64,000 bases of DNA from Collinsella sp. BA40 (lineage in GTDB: Bacteria > Actinomycetota > Coriobacteriia > Coriobacteriales > Coriobacteriaceae). The notes beneath the pieces are model-generated. The model saw nothing but the letters and a program-made list of their open reading frames with translations, made no database searches and had not been told where the DNA came from. Both the position numbers and the translations under genes were made by a program. Location: the NCBI RefSeq assembly GCF_008014645.1, contig NZ_VOWY01000002.1, forward strand, positions 172,328 through 236,327. Direction: 5' to 3'. Position 1 is the first letter of the stretch, and each line of letters starts with the position of its first letter. Positions 1 through 64,000 of this stretch are shown piece after piece.

Positions 1-1
1 C

Positions 2-52
2 GAGAAGCGTGCCGCGCGCGATGCCAAAACGCTCGAGCGCAAGAACAAGTAA
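2..52 (+). CDS. C-terminal end of an upstream gene (partial)
   Basis: The frame starting at base 2 is open from the window edge to a TAA at 50-52 and reads a charged, Lys/Arg/Glu-rich tail ending in KNK. A strong hairpin terminator follows 35 bases later, which supports a real gene end here. Too little is present to name the product. Confidence 0.5.
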   Translation, partial: EKRAARDAKTLERKNK

Positions 53-86
53 GAACGATTTTCCGGGTACAAAGGGGAATCATAGG

Positions 87-128
87 ACGGGTGCGTCGCG
101 CGGTGGTGCCGCGGACGCACCCGTTTTT
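87..128 (+). terminator. Rho-independent terminator
   Basis: A perfect 11-bp stem (87-97 with 114-124) is extended by an inner 5-bp stem (99-103 with 109-113) and runs into five T residues (124-128). It ends the upstream transcript just before the aminopeptidase ribosome-binding site. Confidence 0.85.
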
Positions 129-155
129 CAACGCAAACAGGAAAGGGGGCCCGCT

Positions 156-1436
156 ATGAGCGAGCTCAAATACAGTCTGGAAGAGGTCCGCGTGGGCATG
201 GAGCGCCTGATGCCCAGCATCGAGCGGTACGCCGAGCTGGTCGTCCGCAAGGGTGTGAACGTGAAGGACGGCCAGGAGGTCGTGGTGCAGGCCCCGGTTG
301 AGTGCGCTTTGTTCGTGCGCCTGCTGGTGGCGGCAGCGTATCGGGCCGGAGCCGGCCATGTGACGGTGATCTGGAACGATGACGTGGTGACGCGCCTCAC
401 GTACGAGAACGTCGAGACCTCGTGGTTCGAAACGGTTCCCTCCTGGCAGCACGAGCAGTTGGACTCCCTGGCCGAGCAGGGCGCGTGCTTCATCTTTGTG
501 GAGGGCGCCGACCCCGAGGCGCTCAAGGGGATCGATTCGGCAAAGCCCGCCGCCGCAAGCAAGGCGTGCAACACGCAGTGCCGTGCGTTCCGCCATGGCC
601 TGGACTTCAACATCAACCCGTGGTGCATCGCCGGCGCCCCCGTGGCCGCATGGGCGCGCCACGTCTTCCCGGGAGAGTGCGATGAGGTTGCCGTCTACAA
701 GCTGTGGCAGGCCATCCTCTCGGTGGCGCGCGCGGACGGTCCCGATCCGCAGAGCGCTTGGGAGCTGCATGATGCAACCTTCGAGAAGAACCTGCGCCTT
801 ATGAACGAGCGCCACTTCGACGCGTTGCGCTACACGGCCTCCAACGGCACCGACATCACGATCGGCCTTACAAGCAAGCACCTGTGGGCGGGCGGTAAGT
901 GCGAGACGCCCGACGGGCATCCGTTCTTCCCCAACATCCCCACCGAGGAGATCTTCACCTCGCCCGACTGCGAGCGCGCCGACGGCATCGTGTACTCGGC
1001 GCTGCCGCTCATCCGCCACGGTAACAAGATCGACCGTTTCTGGCTGCGTTTCGAGAACGGTAAGGTCGTCGACTTCGACGCCGCCATCGGCCGCGATACG
1101 CTGGCGAGCATCCTCGATACCGACGAAGGGGGCCGCAGACTGGGCGAGGTGGCGCTCATTTCCAAGAACACCCCTATCCGCGAAAGCGGTCTGCTGTTCT
1201 TCGATACGCTCTACGATGAGAACGCCAGCTGCCACTTGGCGCTGGGCTCGGGTTTCAGCGAGTGCTACGAGGGCGGGTACGAGATGTCCAACGATGAGCT
1301 GCGTGCTGCCGGCATGAATATCTCGGCAACGCACGTGGACTTCATGATTGGCACCGATGACCTTGCGATCACGGGCATCGATGCCGACGGCAACGAGGAG
1401 CCGGTGTTCGTGAACGGTCAGTGGAGCTGGGAGTAA
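156..1436 (+). CDS. M29 family aminopeptidase
   Basis: Predicted 426-residue cytosolic metal-dependent aminopeptidase of the AmpS/PepS/AmpT (M29) family, removing N-terminal residues from peptides. The C-terminal half carries family blocks that supply the two metal ions' ligands: NIPTEEIFTSPD, then FFDTLYDENASCHLALGSG (His), then SATHVDFMIGTDD (His and Asp). The length is typical for the family. The ATG at 156 is chosen because GAAAGGGGG lies 7-15 bases upstream; the frame is open further upstream, but that stretch overlaps the terminator of the previous gene. It appears monocistronic and is followed by a tRNA gene. Family assignment is firm; substrate preference cannot be read from sequence. 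Confidence 0.93.
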   Translation: MSELKYSLEEVRVGMERLMPSIERYAELVVRKGVNVKDGQEVVVQAPVECALFVRLLVAAAYRAGAGHVTVIWNDDVVTRLTYENVETSWFETVPSWQHEQLDSLAEQGACFIFVEGADPEALKGIDSAKPAAASKACNTQCRAFRHGLDFNINPWCIAGAPVAAWARHVFPGECDEVAVYKLWQAILSVARADGPDPQSAWELHDATFEKNLRLMNERHFDALRYTASNGTDITIGLTSKHLWAGGKCETPDGHPFFPNIPTEEIFTSPDCERADGIVYSALPLIRHGNKIDRFWLRFENGKVVDFDAAIGRDTLASILDTDEGGRRLGEVALISKNTPIRESGLLFFDTLYDENASCHLALGSGFSECYEGGYEMSNDELRAAGMNISATHVDFMIGTDDLAITGIDADGNEEPVFVNGQWSWE

Positions 1437-1477
1437 GGAGTGCCGCGTTCCTGGACCCTTGCTGCGCGTGACCGTGG

Positions 1478-1483
1478 TACAAT
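1478..1483 (+). promoter_or_regulatory. Extended -10 of the tRNA-Lys promoter
   Basis: TGGTACAAT places a TG-extended -10 (TACAAT) ten bases before the mature tRNA 5' end. No good -35 is visible at standard spacing (the best match, TTGCTG at 1459, is only 13 bases away). Confidence 0.5.
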
Positions 1484-1492
1484 GCCTGCTGC

Positions 1493-1568
1493 GGGCCGTT
1501 AGCTCAGCTGGCAGAGCAGGGGACTTTTAATCCCAAGGCCCAGGGTTCGAACCCCTGACGGCCCACCA
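1493..1568 (+). tRNA. tRNA-Lys (anticodon UUU)
   Basis: Complete cloverleaf: 7-bp acceptor stem (1493-1499 with 1558-1564), D arm 1502-1517, anticodon loop CTTTTAA (1524-1530) with anticodon TTT at 1526-1528, and the T arm GGTTCGAACCCC-type segment. The CCA end is encoded at 1566-1568. The outermost anticodon-stem pair looks like a G-A mismatch; otherwise the structure is standard. Confidence 0.97.
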
Positions 1569-1575
1569 TCGCATG

Positions 1576-1608
1576 AAAACGCGAGGACGCATTCGTCCTC
1601 GCGTTTTT
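1576..1608 (+). terminator. Terminator after tRNA-Lys
   Basis: A 14-bp stem (1576-1589 with 1594-1607, loop CATT) with a T run starting at 1604 and continuing into TTTTT at 1610-1614. The remaining 260 bases up to the next gene show no gene. Confidence 0.85.
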
Positions 1609-1877
1609 GTTTTTATATGGCGCTGCTCGTTGGGCGGGGCGCGTAGCGGTTTTGGGCGCAGGTGGCCTGCCTCTTGCTGCACCATCTGGTTGCGCAGCGG
1701 CCTTACCTGCCGACAACCTACCGATAACGTAACAAATAAAACGCCTGCGAGGACGCCGGTCCTTCATGGGATGCGTTGCCGTATCATCAAAAGCATGGGT
1801 GCTTGCGCATTCGGCAAAACCGCTGTCGCCTCTGCGGCGGCGATATGACTTTGGGGAATGAAGGGAAGGCAAAAGCT

Positions 1878-3572
1878 ATGGTAGATGTGCATGAACTGCT
1901 TGATACCTGGATCGCTCACGTAACCGACGAGGAACTCCTTGCCGAGCTTCGCGCCATGAAGGAAGCGGGCGACGAGGACGCGATCACGGATGCGTTCTTC
2001 CAGGACCTTGCGTTCGGTACCGCGGGTCTGCGCGGCACCATCGGCGCCGGCACCAACCGCATGAATATCTACACGGTCGGCCGCGCTACCCAGGGCTTCG
2101 CTGACTACCTGGTCAAGAACTTCGAGAACCCTACCGTTGCCATCGCTCGCGATAGTCGCAACAAGGGCGAGCTCTTTGTAAAGACCACCGCCGCCATTCT
2201 GGCCGCCAACGGCGTGACCTCCTATGTGTATCCCAAGATCTCTCCGGTGCCCACGCTGTCCTGGGCCACCCGCTATCTTGAGTGCTCCGGCGGCATCTGC
2301 ATGACGGCCAGCCACAATCCCGCGCCCTACAACGGCTATAAGGCGTACGGACCGGATGGATGCCAGATCACCAGCGAGGCTGCTGCCGCTATCTCCGCAG
2401 CTATGGAGGCATGTGATCCGTTCGCCGACGTGAAGACCATGGACTTCGATGCCGCAGTGGAGCAGGGTCTGGTCAAGTGGATCGACGACGAGGTGCTCGA
2501 CGCTTACTACGACGCGGTCCTCGCGCAGTCCATCAACAACCTTACCGACGAACAGATCGCGGCCGCACCGCTCAAGCTCGTCTACACGCCGCTCAACGGC
2601 ACCGGCCTCATTCCGGTTACCACCGTGCTCGCCCGCGCCGGCGTGACCGATGTGACCGTGGTTCCCGAGCAGCGCGACCCCGATGGCGACTTCCCCACCT
2701 GCCCGTATCCCAACCCCGAGATTCGCGAGGCCATGCAGAAGGGCATCGACCTGTGCGATGAGGTGCACCCGGACCTGCTGCTGGCTACCGACCCGGATGC
2801 CGACCGTGTGGGTGTGGCCTGCGCCGATGGCTATGACTACACGCTGCTCACGGGCAACGAGATGGGCGTTCTGCTGCTCGACTACATCTGCAAGATGCGC
2901 GCCGAGCGCGGCGAGGACCTCTCCAACAAGGTTGCCGTGACCACCATCGTTTCCTCCGCCATGGTGGATGCTTTGGCCGATGAGTACGGCTTCGAGCTGC
3001 GCCGCTGCCTTACGGGCTTCAAGTATATCGGCGATATCATCACGAGCCTGTCCGACGCCGGCGAGGTGGACCGCTACATGTTCGGCTTCGAGGAGAGCTA
3101 CGGCTACCTGTCCGGCGACCATGTGCGCGACAAGGATGCCGTCAACGCGTCGCTGCTCATCTGCCAGATGGCCCAGTATTACAAGCTGCAGGGCAAGAAC
3201 CTGGTTCAGGCCATGCGCGAGCTGTACGAGAAGCATGGCTTCTACCACAACCGCACCATCTCGCTGAGCTATCCCGGCGCCGACGGCGCAGCCAAGATGG
3301 CTGGCATCATGGCGGGCCTGCGCGAGAACGCCCCGGCCGAGATCGCCGGTTCGAAGGTCGAGGCCGTGGTCGACTACGCTACGTGCGTGAACGGCCTGCC
3401 CAAGGCCGATGTCATCGAGTTCGACCTCGAGGGCGGCAACAAAGCTATCGTACGCCCCTCTGGCACCGAGCCCAAGATCAAGCTGTATGTCTTCGCCAAG
3501 GGCGAGGATGCCGCTGCCGCCGATGCGTTGCTCGACGCGATCGAGGCTTCCGGGCGCGAGCTGCTGTCGTAA
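1878..3572 (+). CDS. Phosphoglucomutase / phosphomannomutase (alpha-D-phosphohexomutase)
   Basis: 564-residue enzyme interconverting hexose 1- and 6-phosphates, feeding glycogen and cell-envelope sugar synthesis. All four family sites are visible: N-terminal FGTAGLRG (about residue 46), phosphoserine loop TASHNP (about 142), Mg-binding DPDADRVG (about 305), sugar-binding GFEESYGYLSG (about 402), and phosphate-binding RPSGTEPKIK (about 525). EESYG is typical of the PgcA-like long form. The ATG at 1878 is preferred because GAAGGGAAGG lies just upstream; an in-frame ATG at 1845 lacks such a site. It is a single gene bounded by the tRNA terminator and its own terminator. Confidence 0.93.
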   Translation: MVDVHELLDTWIAHVTDEELLAELRAMKEAGDEDAITDAFFQDLAFGTAGLRGTIGAGTNRMNIYTVGRATQGFADYLVKNFENPTVAIARDSRNKGELFVKTTAAILAANGVTSYVYPKISPVPTLSWATRYLECSGGICMTASHNPAPYNGYKAYGPDGCQITSEAAAAISAAMEACDPFADVKTMDFDAAVEQGLVKWIDDEVLDAYYDAVLAQSINNLTDEQIAAAPLKLVYTPLNGTGLIPVTTVLARAGVTDVTVVPEQRDPDGDFPTCPYPNPEIREAMQKGIDLCDEVHPDLLLATDPDADRVGVACADGYDYTLLTGNEMGVLLLDYICKMRAERGEDLSNKVAVTTIVSSAMVDALADEYGFELRRCLTGFKYIGDIITSLSDAGEVDRYMFGFEESYGYLSGDHVRDKDAVNASLLICQMAQYYKLQGKNLVQAMRELYEKHGFYHNRTISLSYPGADGAAKMAGIMAGLRENAPAEIAGSKVEAVVDYATCVNGLPKADVIEFDLEGGNKAIVRPSGTEPKIKLYVFAKGEDAAAADALLDAIEASGRELLS

Positions 3573-3637
3573 GGGAGCGCGTCTGATGCCTGCATGCGCG
3601 CTCGCGGCGACGGCGCGGTGTTGTAGCGCGTACTGCT

Positions 3638-3674
3638 ATACAGGGTCCACCGAACTGGTGGGCCCTGTATTTTT
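3638..3674 (+). terminator. Terminator after the phosphohexomutase gene
   Basis: Stem 3638-3651 with 3657-3670 (one G-T pair), loop GAACT, running into ATTTTT. It isolates the gene from the pilus operon. Confidence 0.85.
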
Positions 3675-3797
3675 ATCCAATTGTTAAGGCTTGATGGAGG
3701 ATCGGGCCTGAGCGGTAAAAAATCGGTACCGAATGGTTATTGCGGTTTATTTTCCGCATAACCCAGACGCTACCCCCTTCCCCCTCACCAAATGATA

Positions 3798-3825
3798 TTG
3801 AAATTGTTTACTTATATCTGATACT
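3798..3825 (+). promoter_or_regulatory. Probable promoter of the pilus operon
   Basis: TTGAAA (3798-3803), a 16-bp spacer and GATACT (3820-3825) lie in the only AT-rich stretch of this gap, about 55 bases before the first pilin start. Assigned by consensus only. Confidence 0.45.
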
Positions 3826-3879
3826 GTCATGCGTAAGACAAATGAATCTGGAGAGCTCTAAGCTGTGAGGGGATGGCTT

Positions 3880-5355
3880 ATGAAGCACTTGAGAAAGATC
3901 GTCGCCGTTGTCGCTGCAACGGTGATCGGCGTCGCGGCGCTTATCGCCGCCCCCGCCCCCGCGCGCGCCGGCGCGGGCTCGCTATACATCACGTCATCGC
4001 ATGGTGGCGATGCGGCTGTCTACGATGCGTATCGCATCGCGGATGATGCCGCATTGCCCGATAACGCTCAATTTAATTGGCCTGGGCTTTCCGGCGTATC
4101 GCTCGACGGCTACGAAACGTACCCGGCGTACGACCCCGCATCTCCGAACTCTGCCCGGGATGGCCGCGCGTTGGTGGAGCGTGTGAGCGCAGACGTATCG
4201 GTGGACAACGCCGGCGTCCTCGCCCATGCGCTTGAGGGGTATGTGGTGCCCGGGGCCGCGCCGGTAGCGCGCGTGAAGGCTGATGGGCCTGCGGTTGCGG
4301 TACCTGACGGATGGTATCTGCTCCGGGCACATGGACGCCGCACGCTCTTTGCGTGGGTGGACGGCGGTCCTGTCGAGCTGGGCGATAAGTCCGATACCCC
4401 GGTGGTGGGCAAGCAGGTGAGCTCCGGCGCCGGCTGGGGCCGCTCGGCTGTTGCGGGCTCGGGCCGCGTCGTCTCCTTCCGCGTCGATGCCGCGCTGCCG
4501 CTGTCCATGGAGGCCGCCCGCGCCTATCCGCTCGCCATCGACGACTCCTGGGACGAGGGCCTCGTCCTCGATACCGATAGTATCCGCGTGGAGCTGCTGG
4601 CCAACGACGAGCCCGCCCGCGACCTGACGGACGCCGTCGAGGTCGAGGTATCCGATCGCTCTATCCGCGTGGGCTCCGATGATCTGCACGCCCTGGGCGC
4701 CGAGCCGGGCAACGCGCTGCGTCTCTCCTACAAGATGACCATCGCTCCCGGCGCCAAGGTCGGCGCCGCCGGCCTCTCCAACTCGGCCCATGCCGGCTAC
4801 GAGGCCTGGACGGGCCACTGCCAGACGCCGGCCGCCGCGGCCCGCGTCTTCGCGGCCAACCTCAAGCTCTCCAAGGTCGACGCCTCCGGCGCCCCGCTCG
4901 CGGGCGCCGTCGTCGCGATCCGTCGCGGCGGCGAGTGGTTGCACGCCGACGGTTCCTTCGGCGCCGAGTCCGCGCGCCTCGAGCTCGCCTCGGGCGAGGA
5001 CGGCGCGTTCCCCGCGCTGCCCGTGCTCTCGGACGGCTCCTACGAGGTGGTCGAGCTCTCCGCACCTAAGGGCTACCGCGCTGCCGATCCCGCCATCTTC
5101 CAGTTGGGCGTACACGCCGGCGAGGGTGACCTCACGCTTGACGCCTGGGCCTCCAAGCCGCTGCGCGTGGCCGGCGTGGACGCCGAGAGCGCCACGGCGA
5201 GCCTGGAGCTCGTGAACGAGAAGGCCGCCTCCGGCTGGCCCGGCTTCATCCCGCAGACCGGCGATACCGCTTGGTGGCTCGTTGCCGCCACGCTGGTCGT
5301 CGCTGGCGCCGCGGTTCTGGTGGCCGGTGCCCGCCGCAAGTGCCAGAGGGCGTAG
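3880..5355 (+). CDS. Minor pilin / SpaA-type wall-anchored pilus subunit
   Basis: 491 residues, exported and wall- or pilus-linked. A Sec signal peptide ends near residue 30 (PAPARA). The N-terminal part carries the YDAYRI-type start common to class C sortase pilins. A SpaA/Cna-B prealbumin-like domain begins at NLKLSKVDASGAPL and has the isopeptide E-box VVELSAPKGY. The C-terminus has the sorting signal IPQTG (from residue 457), a hydrophobic segment and a basic tail. ATG 3880 follows GAGGGG at 7-8 bases; a GTG at 3865 is a weaker alternative. It is first in an operon with a major pilin, sortase and tip adhesin, so a base or minor subunit role is likely (inference). The first sorting-signal residue is Ile instead of Leu. 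Confidence 0.85.
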   Translation: MKHLRKIVAVVAATVIGVAALIAAPAPARAGAGSLYITSSHGGDAAVYDAYRIADDAALPDNAQFNWPGLSGVSLDGYETYPAYDPASPNSARDGRALVERVSADVSVDNAGVLAHALEGYVVPGAAPVARVKADGPAVAVPDGWYLLRAHGRRTLFAWVDGGPVELGDKSDTPVVGKQVSSGAGWGRSAVAGSGRVVSFRVDAALPLSMEAARAYPLAIDDSWDEGLVLDTDSIRVELLANDEPARDLTDAVEVEVSDRSIRVGSDDLHALGAEPGNALRLSYKMTIAPGAKVGAAGLSNSAHAGYEAWTGHCQTPAAAARVFAANLKLSKVDASGAPLAGAVVAIRRGGEWLHADGSFGAESARLELASGEDGAFPALPVLSDGSYEVVELSAPKGYRAADPAIFQLGVHAGEGDLTLDAWASKPLRVAGVDAESATASLELVNEKAASGWPGFIPQTGDTAWWLVAATLVVAGAAVLVAGARRKCQRA

Positions 5356-5381
5356 GGGCGTCCTTCTATATACGGTGTCAG

Positions 5382-5406
5382 ACGCGGATCGTGCTGTATT
5401 CCGCGT
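5382..5406 (+). other. Hairpin between minor and major pilin genes
   Basis: ACGCGGA (5382-5388) and TCCGCGT (5400-5406) form a perfect 7-bp stem with an 11-base loop in the 100-base gap. A TATAAG-like hexamer at 5411-5416 could be a weak internal promoter. Either could set the expression ratio of the two subunits, but neither is proven. Confidence 0.3.
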
Positions 5407-5455
5407 GGCATATAAGGTTCGGTACATCACTATCTCGAAAGGGGAGAAATACGTG

Positions 5456-7075
5456 ATGGAGAAGTGCACGATGAATGGGTTGAAGCGCCGCGCCGCGGTG
5501 CTGGCCGTTACCGCCGCTCTGGGCGGTAGCGCGCTGCTGGGTGCCGCTGCACCCATGACCGCTTGGGCTGCCGGTGCGACCGGTACAGTGACGATCCACC
5601 CCGCTGCCGGCAACGAGAAGACGAGCTATCAGGCGTACCGTCTGTTTACCGCCGTGATCAATGACAAGGACAGCGCTGCTTCCAAGGTTGATTGGGATGC
5701 TTCGGTGGATGACGGTAAGAAGGATGCTCTCATCGCCAAGATCAACGAGCTCACCAAGAATGGCTATGACCAGTGGGTTGCCAACAAGGGCGACAAGAAG
5801 CTCGCTCAGAACGTGCTCGAGTACATCAGCGGGCAGATCACTGCTTCCGACAAGGTCGACATCAAGGGCCAGGGCTCGCTTACCGCTGGCACCTTCGGCA
5901 TGAAGCTTGCGACTTGGATCGCCAACGAGAGTGGCATTCAGCCCGTTGCCGAGGTCAAGCCCGACGCCGCCTTCACCAATGAAGAGGGCTACTACCTCTT
6001 CGTGACCAAGGCTGCTTCCGGCGCTGTTGCCACGTCCCCCATCTGGTTCCCGCTCGGTGGCCGTGCCAACGAGGTCTTCGAGAAGGCCAGCGTCCCCACC
6101 GTCGACAAGACGATGGGTGGCGCCGAGGCCGGTTCCGGCCAAATCGGCGAGGAGCTGCCGTTCGTCGTTACCGCCACGCTGCCGGGTAACTACAACTCCT
6201 ACAGCTCTTACGCCATGACCATCAAGGACACCCCCACCAACCTCGCTATCGTCGAGGGCTCGGTCGTGGTGAAGTCCGGCGATAAGACGATCACCAACGC
6301 CGAGGGCGTTTCCGTGAGCGTGACCGGCACCGGCATGACCGTGAAGATCAACGACCTTAAGAAGGCTGATCCCACTGCAACCAATGCTACAAAGGTTGTC
6401 GTCGAGTACAAGGCTAAGCTCACGCCCGCAGCCAGCAACAAGCCCGGCGCAAACGCGAACAAGGTCGAGTACGAGTACTCCAGCAACCCCGGTGTGACCA
6501 CCGAGACCATCACCACCGCCGATCCCGAGGGCGCTGTGCCCGTGTACACCTTCCTGCTGAACCTCTCCAAGAAGGACAAACACACGGATGTGAATCTGGA
6601 TGGTGCAGAGTTCATCATCAGGAACGAGGCTGGTAAGTATTACGACAAGGACGCAAAGACCTGGTCGCTCGACGAGGCCGCTGCCAAGGCCAAGCCGCTC
6701 ACCACGTCCAACGGTACCCTGTCTGTTATGGGCATGGACGAAGGCACCTTCACCCTCACCGAGGTCAAGGCCCCGGAGAAGTACGAGCTCCCCAGCAATC
6801 CCAGCGTCACGATCAAGGTGACTCCCGACTATAACTTCGACGGTACCCTCAAGTCGCTCGCCGTCGAGGCCAAGGGTGACATCGTGAGTGCCAAGGACGA
6901 GGTCGTTGCCGACAAGGCCGAGGGCACGCTGTCCGTCACCGCCGTGAACGACAAGAACGTTGCGCTGGCTATGACCGGTGCCGAGGGTGTTGGCATGGCT
7001 GGTGCCGGCGTCGTCGCGCTCGGCCTGGTGTGGTACGCCGTGCGCTCGCGCCGCGATCGCGCCAACCAGCAGTAA
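5456..7075 (+). CDS. Major pilin (backbone, isopeptide-forming) with LAMTG sorting signal
   Basis: 539 residues. A Sec signal peptide ends near residue 38 (TAWA). The mature protein starts TGTVTIHP and includes SYQAYRLF, typical of type-2 fimbrial/SpaA backbone pilins. PTVDKT carries the usual isopeptide Lys. A second domain, LLNLSKKDKHTDVNLDGAEF, ends with the E-box TFTLTEVKAPEKYE, and ANKVEYEYSSNP resembles the polymerisation region of FimA/SpaA pilins. The C-terminus reads LAMTG (504-508), a hydrophobic helix and RSRRDR. The motif has Ala where Pro is expected. ATG 5456 is chosen (AAAGGGGA about 10 bases upstream); GTG 5453 is adjacent. The next gene is a class C sortase, supporting its role as the polymerised shaft. 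Confidence 0.88.
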   Translation: MEKCTMNGLKRRAAVLAVTAALGGSALLGAAAPMTAWAAGATGTVTIHPAAGNEKTSYQAYRLFTAVINDKDSAASKVDWDASVDDGKKDALIAKINELTKNGYDQWVANKGDKKLAQNVLEYISGQITASDKVDIKGQGSLTAGTFGMKLATWIANESGIQPVAEVKPDAAFTNEEGYYLFVTKAASGAVATSPIWFPLGGRANEVFEKASVPTVDKTMGGAEAGSGQIGEELPFVVTATLPGNYNSYSSYAMTIKDTPTNLAIVEGSVVVKSGDKTITNAEGVSVSVTGTGMTVKINDLKKADPTATNATKVVVEYKAKLTPAASNKPGANANKVEYEYSSNPGVTTETITTADPEGAVPVYTFLLNLSKKDKHTDVNLDGAEFIIRNEAGKYYDKDAKTWSLDEAAAKAKPLTTSNGTLSVMGMDEGTFTLTEVKAPEKYELPSNPSVTIKVTPDYNFDGTLKSLAVEAKGDIVSAKDEVVADKAEGTLSVTAVNDKNVALAMTGAEGVGMAGAGVVALGLVWYAVRSRRDRANQQ

Positions 7076-7093
7076 CGGAAGCCATCGAGTGCA

Positions 7094-8059
7094 ATGGGGT
7101 ATCAGGCTCGGCATACGCGGTATGAATCCGGAGCGGCATCGCATGGCGATGGCGTTCGCCGTGATGCGGTGAAGCGACCCTGCTCGGGTCGCCGCCGGCT
7201 GCTGCCGGTATTGGTGATCGTGGTTGGCGTGCTGATGTGCCTGGCCCCCATTGCGACCGATCTGTATTTCCGCCTTACCACGGAGTCCGAGGTCACTCAG
7301 ATGACGGATACGGCGGGAACCGTGCCCTCGGAAGAGAAGGAGCGGCTGCTCGCCCAGGCGCGTGCGTACAACGCGCGCCTGGGCGGCTACGTCGATGAGA
7401 CCGCTGCGGGTGTTACCGATATCCTGCCCTATGAGGAGCAGCTGTCGCTGAATGGCGAAGAGGCTATGGGCTGGATCGAGATTCCGCGTGCCAACATCCA
7501 GATGAAGGTGTACCACGGCGTTGGCGAGCCCGCGCTCTCCGCGGGCGTCGGCCACCAGCCCGAGACGTCGCTGCCCGTTGGGGGCGCTCGCTCGCAGTGC
7601 TTCCTTACCGGCCATTCCGGTATGCAGCAGCACCGGATCTTCGACGGTATCCGCGCCCTCGAGGCAGGGGACGTGTTTGCTGTGCATATCCTCGATGAGG
7701 TCTTTGCCTATCGCGTGACCTCGTGGGAGATTCTCGATCCGGGTTCGGTTGACGTGACGCCCCAGGACGGCGATCGCTGCACGCTGGTTACGTGCACCAC
7801 CACTCCCGACGCGCTCAATCCCAAGGGGCGTATCGGCGTGAACGACAAGCGCCTGCTGGTATATGGAGAGCGCTGCGAATATGATCCGGCTGAATTCGAG
7901 CAGACGCAGCCGGATGTTTCGGCATATGTAAATGACAACACCAGGCCGGCTCTTGTGGGCGCCTGCCTGATCTTGGCATTTGCTGCCATGTTGCTTATTG
8001 GACGATGGATGCGCAGGACGGGCCGCGGCGGCTCGGCCGATCGCGCAGAGGAACGGTAA
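7094..8059 (+). CDS. Class C (pilin-polymerising) sortase
   Basis: 321-residue membrane transpeptidase that cleaves sorting signals and joins pilins through Lys side chains. Topology fits class C: an N-terminal membrane segment (LLPVLVIVVGVLMCLAP) and a second near the C-terminus (ACLILAFAAMLLIG). The catalytic triad is visible: His174 in TGHSG, Cys234 in TLVTCTT, and Arg253 in NDKRLLVYGER. The lid region has ILPYEEQL in place of a clear DP(W/F) lid motif. It lies 18 bases after the major pilin and 13 bases before the tip adhesin, so the genes are co-transcribed. The start is the first ATG of the frame; its ribosome site is weak and a shorter form is possible. Confidence 0.92.
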   Translation: MGYQARHTRYESGAASHGDGVRRDAVKRPCSGRRRLLPVLVIVVGVLMCLAPIATDLYFRLTTESEVTQMTDTAGTVPSEEKERLLAQARAYNARLGGYVDETAAGVTDILPYEEQLSLNGEEAMGWIEIPRANIQMKVYHGVGEPALSAGVGHQPETSLPVGGARSQCFLTGHSGMQQHRIFDGIRALEAGDVFAVHILDEVFAYRVTSWEILDPGSVDVTPQDGDRCTLVTCTTTPDALNPKGRIGVNDKRLLVYGERCEYDPAEFEQTQPDVSAYVNDNTRPALVGACLILAFAAMLLIGRWMRRTGRGGSADRAEER

Positions 8060-8072
8060 GGCGAGGTACCGT

Positions 8073-11000
8073 ATGAAGAACGAGAAGAAGCAGCTGGAAG
8101 CTCCGTGGCGCGTGGCGATTTCGCGCGCGATGGGTGCGGCCAAAGACGGCGCCAAGCGCTATGCTCGGCCCGCGCTGAGTGGCTTTTTGGCGCTGACCAT
8201 GGTGATCGGGTCGGTGCCCGCGCCCGCATACGCCGAGATGATGGACGAGGCGGCTCGCTCGATCGCGCTTATGGCGCAGGACGACGAGGACGCGCCGGCT
8301 GCAGCTGAGCGCGCGGATGATAAAGGCGCATCGACGGTTCAGGATACGAGCGAGCAGCCCGGCGCTGACGACCCGGGCGAGCGAGCCGCCGCAGATGAAC
8401 CTTCCGTGAGCGCTCCGGCGGCGGACGCTGCTGCCGATGTTGCTGCGGATGAAGCGCCTGCAGCGCTGTTTAGCGCAAGCGACGACCTTAAAGCCGTTAC
8501 CGTGGGCGGAGACGCGCTCGCCTCGCGTGCCGCCGCGGTCGACTCGCTCAAGGCCGTCGGTGTTTCGGCAAAGGACGCCGAAGAGGCTGCCGCCTCTGTA
8601 GATGCCGCCATGGATACCTTGCTGGCTCCCGCCGCCGGCAACCGCGCCACCGCGGAGGGTATTGTCTTGGAGTGGCTGAGCGAGGGCGACGTTCCCAGCG
8701 GTGACGCCAGCCAGCTCGTGTTCAAGCCGAGTGATGACGACGCGGTGTCCATGCGTTTGCGCCTCACCTACGCCATCATGGGCGAGCGCGAGCACCAGCC
8801 TGGCGAGGTTACCATCGTGGTGCCCGCGAACATGTTTATCGACCGCGCCGGCAAGCCCGAGGGCGGCATGGCGCTCGCAGTGCCGGCCGAGCCCGTCGAG
8901 ACGGCGGGCTGGAATTACCGTCTGGTCATGAACGGCAGCGTTGCCGAGTACCATATCGTGAACACCAAGCGCCTCAATGCCGCCACGCAGGGCTTTATCG
9001 ATTTCGAGATCAAGGACGTCGAGCCGATCACGCAGGTTGACATGAAGCCGAGCGCTCCGTTCGGGGTGAAGCTGCAGGTCGTTGAGTCCGACGGCTCGGA
9101 GAGCGCGTTTACCAGCAACGAACTCACCGCGGTGTTCGATACGCATGCCACGTTGAAGTACGCGACCAAGGGCGCGTCGGATAATCCGTACTACGTTGAT
9201 GCGGCGGATGAACGCGTGGCCATCGCGCACGCCGCTTTCCCCAAGGCCGAGGGCTTCGTGGTGGTGCCGTGGTACTTGAGCGCCCGCATCGATGCGAACC
9301 AGCCGTTCGGCCTTACGTTCAACGACCAGCTTGCCGGCACGCTGGAAGGCGTGATCCTGCACGAGAACGCGACCGACAATGGACGCGCGGTCGAATTCAA
9401 CCAGGGTGATGGACTGCTTTCCTTCCAGGTGGGCACCGTGCGACTGGAATCGGCCTATCCTGTGGAGCAGTTCGAGGAGAACGGCGAGTACGTTTTCAAG
9501 AACAAGGTGACCGCCGCGATTCGCGAGTCCGACGAGAGCCAGGACGGCACGCCCAAGCCCGAGCAGACCGATGATTACCTCGCCGAGCGGCGCTGGACGT
9601 TCCATAAGCCGCAGTTCGTCGATCCCAAGGACCTGTTCGAGCAGGTGCATATCGGTAACGACAACAAGGTGTATAGCGGTGACAGCTACATAACCCACGG
9701 TCGCGGCTCGGGTTCTCCTTACGGCGATCTTGACGCCTTGGATTATTCCTACGACGGCTACTACGGCCTGTACGGCAGGGGCCTCAATGAGCTTCGTGCC
9801 GGCCGCGACCTGGAGATCTCCTACACGTTCGGCATGGATGCCCGTGTGCTTCCGTGGACCTACGAGGCTCCTGGAGGAGCGGTCGAGGGCAACCCGTTGG
9901 GCGTGCTGGACAATTATAGTAAGAAACCGGTGACCGTTGCCGTTGAGGAGCAGGAGCTCCGCTTTGGCGATAAGGCGCTCGTCGCGGGCGAGGATTTCGA
10001 CTACGCCTCCGTTGCCCTTCCTCGAATGCCGAGGGTATACCGGGCGAAGGCGATCAACCTGAAGCCCGATGGCACGGTTGACTTCAGCCAGCGCAAGGAC
10101 GGTACGGTTTCATACGAGACCGATGATGTTGCCACGCATATTCCGACCGTCGGCATCGAGGTGAAGACCAAGGGCGACGCCGCTTGGCGTCCCTATGCCG
10201 TGGCGAACTGGACCAGCGGCAAGCTGGAAGTGAGCTTCGCCGATGGCGGCACGCAGTCCGATGCCGTGGTGGCGCTACCAGCGCAGACCGTGGGCGTGCG
10301 CTTCGCGAGCACCTCGAAGGCGGCCGCGCTGAGTTTTATGGGCCGCGTGGGCGTTCGCCTGAAGGCCGATGGCGCCTTGAAGCAGCTGGTTGAAGATGCG
10401 TTCGCGAAGAGCGAGAACCCCAGCCTCGAGCTTGAGGCGCTGGCTTCGATGGCCGTGAGCAACGCCGACGGGGCTTCGGTGTATAGCGATTCCGCATGGG
10501 CGACCGATCGCCTTATGGGATTCGTGGACGATATGCGCGCGTCGATGCGCACGGGAGTGAAGCGCTTCACGGCCGAGGATGTGGACAAGGCGAACAATCG
10601 CGTGAAGGTGACCTTCACGGCCCAGGTGCACAAGCGGAGCGTCGTGGAGGATGAGGACATCTACAAAGAGGCGCTCGAGAGCGGCGAGCTGAGCGCCGAG
10701 CGTTCGGGTGTGTGGTACGACCTGCTTCCCGCCGGCATGACGCCGGTGCTTGACTCGGTGAAGCTGCGCTGGGATGACAGCATTCGTTCGGTCAACGCGA
10801 TCGAGGACTTCCGCGGTACGGGTCGTACGCTGCTGGTGGTCGAGGCTGACCTTACGCCTTTCGCTCAGCCATATCAGGCCGAATGGGGTCAAACGAAAAC
10901 GACGTACTACGAAGATGTGCCGCGCATCACGTTCGACGCGTGGTACGGTTCGGGCGATATTGCCGATTTCGGCCGCGACTTCCATAACATCGCGATGTAT

Positions 11001-14000
11001 CGCTCGGCTAACGAGGAGATCGGCACTGTTGACGGCTATCGCGGCGAGGCCGACGACCCGCGCGGTACGCAGAACAAGGGGACCGCAGGCGCCTTTACGG
11101 GCGAGGATGAGTCGGTTCTGGACGCGCTTACCGATATCGACGGGGTACAGCCCGAACACAACAGCATGCTTTACGCCGGCGCCAACGGCGAGGTCGATCC
11201 GCTGGAGCACGGCAACGTGGGCCTTACCAAAGCGGTTTCGGTGAACGCCGAGGATACCTGGGGCACGGGTAACAACGGCGACAAGGCGCGCAACGTATAT
11301 GGCGGCGGCACGTATACGTACCGTCTCTCCACCACCACGTCGGATACCATGACCATGAAGGGCATCGTGCTGTACGACGCGCTTGAGAGCTATAAGCCGG
11401 GCGAGGATGCCGATGCCGCCGATAAGGAAGCCCCGCGTTGGCGCGGCACCTTCAAGAGCATCGACGTGTCGCAAATCGAGCGCCTGGGCGCGAAGCCCGA
11501 GGTGTACTACAGCACGGTGCGCTCGCAGGACGGCTGGGGCCCCGAGCTCTCCCAGGGCGACGGCGCCATCGTGGAGAACATCGATCAGACCGACCTCGGC
11601 AACACGGCGGTGTGGACCAAGACCACGCCCGCCGCGCTCAACGCCATGACGCCTGCCGAGCGCGAGCGGATTTCGGCTATCGCGGTCGATGCGACCAAGA
11701 AGGCCGACGGCTCCGAGTTCGTGCTTAAGGGTGGCGCGACGCTTTCCGCGTTCATTCGCATGGAGGGGCCGAGCATCGAGGAGGCCGATGCGCTCATCGC
11801 GTCCGGCGCACGTGCGCTCAACTGCGTCCACATGGCGAGCCAGGAGAAGATCGCTTCCGAGAAAGAATGGTCGGAGCGCCGCTTCGTGCGCGAGGGCTAC
11901 ACCACGGTGGGCGTCAAGCCGTACATTCTCTCGGTTTCCAAGACGTGGGAAGACGATGGCGACCGCGACGGCATCCGTCCTACCGAGGTGGGCATGCAGC
12001 TTGTGGCCAACGGCGAGGACGTTGCTGGCCAGCGCGTTATGCTGAACGAGGCGAACAGCTGGACGGCGAGTTTTAGCACCCTGCCGTATGTGGACGAGCA
12101 GGGCAAAACGATTATGTATACCGTGCGCGAGGAGCCCGTGGTCGCGGGCTACCGTGCAAGCGTGGCGTTCGACGGCGAGACGTTTGCGGTGACAAACGAG
12201 CATGGGCCGGAGCGCACGACGATCTCTGGCCATAAGGTCTGGAGCGGCGACAACGAGGACGTGCGCCCGCGCAGCATCGAAGTCGAGCTGCTTGCGAACG
12301 GCAAGCGTGTCGGCAAGCGCACGGTCCGCGGAAACGATTGGGCGTACTCGTTTGGGGACCTGCCCGTCTACGAGGGCGGTCGGCCCATCGATTACCAGAT
12401 TCGCGAGGTGGCGATCGGTAACGATGCCTACATCACGAGCGTCGAGGGCACCGATGTGGTGAATACCTATCATCCGTACGGCGACCTGGTGATTTCGAAG
12501 AACCTGAAGAACGAGGAGTCGCTCGTGAGCGACCCCGACTTTACGTTCAAGGCGACGTTCGAGCGCGATGGCGAGCCCGTGTTCGACGAGCTCTCCTACG
12601 AGGTGACGGGTCGTGGCATCGATCCCGCCGCGCCCCGCACGGGCACCATCGCTACGGACGGGACCTTTACACTGAAGGCCGGCCAGACCGCGCGTATCAA
12701 GGACGTGCCCGCAGGCGTGTCCTATACGGTGCGCGAGATCGAGCTGCCCGCCGGCTACTCTGCGGTGGGCTCTTCTACCGCCACCGGAACGATCAGCGCC
12801 AATACGGACAACGAGCGAAACTTTGTCAACGAGTACGAGGCGCGCGCGACCGTGCAACTGGGTGCTACCAAGCGCCTGGTTGGCAAGGCCATGAAGAACC
12901 GTGACTTCGTGTTCGAGCTGCGCGACGAGACCGGCGCGCTGGTTCGCACCGCTGCGAGCGGCAGACCCGGCGAGCCGGTGCGCGATGACGCGGGCAACGT
13001 CGTGACCGAAGCGAGCGTTCGCTTCGGTGCGCTGCAGTTCGACGAGAGCGATAGCGGCACGACCTTCGTCTACCAGATGACGGAGGCCGATGGAGCCATG
13101 CCTGGCATGCAGTACAGCGATGCGGTCTACACCGTGCGCATCACGCCGCACGACCAGGGCGATGGCACCATGACGACCGACGTGGTGATCGAGGATGCCG
13201 AGGGCGTTGAGCTGACGGCCGATCAGAAGCCGCTGTTCGAGAACGTGTATGTCGCTACGGGCGAGGTGGCCATCCAGGCTTTCAAGAAGCTGAAGGGCGG
13301 TAACCTTGCCGACGGCCAGTTCGCCTTCGATCTCGATGAGGTTGTAACCGCCGAGGACGGCTCGACGTCGCTTGTTTCCGTGCAGCGTGGCGTTACGAAC
13401 AATGCAAAGGGCGCCGTGGCGTTTGCTCCCATCGCGTTTGATCAGACTGCCATCGACTCCACGCATCTCTATGCGATCCACGAGGTCGATGCCGGCGATA
13501 CGTCGATTGAGTACGACGTGCATTATGCGCTCGTGCAGGTGAGCGTTGTGGACCAGGGCGACGGTACCCTGGGCTTCGATATGGCCTTTGACGGTTTGAG
13601 CTGCCCGTGCTTCGTGTGCGGCGGCGATGGTTCGCTGGAGGACGGTGCCGCTTGCGCTGCCTGCGACAAGGGCGAGATCACATCGAACGCCGACGACCTC
13701 ACCTTTGTGAACAGCTGGCGGCCCGCGGGCCTGGACATTCAGAAGACCTGGGCCGAGGGCTCTGGTGCCACCGACCCCAAGCATAAGTTCGAGTTCGAGC
13801 TCGAGCTCACCAACGAGCAGGGCGAGCCGGTCGAGGGCCTCGACTTCGAAGGCGCCCAGATCGTGCCCGTTGCGAATGCGCAGGGCGAGGGCGCCGCTGC
13901 CGGCGGCGCGGCCCCCGCGGTCGCCGCGGCCTCTGGCAAGGATGACGCACAGGCCGTCGACGAGCCCGCCAACAATCCCATCAGCGCGTTCGGCACCTGG

Positions 14001-17000
14001 GCGCTCGACGCCCTGGGCTCGCTGTTTGCTCCGCAGGAGGCCCATGCCGCCGAGCCGCGCGAGATCATTACGGGCGACGAAGGCGACTGGCACTGGAGCC
14101 TCGATACCGAGACGGGCGTGCTTACCATCGGTGGTACGGGCATCAGGCCCTCCAGGTGGTACAACAACGTGATCAACGCGGCGAGGAGCGTGGTCTTCGA
14201 GCCCGGCTCCGTCGCGGTGACCCTTGGCGGCAGCTACGGAGGCCTTTTCTACAAACTGGGGAATGTCACGTCGATTGACTTCACCGGTCTCGATACCTCT
14301 CAGGTGACGAGCACGGAGAGCTTGTTCGAGGGTTGCGCCAAGCTTACAACGATCAACTGGGCATCGTTCGACACGTCGAACGTCACCAGCATGGTGGAAA
14401 TGTTCTACCGCTGCAAAGCGCTGAAGACGCTCGACCTTTCGAAGTTCAACACTTCGAAGGTGACTAACATGAATCGGATGTTCGCGGACTGCTGGGAGCT
14501 TGCCGAACTCGACATCACCGGCTTTGACATGACGAAGGCCGCGAATGTAACAAATATGTTCTATAGCTGTAAGGCACTTACGGCCATAGACCTGTCGCCG
14601 CTTGCATCGATGGCAGCGACGGACGTGACCGGCCTGCTGTCGGGCTGCGCATCGCTGCAGACGGTTGACCTTTCGCCGCTGAGCGGCATCGCCCTCACGG
14701 GCGTGAGGTCGCTCTTCGCCGGCTGCTCGGGTTTGAAGACCATCGATTTGTCACAGCTGAACACCAAGAATGTTAAGAGCATGGACTCCTTGTTCGCTGG
14801 TTGCAAGAGTCTGGAATCGCTCGATCTCTCTCTGCTCGACACCAGTAGCGTGACGATCATGTCTAATATGTTTGGTGGTTGCACGGGCACGGTGCCCATC
14901 GATTTGTCGCCGCTCGACACCAGCAAGGTCGTGGACATGGGCAGCATGTTCTCTCGCGCGAACCTCGACATTTTCAATGTGTCGGCGCTCGATTTCTCAA
15001 GCGTGACCGATGTAGACCGGATGTTTAATGGAGCAACAAAGACTGGCACGTTCGTTCTTAAGATGGACGCCCCCAAGCTTGTAGAGGGGCGGGAGATGTT
15101 CCGAGAGACGAATCTGACCTCGGTGGACCTTACGTTGAACGCAGCATCGCTGGATTCGCTGTGGATGATGTGCTGTGATTCCCCGAATCTCGAATACGTC
15201 AAGCTACAAGGCGATGTGCCGAAACTGAGGACAATCAATCAGCTGTTCAGGGGTTGCCCGAATTTGAAGACTATCGATCTATCGCAGTTCCGTGCCACAA
15301 GCCTTGTAGACATGGCGAGCATGGCGAGGGGCTGTGGATCGCTGACACAGGTTGATCTGGGCGGTATCACGTCCGACAAGCTCGAAGATCTTGATATGGC
15401 GTTCCAGGGATGTAAGAAACTGGCGTCCATCGATCTTTCTCGTTTCAACACGGTGAGCATGCTGTCGATGGATCGAATGTTCCAAGACTGCGCGAGCTTG
15501 ACCGCGGTCGACTTCTCGCATTCAAGCATGCCCAAGATTTCTAGTTTCGATTACACGTTCTCGGGATGCACGGCTTTGACCTCCGTTGTGTTCCCCGAGA
15601 AGATGGACGGCGGCGGCCGCAAGATCAGTGGTTTCATCGAGACGTTCAAGAACTGCACGAGCTTGAAAGAGATCGACCTTTCCTTCCTGGGGCATGTTGC
15701 ACCGAGGTATTTCGATGACCCCATCGAGGGCTGCACGAGCCTGCAGAAGATCGATGTGTCGTCCATCGACACCTCGAATGTCTACATTGGTAACTTCGGC
15801 TACATTCAAAATAGTCAGCTGTACTCCGTCACGCTTTCCGAGCATTTCAACTTCAGGAAACCCGAGTGGATTAACATTCCGGATGATCCGTCTGACAGGG
15901 GCACGATGTGGATCAGGGTTGATGAGGGCGGAAACCCTGTTGGCCAGTCGTTGAGCACCGATGCTCTCGAGGAGAAATACCCCGGCTGCGGCGTTGGCAC
16001 GTACCAGTGGGATACCTTCAGGACCATCAAGTTCGAGCTGAATGGTGCTTCTGGTTCGGCGCCCGATCGCAAGGTGAATATCTCGGGTGACATCGAGTTC
16101 ACGGTTCCCGAGACCGTGTACCCGGACCACCGCTTGGTGGGTTGGACGTATAGGAACACGACGATCCCGGTTGGCAAGGACGGTGTTGCGCGCCTGTCCA
16201 AGGAAGAGGCGCAGAAGCTGTTCGGTAAGAACAAGACCATCACGCTGGTCGCTCAGTGGCAGGAGGTCTTCGAGATCACCGAGCCTTCGCGCGGTGTGTA
16301 TCGCTTCAAGGTCCCTGCCGGCCATGTGCTGCACCTCCCCGACGTCATTCCGTCGGGCACGAGCTACACCGTGCGCGAGCTCGGCGAGGCAGGCTATAAG
16401 CTGGTCGAGTCGTCTGGTACGACCGGCATGGTGAGCGCTGCGGCCGGTAACAAGCCGGTGGCTGCCTTCGTCAACGTCGAGCTGGACCCCAGCGAGGCTC
16501 CGTCCGCGCGCGCCGAGGTGCGCGTGGCGAAGATGCTCGACGGCGCTGCCGCTTCGGCTGCGGATGCCTTCCAGTTCGAGATGGCCGGCTACGACCCGGC
16601 GGCGAATGCCGACAACGGCTCTTGGACCGCTGCGGTTGCCGATGGCGGCCAGGTGCTCTTCCCGGCGCTCGCCTTCGATGCGGGTGACCTGGCGGGCGAG
16701 GCTTCGAAGCAGTTCGTCTACACGGTCCGCGAGGTGGCTGGCGGCAACGACGCCATTGCATACGACAACGCGACCATCACGGCAACCGTGACGGTTACGC
16801 AGGGTGCCGGCGGCGTGCTCTCGACGTCCATCGCGTATGCGAAGGATGATCAGCAGGTTGAAAAGCCCGTCTTCAATAACGTCACGAAGCCTGCGACACT
16901 CTCGATTTCCAAGGCCGTCGAAGGCGCGGCTGCGCCGGAGGCTCCCTTCTCGTTCCGCGTGCTGGTGAACGGCATGCCGTATGAAGGCGCCTATAGTGTC

Positions 17001-18572
17001 GACGGCGTTGTCGAGCAGGCAGCAAAGGGCGTCGTAAAGGTCGCGGGCGGTAAGACCGCGGTGGTCGAGGGCCTTCCCGCCGACGGAACGTACGCGGTGG
17101 AGGAGATAGATCTGCCTGCGGGCTGGAAGCTTACGGGTGACGCTGCTAACAAGGCGGGCCAGCTTGTTGCGGGCGCGACCGCAGAGCTGCGCTTTACGAA
17201 CACGTATGGCTTTACCGCTGCAGGGGCGGCGCAGCTGGTTGCTCACAAGTCGTTTGCGGGCGGCCGCCTTGCCGACGGCATGTTCTCCTTCGATCTGTAC
17301 AAGGGCGCATCTGTTGCTGACGGCGTTCTTGTGGGCAGTGCGGTGAACGGACCCGTTGACGTTGCGGACCAGGTGATGGGGCCGGATGGCACGCCGGTTG
17401 CCAATCCGTATAAGGGCATGGCCCCGGTCTATTTCGGCGAGCAGCTGTATACGGCGCCGGGTGTGCATGAGTACACCATGGTCGAGCGTGTGCCCGCTGA
17501 TGCGGTGAACGCCGAGGGCGTGCGCTATGCCGACGCGATGGACGAGCAGCGTGCCGCCGGTGGCTTCGCGCTCGACGGCGTGGTGTACGACTCCACGGAG
17601 CATCATGCGACCGTGACGGTGTCCGATAACGGCGACGGCGCCCTGGCGTGCGATGTTGCGTATGCGGCTGGCGCAGGCGCTGCGCTTGGCGCGGAGCCGG
17701 TGTTCAGGAACACGCCGCAGCGGGTGGGCCTCGAGCTCATCAAGAAGGTTGCCATCGAGCTGCCCGAGGGCAGTCCGGCGCGCGATGCGATCTTCACCTT
17801 CGATATCCAGCTGAAGGATGCCAGCGGCGCGCCGCTGCGCGATCAGGTGTATCGCATCATCGCTGCGGACGGCACGCAGAGCGAGCCCATGTTGGTGTCC
17901 GATGGCGGCACCATCGAGCTGCGCGCTGGCGAGCGGGCGCTGTGGACCGAGCTGCCGTTTGGCGCTTCGTATTCGATTGCCGAGCGGCCCATGGCTGGCT
18001 GGGTGATCGACGAGTCTGCAAGCAGCGGCGATCTTGCGGGCGCGCTTACCACGGTTGAGAAAACGGCATCGGTCACGGTGGCGAGTATCTACCGGGCGGA
18101 AGGCACGGTTCCGGTGCGAGCAACCAAGAAGTTCGATGGCGCGTTGGTCGACGACCAGTTCGTGTTCGATATCATCGAGGTCCGAGCGGGTGGCGAGCGC
18201 AAGGTGGTGGCCACGGCTCGAAACAAGGCCGACGGCTCCATCGATTTCGGCGAGCTTACGTATGTATTGGAAGATGTTGGCCATCGCTATGCATACGAGG
18301 TGATGGAGCGCGATCTTGGCGAAAAGGGCGTTGTGTACGACGACACGGTCTACAACCTTGAGGTCGTGCCGCAGGACAACGGAGACGGAACGCTCACATG
18401 CAATTGCACGATCATGTGCAATGGCAAGCGCGTCGACCGCATCGTCTTCACCAATAGTCGTACCCTTGAACTTCCCTTTACGGGCGGTGCCGGTACACAG
18501 CTGGTGGGACCGGCCGTCCTCGCTCTTGGCTGCATGCTGTATCTGGTTGATCGCCGCCGCAGGGCGCGTTAG
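8073..18572 (+). CDS. Giant pilus-tip adhesin with Cna-B/FctA repeats and an inserted BspA-type leucine-rich domain
   Basis: 3,499 residues. A long signal peptide ends near residue 54 (PAPAYA). Order: adhesin-like N-terminal region without an obvious thioester CxQ motif; Cna-B repeats about 1286-1586 (SKTWEDDGDRDG, HKVWSGDNED, SKNLKNEE); FctA-type pilin repeats about 1590-1725 and 1729-1880; the first half of a Cna domain about 1886-1931; a BspA/DUF285-type leucine-rich block about 2065-2575 (LDLSKFNTSKVTNMNRMF pattern); an InlB-B/Flg_new-like repeat about 2651-2729; the other half of the Cna domain about 2741-2806; alternating FctA/SpaA/Cna domains; then LPFTG from 3467, a membrane helix and RRRRAR. 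GCGAGG 7 bases upstream supports ATG 8073. Operon position and size suggest the tip adhesin; the ligand is unknown. Confidence 0.9.
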   Translation: MKNEKKQLEAPWRVAISRAMGAAKDGAKRYARPALSGFLALTMVIGSVPAPAYAEMMDEAARSIALMAQDDEDAPAAAERADDKGASTVQDTSEQPGADDPGERAAADEPSVSAPAADAAADVAADEAPAALFSASDDLKAVTVGGDALASRAAAVDSLKAVGVSAKDAEEAAASVDAAMDTLLAPAAGNRATAEGIVLEWLSEGDVPSGDASQLVFKPSDDDAVSMRLRLTYAIMGEREHQPGEVTIVVPANMFIDRAGKPEGGMALAVPAEPVETAGWNYRLVMNGSVAEYHIVNTKRLNAATQGFIDFEIKDVEPITQVDMKPSAPFGVKLQVVESDGSESAFTSNELTAVFDTHATLKYATKGASDNPYYVDAADERVAIAHAAFPKAEGFVVVPWYLSARIDANQPFGLTFNDQLAGTLEGVILHENATDNGRAVEFNQGDGLLSFQVGTVRLESAYPVEQFEENGEYVFKNKVTAAIRESDESQDGTPKPEQTDDYLAERRWTFHKPQFVDPKDLFEQVHIGNDNKVYSGDSYITHGRGSGSPYGDLDALDYSYDGYYGLYGRGLNELRAGRDLEISYTFGMDARVLPWTYEAPGGAVEGNPLGVLDNYSKKPVTVAVEEQELRFGDKALVAGEDFDYASVALPRMPRVYRAKAINLKPDGTVDFSQRKDGTVSYETDDVATHIPTVGIEVKTKGDAAWRPYAVANWTSGKLEVSFADGGTQSDAVVALPAQTVGVRFASTSKAAALSFMGRVGVRLKADGALKQLVEDAFAKSENPSLELEALASMAVSNADGASVYSDSAWATDRLMGFVDDMRASMRTGVKRFTAEDVDKANNRVKVTFTAQVHKRSVVEDEDIYKEALESGELSAERSGVWYDLLPAGMTPVLDSVKLRWDDSIRSVNAIEDFRGTGRTLLVVEADLTPFAQPYQAEWGQTKTTYYEDVPRITFDAWYGSGDIADFGRDFHNIAMYRSANEEIGTVDGYRGEADDPRGTQNKGTAGAFTGEDESVLDALTDIDGVQPEHNSMLYAGANGEVDPLEHGNVGLTKAVSVNAEDTWGTGNNGDKARNVYGGGTYTYRLSTTTSDTMTMKGIVLYDALESYKPGEDADAADKEAPRWRGTFKSIDVSQIERLGAKPEVYYSTVRSQDGWGPELSQGDGAIVENIDQTDLGNTAVWTKTTPAALNAMTPAERERISAIAVDATKKADGSEFVLKGGATLSAFIRMEGPSIEEADALIASGARALNCVHMASQEKIASEKEWSERRFVREGYTTVGVKPYILSVSKTWEDDGDRDGIRPTEVGMQLVANGEDVAGQRVMLNEANSWTASFSTLPYVDEQGKTIMYTVREEPVVAGYRASVAFDGETFAVTNEHGPERTTISGHKVWSGDNEDVRPRSIEVELLANGKRVGKRTVRGNDWAYSFGDLPVYEGGRPIDYQIREVAIGNDAYITSVEGTDVVNTYHPYGDLVISKNLKNEESLVSDPDFTFKATFERDGEPVFDELSYEVTGRGIDPAAPRTGTIATDGTFTLKAGQTARIKDVPAGVSYTVREIELPAGYSAVGSSTATGTISANTDNERNFVNEYEARATVQLGATKRLVGKAMKNRDFVFELRDETGALVRTAASGRPGEPVRDDAGNVVTEASVRFGALQFDESDSGTTFVYQMTEADGAMPGMQYSDAVYTVRITPHDQGDGTMTTDVVIEDAEGVELTADQKPLFENVYVATGEVAIQAFKKLKGGNLADGQFAFDLDEVVTAEDGSTSLVSVQRGVTNNAKGAVAFAPIAFDQTAIDSTHLYAIHEVDAGDTSIEYDVHYALVQVSVVDQGDGTLGFDMAFDGLSCPCFVCGGDGSLEDGAACAACDKGEITSNADDLTFVNSWRPAGLDIQKTWAEGSGATDPKHKFEFELELTNEQGEPVEGLDFEGAQIVPVANAQGEGAAAGGAAPAVAAASGKDDAQAVDEPANNPISAFGTWALDALGSLFAPQEAHAAEPREIITGDEGDWHWSLDTETGVLTIGGTGIRPSRWYNNVINAARSVVFEPGSVAVTLGGSYGGLFYKLGNVTSIDFTGLDTSQVTSTESLFEGCAKLTTINWASFDTSNVTSMVEMFYRCKALKTLDLSKFNTSKVTNMNRMFADCWELAELDITGFDMTKAANVTNMFYSCKALTAIDLSPLASMAATDVTGLLSGCASLQTVDLSPLSGIALTGVRSLFAGCSGLKTIDLSQLNTKNVKSMDSLFAGCKSLESLDLSLLDTSSVTIMSNMFGGCTGTVPIDLSPLDTSKVVDMGSMFSRANLDIFNVSALDFSSVTDVDRMFNGATKTGTFVLKMDAPKLVEGREMFRETNLTSVDLTLNAASLDSLWMMCCDSPNLEYVKLQGDVPKLRTINQLFRGCPNLKTIDLSQFRATSLVDMASMARGCGSLTQVDLGGITSDKLEDLDMAFQGCKKLASIDLSRFNTVSMLSMDRMFQDCASLTAVDFSHSSMPKISSFDYTFSGCTALTSVVFPEKMDGGGRKISGFIETFKNCTSLKEIDLSFLGHVAPRYFDDPIEGCTSLQKIDVSSIDTSNVYIGNFGYIQNSQLYSVTLSEHFNFRKPEWINIPDDPSDRGTMWIRVDEGGNPVGQSLSTDALEEKYPGCGVGTYQWDTFRTIKFELNGASGSAPDRKVNISGDIEFTVPETVYPDHRLVGWTYRNTTIPVGKDGVARLSKEEAQKLFGKNKTITLVAQWQEVFEITEPSRGVYRFKVPAGHVLHLPDVIPSGTSYTVRELGEAGYKLVESSGTTGMVSAAAGNKPVAAFVNVELDPSEAPSARAEVRVAKMLDGAAASAADAFQFEMAGYDPAANADNGSWTAAVADGGQVLFPALAFDAGDLAGEASKQFVYTVREVAGGNDAIAYDNATITATVTVTQGAGGVLSTSIAYAKDDQQVEKPVFNNVTKPATLSISKAVEGAAAPEAPFSFRVLVNGMPYEGAYSVDGVVEQAAKGVVKVAGGKTAVVEGLPADGTYAVEEIDLPAGWKLTGDAANKAGQLVAGATAELRFTNTYGFTAAGAAQLVAHKSFAGGRLADGMFSFDLYKGASVADGVLVGSAVNGPVDVADQVMGPDGTPVANPYKGMAPVYFGEQLYTAPGVHEYTMVERVPADAVNAEGVRYADAMDEQRAAGGFALDGVVYDSTEHHATVTVSDNGDGALACDVAYAAGAGAALGAEPVFRNTPQRVGLELIKKVAIELPEGSPARDAIFTFDIQLKDASGAPLRDQVYRIIAADGTQSEPMLVSDGGTIELRAGERALWTELPFGASYSIAERPMAGWVIDESASSGDLAGALTTVEKTASVTVASIYRAEGTVPVRATKKFDGALVDDQFVFDIIEVRAGGERKVVATARNKADGSIDFGELTYVLEDVGHRYAYEVMERDLGEKGVVYDDTVYNLEVVPQDNGDGTLTCNCTIMCNGKRVDRIVFTNSRTLELPFTGGAGTQLVGPAVLALGCMLYLVDRRRRAR

Positions 18573-18690
18573 CGTTGCGAAGGTAGCGGCATATCGCCGT
18601 GCGGCGCGCGCGTGGGTTCGCGCGCCTGCGCAGCCAGCCTCCGAGATTGGCGGCAGCGCTGGATAGGGGGTTTGCCGCCCCTGCAGTAAG

Positions 18691-18729
18691 AAACGCCCGA
18701 ATGTCGCACGCGACATTCGGGCGTTTTTG
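18691..18729 (+). terminator. Terminator of the pilus operon
   Basis: A perfect 16-bp stem (18691-18706 with 18711-18726), four-base loop CACG, then TTTTTG. One of the strongest terminators in the window. Confidence 0.92.
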
Positions 18730-19012
18730 TTTGGGAGTCGCCGGTGTCGCGGATGCGGATGCTCGCAACGCGAGAGAGTCCCAGCGTGGTGAGATGTATT
18801 GGTCTTAGGAGGCCAACTGGGAAAAACAGACGTAAACTGGCATCATCATGAAGACGGCCTTATCCTTCGCTACGATGGGCTTGCCGGATTCCCAAGGTAG
18901 GATGCGCATGCATCGTTGGTAGCCGCTGATCACACGCCCCTGCAGGCCATCGACTTTCGGAGGCGCTCGTCCGTTTGGGTCCAGGCTGTGCCGCGAGTGC
19001 GGTGTGGCGAGC

Positions 19013-19068
19013 GGCTGGTCGCGGGCGGCTGGTCGCGGGTGGCTGGTCGCGGGCGGCTGGTCGCGGGT
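19013..19068 (+). repeat. 14-bp tandem repeat, four copies
   Basis: GGCTGGTCGCGGGY is repeated four times head to tail (19013, 19027, 19041, 19055), with C and T alternating at the last base. The alternation suggests duplication of a 28-bp unit. Confidence 0.9.
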
Positions 19069-19584
19069 GGTGACGCCTATCCATTATGTATCTGGTTTGA
19101 ATGAACATCGAGACGGCATCCAAGGCGCCAGCGCGACACATGGACGTGATCCCGACCGTAATCGAGGAAATCGCCTGACGGGATGGACGCGATGGCAGAG
19201 AATGCAAGTTTTGAGTCTTTCGCTTCCTCGACAAAGATGATGCATAAAGAAGATGCGCGTCACATGTCCAGTAAATGGGGTAAAAGCGGGGTTTAGTTGA
19301 TCAAAAATCAGAACGGGATGCCCGGTGTGAAGTATGAACTATGTTCAATCTGATAAATAAGCACCGCCAGACGCGGCCAATAGGCTTGAAAAGACTCAAA
19401 AACAGCATTTGGTGCCAAAGGTGCGCCGTCAACGCCGTCGTGATCGAAGCGCGGCAAAAATGCTATGCACACGTGCCTTCAAAGTATGCAATTGAAGCAC
19501 TGACAGGGTTCAATGCAGCCGGTTAAGGTGATCAAGGACGGTCCGGCTTGGTGCAATATGCGATTGTCGGCGTGCATGGATATG

Positions 19585-19613
19585 AGAAGCGCCCCGTGAT
19601 ACGGGGCGCTTCT
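19585..19613 (-). terminator. Hairpin downstream of the GH89 gene
   Basis: A perfect 13-bp stem (19585-19597 with 19601-19613) with a 3-base loop lies 70 bases past the stop codon of the minus-strand GH89 gene. Neither side has a T run, so it may be a processing or stability hairpin. Confidence 0.5.
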
Positions 19614-19682
19614 GAGGGATGCTGCGGTAGCGGTTGCACGCGCCGCAGCGTCTTGGTATCGGGGGTGCGTCAGTCCGATGCG

Positions 19683-22600
19683 CTACTGCTTGCGGCGACG
19701 GAACAGGCCGGCGAGGGCGGCGGTGAAACCGCCGGCGCCGAGCAGGCCTGCAATTGCGGTGGCGTCGCCGGTCTGGGCAAGGTTGCCGTTGCCGCCGGAG
19801 CCGTTGCTACCGGTACCGCTGCCGGAGCCGCTGCCGTTGCCGGAGCCGCTGCCGCTGCCAGAGCCGCTGCCGCCCTGCTCGGGCGTGTTGGGCTGCTCGG
19901 GCTGCGGCTGCTCGGGATCGGGCTGGCCGGTGGGCTCCTTCTTCAGCCCGTCGATCGCGTCGGCAAGCGCCTTGGCGGCATCGTCGAGGTCGGCCTGCGT
20001 GGTGGACGTGGCGGCGTGGACCTTCTCGGCATCCGCCAGGGTCTGCTCAAGCTGCTTCCAGCTGTCGGCCGTGTAACCTTCGGGCGCAAGCGCCTGGGCG
20101 CGCGCGATCACTTCGGCCAGTGCGGTGCGGTCGAGCACGTGCTGCTCGAGCTTCTCGATAGCGGCGTCGAGCTCGGCTGCCTTCTTGTCGAGGTCGGCCT
20201 GGCTGATCTTGTTCACATCGACCTTCGCCACGGCGTCGCGCACGGCGGCGAACTGCTTCCATGCATCCTTGTCGTAGCCGATCTCGTCGAGCGCCTGTGC
20301 GCGGGCCACGCCGGCCTCCCAGGCGGTCGTGTCGATAACGACGACGCTCTGGGTGAAGGTCTCGGTCGCGGCCTCAAGCGCTGCGGCGGCCTCTCCCAGC
20401 TTGGCGGGGTCGTTGGCGTGGTCCGTCAGGGCCTTCTTGGCGGCATCGATGCTCACCGTGAGGGCATCGGCGGCAGCCTGCGGGTACTGGCCGTTGAAGT
20501 CGCCCACGGTGGCGCCGTCGAGCAGCTTGGCGGCGGCGTCGATGGCAACCTGCATGCGGTCGCGGGCGTCAAGCGAGCTGCTTGCGCTTTCGAGCGCGGA
20601 CTTGAGGGCGGCGGTCGCCTCGTCGAGCTGCGCCTGCGTCACATCGCCGTAGCGATCGGCCACGGACTTGGCAGCCTTGATGGCTTCGCCGAGCGACGAC
20701 GCCAGGTCCTGGTGGCCGTTCTTCTCCAGCGCGCCCCTGAGGGCCTCGGCGCGGTCGATGGTGCGGTACAGCGGGACTCGGTCGATGGTCACGAACGCGG
20801 TGTTCCAGAACGTGCGCTCGGCCACCTTGAGCTGCGTCGTCCACGTGGCGGCCTCGGCCGAGTTCATGCCCTGCTCGATGGCGGCCTTGGCCTCGTTGAC
20901 CTTGCCCATCAGCAGGTCGCGGGCATCGGCGCGGTAGTTGCCGGCGAACTTGCCGAAGGTGAGCTTGCCAAGCTTCTTCTCCAGGCCGGAGATGTAGCTC
21001 GAGAGCTCGGCGGTACCGTCTGCCTGGTACAGGTAGACCTCGTTGAGGGTTACATCGCCCTCGTTGAGAATGTTGATGCGCACGGCATTCACCAGCACGG
21101 CCTCGCGCAGGCGCGCGAGGATCTCGCCGGCAACGCGCTTGTTGGCGGAGTAGTCGGCGATCTGCTTCCAGCTGTCCTCGGCACCGTCCTGGCCGGGCAC
21201 GAGGCCCTCGACGGTGAATCGCAGCGGCTGCTGCAGCGGTTGGAACAGCAGGCCGATGGCGTTGATGTCGCGCGCCTTCTCGAAGGTGAAGGTGAGCTGC
21301 TTGTCGGCCGCGGCGGACAGCGTGACGCCCGTGGCGGGATTGCCGTCCTTCAGCGCATCGAGTTTGTCCTGGGCGAGTGCGGAGCCCTGGGCGGCGCTCA
21401 CGGTTGCGTGCGACGCGGCGTTATCGGGCGTGCTGTACACCTCGATCTCGCGGACGAGCGGCCATGCCTTCTGGCCGGACGACGGGATGCGGGCATCCTT
21501 GATATCCATGCGGATGGATTTGACGGCGCGGCCCACGGGCACGTTGATCTCGATGCCCTGCTCCTTCTTGAGGTCCTCGGCGCTGCGGGAGTACACGGTG
21601 GTCTTCTCGCCGGCGGCGTTGGTCACCACCAGGTCGAACTGCATGCTGCGGTCCTTCTGGCCCTTCTCGAAGCACAGGCGGATGGAGTCCACGTAGCGCT
21701 CTTCGGGCAGGTCCAGGTTGAACCACGCGGGCACGGCGCCGTTGTTGGAAACCCAGGCGGTATCCTTGCCGTCTACCAACGCGGCCTTATCCTCGGGCGC
21801 GGGCTTGGTCGCGGAGGAGGTGATGGTGGCGGTGGCGGCGATGTTGGCGCCCGTCATGCTCTGGCGCTCCTCCTGGAGCAGGTCGAGCTCGGCCAGCGCG
21901 GGCCAGGCGGTGCCGCCCACGGAGCCCACGAAGTCCACGCGCACGGCTTTGACCTCGTAGCCCAGGTCGGCGGTGTATGCCTTCTCCAGGCTGCCGGCGT
22001 TGTTGGACTGGTCGACGAGTACGCGCTCCTCGTTGTTCGGCAGGATCGCGGTGACCTTGAACTTGAACTGGCGGCCGGCGTCCTCGAACAGCAGGCGCAC
22101 GCGGTCCACGCGCTGCGGCTGGCTCAGGTCGACCCGGTACCAGTTGGGATCGCTGCCGTTACCGACCCACAGGGTCTTCTCGTCGCCGTCGATGCCGGCG
22201 TTGAGGTCGCGCCCGGGTTCGGTATTCTGCGCCGACGCCTTCGCGCCCCGCGACAGGTTCTTGTAGCTCACGGTGGGCGCGTTGGCCGCCATGACGCTCA
22301 GCTCGTAGATGCCGGTGAGGTTTTCTCCGTCGGTGGAGTTCACCTTGAAGCGCATCTTGCTCGCCAGCACGTCGCAGGTGATCTCGTTCTTCGAGCTCAC
22401 ATTCTGCGCCGTGCTCTCGCCGACCTTCACCCACTCGTCGCCCACCAGCGCGGTGATCTCGTAGCGCAGGGGGAAGTCCGCGGCGATCTGCTGCAGCGTG
22501 ATGCCAGCGCCCTTCACCGCGTAGGTGCCGCCCAGGTCGATCTCGAGCGTGGCCTCCTGCTTGCCGGGCGTGGTCCAGCCGGAGTCGGTGTTGCCGTCGG

Positions 22601-25499
22601 TGAGGTTATCGACCTTCTGCTGCGTGTCGACATCGGTCACGACCTTGCCGCGCGCGAGGTTCTGCAGCTCCTCGGCCTGCGCGTCGCCCACGATGCCGTC
22701 CATGGCGGTCACGGAGTAGCTCTTCATGATCTCCTGGGCCAGGGCCTTGGGGTCCTCGGCTGCGGGCTTGGTGGCGAAGCCGTCCTTGTCCTGGTCGCTC
22801 TTGCGGTTGGCCCATTCCCAGCCAAAGGTGAACCAGTTGAGGTCCTGCGCGCTACCGCCGTCCTTGAGGGCCTTCTTGCGGGCGTTGGCCCAGGCCTCCC
22901 AGCGCGGCTTGTAGTAGCTGCCCGTAAGGCCGGACCACTGGCGGTTGGAGTAGTCGATCAGCGAGCCGTTCTTCTCCAGGCCCCAGGTGGTGATCAGCGA
23001 GCGCGCGTTGAGCTCGAAGAGGTCGGCGGTCCAGTCGTCGGCGTCCGTCAGCAGGGTGCGCGCGTTTTCGATCCACGTGCCCAGCATGAAATCGCTGGAC
23101 GTGGACAGCATGCGGTCCTGCGCGTCGAGCATCTTGAGCATCTGGTTGGCCAGCAGCTCGAAGCGCTCGGCGTTGCGCTGCTTGTAGGCGTCGCCGGCGA
23201 GCGGCTGGTACTCCTGGAACGCGTTGGCCAGCACTTGGCGCATCACGTCCACGAAGTCGTAGCGGAACGCCTCGGAGTCCTTATACGTGTCGTAGCTCTC
23301 GATGAAGAGCTGCGCGGCGCGCTCGAACTCCTTCTTGTCGTAGTCGATGTCGCTGTGGCCCCAGGTGGAGGCGGCGTTGATCTTGTTGTCGGACGGGCGC
23401 GCGTTCATGATGGACTCGCTGGCGCCCTGGTAGTACTCGCCGTCGACGTGCTTGTAGGCGGTGTCGAGCAGGATGTCCCAGGCTTTCTGGATCTTGGCGT
23501 CGGTGCCGCCGTAGCGACGCTCGACGTAGCTGCGCGTCCAGGCGCGGTAGTCCACGGGGTCCTGCTCCCAGGTCATGTCGAAGAGCAGCTCGTAGACGAT
23601 GGGGGAGTTGTCGATGGCCTCGGGCGTGATGCCGATGCCGCGCATGTACTTGTTGGAGTTGTATGCCTGCGGGATCTTGGTGGCCAGCACCTCGGGCACG
23701 CCGTCCATGCCCATGCGGCCGCCGAAGTTATGCAGCATGTTCCATACCCACGGTACGTGCTGGTTCTCCATGGGGCCCGCCTGCGAGCGCAGGTCGCTCT
23801 GCAGGTCCAGGACGAGCGCCTGCTCCTTCTTGGCGAGGCCGGAGAGCTTGTTCTCGTCGATGCCCCACTGCCACTGCTGCATGACCCAGACGGCCTGCGG
23901 GTCGTAGTCGAGCATCTTCTGCTGTACGGTGCGGTAGATGTCCACGATGTTGAAGCCCTGCGGCACGGTGCCGCCCTCGTGGAACGGATCGACGGCGTAG
24001 AAGTGGGAAACCTTGCCGAAGATGCGCTCCTGCGCCTCGTAGAACGTGGTGCCCACCTTCTGGAAGTAATCTTCCTTGCCGGCGGCGCGGTCAGCGTCGG
24101 TGAGGTAGGTCTTGATCATGTAGGGGCGCGCGAAGCCCGACCACGAGCCAGAGGACGCGGCGACGGAGTTGGGGTTCTTCTGCTGGAAGTCCGTGGGAAC
24201 CTGGCCGCCGAAGCCCTGGATGACCGGGTCGATACCGTAGGTCTGCATGCGGTCGTGGATCCGGCGCGCCAGCTCGACGCGCTGCTCGAACCACGAATCG
24301 GGCAGCGGGCCGCCCACGGAGTAGAGGTTCTGCATGTAGAACCAGGCGAAGTACGCGGGGCCCGAGAGGTACTCCTGGACCTCCTCGTTGGTGTAGTTGT
24401 ACTGCAGCAGCGTCTGGCGCAGGACCTCTTCCTGGCCCACGATGTCGAGCACCAGGTTAACGCCGTTCATGGCGCACCAGTCCAGGAAGGGCTCGTACTC
24501 GTCCCAGTTCCAGAAGGCCATGGTGTAGGAGTAGGTGCAGAAGTTGAGCGCGTAGCGGTACTCGTAATCGGTGAACTTGAGGATGCCCTCGCCCACCGAG
24601 GGGAGGGTGGCGGGCATGTCGAGCTGCGAGCCGAAGAGCGGGTTGTAGTCAACCTTGCAGAAGTTGCGCAGGTAGCAATTGAGGCCGGAAGCCAGCGAGA
24701 TGCCGTCGTTGCCGCGGACCTTGATGCGGCCGTCGCCGGCGTCGGCGATCTCGAAGACATCCTTGCCGTCGAGCTGGTCGCGCAGCTCGAACACGAACTT
24801 GTCGCGCCACTCGGCACCCAGCACGCGCTCGACCAGGTTGCCGGCTTCGTTGACGACCTTCTTGTTGGCGTAGGCCTTGTCGGTCTCGAAGCGGTTCCAC
24901 TCCTTGCCCCACGTGCTGGCGGCGAAGTCCTGGACCTCGATGGCCGGCTTCTTGGCCACGGCGTTAGAGACCTTCTCGCCCAGGAACGAGACCTCGGCGA
25001 TGTTGACCTGCTGCGAGCCGGAGTTGAAGCTCACGCTGATGCGCGCGGCGCACGCCTCGGTGGGCTCGATGTCGAGCTGATCGGCGTTGGCGGTGGCGGG
25101 GTTGTTGTTCGCCTTGTAGGCCACCTTGTTATACGTGGAGCCATCCTGGCTCAGGTAGACCTCGTAGTGGTAGTACGAACCCGGGACGTTCTGCAGGGAG
25201 ATGCTGCTGATGCGGTACGTGCCGTCGAAGGCCACGTCGATGAAGCGGCGGTAGTCCTGCATGGAGTTCTTGTCCGGCGACTGCCAGTAGGTGTCGGCGC
25301 GGCCGTCGACGGCGAGCGCGGCCTCGTGGCCCGAGGCCGAGGCGGCCTTCACGGTGAGGCCCGTGAGCTGCTGCGGCGCCGCGAACGCGATCGACGGGTA
25401 CGCGAGCGCGCCGCAGGTGACGGCTCCAGCCGCGCCGGCGAGGGCGATGAGGCGGGCGGCCTTGCGCCACACGCGTTCTACGTGGATGGGGTGGGTCAT
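19683..25499 (-). CDS. Wall-anchored GH89 alpha-N-acetylglucosaminidase
   Basis: 1,938 residues; exported enzyme expected to release terminal alpha-GlcNAc, as on gastric-type mucins. After a signal peptide (SIAFA) comes an F5/8-type (CBM32-like) module, then a GH89/NAGLU domain: WNWDEYEPFLDWCAMNGVN, the acid/base Glu508 in DPFHEGG, and PWVWNMLHNFGG. Several CBM32-like modules follow (NLARGK, NLSRGAK, ANIAATATI), then FIVAR modules (GYDKDAWKQ, GYTADSWKQ), a Pro/Gly/Ser linker, LAQTG (about 1907), a hydrophobic segment and RRRKQ. The residue aligned with the usual nucleophile Glu is Asp569 (LDLQSDLRS). AAAGGA 6-7 bases upstream fixes ATG 25499; a hairpin lies just above it. It is transcribed alone, convergent with the pilus operon. 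Confidence 0.9.
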   Translation of the reverse strand: MTHPIHVERVWRKAARLIALAGAAGAVTCGALAYPSIAFAAPQQLTGLTVKAASASGHEAALAVDGRADTYWQSPDKNSMQDYRRFIDVAFDGTYRISSISLQNVPGSYYHYEVYLSQDGSTYNKVAYKANNNPATANADQLDIEPTEACAARISVSFNSGSQQVNIAEVSFLGEKVSNAVAKKPAIEVQDFAASTWGKEWNRFETDKAYANKKVVNEAGNLVERVLGAEWRDKFVFELRDQLDGKDVFEIADAGDGRIKVRGNDGISLASGLNCYLRNFCKVDYNPLFGSQLDMPATLPSVGEGILKFTDYEYRYALNFCTYSYTMAFWNWDEYEPFLDWCAMNGVNLVLDIVGQEEVLRQTLLQYNYTNEEVQEYLSGPAYFAWFYMQNLYSVGGPLPDSWFEQRVELARRIHDRMQTYGIDPVIQGFGGQVPTDFQQKNPNSVAASSGSWSGFARPYMIKTYLTDADRAAGKEDYFQKVGTTFYEAQERIFGKVSHFYAVDPFHEGGTVPQGFNIVDIYRTVQQKMLDYDPQAVWVMQQWQWGIDENKLSGLAKKEQALVLDLQSDLRSQAGPMENQHVPWVWNMLHNFGGRMGMDGVPEVLATKIPQAYNSNKYMRGIGITPEAIDNSPIVYELLFDMTWEQDPVDYRAWTRSYVERRYGGTDAKIQKAWDILLDTAYKHVDGEYYQGASESIMNARPSDNKINAASTWGHSDIDYDKKEFERAAQLFIESYDTYKDSEAFRYDFVDVMRQVLANAFQEYQPLAGDAYKQRNAERFELLANQMLKMLDAQDRMLSTSSDFMLGTWIENARTLLTDADDWTADLFELNARSLITTWGLEKNGSLIDYSNRQWSGLTGSYYKPRWEAWANARKKALKDGGSAQDLNWFTFGWEWANRKSDQDKDGFATKPAAEDPKALAQEIMKSYSVTAMDGIVGDAQAEELQNLARGKVVTDVDTQQKVDNLTDGNTDSGWTTPGKQEATLEIDLGGTYAVKGAGITLQQIAADFPLRYEITALVGDEWVKVGESTAQNVSSKNEITCDVLASKMRFKVNSTDGENLTGIYELSVMAANAPTVSYKNLSRGAKASAQNTEPGRDLNAGIDGDEKTLWVGNGSDPNWYRVDLSQPQRVDRVRLLFEDAGRQFKFKVTAILPNNEERVLVDQSNNAGSLEKAYTADLGYEVKAVRVDFVGSVGGTAWPALAELDLLQEERQSMTGANIAATATITSSATKPAPEDKAALVDGKDTAWVSNNGAVPAWFNLDLPEERYVDSIRLCFEKGQKDRSMQFDLVVTNAAGEKTTVYSRSAEDLKKEQGIEINVPVGRAVKSIRMDIKDARIPSSGQKAWPLVREIEVYSTPDNAASHATVSAAQGSALAQDKLDALKDGNPATGVTLSAAADKQLTFTFEKARDINAIGLLFQPLQQPLRFTVEGLVPGQDGAEDSWKQIADYSANKRVAGEILARLREAVLVNAVRINILNEGDVTLNEVYLYQADGTAELSSYISGLEKKLGKLTFGKFAGNYRADARDLLMGKVNEAKAAIEQGMNSAEAATWTTQLKVAERTFWNTAFVTIDRVPLYRTIDRAEALRGALEKNGHQDLASSLGEAIKAAKSVADRYGDVTQAQLDEATAALKSALESASSSLDARDRMQVAIDAAAKLLDGATVGDFNGQYPQAAADALTVSIDAAKKALTDHANDPAKLGEAAAALEAATETFTQSVVVIDTTAWEAGVARAQALDEIGYDKDAWKQFAAVRDAVAKVDVNKISQADLDKKAAELDAAIEKLEQHVLDRTALAEVIARAQALAPEGYTADSWKQLEQTLADAEKVHAATSTTQADLDDAAKALADAIDGLKKEPTGQPDPEQPQPEQPNTPEQGGSGSGSGSGSGNGSGSGSGTGSNGSGGNGNLAQTGDATAIAGLLGAGGFTAALAGLFRRRKQ

Positions 25500-25823
25500 G
25501 TAGTGTCCTTTGTTCGATGCCCCGCCCCGTGGCGGGGTGTCCAATATGGCCCGTACCTGCAGCGATGCTGCAAGCTAGGTGCGACTCGGCAGAATCGCAC
25601 ATAACGAACTATTTTACGGTGCAACCTACTGGGAAATGGGGGAGAAAAAAGGACGAGAGGACCCGTTTGCTCATGCAAGGCCGCCGTGTTGGGGCGCATG
25701 TTGCGAGGGCGGGCATGAGGGCGTCGGCGTGCGCGCGGGCGCGGGCGCACGCAGGTGGAGCACTCGCTTGCGAGAAGTTCTGGTGCACGCGCCCCAAGTG
25801 CCGCCCGGGGCGGGCGCGCGCCG
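25500..25823 (-). other. Leader of the GH89 gene and gap to the cysteine desulfurase
   Basis: On the minus strand a 7-bp G/C hairpin (25520-25537) sits about 20 bases before the GH89 start, with the ribosome site AAAGGA at 25506-25511. An AT-richer stretch near 25600-25640 is the likely promoter zone, but no hexamer pair is convincing. The rest (25650-25823) is G/C-rich with no gene seen. Confidence 0.4.
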
Positions 25824-27059
25824 TTAGCGCATGCTGCTGATGAGGCGCGCGCGGCGGATGCAGGCGGGGACGCGTTCGAGCAAGAGGTCCACGTCGGCCG
25901 CGGACACATCGTCTGCCAGGGAGAAGCGCACGCTCCCGTGCGCCCAGGTGGGGTCGGCTATGCCCAGGGCCGTTATGACGTGCGAGGGCTCGGTGGAGCC
26001 GGTGGCGCAGGCCGAGCCCGCGGCTGCGGCTACGCCCGCGCGGTCGAGCAACATGACGAGCAACTCGCTATCGCAGTCGCGGCAGACGAAGGACGCGATG
26101 GAGGGCAGGCGGTGCTCGCTCGGCGCAGGCCCGGTGAGCTGCACGTTTTCGCATGCGTCTAGGATGCCTTGGATAAAGGCGTCGCGTAGGGCCGCCACGT
26201 GGGCGGCTCGCGGCTCAAGGTCCGCGCAGGCCTCTGCGAGCGCGGCCGCCATGCCCGCGGCTCCCGCAAGGTTCTCGGTGCCCGCGCGCAGGCCGCGCTC
26301 CTGGGCGCCGCCGGTGATGAGCGGCGGGATGGAGAAGCCGGGGCGCAGGTAGAGCGCGCCTATGCCGCGCGGTCCGTGGAACTTGTGGCCGGAGAGCGAG
26401 AGCGCGTCGACGCCCAGGGCCCGTGCGTCTACCGGGATGTGGCCCACGGCCTGCACGGCATCCGTGTGGAACGGGACGTCGAATTCGTGGGCGATGGCGG
26501 CGAGCTGCGCGATGTCCTGCACGGCGCCCACCTCGTTGTTTGCCAGCATGATGCTGACCAGCGCCGCGGGGGGCGCGTCGACGCCGGCGGCATGGTCGGC
26601 GGCGCTGGCATCCCGGAGCGCACGCCGCAGGTCGGCGGGGGCTACGAAACCCTCGGTATCTACGGGCAGGTGCATGATCTCGACGCCCGCGCGCTCGAGC
26701 TCGTCGCAGCCGTGCAGAATGGCGTGGTGCTCGATGGCGCTTGTAACGACGCGCACCCGCGCGCCGGCGCCGAATTGGTCGCGAAAGCGCTGGACCGCGC
26801 CGTGAAGCACCCAGGTGTCGGATTCCGATCCGCCGCTGGTGAAGAAGATGTCGTTAGGGGCTCCGGCGCCCAGGCAGGTTGCGATGCGCGCACGGGCGTC
26901 GGCAAGCGCATCGGCGGCTTCGCGCGCCACGCGATGGATGCCGCTGGGGTTGCCGAAGGTGCTGGTGAGGAAGGGCATCATGGCTTGCAGGGCGGCGGGC
27001 GACAGCGGCGTGGTGGCGGCGTTGTCGGCGTAGATGTACGGCTCTGCGGAAGCAGGCAT
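25824..27059 (-). CDS. Cysteine desulfurase (IscS/NifS family)
   Basis: 411-residue PLP enzyme converting cysteine to alanine and an enzyme-bound persulfide for Fe-S clusters and tRNA thiolation. Visible residues: YADNAATTP start, SAIEHHA (His111 stacking on PLP), HTDAVQ (Asp200), Schiff-base Lys226 in SGHKFHGPRG, and the persulfide Cys351 in GSACATGSTEPSHV. A short Cys loop followed by TGS-EPSHV fits the NifS/IscS group better than SufS. GGAGGA 6 bases upstream fixes ATG 27059. No scaffold protein or thiouridylase gene lies next to it, so the sulfur acceptor is unknown. Confidence 0.93.
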   Translation of the reverse strand: MPASAEPYIYADNAATTPLSPAALQAMMPFLTSTFGNPSGIHRVAREAADALADARARIATCLGAGAPNDIFFTSGGSESDTWVLHGAVQRFRDQFGAGARVRVVTSAIEHHAILHGCDELERAGVEIMHLPVDTEGFVAPADLRRALRDASAADHAAGVDAPPAALVSIMLANNEVGAVQDIAQLAAIAHEFDVPFHTDAVQAVGHIPVDARALGVDALSLSGHKFHGPRGIGALYLRPGFSIPPLITGGAQERGLRAGTENLAGAAGMAAALAEACADLEPRAAHVAALRDAFIQGILDACENVQLTGPAPSEHRLPSIASFVCRDCDSELLVMLLDRAGVAAAAGSACATGSTEPSHVITALGIADPTWAHGSVRFSLADDVSAADVDLLLERVPACIRRARLISSMR

Positions 27060-27241
27060 GGTTGATCCTCCGGATGGGCGCGCGGGCCGTGACGCGCGGC
27101 CGGCGGGTGGATGGGGTGCGGCTCGGGCCGTTTCGCGTCCGCTGCCCGCGTGGGGACCGGGGGCGTGTCGCTGCGACGCGGGCGGTTGGCAGTCCGGGTA
27201 GTCGGCAGTCCGGGCGTCGCGCGTATCGGCCTGGATGCGGG

Positions 27242-27607
27242 TTAGCGCAGGAACAGGAACCAGGCCGCGGCGGCCAGGATGAGGGCGATGACCGCGACGA
27301 CCGCTATGGTCTTGGTGCGCCGGCGACGGCGCTCGTACTTCGAGGTGAAGATGGTGTGGCCCGGTTTAGGTGTTTGCAGGTAACGCTCGGAATGCTGAAG
27401 GCCCTTGTAGCGGCCTCCCGTCGCCTGCGGGTGCTGGGCTCGTTCTTGCTGCTGGCGCTCGCGTGCCAAGGCGCGCTCGCGGGCCTGCTCTTGCGGGGTG
27501 AGGGGCAGGTACGAGGGATCGGACGTGGCCGTTCCCATATGACGCCGCCCGTGCGGCTGTTCGCTGGCGTCGCGCGTGGACGGCGACGGTTCGTCGAATG
27601 CGGTCAT
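27242..27607 (-). CDS. Small tail-anchored membrane protein of unknown function
   Basis: 121 residues: a polar, Gln/Arg/Glu-rich N-terminal two thirds (about 1-95), a basic cluster YERRRRRTK, and one C-terminal membrane segment (TIAVVAVIALILAAAAWFLF) ending at the last residues. This predicts a cytosolic domain anchored by its tail. AAGGGG 5 bases before ATG 27607 supports expression. It is 180 bases upstream of the cysteine desulfurase on the same strand and could share its transcript. I do not recognise a family; membership in a division or envelope process would be a guess. Confidence 0.7.
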   Translation of the reverse strand: MTAFDEPSPSTRDASEQPHGRRHMGTATSDPSYLPLTPQEQARERALARERQQQERAQHPQATGGRYKGLQHSERYLQTPKPGHTIFTSKYERRRRRTKTIAVVAVIALILAAAAWFLFLR

Positions 27608-27911
27608 GATGCCCCTTATCTAACAGGCGAGATTGCAACCATTGTACGTGTGCCGTCCGCGACGCGTTTTTCTTTCGTGTAAAACCCGAGGCGTCTCCAT
27701 ATCCGTATCACAGCTGGATGTGAATGGCTCGACCTGCCAGAATCCAACAGATTGCTAACATCTTAGTTAGATGCACTTAGATTTGATGAATATATGACGC
27801 TTAGAAAATATGAGGGATTCTGTTTATCGGCGTGGGAGCGGGGAATAAGAACCCTGTCCAAAGAAGACCGGGCCCCATGCAAGGCCCGGCAATCACAGAG
27901 GAGTGATTCAT
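27608..27911 (+). promoter_or_regulatory. AT-rich regulatory region upstream of hsp20
   Basis: About 110 bases (27740-27850) are clearly AT-richer than their surroundings. The stretch contains CTAAC-N6-GTTAG (27755-27770) and three copies of CTTAG (27762, 27776, 27800). TTGATG (27783) with AAATAT 17 bases later is a possible promoter. No clear CIRCE or HAIR heat-shock operator is present, so the mode of control is open. Confidence 0.4.
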
Positions 27912-28346
27912 ATGGCTAGCATGGTTCCGTATCGTTCTGTTTTCGGCGTTCGCCCCGTTGTCCCCGCCTCGCTGTTCGACGCGTTCGACGACATGATGGA
28001 TTTCTCCAACAACGCCATGGCGTCCAAGGCGTTCCCTATCGACGTCGAGGATCAGGGCGATGCCTACGAGGTGAAGGCATATCTGACCGGCGTGAGCAAG
28101 GACGACATCGATGTCGAGCTCAACGAGGGTCGTCTCTCCATCTCCGTGAACGTGGAGGAGTCCGAGGAGAACAAGGATAAGAACTATCTGCAGAAGGAGT
28201 TCGTGTCCTACTCGGCAACGCGCGGCGTCTACCTGAAGGATGCGGCGTGCGAGGGCCTGACCGCCCGCTACGCCGACGGCGTGCTGACGGTTTCCGTTCC
28301 CAAGTTCGTGGAGAAGAAGAACGTCACCAAGGTTGCGATCGACTAA
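27912..28346 (+). CDS. Small heat-shock protein, Hsp20/alpha-crystallin family
   Basis: 144-residue ATP-independent holdase chaperone that binds unfolding proteins. An alpha-crystallin domain spans about residues 40-140: DVEDQGDAYEVKAYLTGVSKDDIDVELNEGRLSIS, then ADGVLTVSVPK, the conserved A-x-G-V-L-T-V motif. It ends with KKNVTKVAID and lacks an extended IXI tail. AGAGGAG 8 bases before ATG 27912 selects this start over a GTG at 27903. It is a single gene with an AT-rich upstream region and a strong terminator, as expected for a highly induced stress protein. Confidence 0.93.
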   Translation: MASMVPYRSVFGVRPVVPASLFDAFDDMMDFSNNAMASKAFPIDVEDQGDAYEVKAYLTGVSKDDIDVELNEGRLSISVNVEESEENKDKNYLQKEFVSYSATRGVYLKDAACEGLTARYADGVLTVSVPKFVEKKNVTKVAID

Positions 28347-28379
28347 TCTGCACAACCAGACGCTCCCGGTCATAGAGCA

Positions 28380-28466
28380 CGAGGGCTCCGGCGCTGATGA
28401 ACTGCCTCCCATTTCTTGGACACGAGAAATGGGAGGCACTTCAGACGCGTCGGAGCCCTCGTTTTT
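28380..28466 (+). terminator. Two-tier terminator after hsp20
   Basis: An outer 11-bp stem (28380-28390 with 28451-28461) encloses a perfect 14-bp inner stem (28403-28416 with 28425-28438); TTTTT follows at 28462-28466. The nested structure is unusually large for a plain terminator. Confidence 0.85.
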
Positions 28467-28514
28467 GATATGGAATGCGTGGATGCGGGCGAACGCGCGC
28501 GAGGGGGCATTTTG

Positions 28515-28790
28515 TACGTATGGGTTTGTGACGCTTAGCGGGCCAATGGCGCCACAAATTCATACGCACAAACGCCGCATGTGGCAAAAACCATACGTAT
28601 GCGCACAAATGGTGCGGAAACCATACGCACGAGCGCTGTACAGGGCGAGAACCATACGCACAAACGCCGCATGTGGCAAAAACCATACGTATGCGCACGA
28701 ATGGTGCGGAAACCATACGTACAAACACCGTTCGCGGTGGAAGCCATACGCACAAACACCGTACGGGGCAGAAACCATACGTGCGGGCAC
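28515..28790 (+). repeat. CCATACG repeat array, 30-31-bp period with a 92-bp higher-order unit
   Basis: The core (C/T)CATACG starts at 28560, 28591, 28621, 28652, 28683, 28713, 28744 and 28775, a spacing of 30 or 31 bases throughout. Three cores make a 92-bp unit: 28561-28627 and 28653-28719 are identical at 66 of 67 bases, and a third unit begins at 28745. An inverted core lies at 28515-28523. Recurrent flanks are GAAA before and CACAAAC after the core. CATACGTATG is a perfect palindrome within two of the copies. The array lies between the hsp20 terminator and the tail of the yycJ-type gene. It is not a CRISPR and no protein is supported in it. Confidence 0.9.
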
Positions 28791-28843
28791 GAAGGCGCGT
28801 GCACACGGCCAATCGGGCGCGAGACCGCGGGGACGGCCGTGCT

Positions 28844-29713
28844 TCACGCTACGGTGAGGGGGCGATTTTGGCCCGCGGGGCGGATGGAGAGGGTCGAGCC
28901 GTCGGCTCGTGTCCGGACGGCGGCGGTTCCGAGCTGGTCGATCAGCTCGGCATCCAGGCCTGCAGCCAGCGCACGCACGGCGAGGCTCGGGCGGTTGTTT
29001 TCCTGCGAGATGTGCATGGCGACGAGTTGCTCGGTCGCGCCGGTTACGAGCTGCCGCGCGGCCTCGGCCGACTGCTCGTTCGAGAGATGACCCTGCGCGG
29101 AGGCGATGCGATCTTGTAGGGAGAGCGGATAGGGGCCGTGGCGCAGCAACGCGGGATCGTGGTTGGATTCGAGGGCGAGGATGCGCGCGCCGCGCAGCAA
29201 GCGCCCCGCCTCGGCGGGCATGACGCCGGTGTCCGTCATGAAGCCGATGGCGTCGTTTTGACCCTCGATGAGCAGGCCCACGGGATTTTCCACATCGTGC
29301 GAGGTGGAAAACGCGGTGATGCGCATGCCGGCGAGCTCGAGCTGGTCGCCGGGATCGAACTCGTTGGCGGCAAGGTCGCGCGTGGCCGCTCGCGCGGCGA
29401 GCGTGCCGCGGCTTGCATAGAGCGGTGCCGGGAAGGCTCGGAGCCATACGCCCAGGCCCTTCGTGTGGTCGCCGTGCTCGTGCGTGACGACGACGCCCCG
29501 TACGAGCTGCTCGTCGAGCCCCAGCTCCCGCATGCGGGCGCGCGTCTCCTTGCGCGACAGGCCGTTGTCGATCATAACGAGGCCCTGGCCGCTCTCGACG
29601 ATAGCGCAGTTTCCCTTTGATCCGCTGGCTAGCACGTGCAGGCGCAGGCGGCCGTGCATGGGTGCGGCGCCGGTGCGGACGACTGCGGGTAATGTGGGCG
29701 GGGTGGCGTGCAT
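28844..29713 (-). CDS. Metallo-beta-lactamase-fold hydrolase, YycJ/WalJ type
   Basis: 289 residues; MBL-fold hydrolase of the YycJ family, whose members are linked to DNA repair or cell-wall signalling. Visible: LHVLASGSKGNC (family start), metal motif THEHGDH (77-83), ITAFSTSHD, GFMTDTG, and AMHISQENNRPSLA. ATG 29713 is preferred for its AAGGAG 4 bases upstream, giving an 18-residue extension before the usual start at Met19, which is a possible alternative. No WalK/WalR two-component genes lie nearby. It is divergent from tilS with only 46 bases between the start codons. Confidence 0.87.
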   Translation of the reverse strand: MHATPPTLPAVVRTGAAPMHGRLRLHVLASGSKGNCAIVESGQGLVMIDNGLSRKETRARMRELGLDEQLVRGVVVTHEHGDHTKGLGVWLRAFPAPLYASRGTLAARAATRDLAANEFDPGDQLELAGMRITAFSTSHDVENPVGLLIEGQNDAIGFMTDTGVMPAEAGRLLRGARILALESNHDPALLRHGPYPLSLQDRIASAQGHLSNEQSAEAARQLVTGATEQLVAMHISQENNRPSLAVRALAAGLDAELIDQLGTAAVRTRADGSTLSIRPAGQNRPLTVA

Positions 29714-29759
29714 GCGGCTCCTTATGGATACAATGACAACGTGATAACAAGGAGGTCGT
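29714..29759. promoter_or_regulatory. Compact divergent promoter region (yycJ-type gene / tilS)
   Basis: Forty-six bases separate the two start codons and contain both ribosome-binding sites. TACAAT (29729-29734) is a good plus-strand -10 for tilS; its -35 would fall inside the opposite gene. Minus-strand elements are less clear. Confidence 0.4.
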
Positions 29760-31322
29760 ATGCCCACGGTTGCCCAGTATTGCGCACAACACAATGGAAC
29801 ATCCCGCAAGCCCTCGCGCCCGAATGGCGGCGAGCGCAGCGCTCCTGTGGTGCTCATGGTATCAGGCGGCGCGGACTCCACGGCGCTGGTGCTGATGGCC
29901 TGCACGTCGAAGCTGGATATCGCCGACGGCCGCGGCGTCGCGACGATCGCTCGCGAGCGGCTGCACGTGCTGCATGTCAACCATCATCTACGCGGCGCGG
30001 CGTCCGATGCGGACGAGGCGTTCGTCCGCGACCTGTGCGAGCGCTACGGGTTGCCGCTGTGCGTGGAGCATGCGTCGTTCACCGAGCTCGACGGCCAGAA
30101 TCTGGAAGCTGCCGCGCGCGAGGTGCGCTACGCCGCCGCGCGCCGGTTGGTGAACGACCTGTCGCGCGAGATGGGTACCGCGCGCTCGGCGGCACGCATC
30201 CTTACCGCGCACACCTCGAGCGACCGCACGGAGACGTTCTTCATGAACGCCATCAAGGGCTCGGGGCCCGCGGGCCTGTCGAGCATCCCGCGCCGCCGCA
30301 ATATCATCGTGCGCCCGCTCATCGACAGGACGCACGAGGACCTCGTGCATTACCTGCGGGTGAACGACCAGGCGTGGCGCGAAGACGAGTCCAACCAGGA
30401 CACCGCCTATCTGCGTAACTTCATCCGCCACAACATCGTGCCGCTGGCCGAGGCGTGCAACGCCAACCTCGAGCGCGCGGTGTGCGCGTCCTGCGACATC
30501 CTGGGCGACGAGGACGCGTTCATGTCTCAGCTTGCGGCTACGGCGCTGCGCGTGTGCATGATCCGGACGCAGGAGGGGCTGCTGGTACTGGACGGTAACA
30601 AGCTGGCGGCCTCGGAGGTGGCGGTGGCTCGCCGCATGGTGCGGCGCGCGGTGGGCATGCTCGACGCCGACGCGCGCCTGGAGATGCGCCACGTCGAAGC
30701 CGTGCTCGCCCTGGTGGGAGCGGGCTCGGGCTCGACGACGTTGCCCTGCGGGATCGATGCGCGCATGGAGTTCGGCGCGCTCTCGCTACGCACGCGTGCC
30801 GCCTGCGAGGAGTTGGCGGCCGGTTGGATCGAGCTGGACGAACCCTTCGCCGTTGCCAACGGCTGCTTGCTTTCGGCGCGTGTCCGCCGCATCGTGCCAG
30901 GTGACGACCCCGTGGCGCTGGCGCGCGAGGCCTCGGCGGACGAAGTCGGCGCGCTTGGCGGGGCGGCCTCGGTGTGGGTCGACGCCGAGTCGCTCGGCTA
31001 CGCCGAACGCGACCTTGAGGGTCTGTGCGGCTCCTGCCGCAGCGCCGTGCCCGTGGCGCATCGGCCGCGCCTGTGGGTGGATGCGCCGGCTGCGGGCGAC
31101 ATCATGTGCCCGTTGGGCATGAGCGGGCGTACGAAGAAGCTCTCGGATATCTTGGGTGCCGCCAGGATTCCGGTTGCGGAGCGTCCGCTCGTCCCGGTGT
31201 TGCGCACCACGCCGCAGGGCGCCATCGTGTGGGTTGCCGGGGTGCGTGTGGACGAGCGATTCAAGTGCACGCCCGCCACGCGCTATGTGCTCCAGCTGGA
31301 GATGCGCCGGGTTATCGCGTAA
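29760..31322 (+). CDS. tilS: tRNA(Ile)-lysidine synthetase
   Basis: 520 residues; joins lysine to C34 of the CAU-anticodon tRNA-Ile so that it reads AUA. The N-terminal PP-loop domain has SGGADS (35-40), HVNHHLRG, AHTSSDRTETFFMN and RPLIDRTHEDL. The segment WREDESNQDTAYLRNFIRHNIVPL is a family signature. The C-terminal domain ends with KLSDILGAARIPVAERPLVPVL, typical of TilS. AAGGAGG 7 bases before ATG 29760 fixes the start. It heads the tilS-hpt-ftsH gene order conserved in many bacteria, although an extra promoter-like site lies before hpt. Confidence 0.95.
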   Translation: MPTVAQYCAQHNGTSRKPSRPNGGERSAPVVLMVSGGADSTALVLMACTSKLDIADGRGVATIARERLHVLHVNHHLRGAASDADEAFVRDLCERYGLPLCVEHASFTELDGQNLEAAAREVRYAAARRLVNDLSREMGTARSAARILTAHTSSDRTETFFMNAIKGSGPAGLSSIPRRRNIIVRPLIDRTHEDLVHYLRVNDQAWREDESNQDTAYLRNFIRHNIVPLAEACNANLERAVCASCDILGDEDAFMSQLAATALRVCMIRTQEGLLVLDGNKLAASEVAVARRMVRRAVGMLDADARLEMRHVEAVLALVGAGSGSTTLPCGIDARMEFGALSLRTRAACEELAAGWIELDEPFAVANGCLLSARVRRIVPGDDPVALAREASADEVGALGGAASVWVDAESLGYAERDLEGLCGSCRSAVPVAHRPRLWVDAPAAGDIMCPLGMSGRTKKLSDILGAARIPVAERPLVPVLRTTPQGAIVWVAGVRVDERFKCTPATRYVLQLEMRRVIA

Positions 31323-31356
31323 GCGTGGCGTTTTGGGCCATTGTTTCATCGAGCCT

Positions 31357-31365
31357 GGTAGAATT
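31357..31365 (+). promoter_or_regulatory. Extended -10 upstream of hpt-ftsH
   Basis: TGGTAGAAT carries TG at 31357-31358 and TAGAAT at 31360-31365, 90 bases before hpt. No good -35 is visible; an extended -10 can work without one. Confidence 0.4.
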
Positions 31366-31454
31366 GGACAATTACGCTACGGTTGTAGCTACTGCCCCGC
31401 TGCTGGACGGCAGCGAGCGTAAGGCAGCAGTTGAATCACACAGAAAGGGTTGCC

Positions 31455-32003
31455 ATGGAAGCACTGCATCCGGACGTTGAGGAAGTACTGTTCTCCCGCG
31501 AGGACATCGCCGCTATGGTCAAGCGCATGGGCGAGGAAATCAAGCGTGACTACGAGGGCAAGGACCTGGTGCTGATCGCCGTGCTCCGCGGTGCCGTCGT
31601 CTTCATGGGCGACCTCATGCGCGCCATCGAGGCGCCGCTCGCCATCGATTTCATGGCCGTGTCGAGCTACGGCGACGGCGTGAAGTCCTCGGGCGTGGTT
31701 CGCATCGTGAAGGACCTCGATATCGATATCAAGGGCCGCGACGTGTTGATCGTCGAGGACATCCTGGATTCGGGCCTCACGCTCAAGTACCTCATGAAGA
31801 ACCTGGCCAGCCGCCAGCCCGCCTCGCTCGAGGTGGCCGCCTTCCTGTGGAAGGATGTCGAGGGCCGCACCACGGCCGTCGAGCCGAAGTATGTAGGAAC
31901 GCACTGCCCCGACGCGTTCGTGGTGGGTTACGGCCTCGACTATGCCGAGCGCTATCGCAACCTCCCGTACGTGGGCGTGCTCAAGCCGGAGGTTTATTCG
32001 TAA
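31455..32003 (+). CDS. hpt: Hypoxanthine phosphoribosyltransferase
   Basis: 182-residue purine-salvage enzyme making IMP or GMP from hypoxanthine or guanine and PRPP. The PRPP loop DVLIVEDILDSGLTL is clear, as are VLRGAVVFMGDLMR and the C-terminal FVVGYGLDYAERYRNLPYVGVL typical of bacterial Hpt. AGAAAGGG about 6 bases upstream fixes ATG 31455. Its stop codon is separated from the ftsH start by one base, so the two are co-expressed. Confidence 0.95.
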   Translation: MEALHPDVEEVLFSREDIAAMVKRMGEEIKRDYEGKDLVLIAVLRGAVVFMGDLMRAIEAPLAIDFMAVSSYGDGVKSSGVVRIVKDLDIDIKGRDVLIVEDILDSGLTLKYLMKNLASRQPASLEVAAFLWKDVEGRTTAVEPKYVGTHCPDAFVVGYGLDYAERYRNLPYVGVLKPEVYS

Positions 32004-32004
32004 T

Positions 32005-34263
<2,259 letters not shown>

Positions 34264-34331
34264 CCCGGGCTTGCGTAGCTGCTAGCCTTACGGCGCTGTC
34301 GGTCTAACGGCCCGTTCAAGAACGACGTGCT

Positions 34332-34395
34332 GGAACAACGCCGTATCGGAAGAGTGCTGCATCGGAAGAACGCTGCAGTGGAACAATGCTGTATC
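34332..34395 (+). repeat. 16-bp degenerate tandem repeat, four copies
   Basis: Copies start at 34332, 34348, 34364 and 34380 with consensus GGAASARYGCYGYAKY. It sits directly in front of the ftsH terminator hairpin, within the ftsH 3' untranslated region. Confidence 0.75.
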
Positions 34396-34399
34396 AGGG

Positions 34400-34434
34400 G
34401 ATCCCGCTCTTCGCGAGCGGGATCTTCCTTTTTT
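34400..34434 (+). terminator. Terminator of the hpt-ftsH transcript
   Basis: A 10-bp stem (34400-34409 with 34415-34424), loop TTCGC, followed by TTCCTTTTTT. Confidence 0.9.
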
Positions 34435-34711
34435 AGAGCGGTTTCCAGTCGCTTACCGGGAGGATTTTCGTTCGAGGACATGGTGGCCGCGGATTTCTGA
34501 CGGCTGGGCTGCGAGGCCGCGTTTCCCGACGAACGGGCTTGCGCTCGCGGCGTTAACTTGTGCGCATTTCAGCAAGGCTCTTCGTCCAACCGCGGCGGGG
34601 CGGGTATAGTGGGATGACGTTGCGCTGACGCTGGCTTGTTGCTACGCGTCGACGGGCTCGTCGGGCCCGCGGGGCGCGCGTTGTTGTCAATCGTCATCGA
34701 GGAGGACCGCT

Positions 34712-35542
34712 GTGGCCGGATTTATCTCGCGCGCCAAAGAGGTTATGCACCGCAAACGGGTCGAGGAGCCCAAGGTGTTCATGCTGTATTTCCTGCTGAG
34801 GGCATTGGTGCTCGTCACGCTTGTGCGCTCGGCGTTCCTGGGCCACTACGAGCATATGATGCTGTGCGTGCTCACCCTGCTCCTGCTGTTGCTGCCGTCT
34901 CTTATCGAGCACACGCTCGACATCGAGCTGCCCGACCTGCTGGAGTCCATCATCCTGCTCTTCATATTCGCTGCCGAGATACTCGGCGAGATCGATGCCT
35001 TCTATATCCGCATTCCGTTCTGGGACACCATCCTCCATACCACCTGGGGCTTCCTGTGCGCGGGCATCGGCTTTGCGCTGTTCGACATTCTCAACCGCAG
35101 CGATTCATCGAAGATCAAGCTCACGCCGTTGTACATGGCGATTTCGGCTATCGCGTTCTCGATGTGCATCGGTGCCTGCTGGGAGATCTTCGAGTACTTC
35201 GCCGATTGCTTCATTGGCGTGGACATGCAGAAGGACACCTTGGTCCAGGGCATCAACACGGTGTGGCTGGATCCCACGAACTCCAACATCACCATTCCCG
35301 TGCGCGATATCGTGTCGAGCCAGATCAACCTGGCGTCGGGCGAGGTTATCCCAATTCCCGGCGGCTACCTGGATATCGGCATCCACGACACCATGGCGGA
35401 CCTGATCGTGAACCTTATCGGTGCGCTGGTTTTCGCGGTGCTGGGTTTCGCGTACGTGAAGACGCGCGACCACAATTCGTTTGCCGCGCGCTTCATTCCG
35501 CGGGTCCGTCGCGCCCGCGCTCACGAGAAAGCCGGCCGCTAG
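34712..35542 (+). CDS. Polytopic membrane protein of unknown function
   Basis: 276 residues with about six to seven membrane segments, including MLCVLTLLLLLLPSLIEHTL, ESIILLFIFAAEILGEI, WGFLCAGIGFALFDIL, ISAIAFSMCIGACWEIFEYF and ADLIVNLIGALVFAVLGFAYV. The conserved-looking charged motifs FWDTILHTTWGF and CIGACWEIFEYFAD sit within or beside membrane helices, and HDTMADLIVN near the end resembles the DUF2238-like inner-membrane family (tentative). It starts with GTG 34712, supported by GGAGGA 5 bases upstream. A PHP-family gene follows 74 bases later; a functional link is unproven. Confidence 0.75.
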   Translation: MAGFISRAKEVMHRKRVEEPKVFMLYFLLRALVLVTLVRSAFLGHYEHMMLCVLTLLLLLLPSLIEHTLDIELPDLLESIILLFIFAAEILGEIDAFYIRIPFWDTILHTTWGFLCAGIGFALFDILNRSDSSKIKLTPLYMAISAIAFSMCIGACWEIFEYFADCFIGVDMQKDTLVQGINTVWLDPTNSNITIPVRDIVSSQINLASGEVIPIPGGYLDIGIHDTMADLIVNLIGALVFAVLGFAYVKTRDHNSFAARFIPRVRRARAHEKAGR

Positions 35543-35616
35543 GGTCGGCGCCGGCCGACCACGCGGCTGCGGTGTATCCCCGCCGCCCGGTATGCCAAGA
35601 AAGGGGCTGCAACCAG

Positions 35617-36444
35617 ATGACGTATGAGTTTCGTTGCGACGCGCATACGCATACGCTGTATTCGCGCCACGCGTATTCGACAATTATGGAGAACCTGCAG
35701 GCAGCGCGTGCTGCCGGCCTGGAGCTGCTGGGGTCGGCCGACCATCTGAGCGGGATGCTGTTCCCCACATCGGACATTCGTAACTACCAGTTCTTCCTCA
35801 ACATGGACGTGTGGCCGCGCGAGCATGACGGGGTCGTGCTGCTGCGCGGTGCCGAGGTGGATATCCTGGGCTTGGATGGGCGGTTGTTCGGTCAGGACAT
35901 CCCGGTCGACGCCAGCATTGTCGGACGTCTGTACAAGGAGGAGAAAAGCCTGTTCGAACGGCTGACCGAGCCGCTCGATTACGTGGTGGCGAGTGTGCAT
36001 AACAACGCGTTCGCGGACGGGGCCACGATGGACGAGACGACGCAGATGTATCTGAACGTGCTGGCGCAGCCCAAGGTGTTCATCCTGGGCCATGTGGGGC
36101 GCTCGGGCGTGCCGTTCGATCTGGATACGGTGCTTGCCGCCGCGCGCGACGCCCATAAGCTCATCGAGATCAACGAGCACAGCTTGCAGCGCGGGGCGAC
36201 GAGCGGCGCTTATCGGAGGTGCCGCGATATCGCACGCCGGTGCGCCGAGCTGGGAGTGGGCATAACCGTGTCGACGGACGCGCACATCGCGTGCGACATC
36301 GGTCGCATGCCGGCGGCAGCCGAGATGCTCGCGTCGATCGACTTCCCCGAGGAACTGGTGATGAACCGCAGCGCTGCCGCGTTCTTGGGCGAGCTGGCGG
36401 CGGCCGGCGTATGCGACCTGACGGAGCTGGCACCGAGCGCGTAG
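35617..36444 (+). CDS. PHP-domain phosphoesterase (YcdX-like)
   Basis: 275-residue metal-dependent phosphoesterase of the PHP fold. Motif I is DAHTHTLYSRHAYS (residues about 6-19), followed by SADHL, VLLRGAEVDIL, VVASVHNN, ILGHVGRSGV, IEINEHSL and, near the C-terminus, VSTDAHIACDIG, together providing the His/Asp/Glu ligands of the trinuclear site. This set matches the YcdX subgroup rather than histidinol phosphatase. ATG 35617 follows AAGAAAGGGG at about 10 bases. The physiological substrate is unknown for this group. Confidence 0.87.
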   Translation: MTYEFRCDAHTHTLYSRHAYSTIMENLQAARAAGLELLGSADHLSGMLFPTSDIRNYQFFLNMDVWPREHDGVVLLRGAEVDILGLDGRLFGQDIPVDASIVGRLYKEEKSLFERLTEPLDYVVASVHNNAFADGATMDETTQMYLNVLAQPKVFILGHVGRSGVPFDLDTVLAAARDAHKLIEINEHSLQRGATSGAYRRCRDIARRCAELGVGITVSTDAHIACDIGRMPAAAEMLASIDFPEELVMNRSAAAFLGELAAAGVCDLTELAPSA

Positions 36445-36551
36445 CGCGGGATCGCCGGGTGGCTGTAAGGCTAACAGACGACCTTGCGCCTGCGCGCGGC
36501 CTCGCGTAGCATCGTTCGCATACAAAAGCACCCAGCGAAAGGAGCTGCCCG

Positions 36552-37148
36552 ATGTTGAAACGCACCTTGCAGGAGGACCTCGATCGCGCCATCGCCTTCC
36601 ACGGCCATCTGTGCGGCGGTCAGATGATCGGCACCCGCATGGCTCGCCTGGCGCTCGAGTACTTCCATATCGAGGACCCCGATACCTATCGCGACTTGAT
36701 CGCCTTCGTGGAATGCGACCGCTGCCTGGCAGACGCCGTGATCTCGGTGAGCCATTGCCATCTGGGCAAGCGCCGCCTCAAGTGGTACGACTACGGCATC
36801 ATGTCGGCAAGCTTCTACGATATCGCCAGCGGCAAGGCGATTCGCATCTCGCAGCGCCAGGACGTGCCGCGTTGCCCCAAGGGCGAGGACGTCGTCGCGT
36901 TCTTCAACCAGTATTCCGATACCGAGCTGTTCCATGTGCACGAGGTCGAGCTGCCCGATATGGACGAGTGCGACCTGCCCGGCAAGCCGCGTGTGACGCA
37001 GGTCTGCGAGGCGTGCGGCGAGCGCGTGCACGACGGCCGCGGCGTCGAGCGCGACGGGCATGTGTATTGCAAGCGGTGCGCGGGCGAGCACGTCTACTAC
37101 GTCGAGGGCGCCGAGCTGACGCCCGAGCAGATTGTCGCCGGCGCCTAG
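36552..37148 (+). CDS. FmdE-like protein with C-terminal zinc ribbon
   Basis: 198 residues. The N-terminal part (about 1-140) matches the FmdE/FwdE family: FHGHLCGGQMIGTRMA, VECDRCLADAV and a conserved GK-AIRIS segment, with Cys/His residues able to bind metal. The C-terminal part has two CxxC pairs, CEACGERV and CKRCAGEH, forming a zinc ribbon. AAAGGAG upstream supports ATG 36552. In methanogens FmdE belongs to formylmethanofuran dehydrogenase, but no other subunit of that enzyme is in this window. In fermentative bacteria the family is often linked to molybdopterin or redox proteins (inference). Single gene; a terminator hairpin follows. Confidence 0.85.
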   Translation: MLKRTLQEDLDRAIAFHGHLCGGQMIGTRMARLALEYFHIEDPDTYRDLIAFVECDRCLADAVISVSHCHLGKRRLKWYDYGIMSASFYDIASGKAIRISQRQDVPRCPKGEDVVAFFNQYSDTELFHVHEVELPDMDECDLPGKPRVTQVCEACGERVHDGRGVERDGHVYCKRCAGEHVYYVEGAELTPEQIVAGA

Positions 37149-37493
37149 CCGGTTGTTTTGGGCGCCGGCCGACGGCTTAGCCCGGAGGGCGTGCGCGAAA
37201 TGCAGCGGCTCGCTGCGTCCATGGTAGAAAAGGCGGCGTGGCCGGGGCGGGGATCCCGGTCACGCCGCCTTTGCGTGTGCGCGAGCTGCTGATCGGCGGC
37301 GTTCGCGCGAAAGCTGGCGGAGCGCGGCCGGCGGCTGCGGCGGCGATACCGGCGCGCGGCTCGGGGCGGCGGGGAGCTCGCCCGAATGCAGCCCGCGCCG
37401 GGGTTTCTTATAAAAATGTAAGCAGGTCATCATAGCGGCTTCACGAGCGCCCGTTATCCTCGGGTGCACACAAGGCAGGAGAGGAGGCCGCGC
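37149..37493 (+). other. Gap between the FmdE-like and lipase genes
   Basis: Contains the hairpin at 37231-37272 and a G/C-rich stretch without a gene. The lipase ribosome site AGGAGAGGAGG is at 37477-37487. Confidence 0.5.
37231..37272 (+). terminator. Terminator-like hairpin after the FmdE-like gene
   Basis: A 16-bp stem (37231-37246 with 37255-37270, one G-T pair) with an 8-base loop; TTT follows on the plus strand and the minus strand would have TTTT. It could act in both directions. Confidence 0.7.
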
Positions 37494-38906
37494 GTGATCG
37501 ACGTTCGCGGTATGAGGCGACTAACATGGACGGGCATCCGGCGCGCGATCGCGGTGGTGCTGGTCTTGCTGGGCACGGCGGCGGCATCTGGGTCGGCCGT
37601 GCTCGGTATTCGACATGGTCAGGAGCTGCGCGGTGCCGGAGCGGTCGATTCCCCTGCGATTCCGGATACGGCGTATGCCGGCGAGCTGCCGCGCGTCGGC
37701 CGCTTCGAAACGGATGTGACGTATAGCTGCTACGGGATGGCGGGCAACGGCGAGGTCTCTTCGCATATGCTGTGGGACGATGCATGGTTTGACGGCGACC
37801 CTCGGGTGTACAACCACGATCTTGCTCGCGCGAGCTCGGTGCTCGCCGCGCTGGCGTACGCGGAGTCGGGTTTCTACCAAAGCGGTTCGAAGACCCCTCC
37901 CTACATGGAGAACGTCCTTCACCAGCTGGGGTTCGATATGGTCGAGACGGGGTCGTATCGTTTTCGCAGCGAGGTTGTGGACGAGGTGCTCGACGTGATG
38001 ACGCAGCAGTCGGACGGCGTGGCATACGGGCTGGCCCGCAAGGAGCTGATGCCGGCTCCGGACGGCACCCCGCGCGAGCTCATAGCAGTCTCGGTGCGTG
38101 GAAGCTACGGATCGGAATGGCTCAGCAACTTCAACCTGGGTGCGGGCGAGGCCGCTGCGGCTGCCGAGGCGCTGGCAGATGAGCGGTCGCACGACCATAC
38201 GGGGTACCAGGTTGCGGCTTTGGAGATCCTGGGCGAGCTCGATGCATGGGTCGACGAGGCCGACGCGCGCGGGGCCGAGGTGTCGGTGCTGCTCACGGGG
38301 CACAGCCGCGGCGGTGCCGTGGCGGGCTTGCTAGCTGCGATGCTGGACGATCGGGCGGCGGCGGGTACGGGCGAGGATGCGCGGACCGAAGCGGACGCCG
38401 CCGCGCAGGCTCCCATGCAGCGTGCACCGCGGGTTTTCGCCTATACGTTCGCGTCGCCGCGGACGACGCTGAACGCGCGGGGAAACGACGCTCGGTATGG
38501 GAACATCTTCAACATCGTGAATCCTGCCGACTTGGTGACCAACCTGCCGCTTGAGAGCTGGGGTTACGTGCGCTACGGCGTCGACGTGCCGCTGCCGTCG
38601 CTCGATGACGAGGGCTTCGGCGAGCGGTTTGCCGCCATGCAGGACGCGTTCGAGCACCTGACGGGCGGCCGCGATTCGTATGATGCCGAGGCCGAAACGG
38701 CGATCGATGGCGTGGTAGCGGAGCTCGCGCGTACGGTGCCGACGGCCGGTGCGCTGATGACGCCCCGCGGCGTGGCCTCGGTTGCCGCCGCATGCGCGCT
38801 GCGCATCAACCCGACGCGCATCCTGCGCGGTCACTATCCAAGCGTGTATATCGCCTGGATGGAATCGCTGCCGGGGCTGGCGGTTGATGCCGGCCGCCCT
38901 GCATAG
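37494..38906 (+). CDS. Class 3 lipase-fold hydrolase, membrane-anchored or secreted
   Basis: 470 residues. A basic N-terminus and hydrophobic segment (about 10-40: AIAVVLVLLGTAAASGSAVLGI) act as signal or anchor, placing the enzyme outside the membrane. The alpha/beta-hydrolase core has the nucleophile elbow GHSRGG (Ser271), preceded by LIAVSVRGSYGSEWLSNFN and followed by FAYTFASPRTTL and NIVNPADLVTNLPL, the class 3 lipase pattern with the Asp of the triad. A late HYPSVYIAWM could supply the His. GTG 37494 is chosen because AGGAGAGGAGG ends 6 bases before it. Substrate (acylglycerol, phospholipid or other ester) is unknown. Confidence 0.85.
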   Translation: MIDVRGMRRLTWTGIRRAIAVVLVLLGTAAASGSAVLGIRHGQELRGAGAVDSPAIPDTAYAGELPRVGRFETDVTYSCYGMAGNGEVSSHMLWDDAWFDGDPRVYNHDLARASSVLAALAYAESGFYQSGSKTPPYMENVLHQLGFDMVETGSYRFRSEVVDEVLDVMTQQSDGVAYGLARKELMPAPDGTPRELIAVSVRGSYGSEWLSNFNLGAGEAAAAAEALADERSHDHTGYQVAALEILGELDAWVDEADARGAEVSVLLTGHSRGGAVAGLLAAMLDDRAAAGTGEDARTEADAAAQAPMQRAPRVFAYTFASPRTTLNARGNDARYGNIFNIVNPADLVTNLPLESWGYVRYGVDVPLPSLDDEGFGERFAAMQDAFEHLTGGRDSYDAEAETAIDGVVAELARTVPTAGALMTPRGVASVAAACALRINPTRILRGHYPSVYIAWMESLPGLAVDAGRPA

Positions 38907-39069
38907 CGTTCCCAAGGTGCGCGCTGCCAGATTCGAGCCGCCGCGAGCATCGCGGGATGAAAGCGTTTGGGATGCCCCCGTTCACGCGGTTTTTCGACAC
39001 GGCCAGGGGGCTGCGGCGCTTGCGGTTGGTCCTATCGGGAGAAACTCGGCTGCTCTTCCTTGGGTGCGC

Positions 39070-39287
39070 GGATTCCTGACGGTAGGGATTGGTGATCCGG
39101 TGCTGCCGGGAGGTTTGCGGCGCATGCCTGCACGTTGGCGTGGATTCCTGACGGTGGCGGGCGGCAACCGCGGATTTCTGACGGTAAAGAGGCTGATTTC
39201 GCCACGTAGGCGGGAGAAAACCGCGGCACCCGCGCTTGCTGGGAGGAATTCGAGCCGAAGTCCATCTAGGCGAGTTTTTCTGACGGC
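39070..39287 (+). repeat. Cluster of GGATTYCTGACGGY motifs
   Basis: CTGACGGT or CTGACGGC with a T-rich 5' flank occurs at 39076, 39148, 39178 and 39280. Relatives lie in other gaps at 34497 and around 51546-51760. All copies are outside genes. Confidence 0.7.
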
Positions 39288-39307
39288 AAAGAAGGGTTGT
39301 CCGGCGC

Positions 39308-39471
39308 AAGGCAGGTCGACAGGCCGGTCGGTCTGGCAGGAAGGCCGACGGTCGGCAGGCGAGGCAGCCCATCGGACGGGCCAACAGGCAGGTCGGAGCG
39401 ACAGGCAGGTCGGTTCGGCAGGCAACCCACCGACAGGCAGCCCGCCGGCAGGCAACCTACCGACCAGCGGC
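39308..39471 (+). repeat. GGCAGGTCGG-type low-complexity repeat tract
   Basis: Short imperfect units such as GGCAGGTCGG, GACAGGCCGG and GGCAGGCAAC follow each other over about 160 bases, directly beside the stop codon of the RumA-like gene. The unit length varies, which suggests slippage. Confidence 0.7.
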
Positions 39472-39474
39472 CTT

Positions 39475-40845
39475 CTAGCCCCGGCGCTCGAGCACGGCGA
39501 CGGTTTCGACGTGCTCGGTGTGCGGAAACATGTCGACAGGGGTGAGTCGCAGGAGCTCGTAGCCGGTTGATAGGAGCTGTTCCAGGTCGCGTGCCTGCGT
39601 CTCGGGGTTGCAGCTCACGTAGACGATGCGGCGCGGTGCCAGCGCCGCGGCGGCGCTGAGGAACTCCGGCGTGGAGCCCGCGCGCGGCGGGTCGATGGAG
39701 AGCACGTCGACGCGCTCTCCTCGCGACGCCGCTTCGAGCATGTAGTCGGTGGCGTCCCGGGTGAGGAACTCCGCTGCGTTCGATAGCCCGTTTAGCTCCG
39801 CGTTGCGTCGCGCGTCGGCGATGCCGGCGGGGTTGCGCTCGACGCCCAGCAGCCTGATGTCGCGACCACGCTCGCGCGTGGCCGCCGCGGCGCACAGGCC
39901 GATCGTGCCGCTGCCGCAGTACGCGTCCATGAGAACGTCCCCTGCACGCAGGTCCATGCCGTCGATGGCGAGTTGGTAGAGCACCTCGGTCTGCTGGGGA
40001 TTCGTTTGGTAGAACGCGGTTGGCGAGATGCAGAACGTGCAGCCCAGGAGGCTGTCGGCCATATGGTCGGGGCCGCGCAGGATGCGCGTCTCGCCGCCCA
40101 GGATGGCGTTGGTGACGCGCGGGTTGACGTTTTGGGCGACGACGGTGATACGGGGGTCGATCTGCTGCGCGCGCTCGGCGAGCTCGTCCAGATGCGGTAC
40201 GTCGCGCCTGCTCGTGACCAGCGTGAGCACGCCCTCGGCCGATTTCCAGCCGAGGCGCAGGACGGCGTAGCGCAGCAGGCCCTGGTGGGTGTCCTCGTTG
40301 TATGCGGAGATGCCCAGATCCTGCGCCGCCGCGGCCACGCCGTTGAGGATGGCGCGCGCACCGGGCGCCTCTACCGCGCAGGAGGGCACGGCCACGATGT
40401 CGTGGGTGCCGCGGGCGAAGAAGCCGCAGGAAACGCCTCCATCCGCGGTGGGCGCGAAGGGGGTCGCCGCTTTGTGGCGGAACGCGCGCGGGGCGGGCAG
40501 CTTGCCGTCGTCGCAGGTGCCGCCCATGCCTCGGATGGGGTCGAGCGCGAGCTCCGGAGCGTGCGCGGACAGCAGCGGCGCGAAGAGCTCTTCCATGGCC
40601 GCCTGCTTGCGCGCGAGCTGCTTTCGATAGGGCAGGTTGAGCCATGCGCAGCCGCCGCATGCGCGCATGACGGGGCAGGGGCCGTCGCCGCGCATCGGGG
40701 TCGCGGCAGGCGCATCGCGTTTTTTGCGGCAGCGCGCCGGGCGCGGATCGCCGCCGCGGCCCACGGCGCGGCGGTCGCGGTTCGCGTTGCGGTTGCGGGC
40801 GCCGCGGCGCGCTCGATCATGTGCTGGGGAATGCTCGTAAGTCAC
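39475..40845 (-). CDS. RumA/RlmD-type 23S rRNA (uracil-C5)-methyltransferase
   Basis: 456 residues; transfers a methyl group from SAM to C5 of a uracil in RNA. Evidence: an iron-sulfur motif C57-x5-C63-x2-C66 (CPVMRACGGC) with a later Cys in VAVPSCAVE; GCTFCISPTAFYQTNPQQTEVLY; the SAM motif DAYCGSGTIGL; IDPPRAG; and the catalytic YVSCNPETQARDL. The first 55 residues are Arg-rich and carry no TRAM domain, unlike E. coli RumA. The start is GTG 40845 with AGGGAG about 10 bases upstream. The exact target base (23S versus tRNA) is not decidable here. Confidence 0.88.
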   Translation of the reverse strand: MTYEHSPAHDRARRGARNRNANRDRRAVGRGGDPRPARCRKKRDAPAATPMRGDGPCPVMRACGGCAWLNLPYRKQLARKQAAMEELFAPLLSAHAPELALDPIRGMGGTCDDGKLPAPRAFRHKAATPFAPTADGGVSCGFFARGTHDIVAVPSCAVEAPGARAILNGVAAAAQDLGISAYNEDTHQGLLRYAVLRLGWKSAEGVLTLVTSRRDVPHLDELAERAQQIDPRITVVAQNVNPRVTNAILGGETRILRGPDHMADSLLGCTFCISPTAFYQTNPQQTEVLYQLAIDGMDLRAGDVLMDAYCGSGTIGLCAAAATRERGRDIRLLGVERNPAGIADARRNAELNGLSNAAEFLTRDATDYMLEAASRGERVDVLSIDPPRAGSTPEFLSAAAALAPRRIVYVSCNPETQARDLEQLLSTGYELLRLTPVDMFPHTEHVETVAVLERRG

Positions 40846-41182
40846 CGGGGTGTGCTCCCTCTAACGTGCTCTGGCGGATGGTTGCTCGGGTGTTTCACGG
40901 TCTGCATCGCGTTTCCGACGCGCCTGCCCCGCGGCCTGGATCGCCGGTGCGTGCCGGGCGCTCGACGCCGTATTGCCGGCGCGCGGGCCGCTGTCCGCGT
41001 CGCGCGCTGCATCGCGCCCGCCGCGGTAGGCGTAGGGGCTTCGGCGGCGACCCGCCCGAACGGGATTCAAGCATAGCAAACGCGGGCCGCCCGCCGAGTG
41101 CTCTCCATCGTGTCCGCATGCTTTGATACGATGGAGCGCAACCATAGGAAGCCGTTGGCGGCAAGGCGCGGGAGGGATGCAT
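40846..41182. other. Divergent intergenic region
   Basis: Separates the RumA-like gene (minus) from the 800-residue unknown (plus). On the minus strand an extended -10 (TGCTATGCT) lies at 41070-41078; on the plus strand TACGAT is at 41127-41132. Both are weak. No gene is seen. Confidence 0.35.
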
Positions 41183-43585
41183 ATGGCGGCGGGCGATGAC
41201 GGGAAGATCATCAAGCTATCGTTGTTTTCCAAGGTGAGAAACCTCAAACCTCTGCCAGGCCAGGAACGGGGCCGTGTGTTCGCCCTGGCCGATTGCATCA
41301 CGCCGCAGCCCCAGAAGGGCATGGGCTACCTGGTGGAGGTGGTCGCGCCGCGCCGCGTGAAGGTGGTGGCCTGGCTGGCGCTGGGAGGCAATATCTTCGC
41401 GTGCGACGAGCCGGTTCCAGACTGCCTGAATCGCGAAGCTGCGTGCGGCCTCACGCGAAGCGACGATAACGTGGCGTTTTACGTGGACGCGGACGGACGC
41501 GTCGCCCTGACCGCCCGTTTCGGCCAGGACGAGAAGACCGGCCGCCTTACCGTGAGCAGCAGCAGGCACGATATGGGGCCGTATGCATCGGGCTCGTACG
41601 ACGTGGACGAGATGGGCGCCGCGTGCTTCGTGGCGCACTGGCTGCTGCCACGGGAGCGCGGCGAAGCGTTGGTCTTGGAGACGGTGGGCGATGTGCTCGA
41701 CGAGCTCATGGGCGCGCCGTATGCCGATTCGATCGACGCCTTGATCTACCGGGGCGAGAAGGATGACGCGAGCGGATTCGAGCGCTTCGCCGCCCGGTCC
41801 CTGCTTGCGGCGGGGGCCGAGTACGTGCGCCCCATCGCCGCGACGCACGAGATCGACCTGCGCCGCCTGGCTTCGACGGGCATGTTCTGGACGGGCTACA
41901 GCCGTGAAAACATGGTCGATCGCGAGGTCGATACCCTGCAGGCGGTGGAGGGCGCGCTCAACCGCCTGGTGTTCATCGACCGGATGCTCTCCGACGACGA
42001 CGGCGCTTCCCCGTTCACCAGCTCGCTGAGCGAGGACGCTTGCGAGGCCGTGGCCCGCACCGCGCTGTGCGCGTTTCCCTCGGGCGCCGAAACGCGCCTG
42101 CGGGGGTGCGAGGAGGCGAGCCCGTTTTCCGAGGTCGCCGGCGCCGTGGCCGCGCGCGGTGGCGAGTGGGACGTACGCACGCGCTTCGCTGCGGGGGCGG
42201 AGGGCCTGCGCACGCCGTTCGGGTTCGATTACACCTTCGACTGCGATGCCCGCGCCGGGCTGTTTGCGATCGACGCCACGGTGCCCGCTTCGAGCGCCTG
42301 GCCGTTCGAGCACGACGGCGAGCGCGTGGAAGCGCGCCGCTGCTATGCGCTGCGCCTTTCCGTATTGCTGGCGGCGGTGGCGTTCGGGGCGGGCGTTGGC
42401 GTGACGCGCGTGGTGCTGACGCTGCACGAGCGCCTGCTGTCGGGCGGCGCCGTACTCACCATCGCCTACGACCGCCGGCCCTTCGCCATGGGCGTGCTCC
42501 CGAAGGTCGCCTCGCATGCGCTGCTTGAGGAGAAGCTGACGTCCGCCGCCCTGATGGAGATGGTCTCTCCGCGCGCGCATCGCTTTGCCACCGAGCTCGA
42601 CGGCGTGTTCGAGGGCGTGGATCCGCTTGATCCCGGCATCCCCTGCCGTATGGTGCCCACCGCCGAGGACGACCGCCCGCTGCCGCCGGCGCTGGCCACG
42701 TTCCTGCGCGCCGATCGCGTGTGCGACCTGGATGTATACGGATCGGGCGACGACCCGCTTCGCGAGCGTTTTCGCGAGTTGCTCGCGCGCGAGGAGGACG
42801 GCGATTCGTCGGTGCTCAGCGAGGTGGCCGATCTCGTTTCGGCCTACGATGCCGCCGATGCGCTGCAGGGCGATGACCGCGTGCCGCTGTATTGCTGCAA
42901 CATGGCATCGCGCGTGCTGGCCGGCGGCCTGGAGCTCGAGGGGCAGCAGCGGTTCCGCAAGGTTCCCGACTCGGCGTTCGACGCCCGCTCGGTGCTGTGC
43001 CGCATGTACCGTGAGCGCGACAATCTCGAGGACGCCCTGCAGCTGGCAATCGAGCTCGTCGGCCTGGCACCCACGTCGTTCAACGCCTACCATTCGCTGG
43101 CGCTCGTCTATCGCGATATGGGCAAGATGCCCGAGGCGGTCCAGGCGCTTATCGAGGGGTTGAAGGTTGCCTCCGTGCCCACCGATGTGGCCTGCTGCTA
43201 CTATCGCCTGGGGTATTTCTTCTGGCAGATGGGGCAGCCCCAGCTCGGCCTTGCCTGCTACGCGCTGGTGCGCCGCGATTCGATCTTCTACGGCGAGGCC
43301 CAGCAGGAGATGGACGAGCTCATGCGCGAGAACCATCTAAGCCGTAAGCCCGCGCGCGACGAGGCGCAGGCGATCGCACGTGCCGAGGGCGTGCCGCTGG
43401 CGCCGGTGTCGTCGCTGGTAGAGGCTGTGGCCACCGCGGCGTTGGGGCTGGTTGACGCCGGCTGCTTCGATGCCGCGCTCATGCTCGTCCACTTCCTGTC
43501 GTCGACGGACGTAGGCCCCAACAGCTACGACGTGCTCGCCTCGGTCACGCGCTCCCTGCAGGGGGTCGGCCGCCCCGTGCGATAG
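41183..43585 (+). CDS. Large protein of unknown function with TPR-like C-terminal repeats
   Basis: 800 residues, acidic, with no signal peptide or clear membrane helix, so probably cytosolic. The N-terminal two thirds match nothing I recognise. From about residue 590, helical-repeat text appears: VLCRMYRERDNLEDALQLAIELVGLAPTSFNAYHSLALVYRDMGKMPEAVQALIEGLKVA, then DVACCYYRLGYFFWQMGQPQLGLACYALV. The period and small-residue pattern fit tetratricopeptide repeats. ATG 41183 is 6 bases from GGAGGG; ATG 41177 is possible but too close to it. It stands alone between the RumA-like gene and the EF-G-2 gene. A scaffold or regulatory role is a guess from the TPRs. Confidence 0.75.
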   Translation: MAAGDDGKIIKLSLFSKVRNLKPLPGQERGRVFALADCITPQPQKGMGYLVEVVAPRRVKVVAWLALGGNIFACDEPVPDCLNREAACGLTRSDDNVAFYVDADGRVALTARFGQDEKTGRLTVSSSRHDMGPYASGSYDVDEMGAACFVAHWLLPRERGEALVLETVGDVLDELMGAPYADSIDALIYRGEKDDASGFERFAARSLLAAGAEYVRPIAATHEIDLRRLASTGMFWTGYSRENMVDREVDTLQAVEGALNRLVFIDRMLSDDDGASPFTSSLSEDACEAVARTALCAFPSGAETRLRGCEEASPFSEVAGAVAARGGEWDVRTRFAAGAEGLRTPFGFDYTFDCDARAGLFAIDATVPASSAWPFEHDGERVEARRCYALRLSVLLAAVAFGAGVGVTRVVLTLHERLLSGGAVLTIAYDRRPFAMGVLPKVASHALLEEKLTSAALMEMVSPRAHRFATELDGVFEGVDPLDPGIPCRMVPTAEDDRPLPPALATFLRADRVCDLDVYGSGDDPLRERFRELLAREEDGDSSVLSEVADLVSAYDAADALQGDDRVPLYCCNMASRVLAGGLELEGQQRFRKVPDSAFDARSVLCRMYRERDNLEDALQLAIELVGLAPTSFNAYHSLALVYRDMGKMPEAVQALIEGLKVASVPTDVACCYYRLGYFFWQMGQPQLGLACYALVRRDSIFYGEAQQEMDELMRENHLSRKPARDEAQAIARAEGVPLAPVSSLVEAVATAALGLVDAGCFDAALMLVHFLSSTDVGPNSYDVLASVTRSLQGVGRPVR

Positions 43586-43763
43586 CCGCCGGCTGCCTGC
43601 CCGCCCTTTACCGTACGCGAGCGCGCACTGGGCGAAAGCGGGCGGTTACCCCTTGCGCGGAGGGGTAGGCTCGGGTCATACGGCTGTCGTGCGGGGTTGC
43701 ACAAGGCACCTCGTCACGCGTTTTCGGCGCGCATCGCTGCGTGCCGGGAAAGGGAGGTGTCCC

Positions 43764-45830
43764 ATGGGTGCGCCCAAGACTGGCAATGTGAGGAACGTGG
43801 TGCTCGTAGGCCAAGGCGGGGTGGGCAAGACCTCGCTCGCGGAGGCCATGCTCCACCTGTCCGGCAAGACCGCTCGCCTGGGCGGTCACGGTGGCACCAA
43901 GCCCACCCTCGATTACGACGCCGAGGAGGTCAAGCGCGAGTTCTCGATTTCGACCTCCATCGCGCCGATCGACTGGAAGGGCGCCCGCATCAACGTGCTC
44001 GACGCCCCCTGCTACCCCGATTTCATCGGCGATGCCTACGCTGCCATGAGCGTGTGCGAGAGCGCGCTGTTCGTGGTGGACGCCGCCGAGGGCCCGCAAC
44101 CCACCACCGTCAAGCTGTGGTATGCGGCCGAGGACCTGCGCCTGGCGCGCGCGGTGTTCGTCAACCGCGTGGACAAGGAGAACGTCGACTACGCCATGTG
44201 CATGGAGATGCTGCGCGAGCGCTTCGGCATGCGCCTGGGCGCCGTGACCCTGCCCTGGGGCACCGGTCCGGATTTCCATGGCATCATCGACCTGGTCCGC
44301 ATGAAGGCTCGCCAGTGCGACGGCACCGCGCAGACCGAGTTCGACATCCCCGAGGAGCTGCGCGCGGAGGCCGAGGCCGCGCATGAAACGCTGTGCGAGC
44401 TGGTTGCCGAGGCCGACGACGAGCTTATGGAGAAGTATCTCGAAGGCGAGGGCCTCACGCAGGAAGAGGTCGAGAGCCTGCTGGCCACCGCCATCGCCAA
44501 GCGCCTGTTCGTCCCGGTGTTCGCCGGCAGCTGCACGCAGGAGCAGGGCGTCAACTCCCTCATGGACGATATCGCCACGTACTTCCCCGCGCCCACCGAT
44601 TACGGCGAGATGCCGCTGATCGACGGCGATACCCTCAAGATCTCCTCCGATGACGACCGCCCGGTGGTCTTCGTCTTCAAGACCTTGAACGACGCCCAGC
44701 AGGGCCGCATCTCCTTCATCAAGGTGCTCACCGGCACGATCGAACCCGGCATGGAGCTCGTGAACGCGCGCACGCGCAAGGGCGAGCGCCTGACGCACCT
44801 CAACGTGATGTGCGGCCGCGAGATGACCGAGGTCGGCCATGCCTACGCCGGCGACATCGTGGTGGTGCCGAAGCTCTCCGCCGAGACGGGCGATACGCTG
44901 TCCGTCTCCGGCAAGGTCGAGGCTGCGGCGTTCAAATTCCCCAACTCGCAGTACCGTATCGCCATCGAGGCCGAGAACCGCTCCGAGGAGGACAAGCTCT
45001 TCACGTTCATCGAGAAGGCGTGCGAGGCCGATCCCACGATGAAGATCGAGCGCGACGAGGAGACCGGCCAGACCGTGGTGTCCGCCGTGGGCGAGGCCCA
45101 GGTATCCGTGCTGCTCAATCGCCTGGAGGAGCGCACCAAGGTCGAGGCGCACATCGTGCCGCTGCGCATTCCGTATCGCGAGACCATCCGCCGCGTGGCG
45201 AGCGCGCAGGGTCGCCATAAGAAGCAGACCGGCGGCGCCGGCCAGTTCGGCGACTGCTGGCTGCGCGTCGAGCCGCTGCTCGACGGCACCGAGTACGAGT
45301 TCGTGGACGAGGTCGTGGGCGGTCATATTCCGCGCTCGCTCATCCCCGCGGTTGATAAGGGCGTGCAGGAGACCATGAAGGACGGCATCATCGCCGGCTA
45401 TCCGCTCACCGGCCTGCGCGTGGCCTGCTATGACGGCTCGTATCATCCGGTCGACTCCAACGAGATGGCGTTCCGCACTGCGGCGCGCATCGGCCTGAAG
45501 AAGGCATGCGAGGATGCCGATCCGGTGGTGCTCGAGCCCATGGAGAACATCACCGTGACGATTCCCGAGAGCTACGCCGGCGCCGTGATGGGTGACGTGT
45601 CGGGTTCGCGCGGCCGCGTGACCGGCATGGAGACCAACGACCGCGGCGACACCGTGATTACGGCCACCGTACCCTATGCCGAGCTGGTCGACTACGCCAC
45701 GCGCCTGCGCTCACTCACGCGCGGCACGGGCGACTTCGTGATGGAGCCCGCCGGCTACGAGCAGGTTCCCTACGACGTGCAGCAGAAGCTCGTGGACATC
45801 TACGAGCACATGCGCGCCCAGGGGCGCTAG
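43764..45830 (+). CDS. Elongation factor G-like GTPase (EF-G-2 type)
   Basis: 688 residues with the five-domain EF-G layout. G1 is GQGGVGKTS (about 16), G3 is LDAPCYPDF in place of DTPGHVDF, and G4 is NRVDKE. Domain IV is seen at QTGGAGQFGDCWLRVEPL and domain V at LEPMENITVTIPESYAGAVMGDVSGSRGRVTGME. The changed G3 lacks the catalytic His and resembles the EF-G-2 paralogues of Thermus and actinobacteria rather than the canonical FusA, which normally sits in the str operon with rpsL, rpsG and tuf. ATG 43764 follows AGGGAGG at 7 bases. It probably has a specialised ribosome-linked or stress function (inference). Confidence 0.88.
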   Translation: MGAPKTGNVRNVVLVGQGGVGKTSLAEAMLHLSGKTARLGGHGGTKPTLDYDAEEVKREFSISTSIAPIDWKGARINVLDAPCYPDFIGDAYAAMSVCESALFVVDAAEGPQPTTVKLWYAAEDLRLARAVFVNRVDKENVDYAMCMEMLRERFGMRLGAVTLPWGTGPDFHGIIDLVRMKARQCDGTAQTEFDIPEELRAEAEAAHETLCELVAEADDELMEKYLEGEGLTQEEVESLLATAIAKRLFVPVFAGSCTQEQGVNSLMDDIATYFPAPTDYGEMPLIDGDTLKISSDDDRPVVFVFKTLNDAQQGRISFIKVLTGTIEPGMELVNARTRKGERLTHLNVMCGREMTEVGHAYAGDIVVVPKLSAETGDTLSVSGKVEAAAFKFPNSQYRIAIEAENRSEEDKLFTFIEKACEADPTMKIERDEETGQTVVSAVGEAQVSVLLNRLEERTKVEAHIVPLRIPYRETIRRVASAQGRHKKQTGGAGQFGDCWLRVEPLLDGTEYEFVDEVVGGHIPRSLIPAVDKGVQETMKDGIIAGYPLTGLRVACYDGSYHPVDSNEMAFRTAARIGLKKACEDADPVVLEPMENITVTIPESYAGAVMGDVSGSRGRVTGMETNDRGDTVITATVPYAELVDYATRLRSLTRGTGDFVMEPAGYEQVPYDVQQKLVDIYEHMRAQGR

Positions 45831-45837
45831 GCATCCC

Positions 45838-45870
45838 GGCGGCCCCGGTTCCTTGCGAGCCGGGGCCGCC
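45838..45870 (+). terminator. Hairpin after the EF-G-2 gene
   Basis: A perfect 11-bp G/C stem (45838-45848 with 45860-45870) begins 8 bases past the stop codon. There is no T tract, so it may stop transcription poorly or protect the mRNA end. Confidence 0.5.
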
Positions 45871-46029
45871 GTGCGAAGGCGTCGCGCGCGGTGATGCCGT
45901 TCGCGGAATTGCCCGCAGCCGGGGCGGTTTCCCAAGTACCCGCTTTATCTGCAGGGATGGCTTGCGCCGCCGGTGTCTGGCTCATTTCGCGGAGCCGTTC
46001 GCGGGCAAGTGTCCGATAGAGCGGCTTGT

Positions 46030-46051
46030 TGGTATGCAACATCTCATACCA
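46030..46051 (+). promoter_or_regulatory. Operator-like inverted repeat upstream of the GH84 gene
   Basis: TGGTATG (46030-46036) and CATACCA (46045-46051) form a perfect 7-bp inverted repeat with 8 bases between. It overlaps the AT-richer zone with TTGATACT-like promoter text, where a repressor could act. Confidence 0.4.
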
Positions 46052-46065
46052 TTTGATACTCAGGA

Positions 46066-46091
46066 GGCGCGCCAGGTGCGCCCTTCTTTTT
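46066..46091 (+). terminator. Hairpin with T-rich tail in the GH84 leader (possible attenuator)
   Basis: GGCGC (46066-46070) pairs with GCGCC (46078-46082) and is followed by CTTCTTTTTA. It lies after the likely promoter zone and 13 bases before the ribosome-binding site, so it could end read-through from the EF-G-2 gene or attenuate GH84 expression. Confidence 0.45.
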
Positions 46092-46120
46092 ATTGGAACC
46101 CGTAGGAAGGGGGAATGTAC

Positions 46121-49100
46121 ATGCATTCCACAGGTATGAAGGGGAGGGGAATCCGCAAGGCGCTCTCGGCGGCGTTCGTCGCGCTGGCGGCGGCGGCCAT
46201 CGCTGCGCCGGCGCCGGCACGGGCTGCCGAGCAGGCCTATAAGGTCTATCCCACTCCGCAGGCGCTCGAATACGGTACCGGCGAGGTGGTGCTGCCCGAG
46301 ACGGTGAACGTCGTGGTCGAGCCCGGTATCGACCAGGAGACCCAGCGCCGTCTCGACGAGACGCTCGCGTTGAAGGATATCGCCTCCAAGAAGGTCGAGC
46401 AGCCCGGAACCGACGCCGCTGCCACCGAGGTGCTGGTGGGCATCAGCGGGTCGAAGGGCGCGGTCGACCAGCTCGTCACGGCGGGTGCCGTGACGCCGAG
46501 CACCGAGCTCTTCACCAAGACCGACGCCTACCATCTTGCCATTCAGCCCAAGACCGATGGGGCCCCTGCGCGCATCGTCGTCGTGGGTCGCGATACCGAC
46601 TCGGCATTCTACGGCCTGAGCACGCTCTTCCAGATTTTCCAGCAGGCTCCGGCCCGCTCGGTGCGCGCCCTTGCCGTGAATGACTGGGCCGACGTGGAGA
46701 CCCGCGGTTTCATCGAGGGCTACTACGGAAACCCGTGGAGCACCGAGGACCGCGTCGAGCTCATGCGCTGGGGCGGCTATTACAAGCAGAACGCGTACGT
46801 CTACGCGCCCAAGGACGACCCCAAGCACAACGCCGAGTGGCGCGAGCTGTACTCGCCCGATGAGATCGCGAAGATCTCGACGCTGGCCAAGGCGGGTAAC
46901 GATTCGAAGTGCCGCTTCGTCTACGCGCTGCATCCGTTTATGAACCAGCCCCTCTCCTTCTGGGATTACCAGAAGGACCTCGAGGTGCTCAAGGCAAAGT
47001 ACCTGCAGGTCATCGATGCCGGCTGCCGCCAGATCATGCTGAGCGCCGACGATGCGCGCGACCAGGGTTCCAGCAACTACACCAAGCTGCTGAACGATCT
47101 CACCGCATGGCTGCATGAACTGCAGGCGATGAAGAACGAGGACGGTACGCCGAAGTACCCCGGCCTTAAGGACACCATCCCGTTCGTCGCCGCCAACTAC
47201 GCGCAGGCGGGCGAGTACTGGTACAACCAGCTTCCCAAGAACGTGAAGCCCATCATGACCGGAACCCGCGTATGGGGCAAGGCCGATCGCTCGACCATCG
47301 CCACCTTCACGCGCAAGGCGGGCGTCGCGCCGTTCATGTGGATCAACTGGCCCTGCACGGACAATACGCGCGATCACCTTTCCATGGGCGGCTACGAGAA
47401 CGCTCTGGGCGCCGACGTCACCCCCGGCTCGCTCGTGGGCTGCGTGATCAACCCCATGCAGCAGTCCGAGCCCAGCAAGGTCGGCATCTTCCTCAACGCC
47501 GATTTTTCGTGGAAGAACTGGACGAGCTACGAGCATGCCGACGAGGTGTGGCGCGATTCGTTCAGCCACGTGGACAACGGCACGCCGGCTGCAAGCGAGG
47601 CGTCTGATGCGCTGCGCACGCTGTCCGAGCACATGAAGTGGTATCAGGGCGGCGGCGTGACGTTCGAGTCGCGTGAATCGGAGTCCGTGAAGCCCATGCT
47701 CGACGCCTTCCGCGCGAAGGTCGAGAACGGGACGGTCAAGGTCGAGGATATCGACCAGGTCGAAGAGCTGTTCGGCCAGATCGCCGCAGCCGCTCAGACC
47801 TATCGGTCGTCTGCGGCCAACAAGTCCATGGCCAAGCAGATCGAGCCCTGGCTCGGGTTCTGGTCGGACGGCATGGGCGCGGCCCAGCATTATCTCTCCG
47901 CGCTCCGCGCGCGCCTGACGGGCGACAACGACGCGCTCGTTATCGAGTATACGCAGGGTAAGGAGCAGTTCGATAGCGCGCTGCTGCACAGCTATCCCTA
48001 TGTTGCCGACATCCAGTACGCCCGCGCCGGCACCCGTGCGGTGTGGCCGGTCGTCGAAGCGCTCGGCGAGTACCTGCGCCCCATCGTGGGCGAGGTGACC
48101 GGAACGGTCGACGTGGTCACGTCCATCGAGCTCAAGGGTCTGGCCACGAGCGGCAACCCTGCCAACGTGATCGACGGCGATCCCGCAACCTACGCTCATT
48201 TCTCTGGTAGCAACCCCACCACCAACGTGAACGTGGGCGACTCGTTCACCATTACGTACGAGCCGTATCAGCGCGCCGACAGCGTGAAGTTCGTGCAGTC
48301 GGTGCCCGCGTCGCGTCCGCAGGACGTGCTGCGCGATGCGTTGGTGGAGTACACCACCGACGGTACGACCTGGGTCGAGCTCGGGCACGTGAACGGCGAT
48401 GCCGAGCAGACGCTCAAGTTCGCCAAGGCCATGGACCTCAAGGGCCTGCGCTTTACCAATAAGTCCTACTACAACGGCTACTGGCAGGTGAACGAGGTCG
48501 CCACCTCGGTGTCCGCGGCCAAGCCCTACGAGGCGTTCGCAAGCGTCGAGCCCGCGGCCGGCGACGTGTCCGCTATCGTGGACGGCGACGCTAAGAGCGG
48601 CGTCAGCTTCGACGTGAAGGACGAGGGCGCCCAGGCGGGCCTGACCTATATGAAGACGACCGAGGTCGGCGTGGTGACCGTGGTGCAGGGCGCCAACGCA
48701 CGCGCCGGCAAGCTTGAAGTGCTCACGGGCGGCACGTGGACCGCTATGGGCGACGTGGCCGCGAAGGCCGAGCAGACCATCACGCTCAGCTCGAACGTCG
48801 CCGTGAACGGCGTTCGCATCGCGGTTCCCGATGCCGGCGCATGGGACCTCAACGAGCTTACGGTTCGCCGCCTGCCCAGCAGGGTGTCCCCTGCTATGGA
48901 TGCGGGCATGTCCGCCTACCAGTGGTATACGCTCGACAAGATCGCCGATGGCAACCCTTCGAGCTACGCGCACCTCAAGAACACCGAGCACAACAACATC
49001 CGCGCCAACGACTGGGTGGGCCTGACCTTCGAGCCCGCAGCGCGCATCGGCAAGATCACGTTCGTGCAGGATAACGATGGCGGAGACGTCATCGTGAAGG

Positions 49101-51274
49101 GCAAGGTCGAGTACCAGGCCAAGGATGGCAGCTGGCACAAGGTGGGCGAAGTGACGTCGGCTAAGACGCAGACGTTCGAGTTCGCCAACGTGAACGCCCT
49201 GGCTATCCGCGTGACCAACCTCGAGAACACCGCAAAGTGGTGGAAGGTCTTCGAGCTCACCGCCGAAGAGGGCTACGAGAGCCCGGCCGGCGCCGTGGTG
49301 AGCGACATCGAGGGCCTGACGCTCGCCGGTGCGGCCGATAACGCATCGGCTACGATCTCGGGCGGCAAGGTCGTGATCCCCGCCGGCTCGTATGTGGCCA
49401 TCGACCTCGCGTCGGTTCAGGCGAACATCACGGTCGATACGGAGACGGCTGCCGCCGTCGCAAAGGCCGGCTTGACGGTCGTTGGCTCTGTGAATGGTCT
49501 GAGCTGGGATGCTGCTGGTGAGTCCGGCATCGCCGCCGCTCGCTATGCGGGTCTGCAGAACAAGACCGACAAGCCGATCGAATTCGATTTCTCGGCAACG
49601 CCGTTCAAGGTGCTGTATCCGGGTCTTGCCGGTGACTTCACTTCTACGGCCCAGCCGGTCGACGAGGGGCATGCGCCCGAGGCCATGCTCGATGGCCGCA
49701 TCACCACGTACTGGCGCCCTGCTGCCGAAGCGGGCAAGCTGACGTATCACGTTTCGGATCCGCTGACGGGCGACCTGCCGCGTGACGGCGTTCGCGTGAT
49801 TTCTTCGGGCGTGCCGAACGGCGCCAAGGTGAGTGCCACCGTATACGACGCCGCCGACTATAGCTCGACGCGCGAGGTCGAGCTCGGCGTGCTCGACAAG
49901 CCCGTGAAGGACTTCGTGTTCTCGAAGGCCGCGGGCGGCGCGTTCTTCGGCGTGAAGGATCTCCATGTAAGCTGGGAAGGCGGGAAGGTTCCGTCCGTGG
50001 CCGAGCTCGCGCTGCTCGACACCGCGTTCGAGCCCGCTCCCCAGCCCAAGGAGTTCACCGTCACCTTTGATTACGGTTACGAGGGCGCCGAGCCCGCGAC
50101 CGTGAAGGTCGAGGACGGCAAGCAGGTCGAGAAGCCGGCGGACCCCGTCCGCGAGGGCTACGTGTTCAAGGGCTGGTTCAACGGCGAGGAGGCGTACGAC
50201 TTCGCGGCCGCCGTGAAGGCGGACCTGACGCTCACCGCCAAGTGGGAGAAGGCCGTCGAGCCCGAGCCCGAGGTGAACAAGGCCGCCCTCCAGGCCAAGT
50301 ACGACGAGGTCAAGGACATCAAGGCCGACGGCTACACCGCCGACTCCTGGAAGGCCTTCGAGTCCGCCCTCAGGACCGCGAAGACGGTCCTCGAGAGCGA
50401 CAAGGCCGGCCAGGCCGACGTCGACCTCGCGTTGCAGATGCTCGCCGACGCCCATGCCGCTCTGAAGAAGGAAGAGGCCCCGCAGGTCGACAAGGCGGCC
50501 CTCGAGGCAGCGGTCGAGGAGGCCCGCGCCCTCAAGGCCGAGGACTACAAGACCATGACCTGGCACCCGTTCGCCGACGCCCTGAAGTCCGCCGAGAAGG
50601 TCCTGGCCGACGAGAAGGCCGACCAGAAGACGGTCGACGCCGCCGCGAAGGCCCTGGCCGACGCCCGCGCCGGCCTGAAGCCCGTCGAGAAGGTCGCCTT
50701 CGTCGACGTGGACGAGGACACGTCGCACAGGGCCGAGGTCGAGTGGCTGGCCGCCAACGGCGTCAGCAAGGGCTGGGATAACGGCGACGGCACCTTCGAG
50801 TTCCGCCCCTACGCCACGGTGAAGCGCGCCGACATGGCCGCGTTCCTCTACCGCCTGGCTGGCGAGCCCGCCTTCGACGCCGAGGACGTCGCCTTCACCG
50901 ACGTGGACGAGGACACCCCGCACCGCGACGCCATCCTGTGGCTCGCCGCGGAGGGCATCTCCACCGGCTGGAAGGGCGCCGACGGCAAGGCGGAGTTCCG
51001 CCCCTACGCCGAGATCACCCGCTGCGACATGGCCGCGTTCCTGTACCGCATGGCCGGAAAGCCCGAGTTCGAGGCCAAGGACGCCTTCTCGGACATCGCG
51101 AGGGACACGCCGCACCGCGAGGCCGTGCTGTGGCTGGCCGCCTCCGGCGTCTCCACCGGCTGGACCGCCGGGGACGGCACCAAGACGTTCCGCCCCTACG
51201 ACCGGATCGTCCGCTGCGACATGGCCGCGTTCCTGCAGCGCATGGCGGAGAAGGACCTGGTGGACCTGAAGTAG
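46121..51274 (+). CDS. Secreted GH84 beta-N-acetylglucosaminidase with SLH-like repeats
   Basis: 1,717 residues. The signal peptide ends at PAPARA. A GH20b-like N-domain is followed by the GH84 catalytic domain: TRGFIEGYYGNPWS, YVYAPKDDPKHN, and the catalytic pair Asp310-Asp311 in MLSADDAR. CBM32-like modules follow (LATSGNPANVIDGD; AYQWYTLDKIADGN), then a Flg_new/InlB-B repeat (FTVTFDYGYEG to LTAKWEK), two FIVAR modules (ADGYTADSWKAF; LKAEDYKTMTWHPF) and three C-terminal SLH-like repeats of about 60 residues (FVDVDEDTSHR...FRPYATVKRADMAAFLYR). It should hydrolyse beta-GlcNAc on mucin or other host glycans at the cell surface. ATG 46121 sits 8 bases from AGGAAGGGGG; ATG 46115 is too close to it. 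No LPXTG motif is present. Confidence 0.92.
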   Translation: MHSTGMKGRGIRKALSAAFVALAAAAIAAPAPARAAEQAYKVYPTPQALEYGTGEVVLPETVNVVVEPGIDQETQRRLDETLALKDIASKKVEQPGTDAAATEVLVGISGSKGAVDQLVTAGAVTPSTELFTKTDAYHLAIQPKTDGAPARIVVVGRDTDSAFYGLSTLFQIFQQAPARSVRALAVNDWADVETRGFIEGYYGNPWSTEDRVELMRWGGYYKQNAYVYAPKDDPKHNAEWRELYSPDEIAKISTLAKAGNDSKCRFVYALHPFMNQPLSFWDYQKDLEVLKAKYLQVIDAGCRQIMLSADDARDQGSSNYTKLLNDLTAWLHELQAMKNEDGTPKYPGLKDTIPFVAANYAQAGEYWYNQLPKNVKPIMTGTRVWGKADRSTIATFTRKAGVAPFMWINWPCTDNTRDHLSMGGYENALGADVTPGSLVGCVINPMQQSEPSKVGIFLNADFSWKNWTSYEHADEVWRDSFSHVDNGTPAASEASDALRTLSEHMKWYQGGGVTFESRESESVKPMLDAFRAKVENGTVKVEDIDQVEELFGQIAAAAQTYRSSAANKSMAKQIEPWLGFWSDGMGAAQHYLSALRARLTGDNDALVIEYTQGKEQFDSALLHSYPYVADIQYARAGTRAVWPVVEALGEYLRPIVGEVTGTVDVVTSIELKGLATSGNPANVIDGDPATYAHFSGSNPTTNVNVGDSFTITYEPYQRADSVKFVQSVPASRPQDVLRDALVEYTTDGTTWVELGHVNGDAEQTLKFAKAMDLKGLRFTNKSYYNGYWQVNEVATSVSAAKPYEAFASVEPAAGDVSAIVDGDAKSGVSFDVKDEGAQAGLTYMKTTEVGVVTVVQGANARAGKLEVLTGGTWTAMGDVAAKAEQTITLSSNVAVNGVRIAVPDAGAWDLNELTVRRLPSRVSPAMDAGMSAYQWYTLDKIADGNPSSYAHLKNTEHNNIRANDWVGLTFEPAARIGKITFVQDNDGGDVIVKGKVEYQAKDGSWHKVGEVTSAKTQTFEFANVNALAIRVTNLENTAKWWKVFELTAEEGYESPAGAVVSDIEGLTLAGAADNASATISGGKVVIPAGSYVAIDLASVQANITVDTETAAAVAKAGLTVVGSVNGLSWDAAGESGIAAARYAGLQNKTDKPIEFDFSATPFKVLYPGLAGDFTSTAQPVDEGHAPEAMLDGRITTYWRPAAEAGKLTYHVSDPLTGDLPRDGVRVISSGVPNGAKVSATVYDAADYSSTREVELGVLDKPVKDFVFSKAAGGAFFGVKDLHVSWEGGKVPSVAELALLDTAFEPAPQPKEFTVTFDYGYEGAEPATVKVEDGKQVEKPADPVREGYVFKGWFNGEEAYDFAAAVKADLTLTAKWEKAVEPEPEVNKAALQAKYDEVKDIKADGYTADSWKAFESALRTAKTVLESDKAGQADVDLALQMLADAHAALKKEEAPQVDKAALEAAVEEARALKAEDYKTMTWHPFADALKSAEKVLADEKADQKTVDAAAKALADARAGLKPVEKVAFVDVDEDTSHRAEVEWLAANGVSKGWDNGDGTFEFRPYATVKRADMAAFLYRLAGEPAFDAEDVAFTDVDEDTPHRDAILWLAAEGISTGWKGADGKAEFRPYAEITRCDMAAFLYRMAGKPEFEAKDAFSDIARDTPHREAVLWLAASGVSTGWTAGDGTKTFRPYDRIVRCDMAAFLQRMAEKDLVDLK

Positions 51275-51281
51275 GCAACGC

Positions 51282-51316
51282 CCTCTCAGAAAAGGGACAG
51301 GCACTTTTCCGAGAGG
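51282..51316 (+). repeat. Hairpin repeat with GGGACAGGCAC loop, copy 1
   Basis: A 12-bp stem (51282-51293 with 51305-51316, one mismatch) presents the loop GGGACAGGCAC. It lies 8 bases past the GH84 stop codon and may serve as its transcript end. Confidence 0.8.
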
Positions 51317-51323
51317 GGCGCGC

Positions 51324-51354
51324 GCTCGGAAAGGGGACAGGCACCTTTCCGAGC
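51324..51354 (+). repeat. Hairpin repeat with GGGACAGGCAC loop, copy 2
   Basis: A perfect 10-bp stem (51324-51333 with 51345-51354) carries the same loop as copy 1. The stem bases differ from copy 1 but both arms changed together. Confidence 0.85.
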
Positions 51355-51570
51355 ACGGGGCCGCTGCCGAGCGCCGCCCGCGCCGCCGGGGGTCGCGGTC
51401 CCCGGCGCGTGCCGGGGCGCTTCCGCCGACATATCCCCGACGCGAGGGGGCCGGCTTCCGGGCCGGCCCCCTCTTCCATGCCGCGGCCCCTCGGTGCCGC
51501 CTTATCGAGAGGAAAAGCCGCTCCATTCGGGAGCTCTTCCGGAAACCTGACGCCGGCGGCCCGCGCCCGC

Positions 51571-51620
51571 GCTTTCCTGACGCCATCGGGCCCTTCCGGG
51601 CCCTCCGGGCGTCAGGAAGC
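51571..51620 (+). repeat. Long G/C hairpin built on the CTGACG motif
   Basis: TTCCTGACGCC (51574-51584) pairs exactly with 51608-51618, and an inner GGGCCC-TTCC-GGGCCC stem lies between. Single CTGACG copies flank it at 51546 and near 51750. Confidence 0.75.
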
Positions 51621-51898
51621 CGCGGTCCCGCGTCCTTGTCGGGAGCGATGCGCGCGGAGGCGCCCGCGGCCCGCGGAAAACCTGTCGGGGAGGCCCCCCG
51701 CCGCGCCCCGCCGGGAGGAATCGTCGCCGAACGCCGTCCGCGCGCGGAATCCTGACGGGAAGAGCCCCCGCCGCGTCGCTGCGGGTAAGCCTGCGGCGCC
51801 ATGCTGGATCCAATCGAATGACCGTCTCCTCAATGGGCCGGGCGACGTGCCCCCCATCGTGCAGTCTTCTCGTTTCACTTCAAAAAGCCTTGCGCTGT

Positions 51899-51942
51899 GT
51901 ATAGGTGTATATACTGTATCTATCGAGTATATACACCTATAC
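51899..51942 (+). promoter_or_regulatory. 44-bp palindromic operator of the GntR/ABC operon
   Basis: GTATAGGTGTATATACT (51899-51915) and its exact reverse complement (51926-51942) flank a 10-base spacer. TATACT hexamers inside both arms can serve as -10 elements. It lies 90 bases before the GntR gene, so autoregulation by that protein is the simplest reading. Confidence 0.75.
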
Positions 51943-52031
51943 TCGGTCATGGCGCTCCTGGGACGTCAAGGGGCGCTGTGCGGGCCGGCATAGGGACGCC
52001 TTGCCGGCGCAGTAGGGAAGGATTCAATTTC

Positions 52032-52409
52032 GTGGAAATCATCATTTCGAATTCGAGCACGAAGCCCATCTACGAGCAGATTTCCTCGCAGGTGAAGGAG
52101 CAGATCATGTCGGGGGCCCTGGCTCCCGCCGAGCAGCTCCCTTCGATTCGCGCATTGGCGAACAGCTTGCGCGTGAGCGCAATCACCACCAAGCATGCGT
52201 ATGCGGACCTAGAGGCCCAGGGCTTTATTGAAACCGTACAGGGCAAGGGAAGCTTCGTTGCCGGTGGAAACGCCGAGCTGCTTCGCGAGGAGCGCTTGCG
52301 TCAGATCGAGGACAAGCTGGGGGCTGCCATCGATATGGCGCGCTCGCTCGACCTGCCGGATGACGAGCTCATCGAGATGATGAGAACCTTGTTGGAGAGT
52401 GACGACTAG
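52032..52409 (+). CDS. GntR family transcriptional regulator, YtrA type
   Basis: 125 residues: an N-terminal winged helix-turn-helix (KPIYEQISSQVKEQIMSGAL...LPSIRALANSLRVSAITTKHAYADLEAQGFIETVQGKGSFVA) and only about 45 further residues of helix, the short form of the YtrA subfamily. These regulators usually repress a downstream ABC exporter and dimerise on long AT-rich palindromes, which fits the 44-bp palindrome upstream and the ABC genes two bases downstream. Start GTG 52032 has AGGGAAGG about 10 bases before it. The inducing signal is unknown; envelope stress or antimicrobial peptides are common for the group (inference). Confidence 0.9.
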   Translation: MEIIISNSSTKPIYEQISSQVKEQIMSGALAPAEQLPSIRALANSLRVSAITTKHAYADLEAQGFIETVQGKGSFVAGGNAELLREERLRQIEDKLGAAIDMARSLDLPDDELIEMMRTLLESDD

Positions 52410-52411
52410 CT

Positions 52412-53365
52412 ATGGAAACAACGGTTTACGGCGCTCCGCTCATCGAGGCGCGCGGCGTGACGAAACATTACGATGGTTTCACGTTAAACGACGTGTCGCT
52501 CGCAGTTGAGCCGGGGCAGATCGTGGGCTTCATCGGTCAAAACGGCGCGGGAAAGTCCACGACGATCAAGGCGTTGCTGGGCCTCATCTCGATGGATGGG
52601 GGCGAGGCGCGCATCCTGGGCGTGCCGGCATGCGAGCTGAAGGGCGCATCGTCGCGCATCAAGGAAGAGGTCGGCGTGGTGTTCGATACCGTGTCGGTGC
52701 CCCCGCACCTTACGGTTGCCGAAGTCGGCAGGCTCATGGCATGTGCATACACCACCTGGGATGCCGCCGCGTTCGAGCGCTATCTGGGCTGCTTCAAACT
52801 CGAGGGCGCCAAAGCGGTGAAAGGACTATCGCGCGGCATGGGCATGAAGCTCAGCCTCGCCTGCGCGCTCGCGCACAGCCCGCGCGTGCTGATCCTGGAC
52901 GAGGCGACCGCCGGGCTCGACCCCATGGCGCGTGACGAGGTGCTCGATATACTGCGCGCCTTCGTGGCCGTCGAGGATGCCGAGGGCCGTCTGCGCAACG
53001 CCATCCTCATGAGCAGCCACATCACAAGCGATCTTGAGAAGATCGCCGACGAGGTCGTCTGCATCGACGAGGGGCGCATCGTGTTCAGCTGCGCGAAGGA
53101 TGAGATCACGGACCTGATGGGCGTGGCACGTTGCCGCGCGACCGAACTCGAGGAAATAATGGCGGGGATGCAGGCTCCGGCCGTCCTGCGTGCGATGCGG
53201 CACGAATACGGCATCGACGTGCTGGTCCCCGATCGCTTCAAATTCGCTCGCTCCTTCCCCCAGATTCCGTGCGACCGGGTGACGATCGACGATTACATGA
53301 TGCTTTCGCTCAGGGGCGAGGAGCTCGAGCTGCGCGGTGCGGCGCTGAAGGGAGGCGAGCGGTAA
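52412..53365 (+). CDS. ABC transporter ATP-binding protein
   Basis: 317 residues. ATPase motifs in order: Walker A GQNGAGKST (about 44), the Q-loop region, the signature LSRGMGMKLSLA, Walker B VLILDEATAGLDP, and MSSHIT with the switch His. The signature is LSRGM rather than LSGGQ, as in YtrB/BcrA-like exporters. The C-terminal 90 residues are an extra domain typical of drug and peptide exporters. It begins two bases after the GntR stop and its stop overlaps the permease start (TAATG), so one mRNA encodes all three. Substrate unknown. Confidence 0.92.
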   Translation: METTVYGAPLIEARGVTKHYDGFTLNDVSLAVEPGQIVGFIGQNGAGKSTTIKALLGLISMDGGEARILGVPACELKGASSRIKEEVGVVFDTVSVPPHLTVAEVGRLMACAYTTWDAAAFERYLGCFKLEGAKAVKGLSRGMGMKLSLACALAHSPRVLILDEATAGLDPMARDEVLDILRAFVAVEDAEGRLRNAILMSSHITSDLEKIADEVVCIDEGRIVFSCAKDEITDLMGVARCRATELEEIMAGMQAPAVLRAMRHEYGIDVLVPDRFKFARSFPQIPCDRVTIDDYMMLSLRGEELELRGAALKGGER

Positions 53366-54075
53366 TGCTTCGTATGATGAAGATGGAGTTCACGATATTC
53401 ACGCAGTACCTCAAGACGATGCTGTTCACGATGGCGTTCACCATGGCGTGCATCGCGGTGGGCATGGGTACGGTTACGGCGCTGCCGTCCATTGCGTTCA
53501 TCATGATGATGTTCGGCATGTCGACGACAGGCTCGGCATATGACGAACAGAACGGTTGGGGTGCGTATCGCCTGGCGCTGCCCGTGTCGCGTCGCGATGT
53601 GGTGCTGGGCCGATACGCGTTCAACCTGATCGTTGCGATCGCGGCTGCCGCGGTCACGTCGGTGCTCGTCGCCCTGCTGGTAGGGTTCGGACAGGCGGCG
53701 CCGCTTACCGGGCGTCTCGCGGAGATGCTGTCGTGGGGCGACGAGGGGATCATGCCTTCTCTTGCGGGGCTGCTTGCTTGTGCGTGCATCGGCTTGGCGT
53801 TGAGTAGCGTGACGCTGCCGGCGTACTTCAAGTTTGGACAGACCAAGGCGACGCAGTGGCTGCCGTTCATCATGCTGTTGCTGAGCGTGGCGCCGTTCGT
53901 CGTCATCGGCCTCATGGGCGGCGAGGCGGCGGCGCTGCTCGACCGGGCCATGATGGCGTCGCGGCAGACGGGCGGTTTCGGCGCGCTGGGGCTGGGCGTT
54001 CTCGCTATCGCCCTGGCGGCGTATGCAGCGAGTGCGTTTGTTTCGGTCAGGCTCTACGAGGCGCGCGACCTGTAG
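53365..54075 (+). CDS. ABC-2 type transporter permease
   Basis: 236 residues with about six membrane helices (MLFTMAFTMACIAVGMGTV; IAFIMMMFGMSTTG; FNLIVAIAAAAVTSVLVALLVG; LAGLLACACIGLALSS; LPFIMLLLSVAPFVVIGLMGG; LGVLAIALAAYAASAFVSV). The segment YDEQNGWGAYRLALPVSRRDVVLGRY matches ABC-2 permeases of the ABC2_membrane_5 type. ATG 53365 overlaps the stop codon of the ATPase gene; AAGGGAGG lies 9 bases upstream. Together with the ATPase it forms a homodimeric or two-part exporter controlled by the GntR protein. Confidence 0.88.
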   Translation: MLRMMKMEFTIFTQYLKTMLFTMAFTMACIAVGMGTVTALPSIAFIMMMFGMSTTGSAYDEQNGWGAYRLALPVSRRDVVLGRYAFNLIVAIAAAAVTSVLVALLVGFGQAAPLTGRLAEMLSWGDEGIMPSLAGLLACACIGLALSSVTLPAYFKFGQTKATQWLPFIMLLLSVAPFVVIGLMGGEAAALLDRAMMASRQTGGFGALGLGVLAIALAAYAASAFVSVRLYEARDL

Positions 54076-54579
54076 CGCCTATGGCGACGGACCGAGGCTT
54101 GCAGTTCGTTTGCTGCTGGGTCGACTGCCATAGCGCGCCGGGACCGCGCGTGGGAAAGCGGAATACAGCGGGGCGTTTGCCATAAGGCGGGCGCCCCGTT
54201 GCCGTTGCATCGGATTTTCGCATCGGCGTTGCCCGGCGCGCACCAATCGCCGTGGTCGTTTGCCAGGGCTTTCTTCCTGCGGTCGCGTCGCCTTCATCGG
54301 CCCCGCCGGCTGTAGCCGCTCTGGCGGCGCGCCCCGCTCCACGGTCATCTTCGCCCACGATCCGCTTGTGCCGTTTCCGTCCCGCTCGCCCCGCCCTAAA
54401 CACTGGATTAGAAAACAAGACGAAGCGCTTACATCGCGCACGATGGCCTAACAATTCTTACAAAGAACTCGCCGAGGCTTAACAGCGGCCCACCGAGGCG
54501 TTAACACGTGCTCCCCATACTTGTGTTGCGGCCGCATTGCGGTCGTTTTGCTTTCAATACGTGATAGGAGCCAGTGTTT
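54076..54579 (+). other. Gap after the ABC operon
   Basis: Contains a 13-bp hairpin with three G-U pairs (54169-54181 with 54186-54198) that may end the ABC transcript, though no T run follows. The second half has two TTAACA-like hexamers (near 54479 and 54502) in an AT-richer zone that should hold the phosphoesterase promoter. No gene is seen. Confidence 0.45.
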
Positions 54580-57045
54580 ATGACACAGCATGCGATGAGC
54601 CGTCGTAACTTCGTTCGCTTTTCCGTGGTGGGTGCGGGAGCCGCAGCTGCAGCGTGCTCGATGCGCCCGGCTACGGCCGCTGCCGCCACAGCCGGCGCAG
54701 CGGAGTACCCCAGCAAGATTAAGATCGCCCACATCTCCGACCTGCATTATTTCTCCAAGACCCTGTGGTCCGATTGCCATGACTTCATGATCGCCGAGAA
54801 CTCCGACCGCAAGATGCTCCGCGAGTCCGGTGCGATCATCGACAAGGCCATGGACGAGATCGTTGCCTATCAGCCCGATATCGTGATCGCATCGGGCGAC
54901 CTCACCAAGGATGGCGAGCTCACCTGCCATCGCGAGCTGCACGAGAAGTTCATGGCCGCCCGCGACGCGCTGGCCGCCGCCGGCAAGAACACCCTGTTCT
55001 GCGTCATCAACGGCAACCATGACATCAACAACGACGACAACGGCCGCGACTTCTCCAGCGGCACCGCCGAGCACACCGACCTGGTTGATCCGCTCGCGTT
55101 CAAGGAGCTGTGGAAGGACTGCGGCTACGACGCGGCCATCGCCAAGTTCGACGAGGGCGGCGAGCGCGGAGGCAGCCTCTCGTACGTCGTGCGCCCCGCC
55201 AAGGGCATCACGATCATCGCCGTCGACTCCTGCAAGTACTCCACCGACCAAAACGGCCTGGACCGCGACGAGCACGTGACGTCGGGCGTGGTGGGCGAGA
55301 AGCTGCTGTCCTGGGTGGAGAACCAGGCCAAGCAGGCCCGCGCCGCCGGCGACATCGTCCTGGCCACGCAGCACCACGGCGTCGTTCCCCACTTCGATAT
55401 GGAGCCGCAGCTGATGGGCGAGTATCTGGTGGACAACTACGAGGAGTGCCAGCGTCGTTACGCCGACGCCGGCATTTCGGTGGTGTTCACGGGCCATATG
55501 CACGCCAACGACATCGCGAGCGTCACGACGAAGGCCGGCAACGTGTTGTACGACGTCGAGACCTGCGCGACCGTCACGTATCCGAGCGATATCCGCTTCG
55601 CCGAGCTGTCGTGGAAGCGAGTCGCCGGTACCGCCGACGTCGATGTGACCCTGTCACTGGAGAGCCACGCGCTCGGCTCGGTCGATTATCACGACTTCGC
55701 GACGGGCGCGCTGCAGCGCATCGACGATATCACCGCTTACGGCGACGAGCGCCTGCTGTCAGTCGAGGTTGTGAAGACGATGATCGCCGACGCCCTGGTG
55801 GCGCCCATGCTGGATGCCGCGGCCGATAACGGCGGCGTGAAGCCCTTGATCGCCAGCCTGCTGTCCGGCATGGGCGTGGGCGACGGCACCGCCGAGGCGC
55901 TCGACCCCGCGCTGTTCGCCATGGTGCACGGGATGCTGCCCCAGTCGCAGGATGCGGCCATCATCATCGAGCTGCCCATCATCGGCAGCGCCGGCATCTG
56001 GGCGAATCCCGAGAACCAGCGCGTGATGGTGCAGAAGATGGAAGCGGGCGCCGGCGTCGAGCCCATCGCGCTCACCTTCGATAGCAAGACCATCGCCGCT
56101 CTGCGCGTGGCGCTGGTGAGCGAGCCCATGGCTACCGCGGCGGGCTGGTCGTACTACATCACCGCCGAGTCGCTGGCCAAGTTCCTGAGGCCCGTGTACG
56201 AGGGCATCGATTCCCAGATGCTGGTGGACGGCAAGGAGAACGCGCTCGACCTGCTGCGCAGTCTGGTGGAGGTTCTCGTTACCCAGAACGCCTCCGACGG
56301 CAAGACGCTGTTCGACCTCATCAAGTTTGCCTACGGCGACCACCTGTTTGGCGATGAGACCTGCCCCGCATGGGTCGAGGCCGCTACGGCCAACATCAAG
56401 CTGACCGGTGCCGATCAGGATGGCAATCCCGTGTCGGACGGATCGCTCATCAGCTTCCTGCGTGCGACGATCAACGATTCCAGCAACCTGGGCAAGCTCA
56501 ACGCCCTGCTGGCGAAGATCAAGATCAAGTTCAGCGACCTGTTGGTGAAGGAGAAGGGCAACATCGCCATCGATATCGCTCTGGGCGCCATCGGCAGCCT
56601 GAGCGCTATCCTGGGCCTGCTGGGGGAGAGGCCGGGCGACATGGTTCCGAATATCCCGTCGCTGGCGGAGCTTGCTCATGGCGCGCTGTATACGCTCACG
56701 CATGATGGCAACATCACCGCCGACCGCGCGTTTGGTTTCGGCGCCGCGCTGGTTGATCCTGATTGGGTGCCTGGCGGTGCCGGCGGTTCGGGCGACGGCG
56801 GCCATGGCGGCAGCGGTGGTAGCGGCAACAACGGCGGCGCTGCCGGCAATGGCGGCGCTGGCTCGACTGGCGGCGCTGGCTCGAAGCCGTCCCCGCAGCG
56901 CCCGGGTGCTGCGTCCGGTGGCGCGCTGCCCAAGACGGGCGATGCCAACCTGGCCGGTGCGGCCGCCCTGCTGGGCATGGGCGCCGTTGCGTGCGGTGCC
57001 TACGGCTACAAGATCGCCCAGGACCAGAAGGAGTCCGAGCTCTAG
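54580..57045 (+). CDS. Tat-exported, wall-anchored metallophosphoesterase
   Basis: 821 residues. The N-terminus carries SRRNFVRF followed by an Ala-rich hydrophobic stretch, a twin-arginine (Tat) signal. The calcineurin-like phosphoesterase domain shows HISDLHY (about 48), SGDLTKDGE, INGNHDIN, TQHHGVVPH and FTGHMHAND, i.e. all five metal-ligand blocks. A helical region of about 400 residues follows that I do not recognise. A Gly/Ser-rich linker precedes LPKTG (from 783), a hydrophobic segment and a short charged tail (KIAQDQKESEL), less basic than usual. ATG 54580 is chosen (ATAGGAG at 9 bases). Likely substrates are nucleotides or other phosphoesters outside the cell (inference). Confidence 0.88.
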   Translation: MTQHAMSRRNFVRFSVVGAGAAAAACSMRPATAAAATAGAAEYPSKIKIAHISDLHYFSKTLWSDCHDFMIAENSDRKMLRESGAIIDKAMDEIVAYQPDIVIASGDLTKDGELTCHRELHEKFMAARDALAAAGKNTLFCVINGNHDINNDDNGRDFSSGTAEHTDLVDPLAFKELWKDCGYDAAIAKFDEGGERGGSLSYVVRPAKGITIIAVDSCKYSTDQNGLDRDEHVTSGVVGEKLLSWVENQAKQARAAGDIVLATQHHGVVPHFDMEPQLMGEYLVDNYEECQRRYADAGISVVFTGHMHANDIASVTTKAGNVLYDVETCATVTYPSDIRFAELSWKRVAGTADVDVTLSLESHALGSVDYHDFATGALQRIDDITAYGDERLLSVEVVKTMIADALVAPMLDAAADNGGVKPLIASLLSGMGVGDGTAEALDPALFAMVHGMLPQSQDAAIIIELPIIGSAGIWANPENQRVMVQKMEAGAGVEPIALTFDSKTIAALRVALVSEPMATAAGWSYYITAESLAKFLRPVYEGIDSQMLVDGKENALDLLRSLVEVLVTQNASDGKTLFDLIKFAYGDHLFGDETCPAWVEAATANIKLTGADQDGNPVSDGSLISFLRATINDSSNLGKLNALLAKIKIKFSDLLVKEKGNIAIDIALGAIGSLSAILGLLGERPGDMVPNIPSLAELAHGALYTLTHDGNITADRAFGFGAALVDPDWVPGGAGGSGDGGHGGSGGSGNNGGAAGNGGAGSTGGAGSKPSPQRPGAASGGALPKTGDANLAGAAALLGMGAVACGAYGYKIAQDQKESEL

Positions 57046-57407
57046 GAACGACGCCGGGCCTTGCGCCGAACGACATACATTTCGATGGGAAGGGGGGCAC
57101 CTTGGTGCCCCCCTTCTTCGTGTCGCAGTGCCTCGGATCGGGGGGGCGGGCGCGTATTTTGAGGCTGCGCGCACCTTGCCGTCCCGAGCGCCTTTTAGTC
57201 GGGTCCCGCCTGGTCGGCTTCTGCCTCAGAAACGTGCCTGTCCCCAATCTGTGCCGGCGTCCTGCGTGTCGGCTGGTATTTTCCTACCAGCGAAGGGGGA
57301 GATAAATAGGCGTGTTCCCGTTGGAGTCAAAAGGGCGCGTGCTATCATATGGGCAGTTCATATGGCGCCCCTGCGCTTTTGCTCGAGGCATGAGAGAGGA
57401 CAACAAC
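57046..57407 (+). other. Gap between the phosphoesterase and flavodiiron genes
   Basis: Contains the hairpin at 57089-57118 and an inverted, decayed copy of the GGGACAGGCAC element (loop complement at 57234-57244; only CAGA/TCTG of the stem remains). No gene is seen. Confidence 0.5.
57089..57118 (+). terminator. Terminator-like hairpin after the phosphoesterase gene
   Basis: A 12-bp stem (57090-57101 with 57104-57115) with a very small loop, followed by CTTCTTC rather than a pure T run. Confidence 0.6.
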
Positions 57408-58592
57408 ATGCTGAACGCGATTGAGATTTCGCCTAATGTCTGGTGGGTCGGCGGCATCGACTGGAATGAGCGCCTGTTCCACGGCTACACCACCGAAGCG
57501 GGCATCACCTACAACGCCTACCTCATCATGGACGAAAAGATCACCCTGATCGACACCTGCAAGGCCACGTTCTCCGACGAGCTCGTGCAGCGTATCTCCC
57601 AGGTCGTCGATCCGTCCAAGATCGACGTCGTCATCACCAACCACGTGGAGATGGACCATTCCGGCTCTCTGCCCGTCATCCATGCCATCGCACCCAACGC
57701 GCAGATCTACGCGAGCGCCGGCGCCGGCGTGAAGGAGGTTTTCGCCCACTTCGGCATCGAGGCCACGCCCGTGAAGAGCGGCGATACCCTGTGCATCGGC
57801 GAGCGCACCCTCACCTTCGTGACCACGCCCATGGTTCACTGGCCGGACAACATGGTCACCTATTCCGACGTGGACCAGATCCTCTTCTCTAACGACGCCT
57901 TCGGTCAGCATTTCGCCACCACGAAGCGCTTCGACGACGAGAACGACCTGTGCGAGATCATGAAGCAGGCCAAGAAGTATTACGCCAACATCGTGTGGCC
58001 CTATGGCATGCAGGCGGGCAAGGCGCTGGCCGCGGTGAAGGGCCTCGATCTGAAGATGATCGCCCCGAGCCACGGCTGCATCTGGCGCTCCCATATCGAT
58101 AAGATCCTGGCTTGCTACGAGGACTGGACTACGTACAAGACCGAGGAGAAGGCCGTCGTCGTCTTCGACTCCATGTGGCACTCCACCGAGAAGATGGCGC
58201 GCGAGATCTGCGACTCGTTCATCTCCGAGGGGATTTCGGCCAAGCTTATCGATGTCAAGGCAACGCATATCTCCGACATCATGACCGACATGTGCGACGC
58301 CCGCTATGTTGCCATCGGCTCGCCCACGCTGAACTCCAACATGCTGCCTACCGTAGCGAGCTTCTTGACCTACATGCGCGGCCTGTCGCCCAAGAATGAC
58401 CAGCGCATCGGCCTGGCGTTTGGCTCCTACGGTTGGGCGCCGCTCGGCCCCAAGCAGGTGTACGAGGAGATGGAGAAGGCCAAGTTCAACCTGCCCGTGC
58501 CGGTGATCACCCAGCAGTGGGTGCCGAGCGAAGACGACCTGTCCAAGCTGCAGGTCACGGTCAAGCAGATCATCGAGGACGCTCGCGCTTAA
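57408..58592 (+). CDS. Flavodiiron-type protein (A-type flavoprotein)
   Basis: 394 residues, cytosolic. The N-terminal metallo-beta-lactamase-like domain has the diiron ligands H79-x-E81-x-D83-H84 (NHVEMDHSG), a later SNDAFGQH (Asp) and APSHGCIWR (His). The C-terminal flavodoxin domain has VVVFDSMWHSTEKMA (FMN phosphate loop), IGSPTLNSNMLP and FGSYGWAPLG. This two-domain form reduces O2 or NO to protect anaerobes. No rubredoxin domain or adjacent rubredoxin gene is present, so the electron donor lies elsewhere. ATG 57408 follows GAGAGAGGA at 7 bases. Single gene with a strong terminator. Confidence 0.94.
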   Translation: MLNAIEISPNVWWVGGIDWNERLFHGYTTEAGITYNAYLIMDEKITLIDTCKATFSDELVQRISQVVDPSKIDVVITNHVEMDHSGSLPVIHAIAPNAQIYASAGAGVKEVFAHFGIEATPVKSGDTLCIGERTLTFVTTPMVHWPDNMVTYSDVDQILFSNDAFGQHFATTKRFDDENDLCEIMKQAKKYYANIVWPYGMQAGKALAAVKGLDLKMIAPSHGCIWRSHIDKILACYEDWTTYKTEEKAVVVFDSMWHSTEKMAREICDSFISEGISAKLIDVKATHISDIMTDMCDARYVAIGSPTLNSNMLPTVASFLTYMRGLSPKNDQRIGLAFGSYGWAPLGPKQVYEEMEKAKFNLPVPVITQQWVPSEDDLSKLQVTVKQIIEDARA

Positions 58593-58620
58593 GCGCGTCG
58601 TCGCGAGCACAGCAATATCA

Positions 58621-58657
58621 AGAGGCGGGCGGCGCGGTGCGCCGCCCGCCTCTTCTT
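58621..58657 (+). terminator. Terminator after the flavodiiron gene
   Basis: A perfect 15-bp stem (58621-58635 with 58639-58653) with a 3-base loop, followed by TCTTTT. Confidence 0.88.
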
Positions 58658-58659
58658 TT

Positions 58660-59123
58660 GGAGCGCTTCGGGCCCGTTGGGTGGTTTGGGGATGGGGTAT
58701 GCAAGCGGATGCGCTGGCATCTGGCATTTCGCAAGTGGTTATGCATCGATAATCGGAACGGAATCGTTCAATTTCGTGAGGATGGTCAAATTGCCCATCT
58801 GCGTGGCCCTTCGAGAGGCGTTTTGCCTCCGTTTATGCACGCCTTTGAGCGATTGCGGCATCGTCTCCGTTGCCCTCACCGGGCTTTCTTCAGGGCGACG
58901 GGCGGGAACAGCTGGAAAACATGGGTGGTGAGGGCCGCTTGAGCTTGCCAGACAACCATGTGCCAATCGGAATGCCGCCTTTGAGACAGCTGCGGCTTGT
59001 GAATAATCCTCAAATCTGCCACGCAGTTACCCGATTTGACCACCGCAGAGAATGCGAGTCGTGCCGGCTCGAAGTAGAATGCTGGTATCGCCTAATTCAT
59101 ACATCCAACAAGAGGGGACGAGC
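58660..59123 (+). other. Gap without a recognisable gene
   Basis: The part from about 58735 to 58800 is AT-richer than its surroundings. Open frames of 75-85 codons cross it but have no ribosome site or family resemblance. TAGAAT at 59075-59080 may be the -10 of the next gene. Confidence 0.4.
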
Positions 59124-60314
59124 ATGGAACAGCAGCCCGCAAAGGTCTATTTCACCAACCTGCGATCCCATGGACGCGAGAGCCAACTCGACAAGCTCAA
59201 GCGCCTCATCCGTCGCGCCGGCATCGAGCAGATTGACTTCGAGAACAAGTTCGTCGCCATCAAGATCCACTTCGGCGAGCTTGGGAACCTGTCGTTCCTG
59301 CGCCCCAACTACGCCCGTGCCGTCGCCGACGTGGTGAAGGAGCTGGGCGGCATGCCCTTCCTCACCGATTGCAACACGCTCTACGTGGGCAGCCGCAAAA
59401 ACGCGCTCGAGCACATCGACTGCGCGTACCAGAACGGCTTCACGCCGTATGCTACCGGCTGCCAGGTCATCATCGCCGACGGCCTCAAGGGAACCGACGA
59501 GACCCTCGTCCCGGTGAAACATGGCGAGTACGTGCAGGAAGCCAAAATCGGCCATGCGCTCATGGACGCCGACATCGTGATCAGCCTCACGCATTTCAAG
59601 GGCCACGAGCAGGCCGGGTTCGGCGGCTGCATGAAGAACATCGGCATGGGCGGCGGCAGCCGTGCCGGCAAGATGGAGCAGCACGCCGCGGGCAAACCGA
59701 GCGTGGACGAGGCGAAGTGCATCGGTTGCCGTGCGTGCGAGCGCATCTGCGCACACGATGCGGTGAGCTTCCCCACGACCCGCGAGCGCACGCTCAAGAA
59801 CGGGCGCGTGGTGGAAACGCCGGTGGCACGCATCGACCATGACCGGTGCCTGGGCTGCGGTCGCTGCATCGGAGCGTGCAACCAGGACGCTATCGAACCC
59901 GATTACGACGCCGCCGCCGACGTGCTCAACTATAAGATCGCCGAATATACGCAGGCCATCGTGCAGGATCGTCCGCACTTCCACATCTCGCTTGCCATCG
60001 ATGTGAGTCCCAACTGCGACTGCCACGCCGAGAACGATACGCCAATCGTGCCCGATATCGGCATGTTCGCGAGCTTTGATCCCGTGGCCATCGATCAGGC
60101 CTGTATCGATGCGGCGCTGGCCATGCCCGCCATGCCCAATACCGAACTCACCGATATGCGCGCCAAGCTCGAGGCGGCTGGCGACGTCCCCGAGCGCTGC
60201 GAGCACGACCACTTCAACATGACGCACCCGGACACCAACTGGCGCTCGATGATCGAGCACGGCGTGAAGATCGGCCTGGGTACCAGCGAATACGAGCTGA
60301 TCGAGGTCAAGTAG
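59124..60314 (+). CDS. DUF362 protein with two [4Fe-4S] ferredoxin motifs
   Basis: 396 residues. The N-terminal DUF362 domain includes KVYFTNLRS, VAIKIHFGELGN, LTDCNTLYVGSRKNALEH, VISLTHFKGHEQAGFGGCMKNIGMGGGSRAGK. Two cluster-binding motifs follow: CIGCRACERICAHDAV (about 199) and CLGCGRCIGACNQDAI. The C-terminal part (DVSPNCDCHAENDTPIVPDIGMFASFDPVAIDQA) returns to DUF362. The protein is cytosolic and expected to act in electron transfer; its partners are unknown. AGAGGGG lies 6-7 bases before ATG 59124. DUF362-ferredoxins are frequent in anaerobes and sit here beside the flavodiiron gene, a possible but unproven redox link. Confidence 0.9.
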   Translation: MEQQPAKVYFTNLRSHGRESQLDKLKRLIRRAGIEQIDFENKFVAIKIHFGELGNLSFLRPNYARAVADVVKELGGMPFLTDCNTLYVGSRKNALEHIDCAYQNGFTPYATGCQVIIADGLKGTDETLVPVKHGEYVQEAKIGHALMDADIVISLTHFKGHEQAGFGGCMKNIGMGGGSRAGKMEQHAAGKPSVDEAKCIGCRACERICAHDAVSFPTTRERTLKNGRVVETPVARIDHDRCLGCGRCIGACNQDAIEPDYDAAADVLNYKIAEYTQAIVQDRPHFHISLAIDVSPNCDCHAENDTPIVPDIGMFASFDPVAIDQACIDAALAMPAMPNTELTDMRAKLEAAGDVPERCEHDHFNMTHPDTNWRSMIEHGVKIGLGTSEYELIEVK

Positions 60315-60635
60315 CGCCGATTTTCCGCGGCGGTGAACGCTCGGCCCGTTGCGCCGACTGCGGGACCGGGCGTCTGCATGCGTCAGCTGCCGGTCGGGTC
60401 GGATGGTGCGGGCGCCGCGTCCGTGCGCCTGGCGCTGCCGCGGCCGCACGCCCTGATGCCGAGAGGAGGGGTGCGCAGGCGTGCGCAACGCGCGCGGGCT
60501 CGCGCATTTATCCGAGGCGGGTAAGGACCTGGTAAGGAACGTGGAAGCGTCGGCGCAGAAACGGTGCGCCTTTCTGCGTTTTTGTCCAATTCTGCTATAG
60601 TATGCAAAAACGTTTTTGGAGGAATCTCAGCATAC
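60315..60635 (+). other. Gap holding the hlyIII promoter
   Basis: A G/C-rich first part without a gene is followed by an AT-rich segment with the promoter at 60571-60601. Confidence 0.5.
60571..60601 (+). promoter_or_regulatory. Promoter with extended -10 (hlyIII gene)
   Basis: TGCTATAGT gives an extended -10 (TG at 60593-60594, TATAGT 60596-60601); TTCTGC at 60572 is a weak -35, 18 bases away. The predicted transcript starts near 60608, just before GGAGGA at 60618. Confidence 0.55.
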
Positions 60636-61667
60636 ATGCCAGATACGAGCGACAGTTCCAAGCCGCGGGAAGAGTCCGCGGCGCCTCACAGAGCATCTTC
60701 CGGGTCCGCCGATGCGGACGCGGTCAGTCCTGGTGGCTGTATAGATTCCACTGATCAATCCACAGCTTCATATGGCTCCGGCGGCGCGACCGCATCGGAT
60801 GCCGTCGCGCCCGTCGATGCCTCCACGTCGCTTGCGACGGAATCCGAGCCCGGCTGGGCTCTCGACGACGCGATCCTGGCGGATGCAAGCGTCTTGCTCG
60901 AGGCCGCTCGCGAGAACGGTGCCTCGACCGAGGCCCTCGCCAACGCCGAGCATGCCGCCGAGATCGCGGCCTCCAAGGCCGCCGTCCGCGCCGCGCGCCG
61001 CGCGCTCGAGAAGGCCAAGGCCGACGATGCCATTCCACGGTACACCTTGGGGGAAGAGATCTTCAACGCGGTGAGCCACGGCGTGGGCGTGCTGCTGGGT
61101 ATCGCGGCCCTGGTGCTGCTCATCGTGAAGGCCGCGGTCTCCGGCGGGCATCCCGCCGCGCTGGCCGCGGGCATCATCTACGGCGTCACCATCATCTTGG
61201 AGTACCTGTTCTCCACCCTCTACCACGCCATACCCGCGCGCGGTGCCAAGCGCGTGTTCCGCATCTTCGACCACAGCTGCATCTACCTGCTCATTGCGGG
61301 TACGTATACGCCGTTTCTCCTGGTCACCCTTGCCGATCACGACGGCTTCGCCCTATGCGTGGCGATGTGGGTGATCGCTGCGGCGGGCATCCTCTTCGAG
61401 CTCGTGGGCCAGGAGCGCCAGCCGCGCTGGGTGACCATCCTCATCTATCTCGTTATGGGATGGATGGTGGTACTCCGCCTTCCGCAGCTGATCGCCGCCC
61501 TCGACCCCATCGGCCTGGGCCTGCTGCTTGCCGGGGGGCTGTGCTATACGGTGGGCACCGCGTTTTATGCAGCCAAGAGCATCCGCTATATGCACAGCGT
61601 CTGGCACCTGTGGGTGCTGGCCGGTAGCGTATTCCAGTTCATGGCGGTGATCCTCTTCGTAATCTAG
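60636..61667 (+). CDS. Hemolysin III family membrane protein (HlyIII/PAQR)
   Basis: 343 residues. The C-terminal 215 residues form seven membrane helices with the family's metal-site motifs: SHGVG, EYLFSTLYHAI with RIFDHSCIYLLIAGTYTPF, and HSVWHLWVLAGSVFQF. The first 125 residues are unusual: a polar Ser/Ala/Asp-rich, probably disordered segment, then an Ala/Glu-rich coiled-coil-like helix (NAEHAAEIAASKAAVRAARRALEKAK). Despite the name, members are probably membrane hydrolases or signalling proteins. ATG 60636 is used although GGAGGA is 12 bases away; no better start codon exists in frame after the promoter. Confidence 0.87.
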   Translation: MPDTSDSSKPREESAAPHRASSGSADADAVSPGGCIDSTDQSTASYGSGGATASDAVAPVDASTSLATESEPGWALDDAILADASVLLEAARENGASTEALANAEHAAEIAASKAAVRAARRALEKAKADDAIPRYTLGEEIFNAVSHGVGVLLGIAALVLLIVKAAVSGGHPAALAAGIIYGVTIILEYLFSTLYHAIPARGAKRVFRIFDHSCIYLLIAGTYTPFLLVTLADHDGFALCVAMWVIAAAGILFELVGQERQPRWVTILIYLVMGWMVVLRLPQLIAALDPIGLGLLLAGGLCYTVGTAFYAAKSIRYMHSVWHLWVLAGSVFQFMAVILFVI

Positions 61668-61727
61668 CGCCTTCTCATTCGGCATCCCGTATCGAACCCG
61701 TTTCCTTTGGAGGTTTAACGCGTCCCC

Positions 61728-63095
61728 ATGGACATAACCATCAGCATCATCACCACCGTCGTGCTCACGGTCATCAACGGCTTCTTCTCGATGTCCGAGA
61801 TGGCGCTCACCACGGCCAAGCGCGCGGTCCTTGACCACGAGGCCGAGGAGGGCGACCGCCGCGCCCGCCGTGCGTCCGAGCTCGCGGCCGACTCCGGCAA
61901 CTTCCTCGCAACCATTCAGGTGGCAATCACGTTGGTGGGCTTCGCGTCCTCGGCGGTGGCGTCGACGAATCTGTCCGACCCGCTGGCCGACTGGCTGTGC
62001 AGCTTCGGTATCGAGCCGCTCAGCATGGTGGCGCGCGGCCTGGCGCCCGTGCTCATCACGCTGGCCGTTTCCTACCTGTCCATCGTCGTGGGCGAGCTTG
62101 TGCCCAAGCGCATCGCCCTGGCCGACGCCGAGGGCATGGCGAAGCGCGTGGCCCAGCCGCTCACCGTGTTCCAGAAGATCGCGCGTCCGCTGGTGTGGTT
62201 CACGCAGGCCTCCGCAAACGGCCTGGCCCGCCTCCTGCGCATCAAGAGCGGCGATGACCGCCAGAACGTCTCCGAGGAAGAGATCAAGTACATGATCAAC
62301 GAGCAGGAGACGTTGCTCGATGAGGAAAAGCGTATCATCCACGAGGTCATGGACCTAGGTGACGCGGTGGCGCGCGAGGTCATGGTGCCGCGCGTCGACG
62401 TGACGATGGTCGAAGACGACCAGACGGTTGCCGAGGTGCTGGCCCTCATGCGCCAGACGGGCTTCTCCCGCATGCCCGTCTACCACGAGGACCCCGATAA
62501 CATCATCGGCATCGCGCATATCAAGGACTTCATCGGCCTGGTGCTGGATGGCAAAGCCGACGAGATGGCGTCGGACAACCTGCGCGACGCCGCGTTCGTG
62601 CCCGATACCAAGGACATCCTGCCGCTGCTTTCCGAGATGCAGACCGCGCACGATCAGATCGTGGTCGTGGTGGACGAGTACGGCGGAACGGCCGGCATCA
62701 TCACGGTGGAAGATATCGTCGAGGAGATCGTGGGCGAGATCGAGGACGAGTTCGATCCCGATAACAAGTACCTTACGCGTCTGTCACCCCGCGAGTGGCT
62801 GGTGGACGGCCGTTACTCCTGCGACGACGGCGTCGAGCTGGGCTGGCCTATCGAGGAGAGCGACGACTACGAGACCATCGCCGGCTGGATCTTGGACCTG
62901 TGCGACTCCGTGCCCGATATCGGCGAGGTGTTCGAGGTTGATGGGTACAAGTTCAAGGTGCAGTCGATGCGCGGCCAGCGTATCTCCCTCATTCGCGTGA
63001 CCGCCCCCGAGGAGCCGCAGGCCGCGGCGCCGGAGGAGGACGAGGACGAGGCGAGGCGCCCCTCGCTGCGCAAGATGAAGCACGAAGACGAGTAG
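61728..63095 (+). CDS. CNNM/CorC-family protein with CBS pair (hemolysin C-like)
   Basis: 455 residues. An N-terminal CNNM (DUF21) membrane domain has about four helices (ISIITTVVLTVINGFFSMSEMALTTAKR; LATIQVAITLVGFASSAVAS; VLITLAVSYLSIVVGELVPKRIAL). The CBS pair spans about 205-330 (VMVPRVDVTMVEDDQTVAEVLALM; VVVVDEYGGTAGIITVEDIVEEIVGEI). A CorC_HlyC domain ends near 430, and an acidic tail follows. The family is linked to Mg or Co efflux. ATG 61728 has TTGGAGG 14 bases upstream, an unusually long spacing. It is 60 bases after the hlyIII-family gene and probably on the same transcript. Confidence 0.93.
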   Translation: MDITISIITTVVLTVINGFFSMSEMALTTAKRAVLDHEAEEGDRRARRASELAADSGNFLATIQVAITLVGFASSAVASTNLSDPLADWLCSFGIEPLSMVARGLAPVLITLAVSYLSIVVGELVPKRIALADAEGMAKRVAQPLTVFQKIARPLVWFTQASANGLARLLRIKSGDDRQNVSEEEIKYMINEQETLLDEEKRIIHEVMDLGDAVAREVMVPRVDVTMVEDDQTVAEVLALMRQTGFSRMPVYHEDPDNIIGIAHIKDFIGLVLDGKADEMASDNLRDAAFVPDTKDILPLLSEMQTAHDQIVVVVDEYGGTAGIITVEDIVEEIVGEIEDEFDPDNKYLTRLSPREWLVDGRYSCDDGVELGWPIEESDDYETIAGWILDLCDSVPDIGEVFEVDGYKFKVQSMRGQRISLIRVTAPEEPQAAAPEEDEDEARRPSLRKMKHEDE

Positions 63096-63137
63096 CCCCG
63101 TATAGGCGGTACCCGCACATAGGAAAGGACTGGATCC

Positions 63138-63758
63138 ATGGCTGAGCTGTTCAACATCATCAAGATCTCGGTGGGGGCCGACAAGCTCACCGCGCGTGTT
63201 CAGGTGAACCCCGGTATGCCGGTGCGCACCTGCGAGGATATCGAGGCCACGGCTCGCGTGTACTACCTCGCCCCGGCCATCGCCATGCACGCGTGCCTGG
63301 GCGACGCCGGCGAGCATTTTCAGGATTGCATGAGCGACACCGAGACCGCGCACCTGCTGGAGCATCTCACGGTGGAGATCATGAACGAGACGGGTCTGGT
63401 GGACGGCATCGTGAGCGGGCGCACGCATGCGGTTCCCGGTGAGGAGCGCCTGTTCGATATCGATCTGTCGTGTCCCGACGACGCGCTCACCGTGGGCTCG
63501 CTGTCGTCGGCGACCTTCATGATGGATTGGGCGTTCCTGCATGCCAGCCAGCCCGCGCCCGACTTCCCCGGGACCGTGGCGGCATTGCGCCACCTCATGC
63601 TCAAGCTGCGCGGCGAGGACGAGGAGACGGGCGAGCAGGCTCCCGATCCGCAGATGGTCGAGGTTGCGTACGAGGAGGGCCAGACGCGTGCGGCTATGAA
63701 CGAAATGGGCTCGCGCGCTCTGTTCGGCGGTGCGGCCGCGGAGGTTGACGCGCGCTAG
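63138..63758 (+). CDS. Free-standing protein resembling the cyanophycin synthetase N-domain
   Basis: 206 residues, soluble. The central part, AHLLEHLTVEIMNETG followed by GRTHAVPGEERLFDIDL, resembles the N-terminal domain of cyanophycin synthetase (HxxEHxALELQ-x-AG). The motif H72-LL-E75-H76 with E80 is also an inverted zinc-peptidase-type HxxEH. The ATP-grasp and ligase domains of a synthetase are absent, and the C-terminal 60 residues are acidic and unlike that family. AGGAAAGGA 8 bases before ATG 63138 fixes the start. It is 42 bases after the CNNM gene and likely co-transcribed. The family link is from memory of motifs and is moderately certain; the function is unknown. Confidence 0.7.
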   Translation: MAELFNIIKISVGADKLTARVQVNPGMPVRTCEDIEATARVYYLAPAIAMHACLGDAGEHFQDCMSDTETAHLLEHLTVEIMNETGLVDGIVSGRTHAVPGEERLFDIDLSCPDDALTVGSLSSATFMMDWAFLHASQPAPDFPGTVAALRHLMLKLRGEDEETGEQAPDPQMVEVAYEEGQTRAAMNEMGSRALFGGAAAEVDAR

Positions 63759-64000
63759 CTGTTGTGTGCCGATAGGTTGTTTACGCCGTAGACTCGCGAC
63801 ATGGGCGGCAGGCCCCCGCACGCGCTGTGCGGACGCGACCAATTATAGTGCTCGATGAAGGCCGGGAGGGCGTCCGCCCTCTCGGCCTCGCTCTCCCACG
63901 CCCTCCCGTACTGCCACTCCTGGGCGATGGTGCGGTCCATCCGCTCGACCTTGCCGTTCTGCCAGGGGCTGAACGGCCTCGTGTAGACGTGCCGGACGCC
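63755..64000 (-). CDS. Integrase-type transposase, C-terminal part (cut by the window end)
   Basis: The minus strand is open from the window edge and reads a DDE (rve) integrase C-terminus: VYTRPFSPWQNGKVERM with the final catalytic Glu, then TIAQEWQYGRAWES, ALPAFIEHYNWSRPHSACGG and a C-terminal PPMSRV segment. This is typical of IS481/IS3-related transposases. The rest lies beyond base 64000. Its stop codon (63755-63757) overlaps the stop codon of the convergent gene. Confidence 0.88.
   Translation of the reverse strand, partial: GVRHVYTRPFSPWQNGKVERMDRTIAQEWQYGRAWESEAERADALPAFIEHYNWSRPHSACGGLPPMSRVYGVNNLSAHNS
63755..64000 (-). mobile_element. Insertion sequence, right-hand fragment in window
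   Basis: Inferred from the transposase. The element end probably lies near TGTTGTGTGCCGA at 63760-63772; the other end and any target duplication are outside the window. Confidence 0.65.

Follow-up and report, generated by a model that had tools for sequence, protein, structure and literature searches.

The cargo of RrgA, a tip pilin, is a vWFA domain. In RrgA of Streptococcus pneumoniae a large domain is inserted in a CnaA-like domain, and in Spy0125/Cpa of Streptococcus pyogenes a large domain is inserted in a CnaB-like domain (excerpts of PMC12617251). Insertion into Cna folds is described there for three kinds of cargo, vWFA, thioester and CnaB, of which the first two are adhesion domains (same excerpts). 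In searches of openly licensed PubMed Central papers, judged by titles and abstract openings, no paper was recognised that describes LRRs as the cargo of a Cna fold or a pair of reused sockets.

The locus compared here with these systems lies in a window of 64,000 nucleotides, the whole stretch of DNA that was analysed. It contains a giant surface protein preceded by a sortase and two pilins:

3883..5355, + strand: putative minor pilin (Pfam SpaA; IPQTG-type end by eye)
5453..7075, + strand: putative major pilin (Pfam SpaA, GramPos_pilinBB)
7094..8059, + strand: pilus-type sortase (Pfam Sortase, E 5.5e-18)
8073..18572, + strand: giant LPFTG surface protein, 3499 aa, putative pilus tip subunit (Pfam content, sorting signal)

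The reading frame of the giant protein is open from 8073 to 18569, with upstream extension as far as 7980; the start was set at the ATG at 8073. Its Pfam content is FctA (five), DUF7601 (four), Cna_B (two) and DUF285 (four stretches). By eye, it ends in LPFTG followed by a hydrophobic tail, and it is apparently anchored to the cell wall. The LPXTG-type signal and the adjoining pilus sortase and pilins that characterise a sortase-pilus tip subunit are present, with the sortase and both pilins upstream, and on locus grounds only the giant protein is a putative pilus tip subunit. The segments of interest within it are as follows:

12468..12842, + strand: intact DUF7601, first in order, residues 1466-1590 (126.1 bits to our own profile; yardstick copy)
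13728..13859, + strand: half A of the split DUF7601, residues 1886-1929 (profile matches; presumed isopeptide Lys 1891 at 13743-13745)
13860..13985, + strand: Ala/Pro-rich linker, residues 1930-1971 (predicted disordered, pLDDT < 50 at modelled-slice residues 55-115)
13986..14048, + strand: signal-peptide-like stretch ending AHA, residues 1972-1992 (motif counts, distance to LRR opening, hydrophobicity)
14088..15992, + strand: BspA-type opening and DUF285/LRR_5 leucine-rich solenoid, approximately residues 2006-2640 (profile matches at 2057-2593)
16041..16271, + strand: InlB-like unit, residues 2657-2733 (own profile)
16284..16475, + strand: half B of the split DUF7601, residues 2738-2801 (profile matches; presumed catalytic Glu 2769 at 16377-16379, presumed bond-forming Asn 2801 at 16473-16475)
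16893..17207, + strand: intact DUF7601, third in order, residues 2941-3045 (72.1 bits; empty slot in the giant protein)
17730..18098, + strand: intact DUF7601, fourth in order, residues 3220-3342 (65.5 bits)

Halves A and B are successive stretches of one DUF7601 profile with the order kept. At positions 13680-14090, Pfam matches DUF7601 (PF24547) at profile positions 3-36 of 116 (15.9 bits, E 0.02), and at 15900-16520 it matches positions 50-114 of 116 (21.6 bits, E 3.5e-4). Each half scores below the Pfam cut-off of 27 bits; the intact copies are far above it. Our own DUF7601 profile, made from intact copies and 125 columns long, matches half A at columns 6-49 (11.3 bits) and half B at columns 61-121 (22.5 bits), and the other three copies of the giant protein cover nearly all 125 columns. 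Between the halves lie 808 residues, comprising the disordered linker, the signal-peptide-like stretch, the BspA/DUF285 solenoid and the InlB-like unit. The presumed isopeptide residues flank this gap, K1891 before it and E2769 and N2801 after it. They fall in columns 11, 90 and 121, where Lys, Glu and Asn are conserved in 99%, 88% and 97% of 411 intact DUF7601 domains. Profile coverage and the Lys/Glu/Asn triad, two of the marks of DUF7601 membership, are found across the two halves. The sequence-only reading had proposed that an LRR module sits inside one Cna-type domain, and the complementary, ordered profile halves with K1891 on one side and E2769 and N2801 on the other bear this out. Its host, called Cna/SpaA, is indeed Cna-type, more exactly DUF7601, CnaB-like; its residue numbering is correct, with the first codon of half A at 13728 rather than 13729.

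The predicted strands fit this division. In the models, an intact DUF7601 copy of the giant protein has a CnaB-like fold (AlphaFold pLDDT 86.4 for the first copy), and the three predicted strands of half A and seven of half B equal the ten of the intact copy. The model of the whole split region has a pTM of 0.65 and a strand order that fits a CnaB-like fold; fold searches with it returned LRR folds only. A sequence search found no solved structure resembling the FctA/half-A stretch. Folding of the halves as two separate complete domains would speak against nesting. The halves do not read as such domains, as Lys is in A only, Glu and Asn are in B only, and the predicted strands sum to ten.

The cargo has the repeat profile and the fold of BspA-type leucine-rich repeats (DUF285/LRR_5). 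At 14031-16194 Pfam matches DUF285 with an E of 1.5e-71 and also matches LRR_5; the span of the LRR profile matches (2057-2593) agrees with an earlier estimate of about 500 residues of DUF285-type repeats. The stretch like a signal-peptide end and the BspA-type opening are present as they had been quoted. An InlB-B-like repeat had also been named. No Pfam family, PF09479 (InlB B-repeat/Flg_new) included, is found at 15990-16290 at E up to 1, so the unit is labelled InlB-like only, on its look by eye and on PF09479 in relatives.

The survey set is 121 proteins, the giant protein and 120 listed homologues, and contains 415 intact and 44 split DUF7601 domains. The break points of the split domains cluster at one hairpin loop, Lys, Glu and Asn are kept in 43 of 44, and 38 of the 44 inserts contain BspA-type LRRs. 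LRR-filled DUF7601 domains occur in 31 of the 121 proteins; the relatives concerned are P0002-P0024, P0027-P0029, P0031, P0034, P0038 and P0043, with P0025 and P0026 excluded. The filled slot is the second DUF7601, the third, or both, and the two are filled or empty separately. Empty versions align across the insertion site. A lack of insert-free homologues would likewise have weakened nesting; P0012, P0028 and P0029 have a domain without an insert at the equivalent position. These are more distant proteins, and no insert-free version was seen within the exact family P0001-P0011, all of which are split at the same place. No relatives were found in a scan of genome contigs. Per the precomputed Pfam lists of the 120 homologues, none of the 32 proteins with a split DUF7601 contains vWFA (PF00092/PF13519). 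P0139 and P0166 are secreted and contain LRRs followed by only the second half of DUF7601; they may be ancestors, derivatives or fragments. Some short inserts in the DUF7601 loop look CUB-like by eye.

C-part profile matches alone mean little, because 64 of 108 have no preceding N-part; 5 of 49 N-parts are unpaired. As an order control, 44 N-then-C neighbours compare with 14 C-then-N neighbours, which are taken to be successive split domains. The split pair in P0036 seems to be an artefact, since by eye the sequence in its gap is of another Cna type; it is counted among the 44 splits and left out of the tree and slot counts. The tree of DUF7601 domains uses 39 splits (4 more were removed by the identity filter) and 148 of 426 intact domains (278 removed). 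With few columns it is poorly resolved, and gain and loss are not distinguishable in it.

At the level of sequence, these data establish the split, its site at one hairpin loop, the flanking Lys, Glu and Asn, the reuse of the loop in relatives, and the separate filling or emptiness of the second and the third DUF7601. The explanation we favour, with a probability of roughly 0.78, is that the LRR and InlB-like module is nested in one DUF7601 and acts as a force-sheltered side-arm adhesin. Halves A and B would close into one domain around the module, and this predicted closed domain is likely locked by an isopeptide bond that joins Lys 1891 to Asn 2801. The module would then hang off the stalk as a side arm, outside the path of the pulling force, where the LRR may bind a ligand. 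Display of the module at the pilus tip itself, as first proposed, needs correcting, since the module is midway along the protein and would be a side arm of the stalk.

The alternative that survives best, though unlikely, accepts the nesting but sees no ligand-binding adhesin in the module, which would instead serve as a spacer, a shield or a variable decoy. LRR number varies widely among relatives (LRR-bearing inserts are 368-1789 residues long), one family copy has a stop codon within its LRR, and no ligand is known for the module. Against this, BspA-type LRRs are usually regarded as modules for binding at the surface. Most of the inserts known from Cna folds are adhesion domains (excerpts of PMC12617251).

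It is improbable that the signal-peptide-like site is really cut, leaving a free LRR N-terminus and a host isopeptide bond that joins both pieces of the chain. Of the 38 stretches ahead of an LRR (6701 residues in total), 22 contain a strict signal-peptidase-like motif, compared with 16 hits in 114,864 residues from other parts of these proteins, and in all 15 inserts whose LRR opening was recognised a slightly wider motif lies 12-19 residues ahead of it. However, the motif was picked after the giant protein had been seen, 7 of those 15 inserts are near-copies, and 16 of the 38 stretches are without the strict motif. The stretch is also less hydrophobic than the N-ends of the same proteins (median maximum 1.26 vs 2.38) and charged (0 to 7 charges per 20 residues), and therefore looks like either the eroded remains of a signal peptide or an amphipathic helix. 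In stand-alone proteins the median from the true signal peptide to the LRR opening is 81 (10 proteins), which under the crude cleavage rule used is not a reliable distance; by eye, the opening is right behind the signal peptide only in P0144 and a stand-alone protein of the same genome. Equally hard to credit is a broader proposal in which DUF7601 is a dedicated, reusable adhesin socket, with one hairpin loop in two successive stalk domains receiving whole secreted modules of the LRR, the InlB-like and the short, by eye CUB-like kinds, and each LRR is nicked and held only by the host domain's isopeptide bond as a natural split Catcher/Tag display.

There is also little to recommend a recent capture, in which a stand-alone BspA gene was lately inserted in this lineage and its product is a passenger that has yet to settle into a role. 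In its favour, the LRR has a reduced GC of 0.55, and close homologues have a patchy distribution, with 3 of 65 family genomes containing them. The GC drop arises mainly at codon position 1 (0.471 vs 0.634-0.690 in the flanks); GC3 is 0.744 in the LRR vs 0.758-0.811 in the larger flanking parts. This codon-position pattern has no clear foreign signature and already disfavours a recent foreign origin. In addition, all four copies in those three genomes, our own included, are split at the same place, as are P0001-P0011, and the best stand-alone match among the 120 fetched, P0144, is just 33% identical. The capture of the LRR module looks old. A secreted BspA-type gene may have been taken up in frame, together with the last part of its signal peptide, with later descent involving gains or losses. 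The capture of a once independent secreted protein proposed by the sequence-only reading is in keeping with a BspA-like module in a Cna-type domain, with its relatives that include secreted stand-alone proteins (one in the same genome) and with the near-constant distance of the signal-like stretch from the LRR opening behind it; a one-off event is not, given filled domains in 31 of 121 proteins.

The least probable alternative, that each flank is a small unit of its own or a scar of fusion and that the LRR is one more load-bearing domain in the row, draws on the sub-threshold halves and the LRR-only fold searches but conflicts with the ordered complementary profile halves, the bond residues divided between halves in 43 of 44 splits, the summed strand counts and the empty versions that align across the site.

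For the nested side-arm reading, the modules at the same loop in relatives suggest a reusable socket for adhesins. DUF7601, to which Pfam assigns no function, appears here as a docking site that is used repeatedly and for a different class of cargo. If this is true, DUF7601 gains a role, there is a hint of how long pilus proteins acquire adhesins without loading them, and a natural covalently closed loop becomes usable in display engineering.

The LRR-filled relatives share the nested DUF7601 architecture and differ in the filled slot and in LRR length. Stand-alone surface proteins of the BspA family (DUF285/LRR_5) carry a signal peptide of their own, unlike the module here, which is nested in a pilin domain. 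As in RrgA, an adhesion-type insert lies between the isopeptide residues of a stalk domain of a tip pilin, here a putative one and judged from sequence. The host in RrgA is CnaA-like and its cargo is without LRRs. In Spy0125/Cpa the cargo is a thioester domain (excerpts of PMC12617251), whereas here it is an LRR and InlB-like unit, and relatives have two sockets of this kind. The insert between the isopeptide-forming residues of a Cna-type domain is of the RrgA/Spy0125 type by sequence, and the cargo is neither vWFA, thioester nor CnaB. Because its cargo is DUF285/LRR, the nested module belongs to neither the RrgA nor the Spy0125 family, and it would work like both.

The sequences flanking the leucine-rich-repeat (LRR) module of the 3499-residue LPFTG protein (the giant protein) match consecutive stretches of the DUF7601 profile (PF24547, CnaB-like), 3-36 and 50-114 of 116 positions (Pfam). 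This bears out the sequence-only reading, which placed a leucine-rich domain within a Cna-type domain. Each half (residues 1886-1929 and 2738-2801) scores under the Pfam cut-off when taken alone. In a DUF7601 profile built from intact copies, the halves cover columns 6-49 and 61-121 and are separated by 808 residues, and the three further DUF7601 copies of the giant protein match over almost the entire length. The sections of PMC12617251 drawn on here describe DUF7601 as a predicted isopeptide domain with Lys/Glu/Asn. These residues are found at columns 11, 90 and 121 in 99%, 88% and 97%, respectively, of 411 intact domains. The split domain retains all three, with Lys 1891 upstream of the insert and Glu 2769 and Asn 2801 downstream.

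The pilus-type locus spans 3883 to 18572 and contains, in order, a minor pilin, a major pilin, a sortase and the giant protein (Pfam and reading). By eye, the giant protein opens with a signal peptide; it ends in ELPFTGG followed by a hydrophobic tail. After about 1280 N-terminal residues come two Cna_B domains and then DUF7601 alternating with FctA (Pfam). The split domain is the second DUF7601 in this series. Features in and beside the giant protein are as follows.

8073-11900 (+), residues 1-1280: N-terminal part of the giant protein (putative tip subunit), no Pfam match over cut-off
13602-13673 (+), residues 1844-1867: cysteine cluster CPCFVCGGDG...CAACDKG, inside the FctA domain directly before the split DUF7601
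19683-25544 (-): big secreted protein adjoining the pilus locus, LAQTG end (by eye)

Residues 1-1280 are conserved among the closest relatives. They are possibly the true adhesive head. The cysteine cluster resembles a DnaJ-type zinc finger (by eye), and its four Cys columns are almost invariant across 12 relatives. The adjoining protein resembles a GH84-type beta-N-acetylglucosaminidase with FIVAR-like repeats (by eye).

The giant protein and 120 of its 333 homologues (those listed; 2415 candidates scored) form a sample of 121 proteins. The sample contains 415 intact DUF7601 domains, spread over 110 proteins, and 44 split pairs from 32 proteins; these counts are not natural frequencies, because homologues were picked by likeness to the giant protein. 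Most inserts (38/44) bear this LRR, with an InlB-like unit in 36 of the 38; of the remaining six, five are short (96-232 residues) and one comes from a pair that is probably spurious. Lys/Glu/Asn are kept in 43 of the 44 split domains, and Asp replaces Asn in the sole exception. When a break is permitted at any column, 42 splits are counted, 32 of them within columns 50-59 and the remainder in adjacent bins (three in the 30s, six in the 40s, one in the 60s). The any-position test gives four splits for FctA (gaps of 109-137 residues) versus 1327 intact domains and none for Cna_B versus 220. Counting against the split reading, DUF7601 C-part matches number 108 versus 49 for the N-part, and 64 C-parts are unpaired.

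Slot occupancy was tabulated for the 31 proteins having an LRR-filled DUF7601, so empty slots are under-counted because proteins without any LRR insert lie outside the table. In 30 of the 31, at least three copies are present and the first is intact. The second copy in those 30 is LRR-filled in 27 and empty in three (database proteins P0012, P0028 and P0029); the third contains an LRR in nine, a short insert in three and nothing in 18. Empty second domains can be aligned to filled ones through the insertion site. Four short inserts of this loop, given below, resemble one another and look CUB-like by eye; a PF09479 piece in P0019 is their only Pfam match.

P0014 4079-4174: short DUF7601-loop insert
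P0018 4160-4292: short DUF7601-loop insert
P0019 3550-3781: short DUF7601-loop insert, PF09479 piece
P0022 4053-4198: short DUF7601-loop insert

In the host-domain tree (39 split and 148 intact domains), split versus intact requires 12 changes, versus 33-39 across 20 shuffles, and LRR versus the rest requires eight. The split domains are clustered, yet do not form a single clade, and the tree is poorly resolved. Seven proteins contain two LRR inserts, and 13 of these 14 inserts match some other protein's insert better than the companion insert in their own protein (the exception is the first insert of P0027). Three of 65 family genomes contain a close homologue of the giant protein; all four copies, including its own, are split at the same place. 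In one of the four, the homologue at locus L044 (genome G027, contig 10), a TGA within the LRR divides the coding sequence into one open frame of 2474 codons and another of 1080.

The insert search, length-limited to 0.55-1.75 times the insert, gives 6556 matches among 7992 scored candidates, many named BspA-family surface protein. The best match among 120 fetched is P0144 (33% identity over 620 columns). A secreted, stand-alone DUF285 relative of 1929 aa is present in the same genome (locus L007, 4959-10748, -); it has TPHxxxIxWLA-type repeats terminally. In P0139 and P0166, a signal peptide is followed directly by the LRR cassette and then by only the second half of DUF7601.

Ahead of the LRR lies a stretch that resembles a signal-peptide end. 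Of 38 inserts (6701 residues), 22 contain the strict motif, versus 16 matches in the 114,864 residues that make up the remainder of the same proteins. A slightly wider motif lies 12-19 residues upstream of the LRR opening in every one of the 15 inserts whose opening is recognised; seven of the 15 are near-copies. This stretch is less hydrophobic than the N-ends of the same proteins. The pattern fits an old in-frame capture that took along the end of a signal peptide. The LRR has a GC of 0.55, falling chiefly at codon position 1, and a GC3 of 0.744 versus 0.758-0.811 for the larger flanking parts, and thus bears no clear mark of recent foreign origin. The proposal that a secreted BspA-like protein was captured into a pilin domain is right in kind, but the capture itself seems to be an old one, shared by a whole protein family.

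We infer the bond, the force path and a ligand. By analogy with known insertions into Cna folds, the isopeptide bond would join the first strand of the host DUF7601 to its last, so stalk pull would run through it and bypass the LRR. Display of the module on the pilus tip, as first proposed, is not favoured; the LRR would instead form a side arm projecting roughly halfway along the protein chain, and the very tip would be the N-terminal 1280 residues. According to the sections of PMC12617251 drawn on here, Cna folds accept adhesion domains inserted in loops, and RrgA and Spy0125 have large inserts placed between bond residues. By sequence, the split DUF7601, with its predicted bond, shares this arrangement. 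Domain insertion into the Cna fold is known; here the cargo is different and a pair of sockets is reused.
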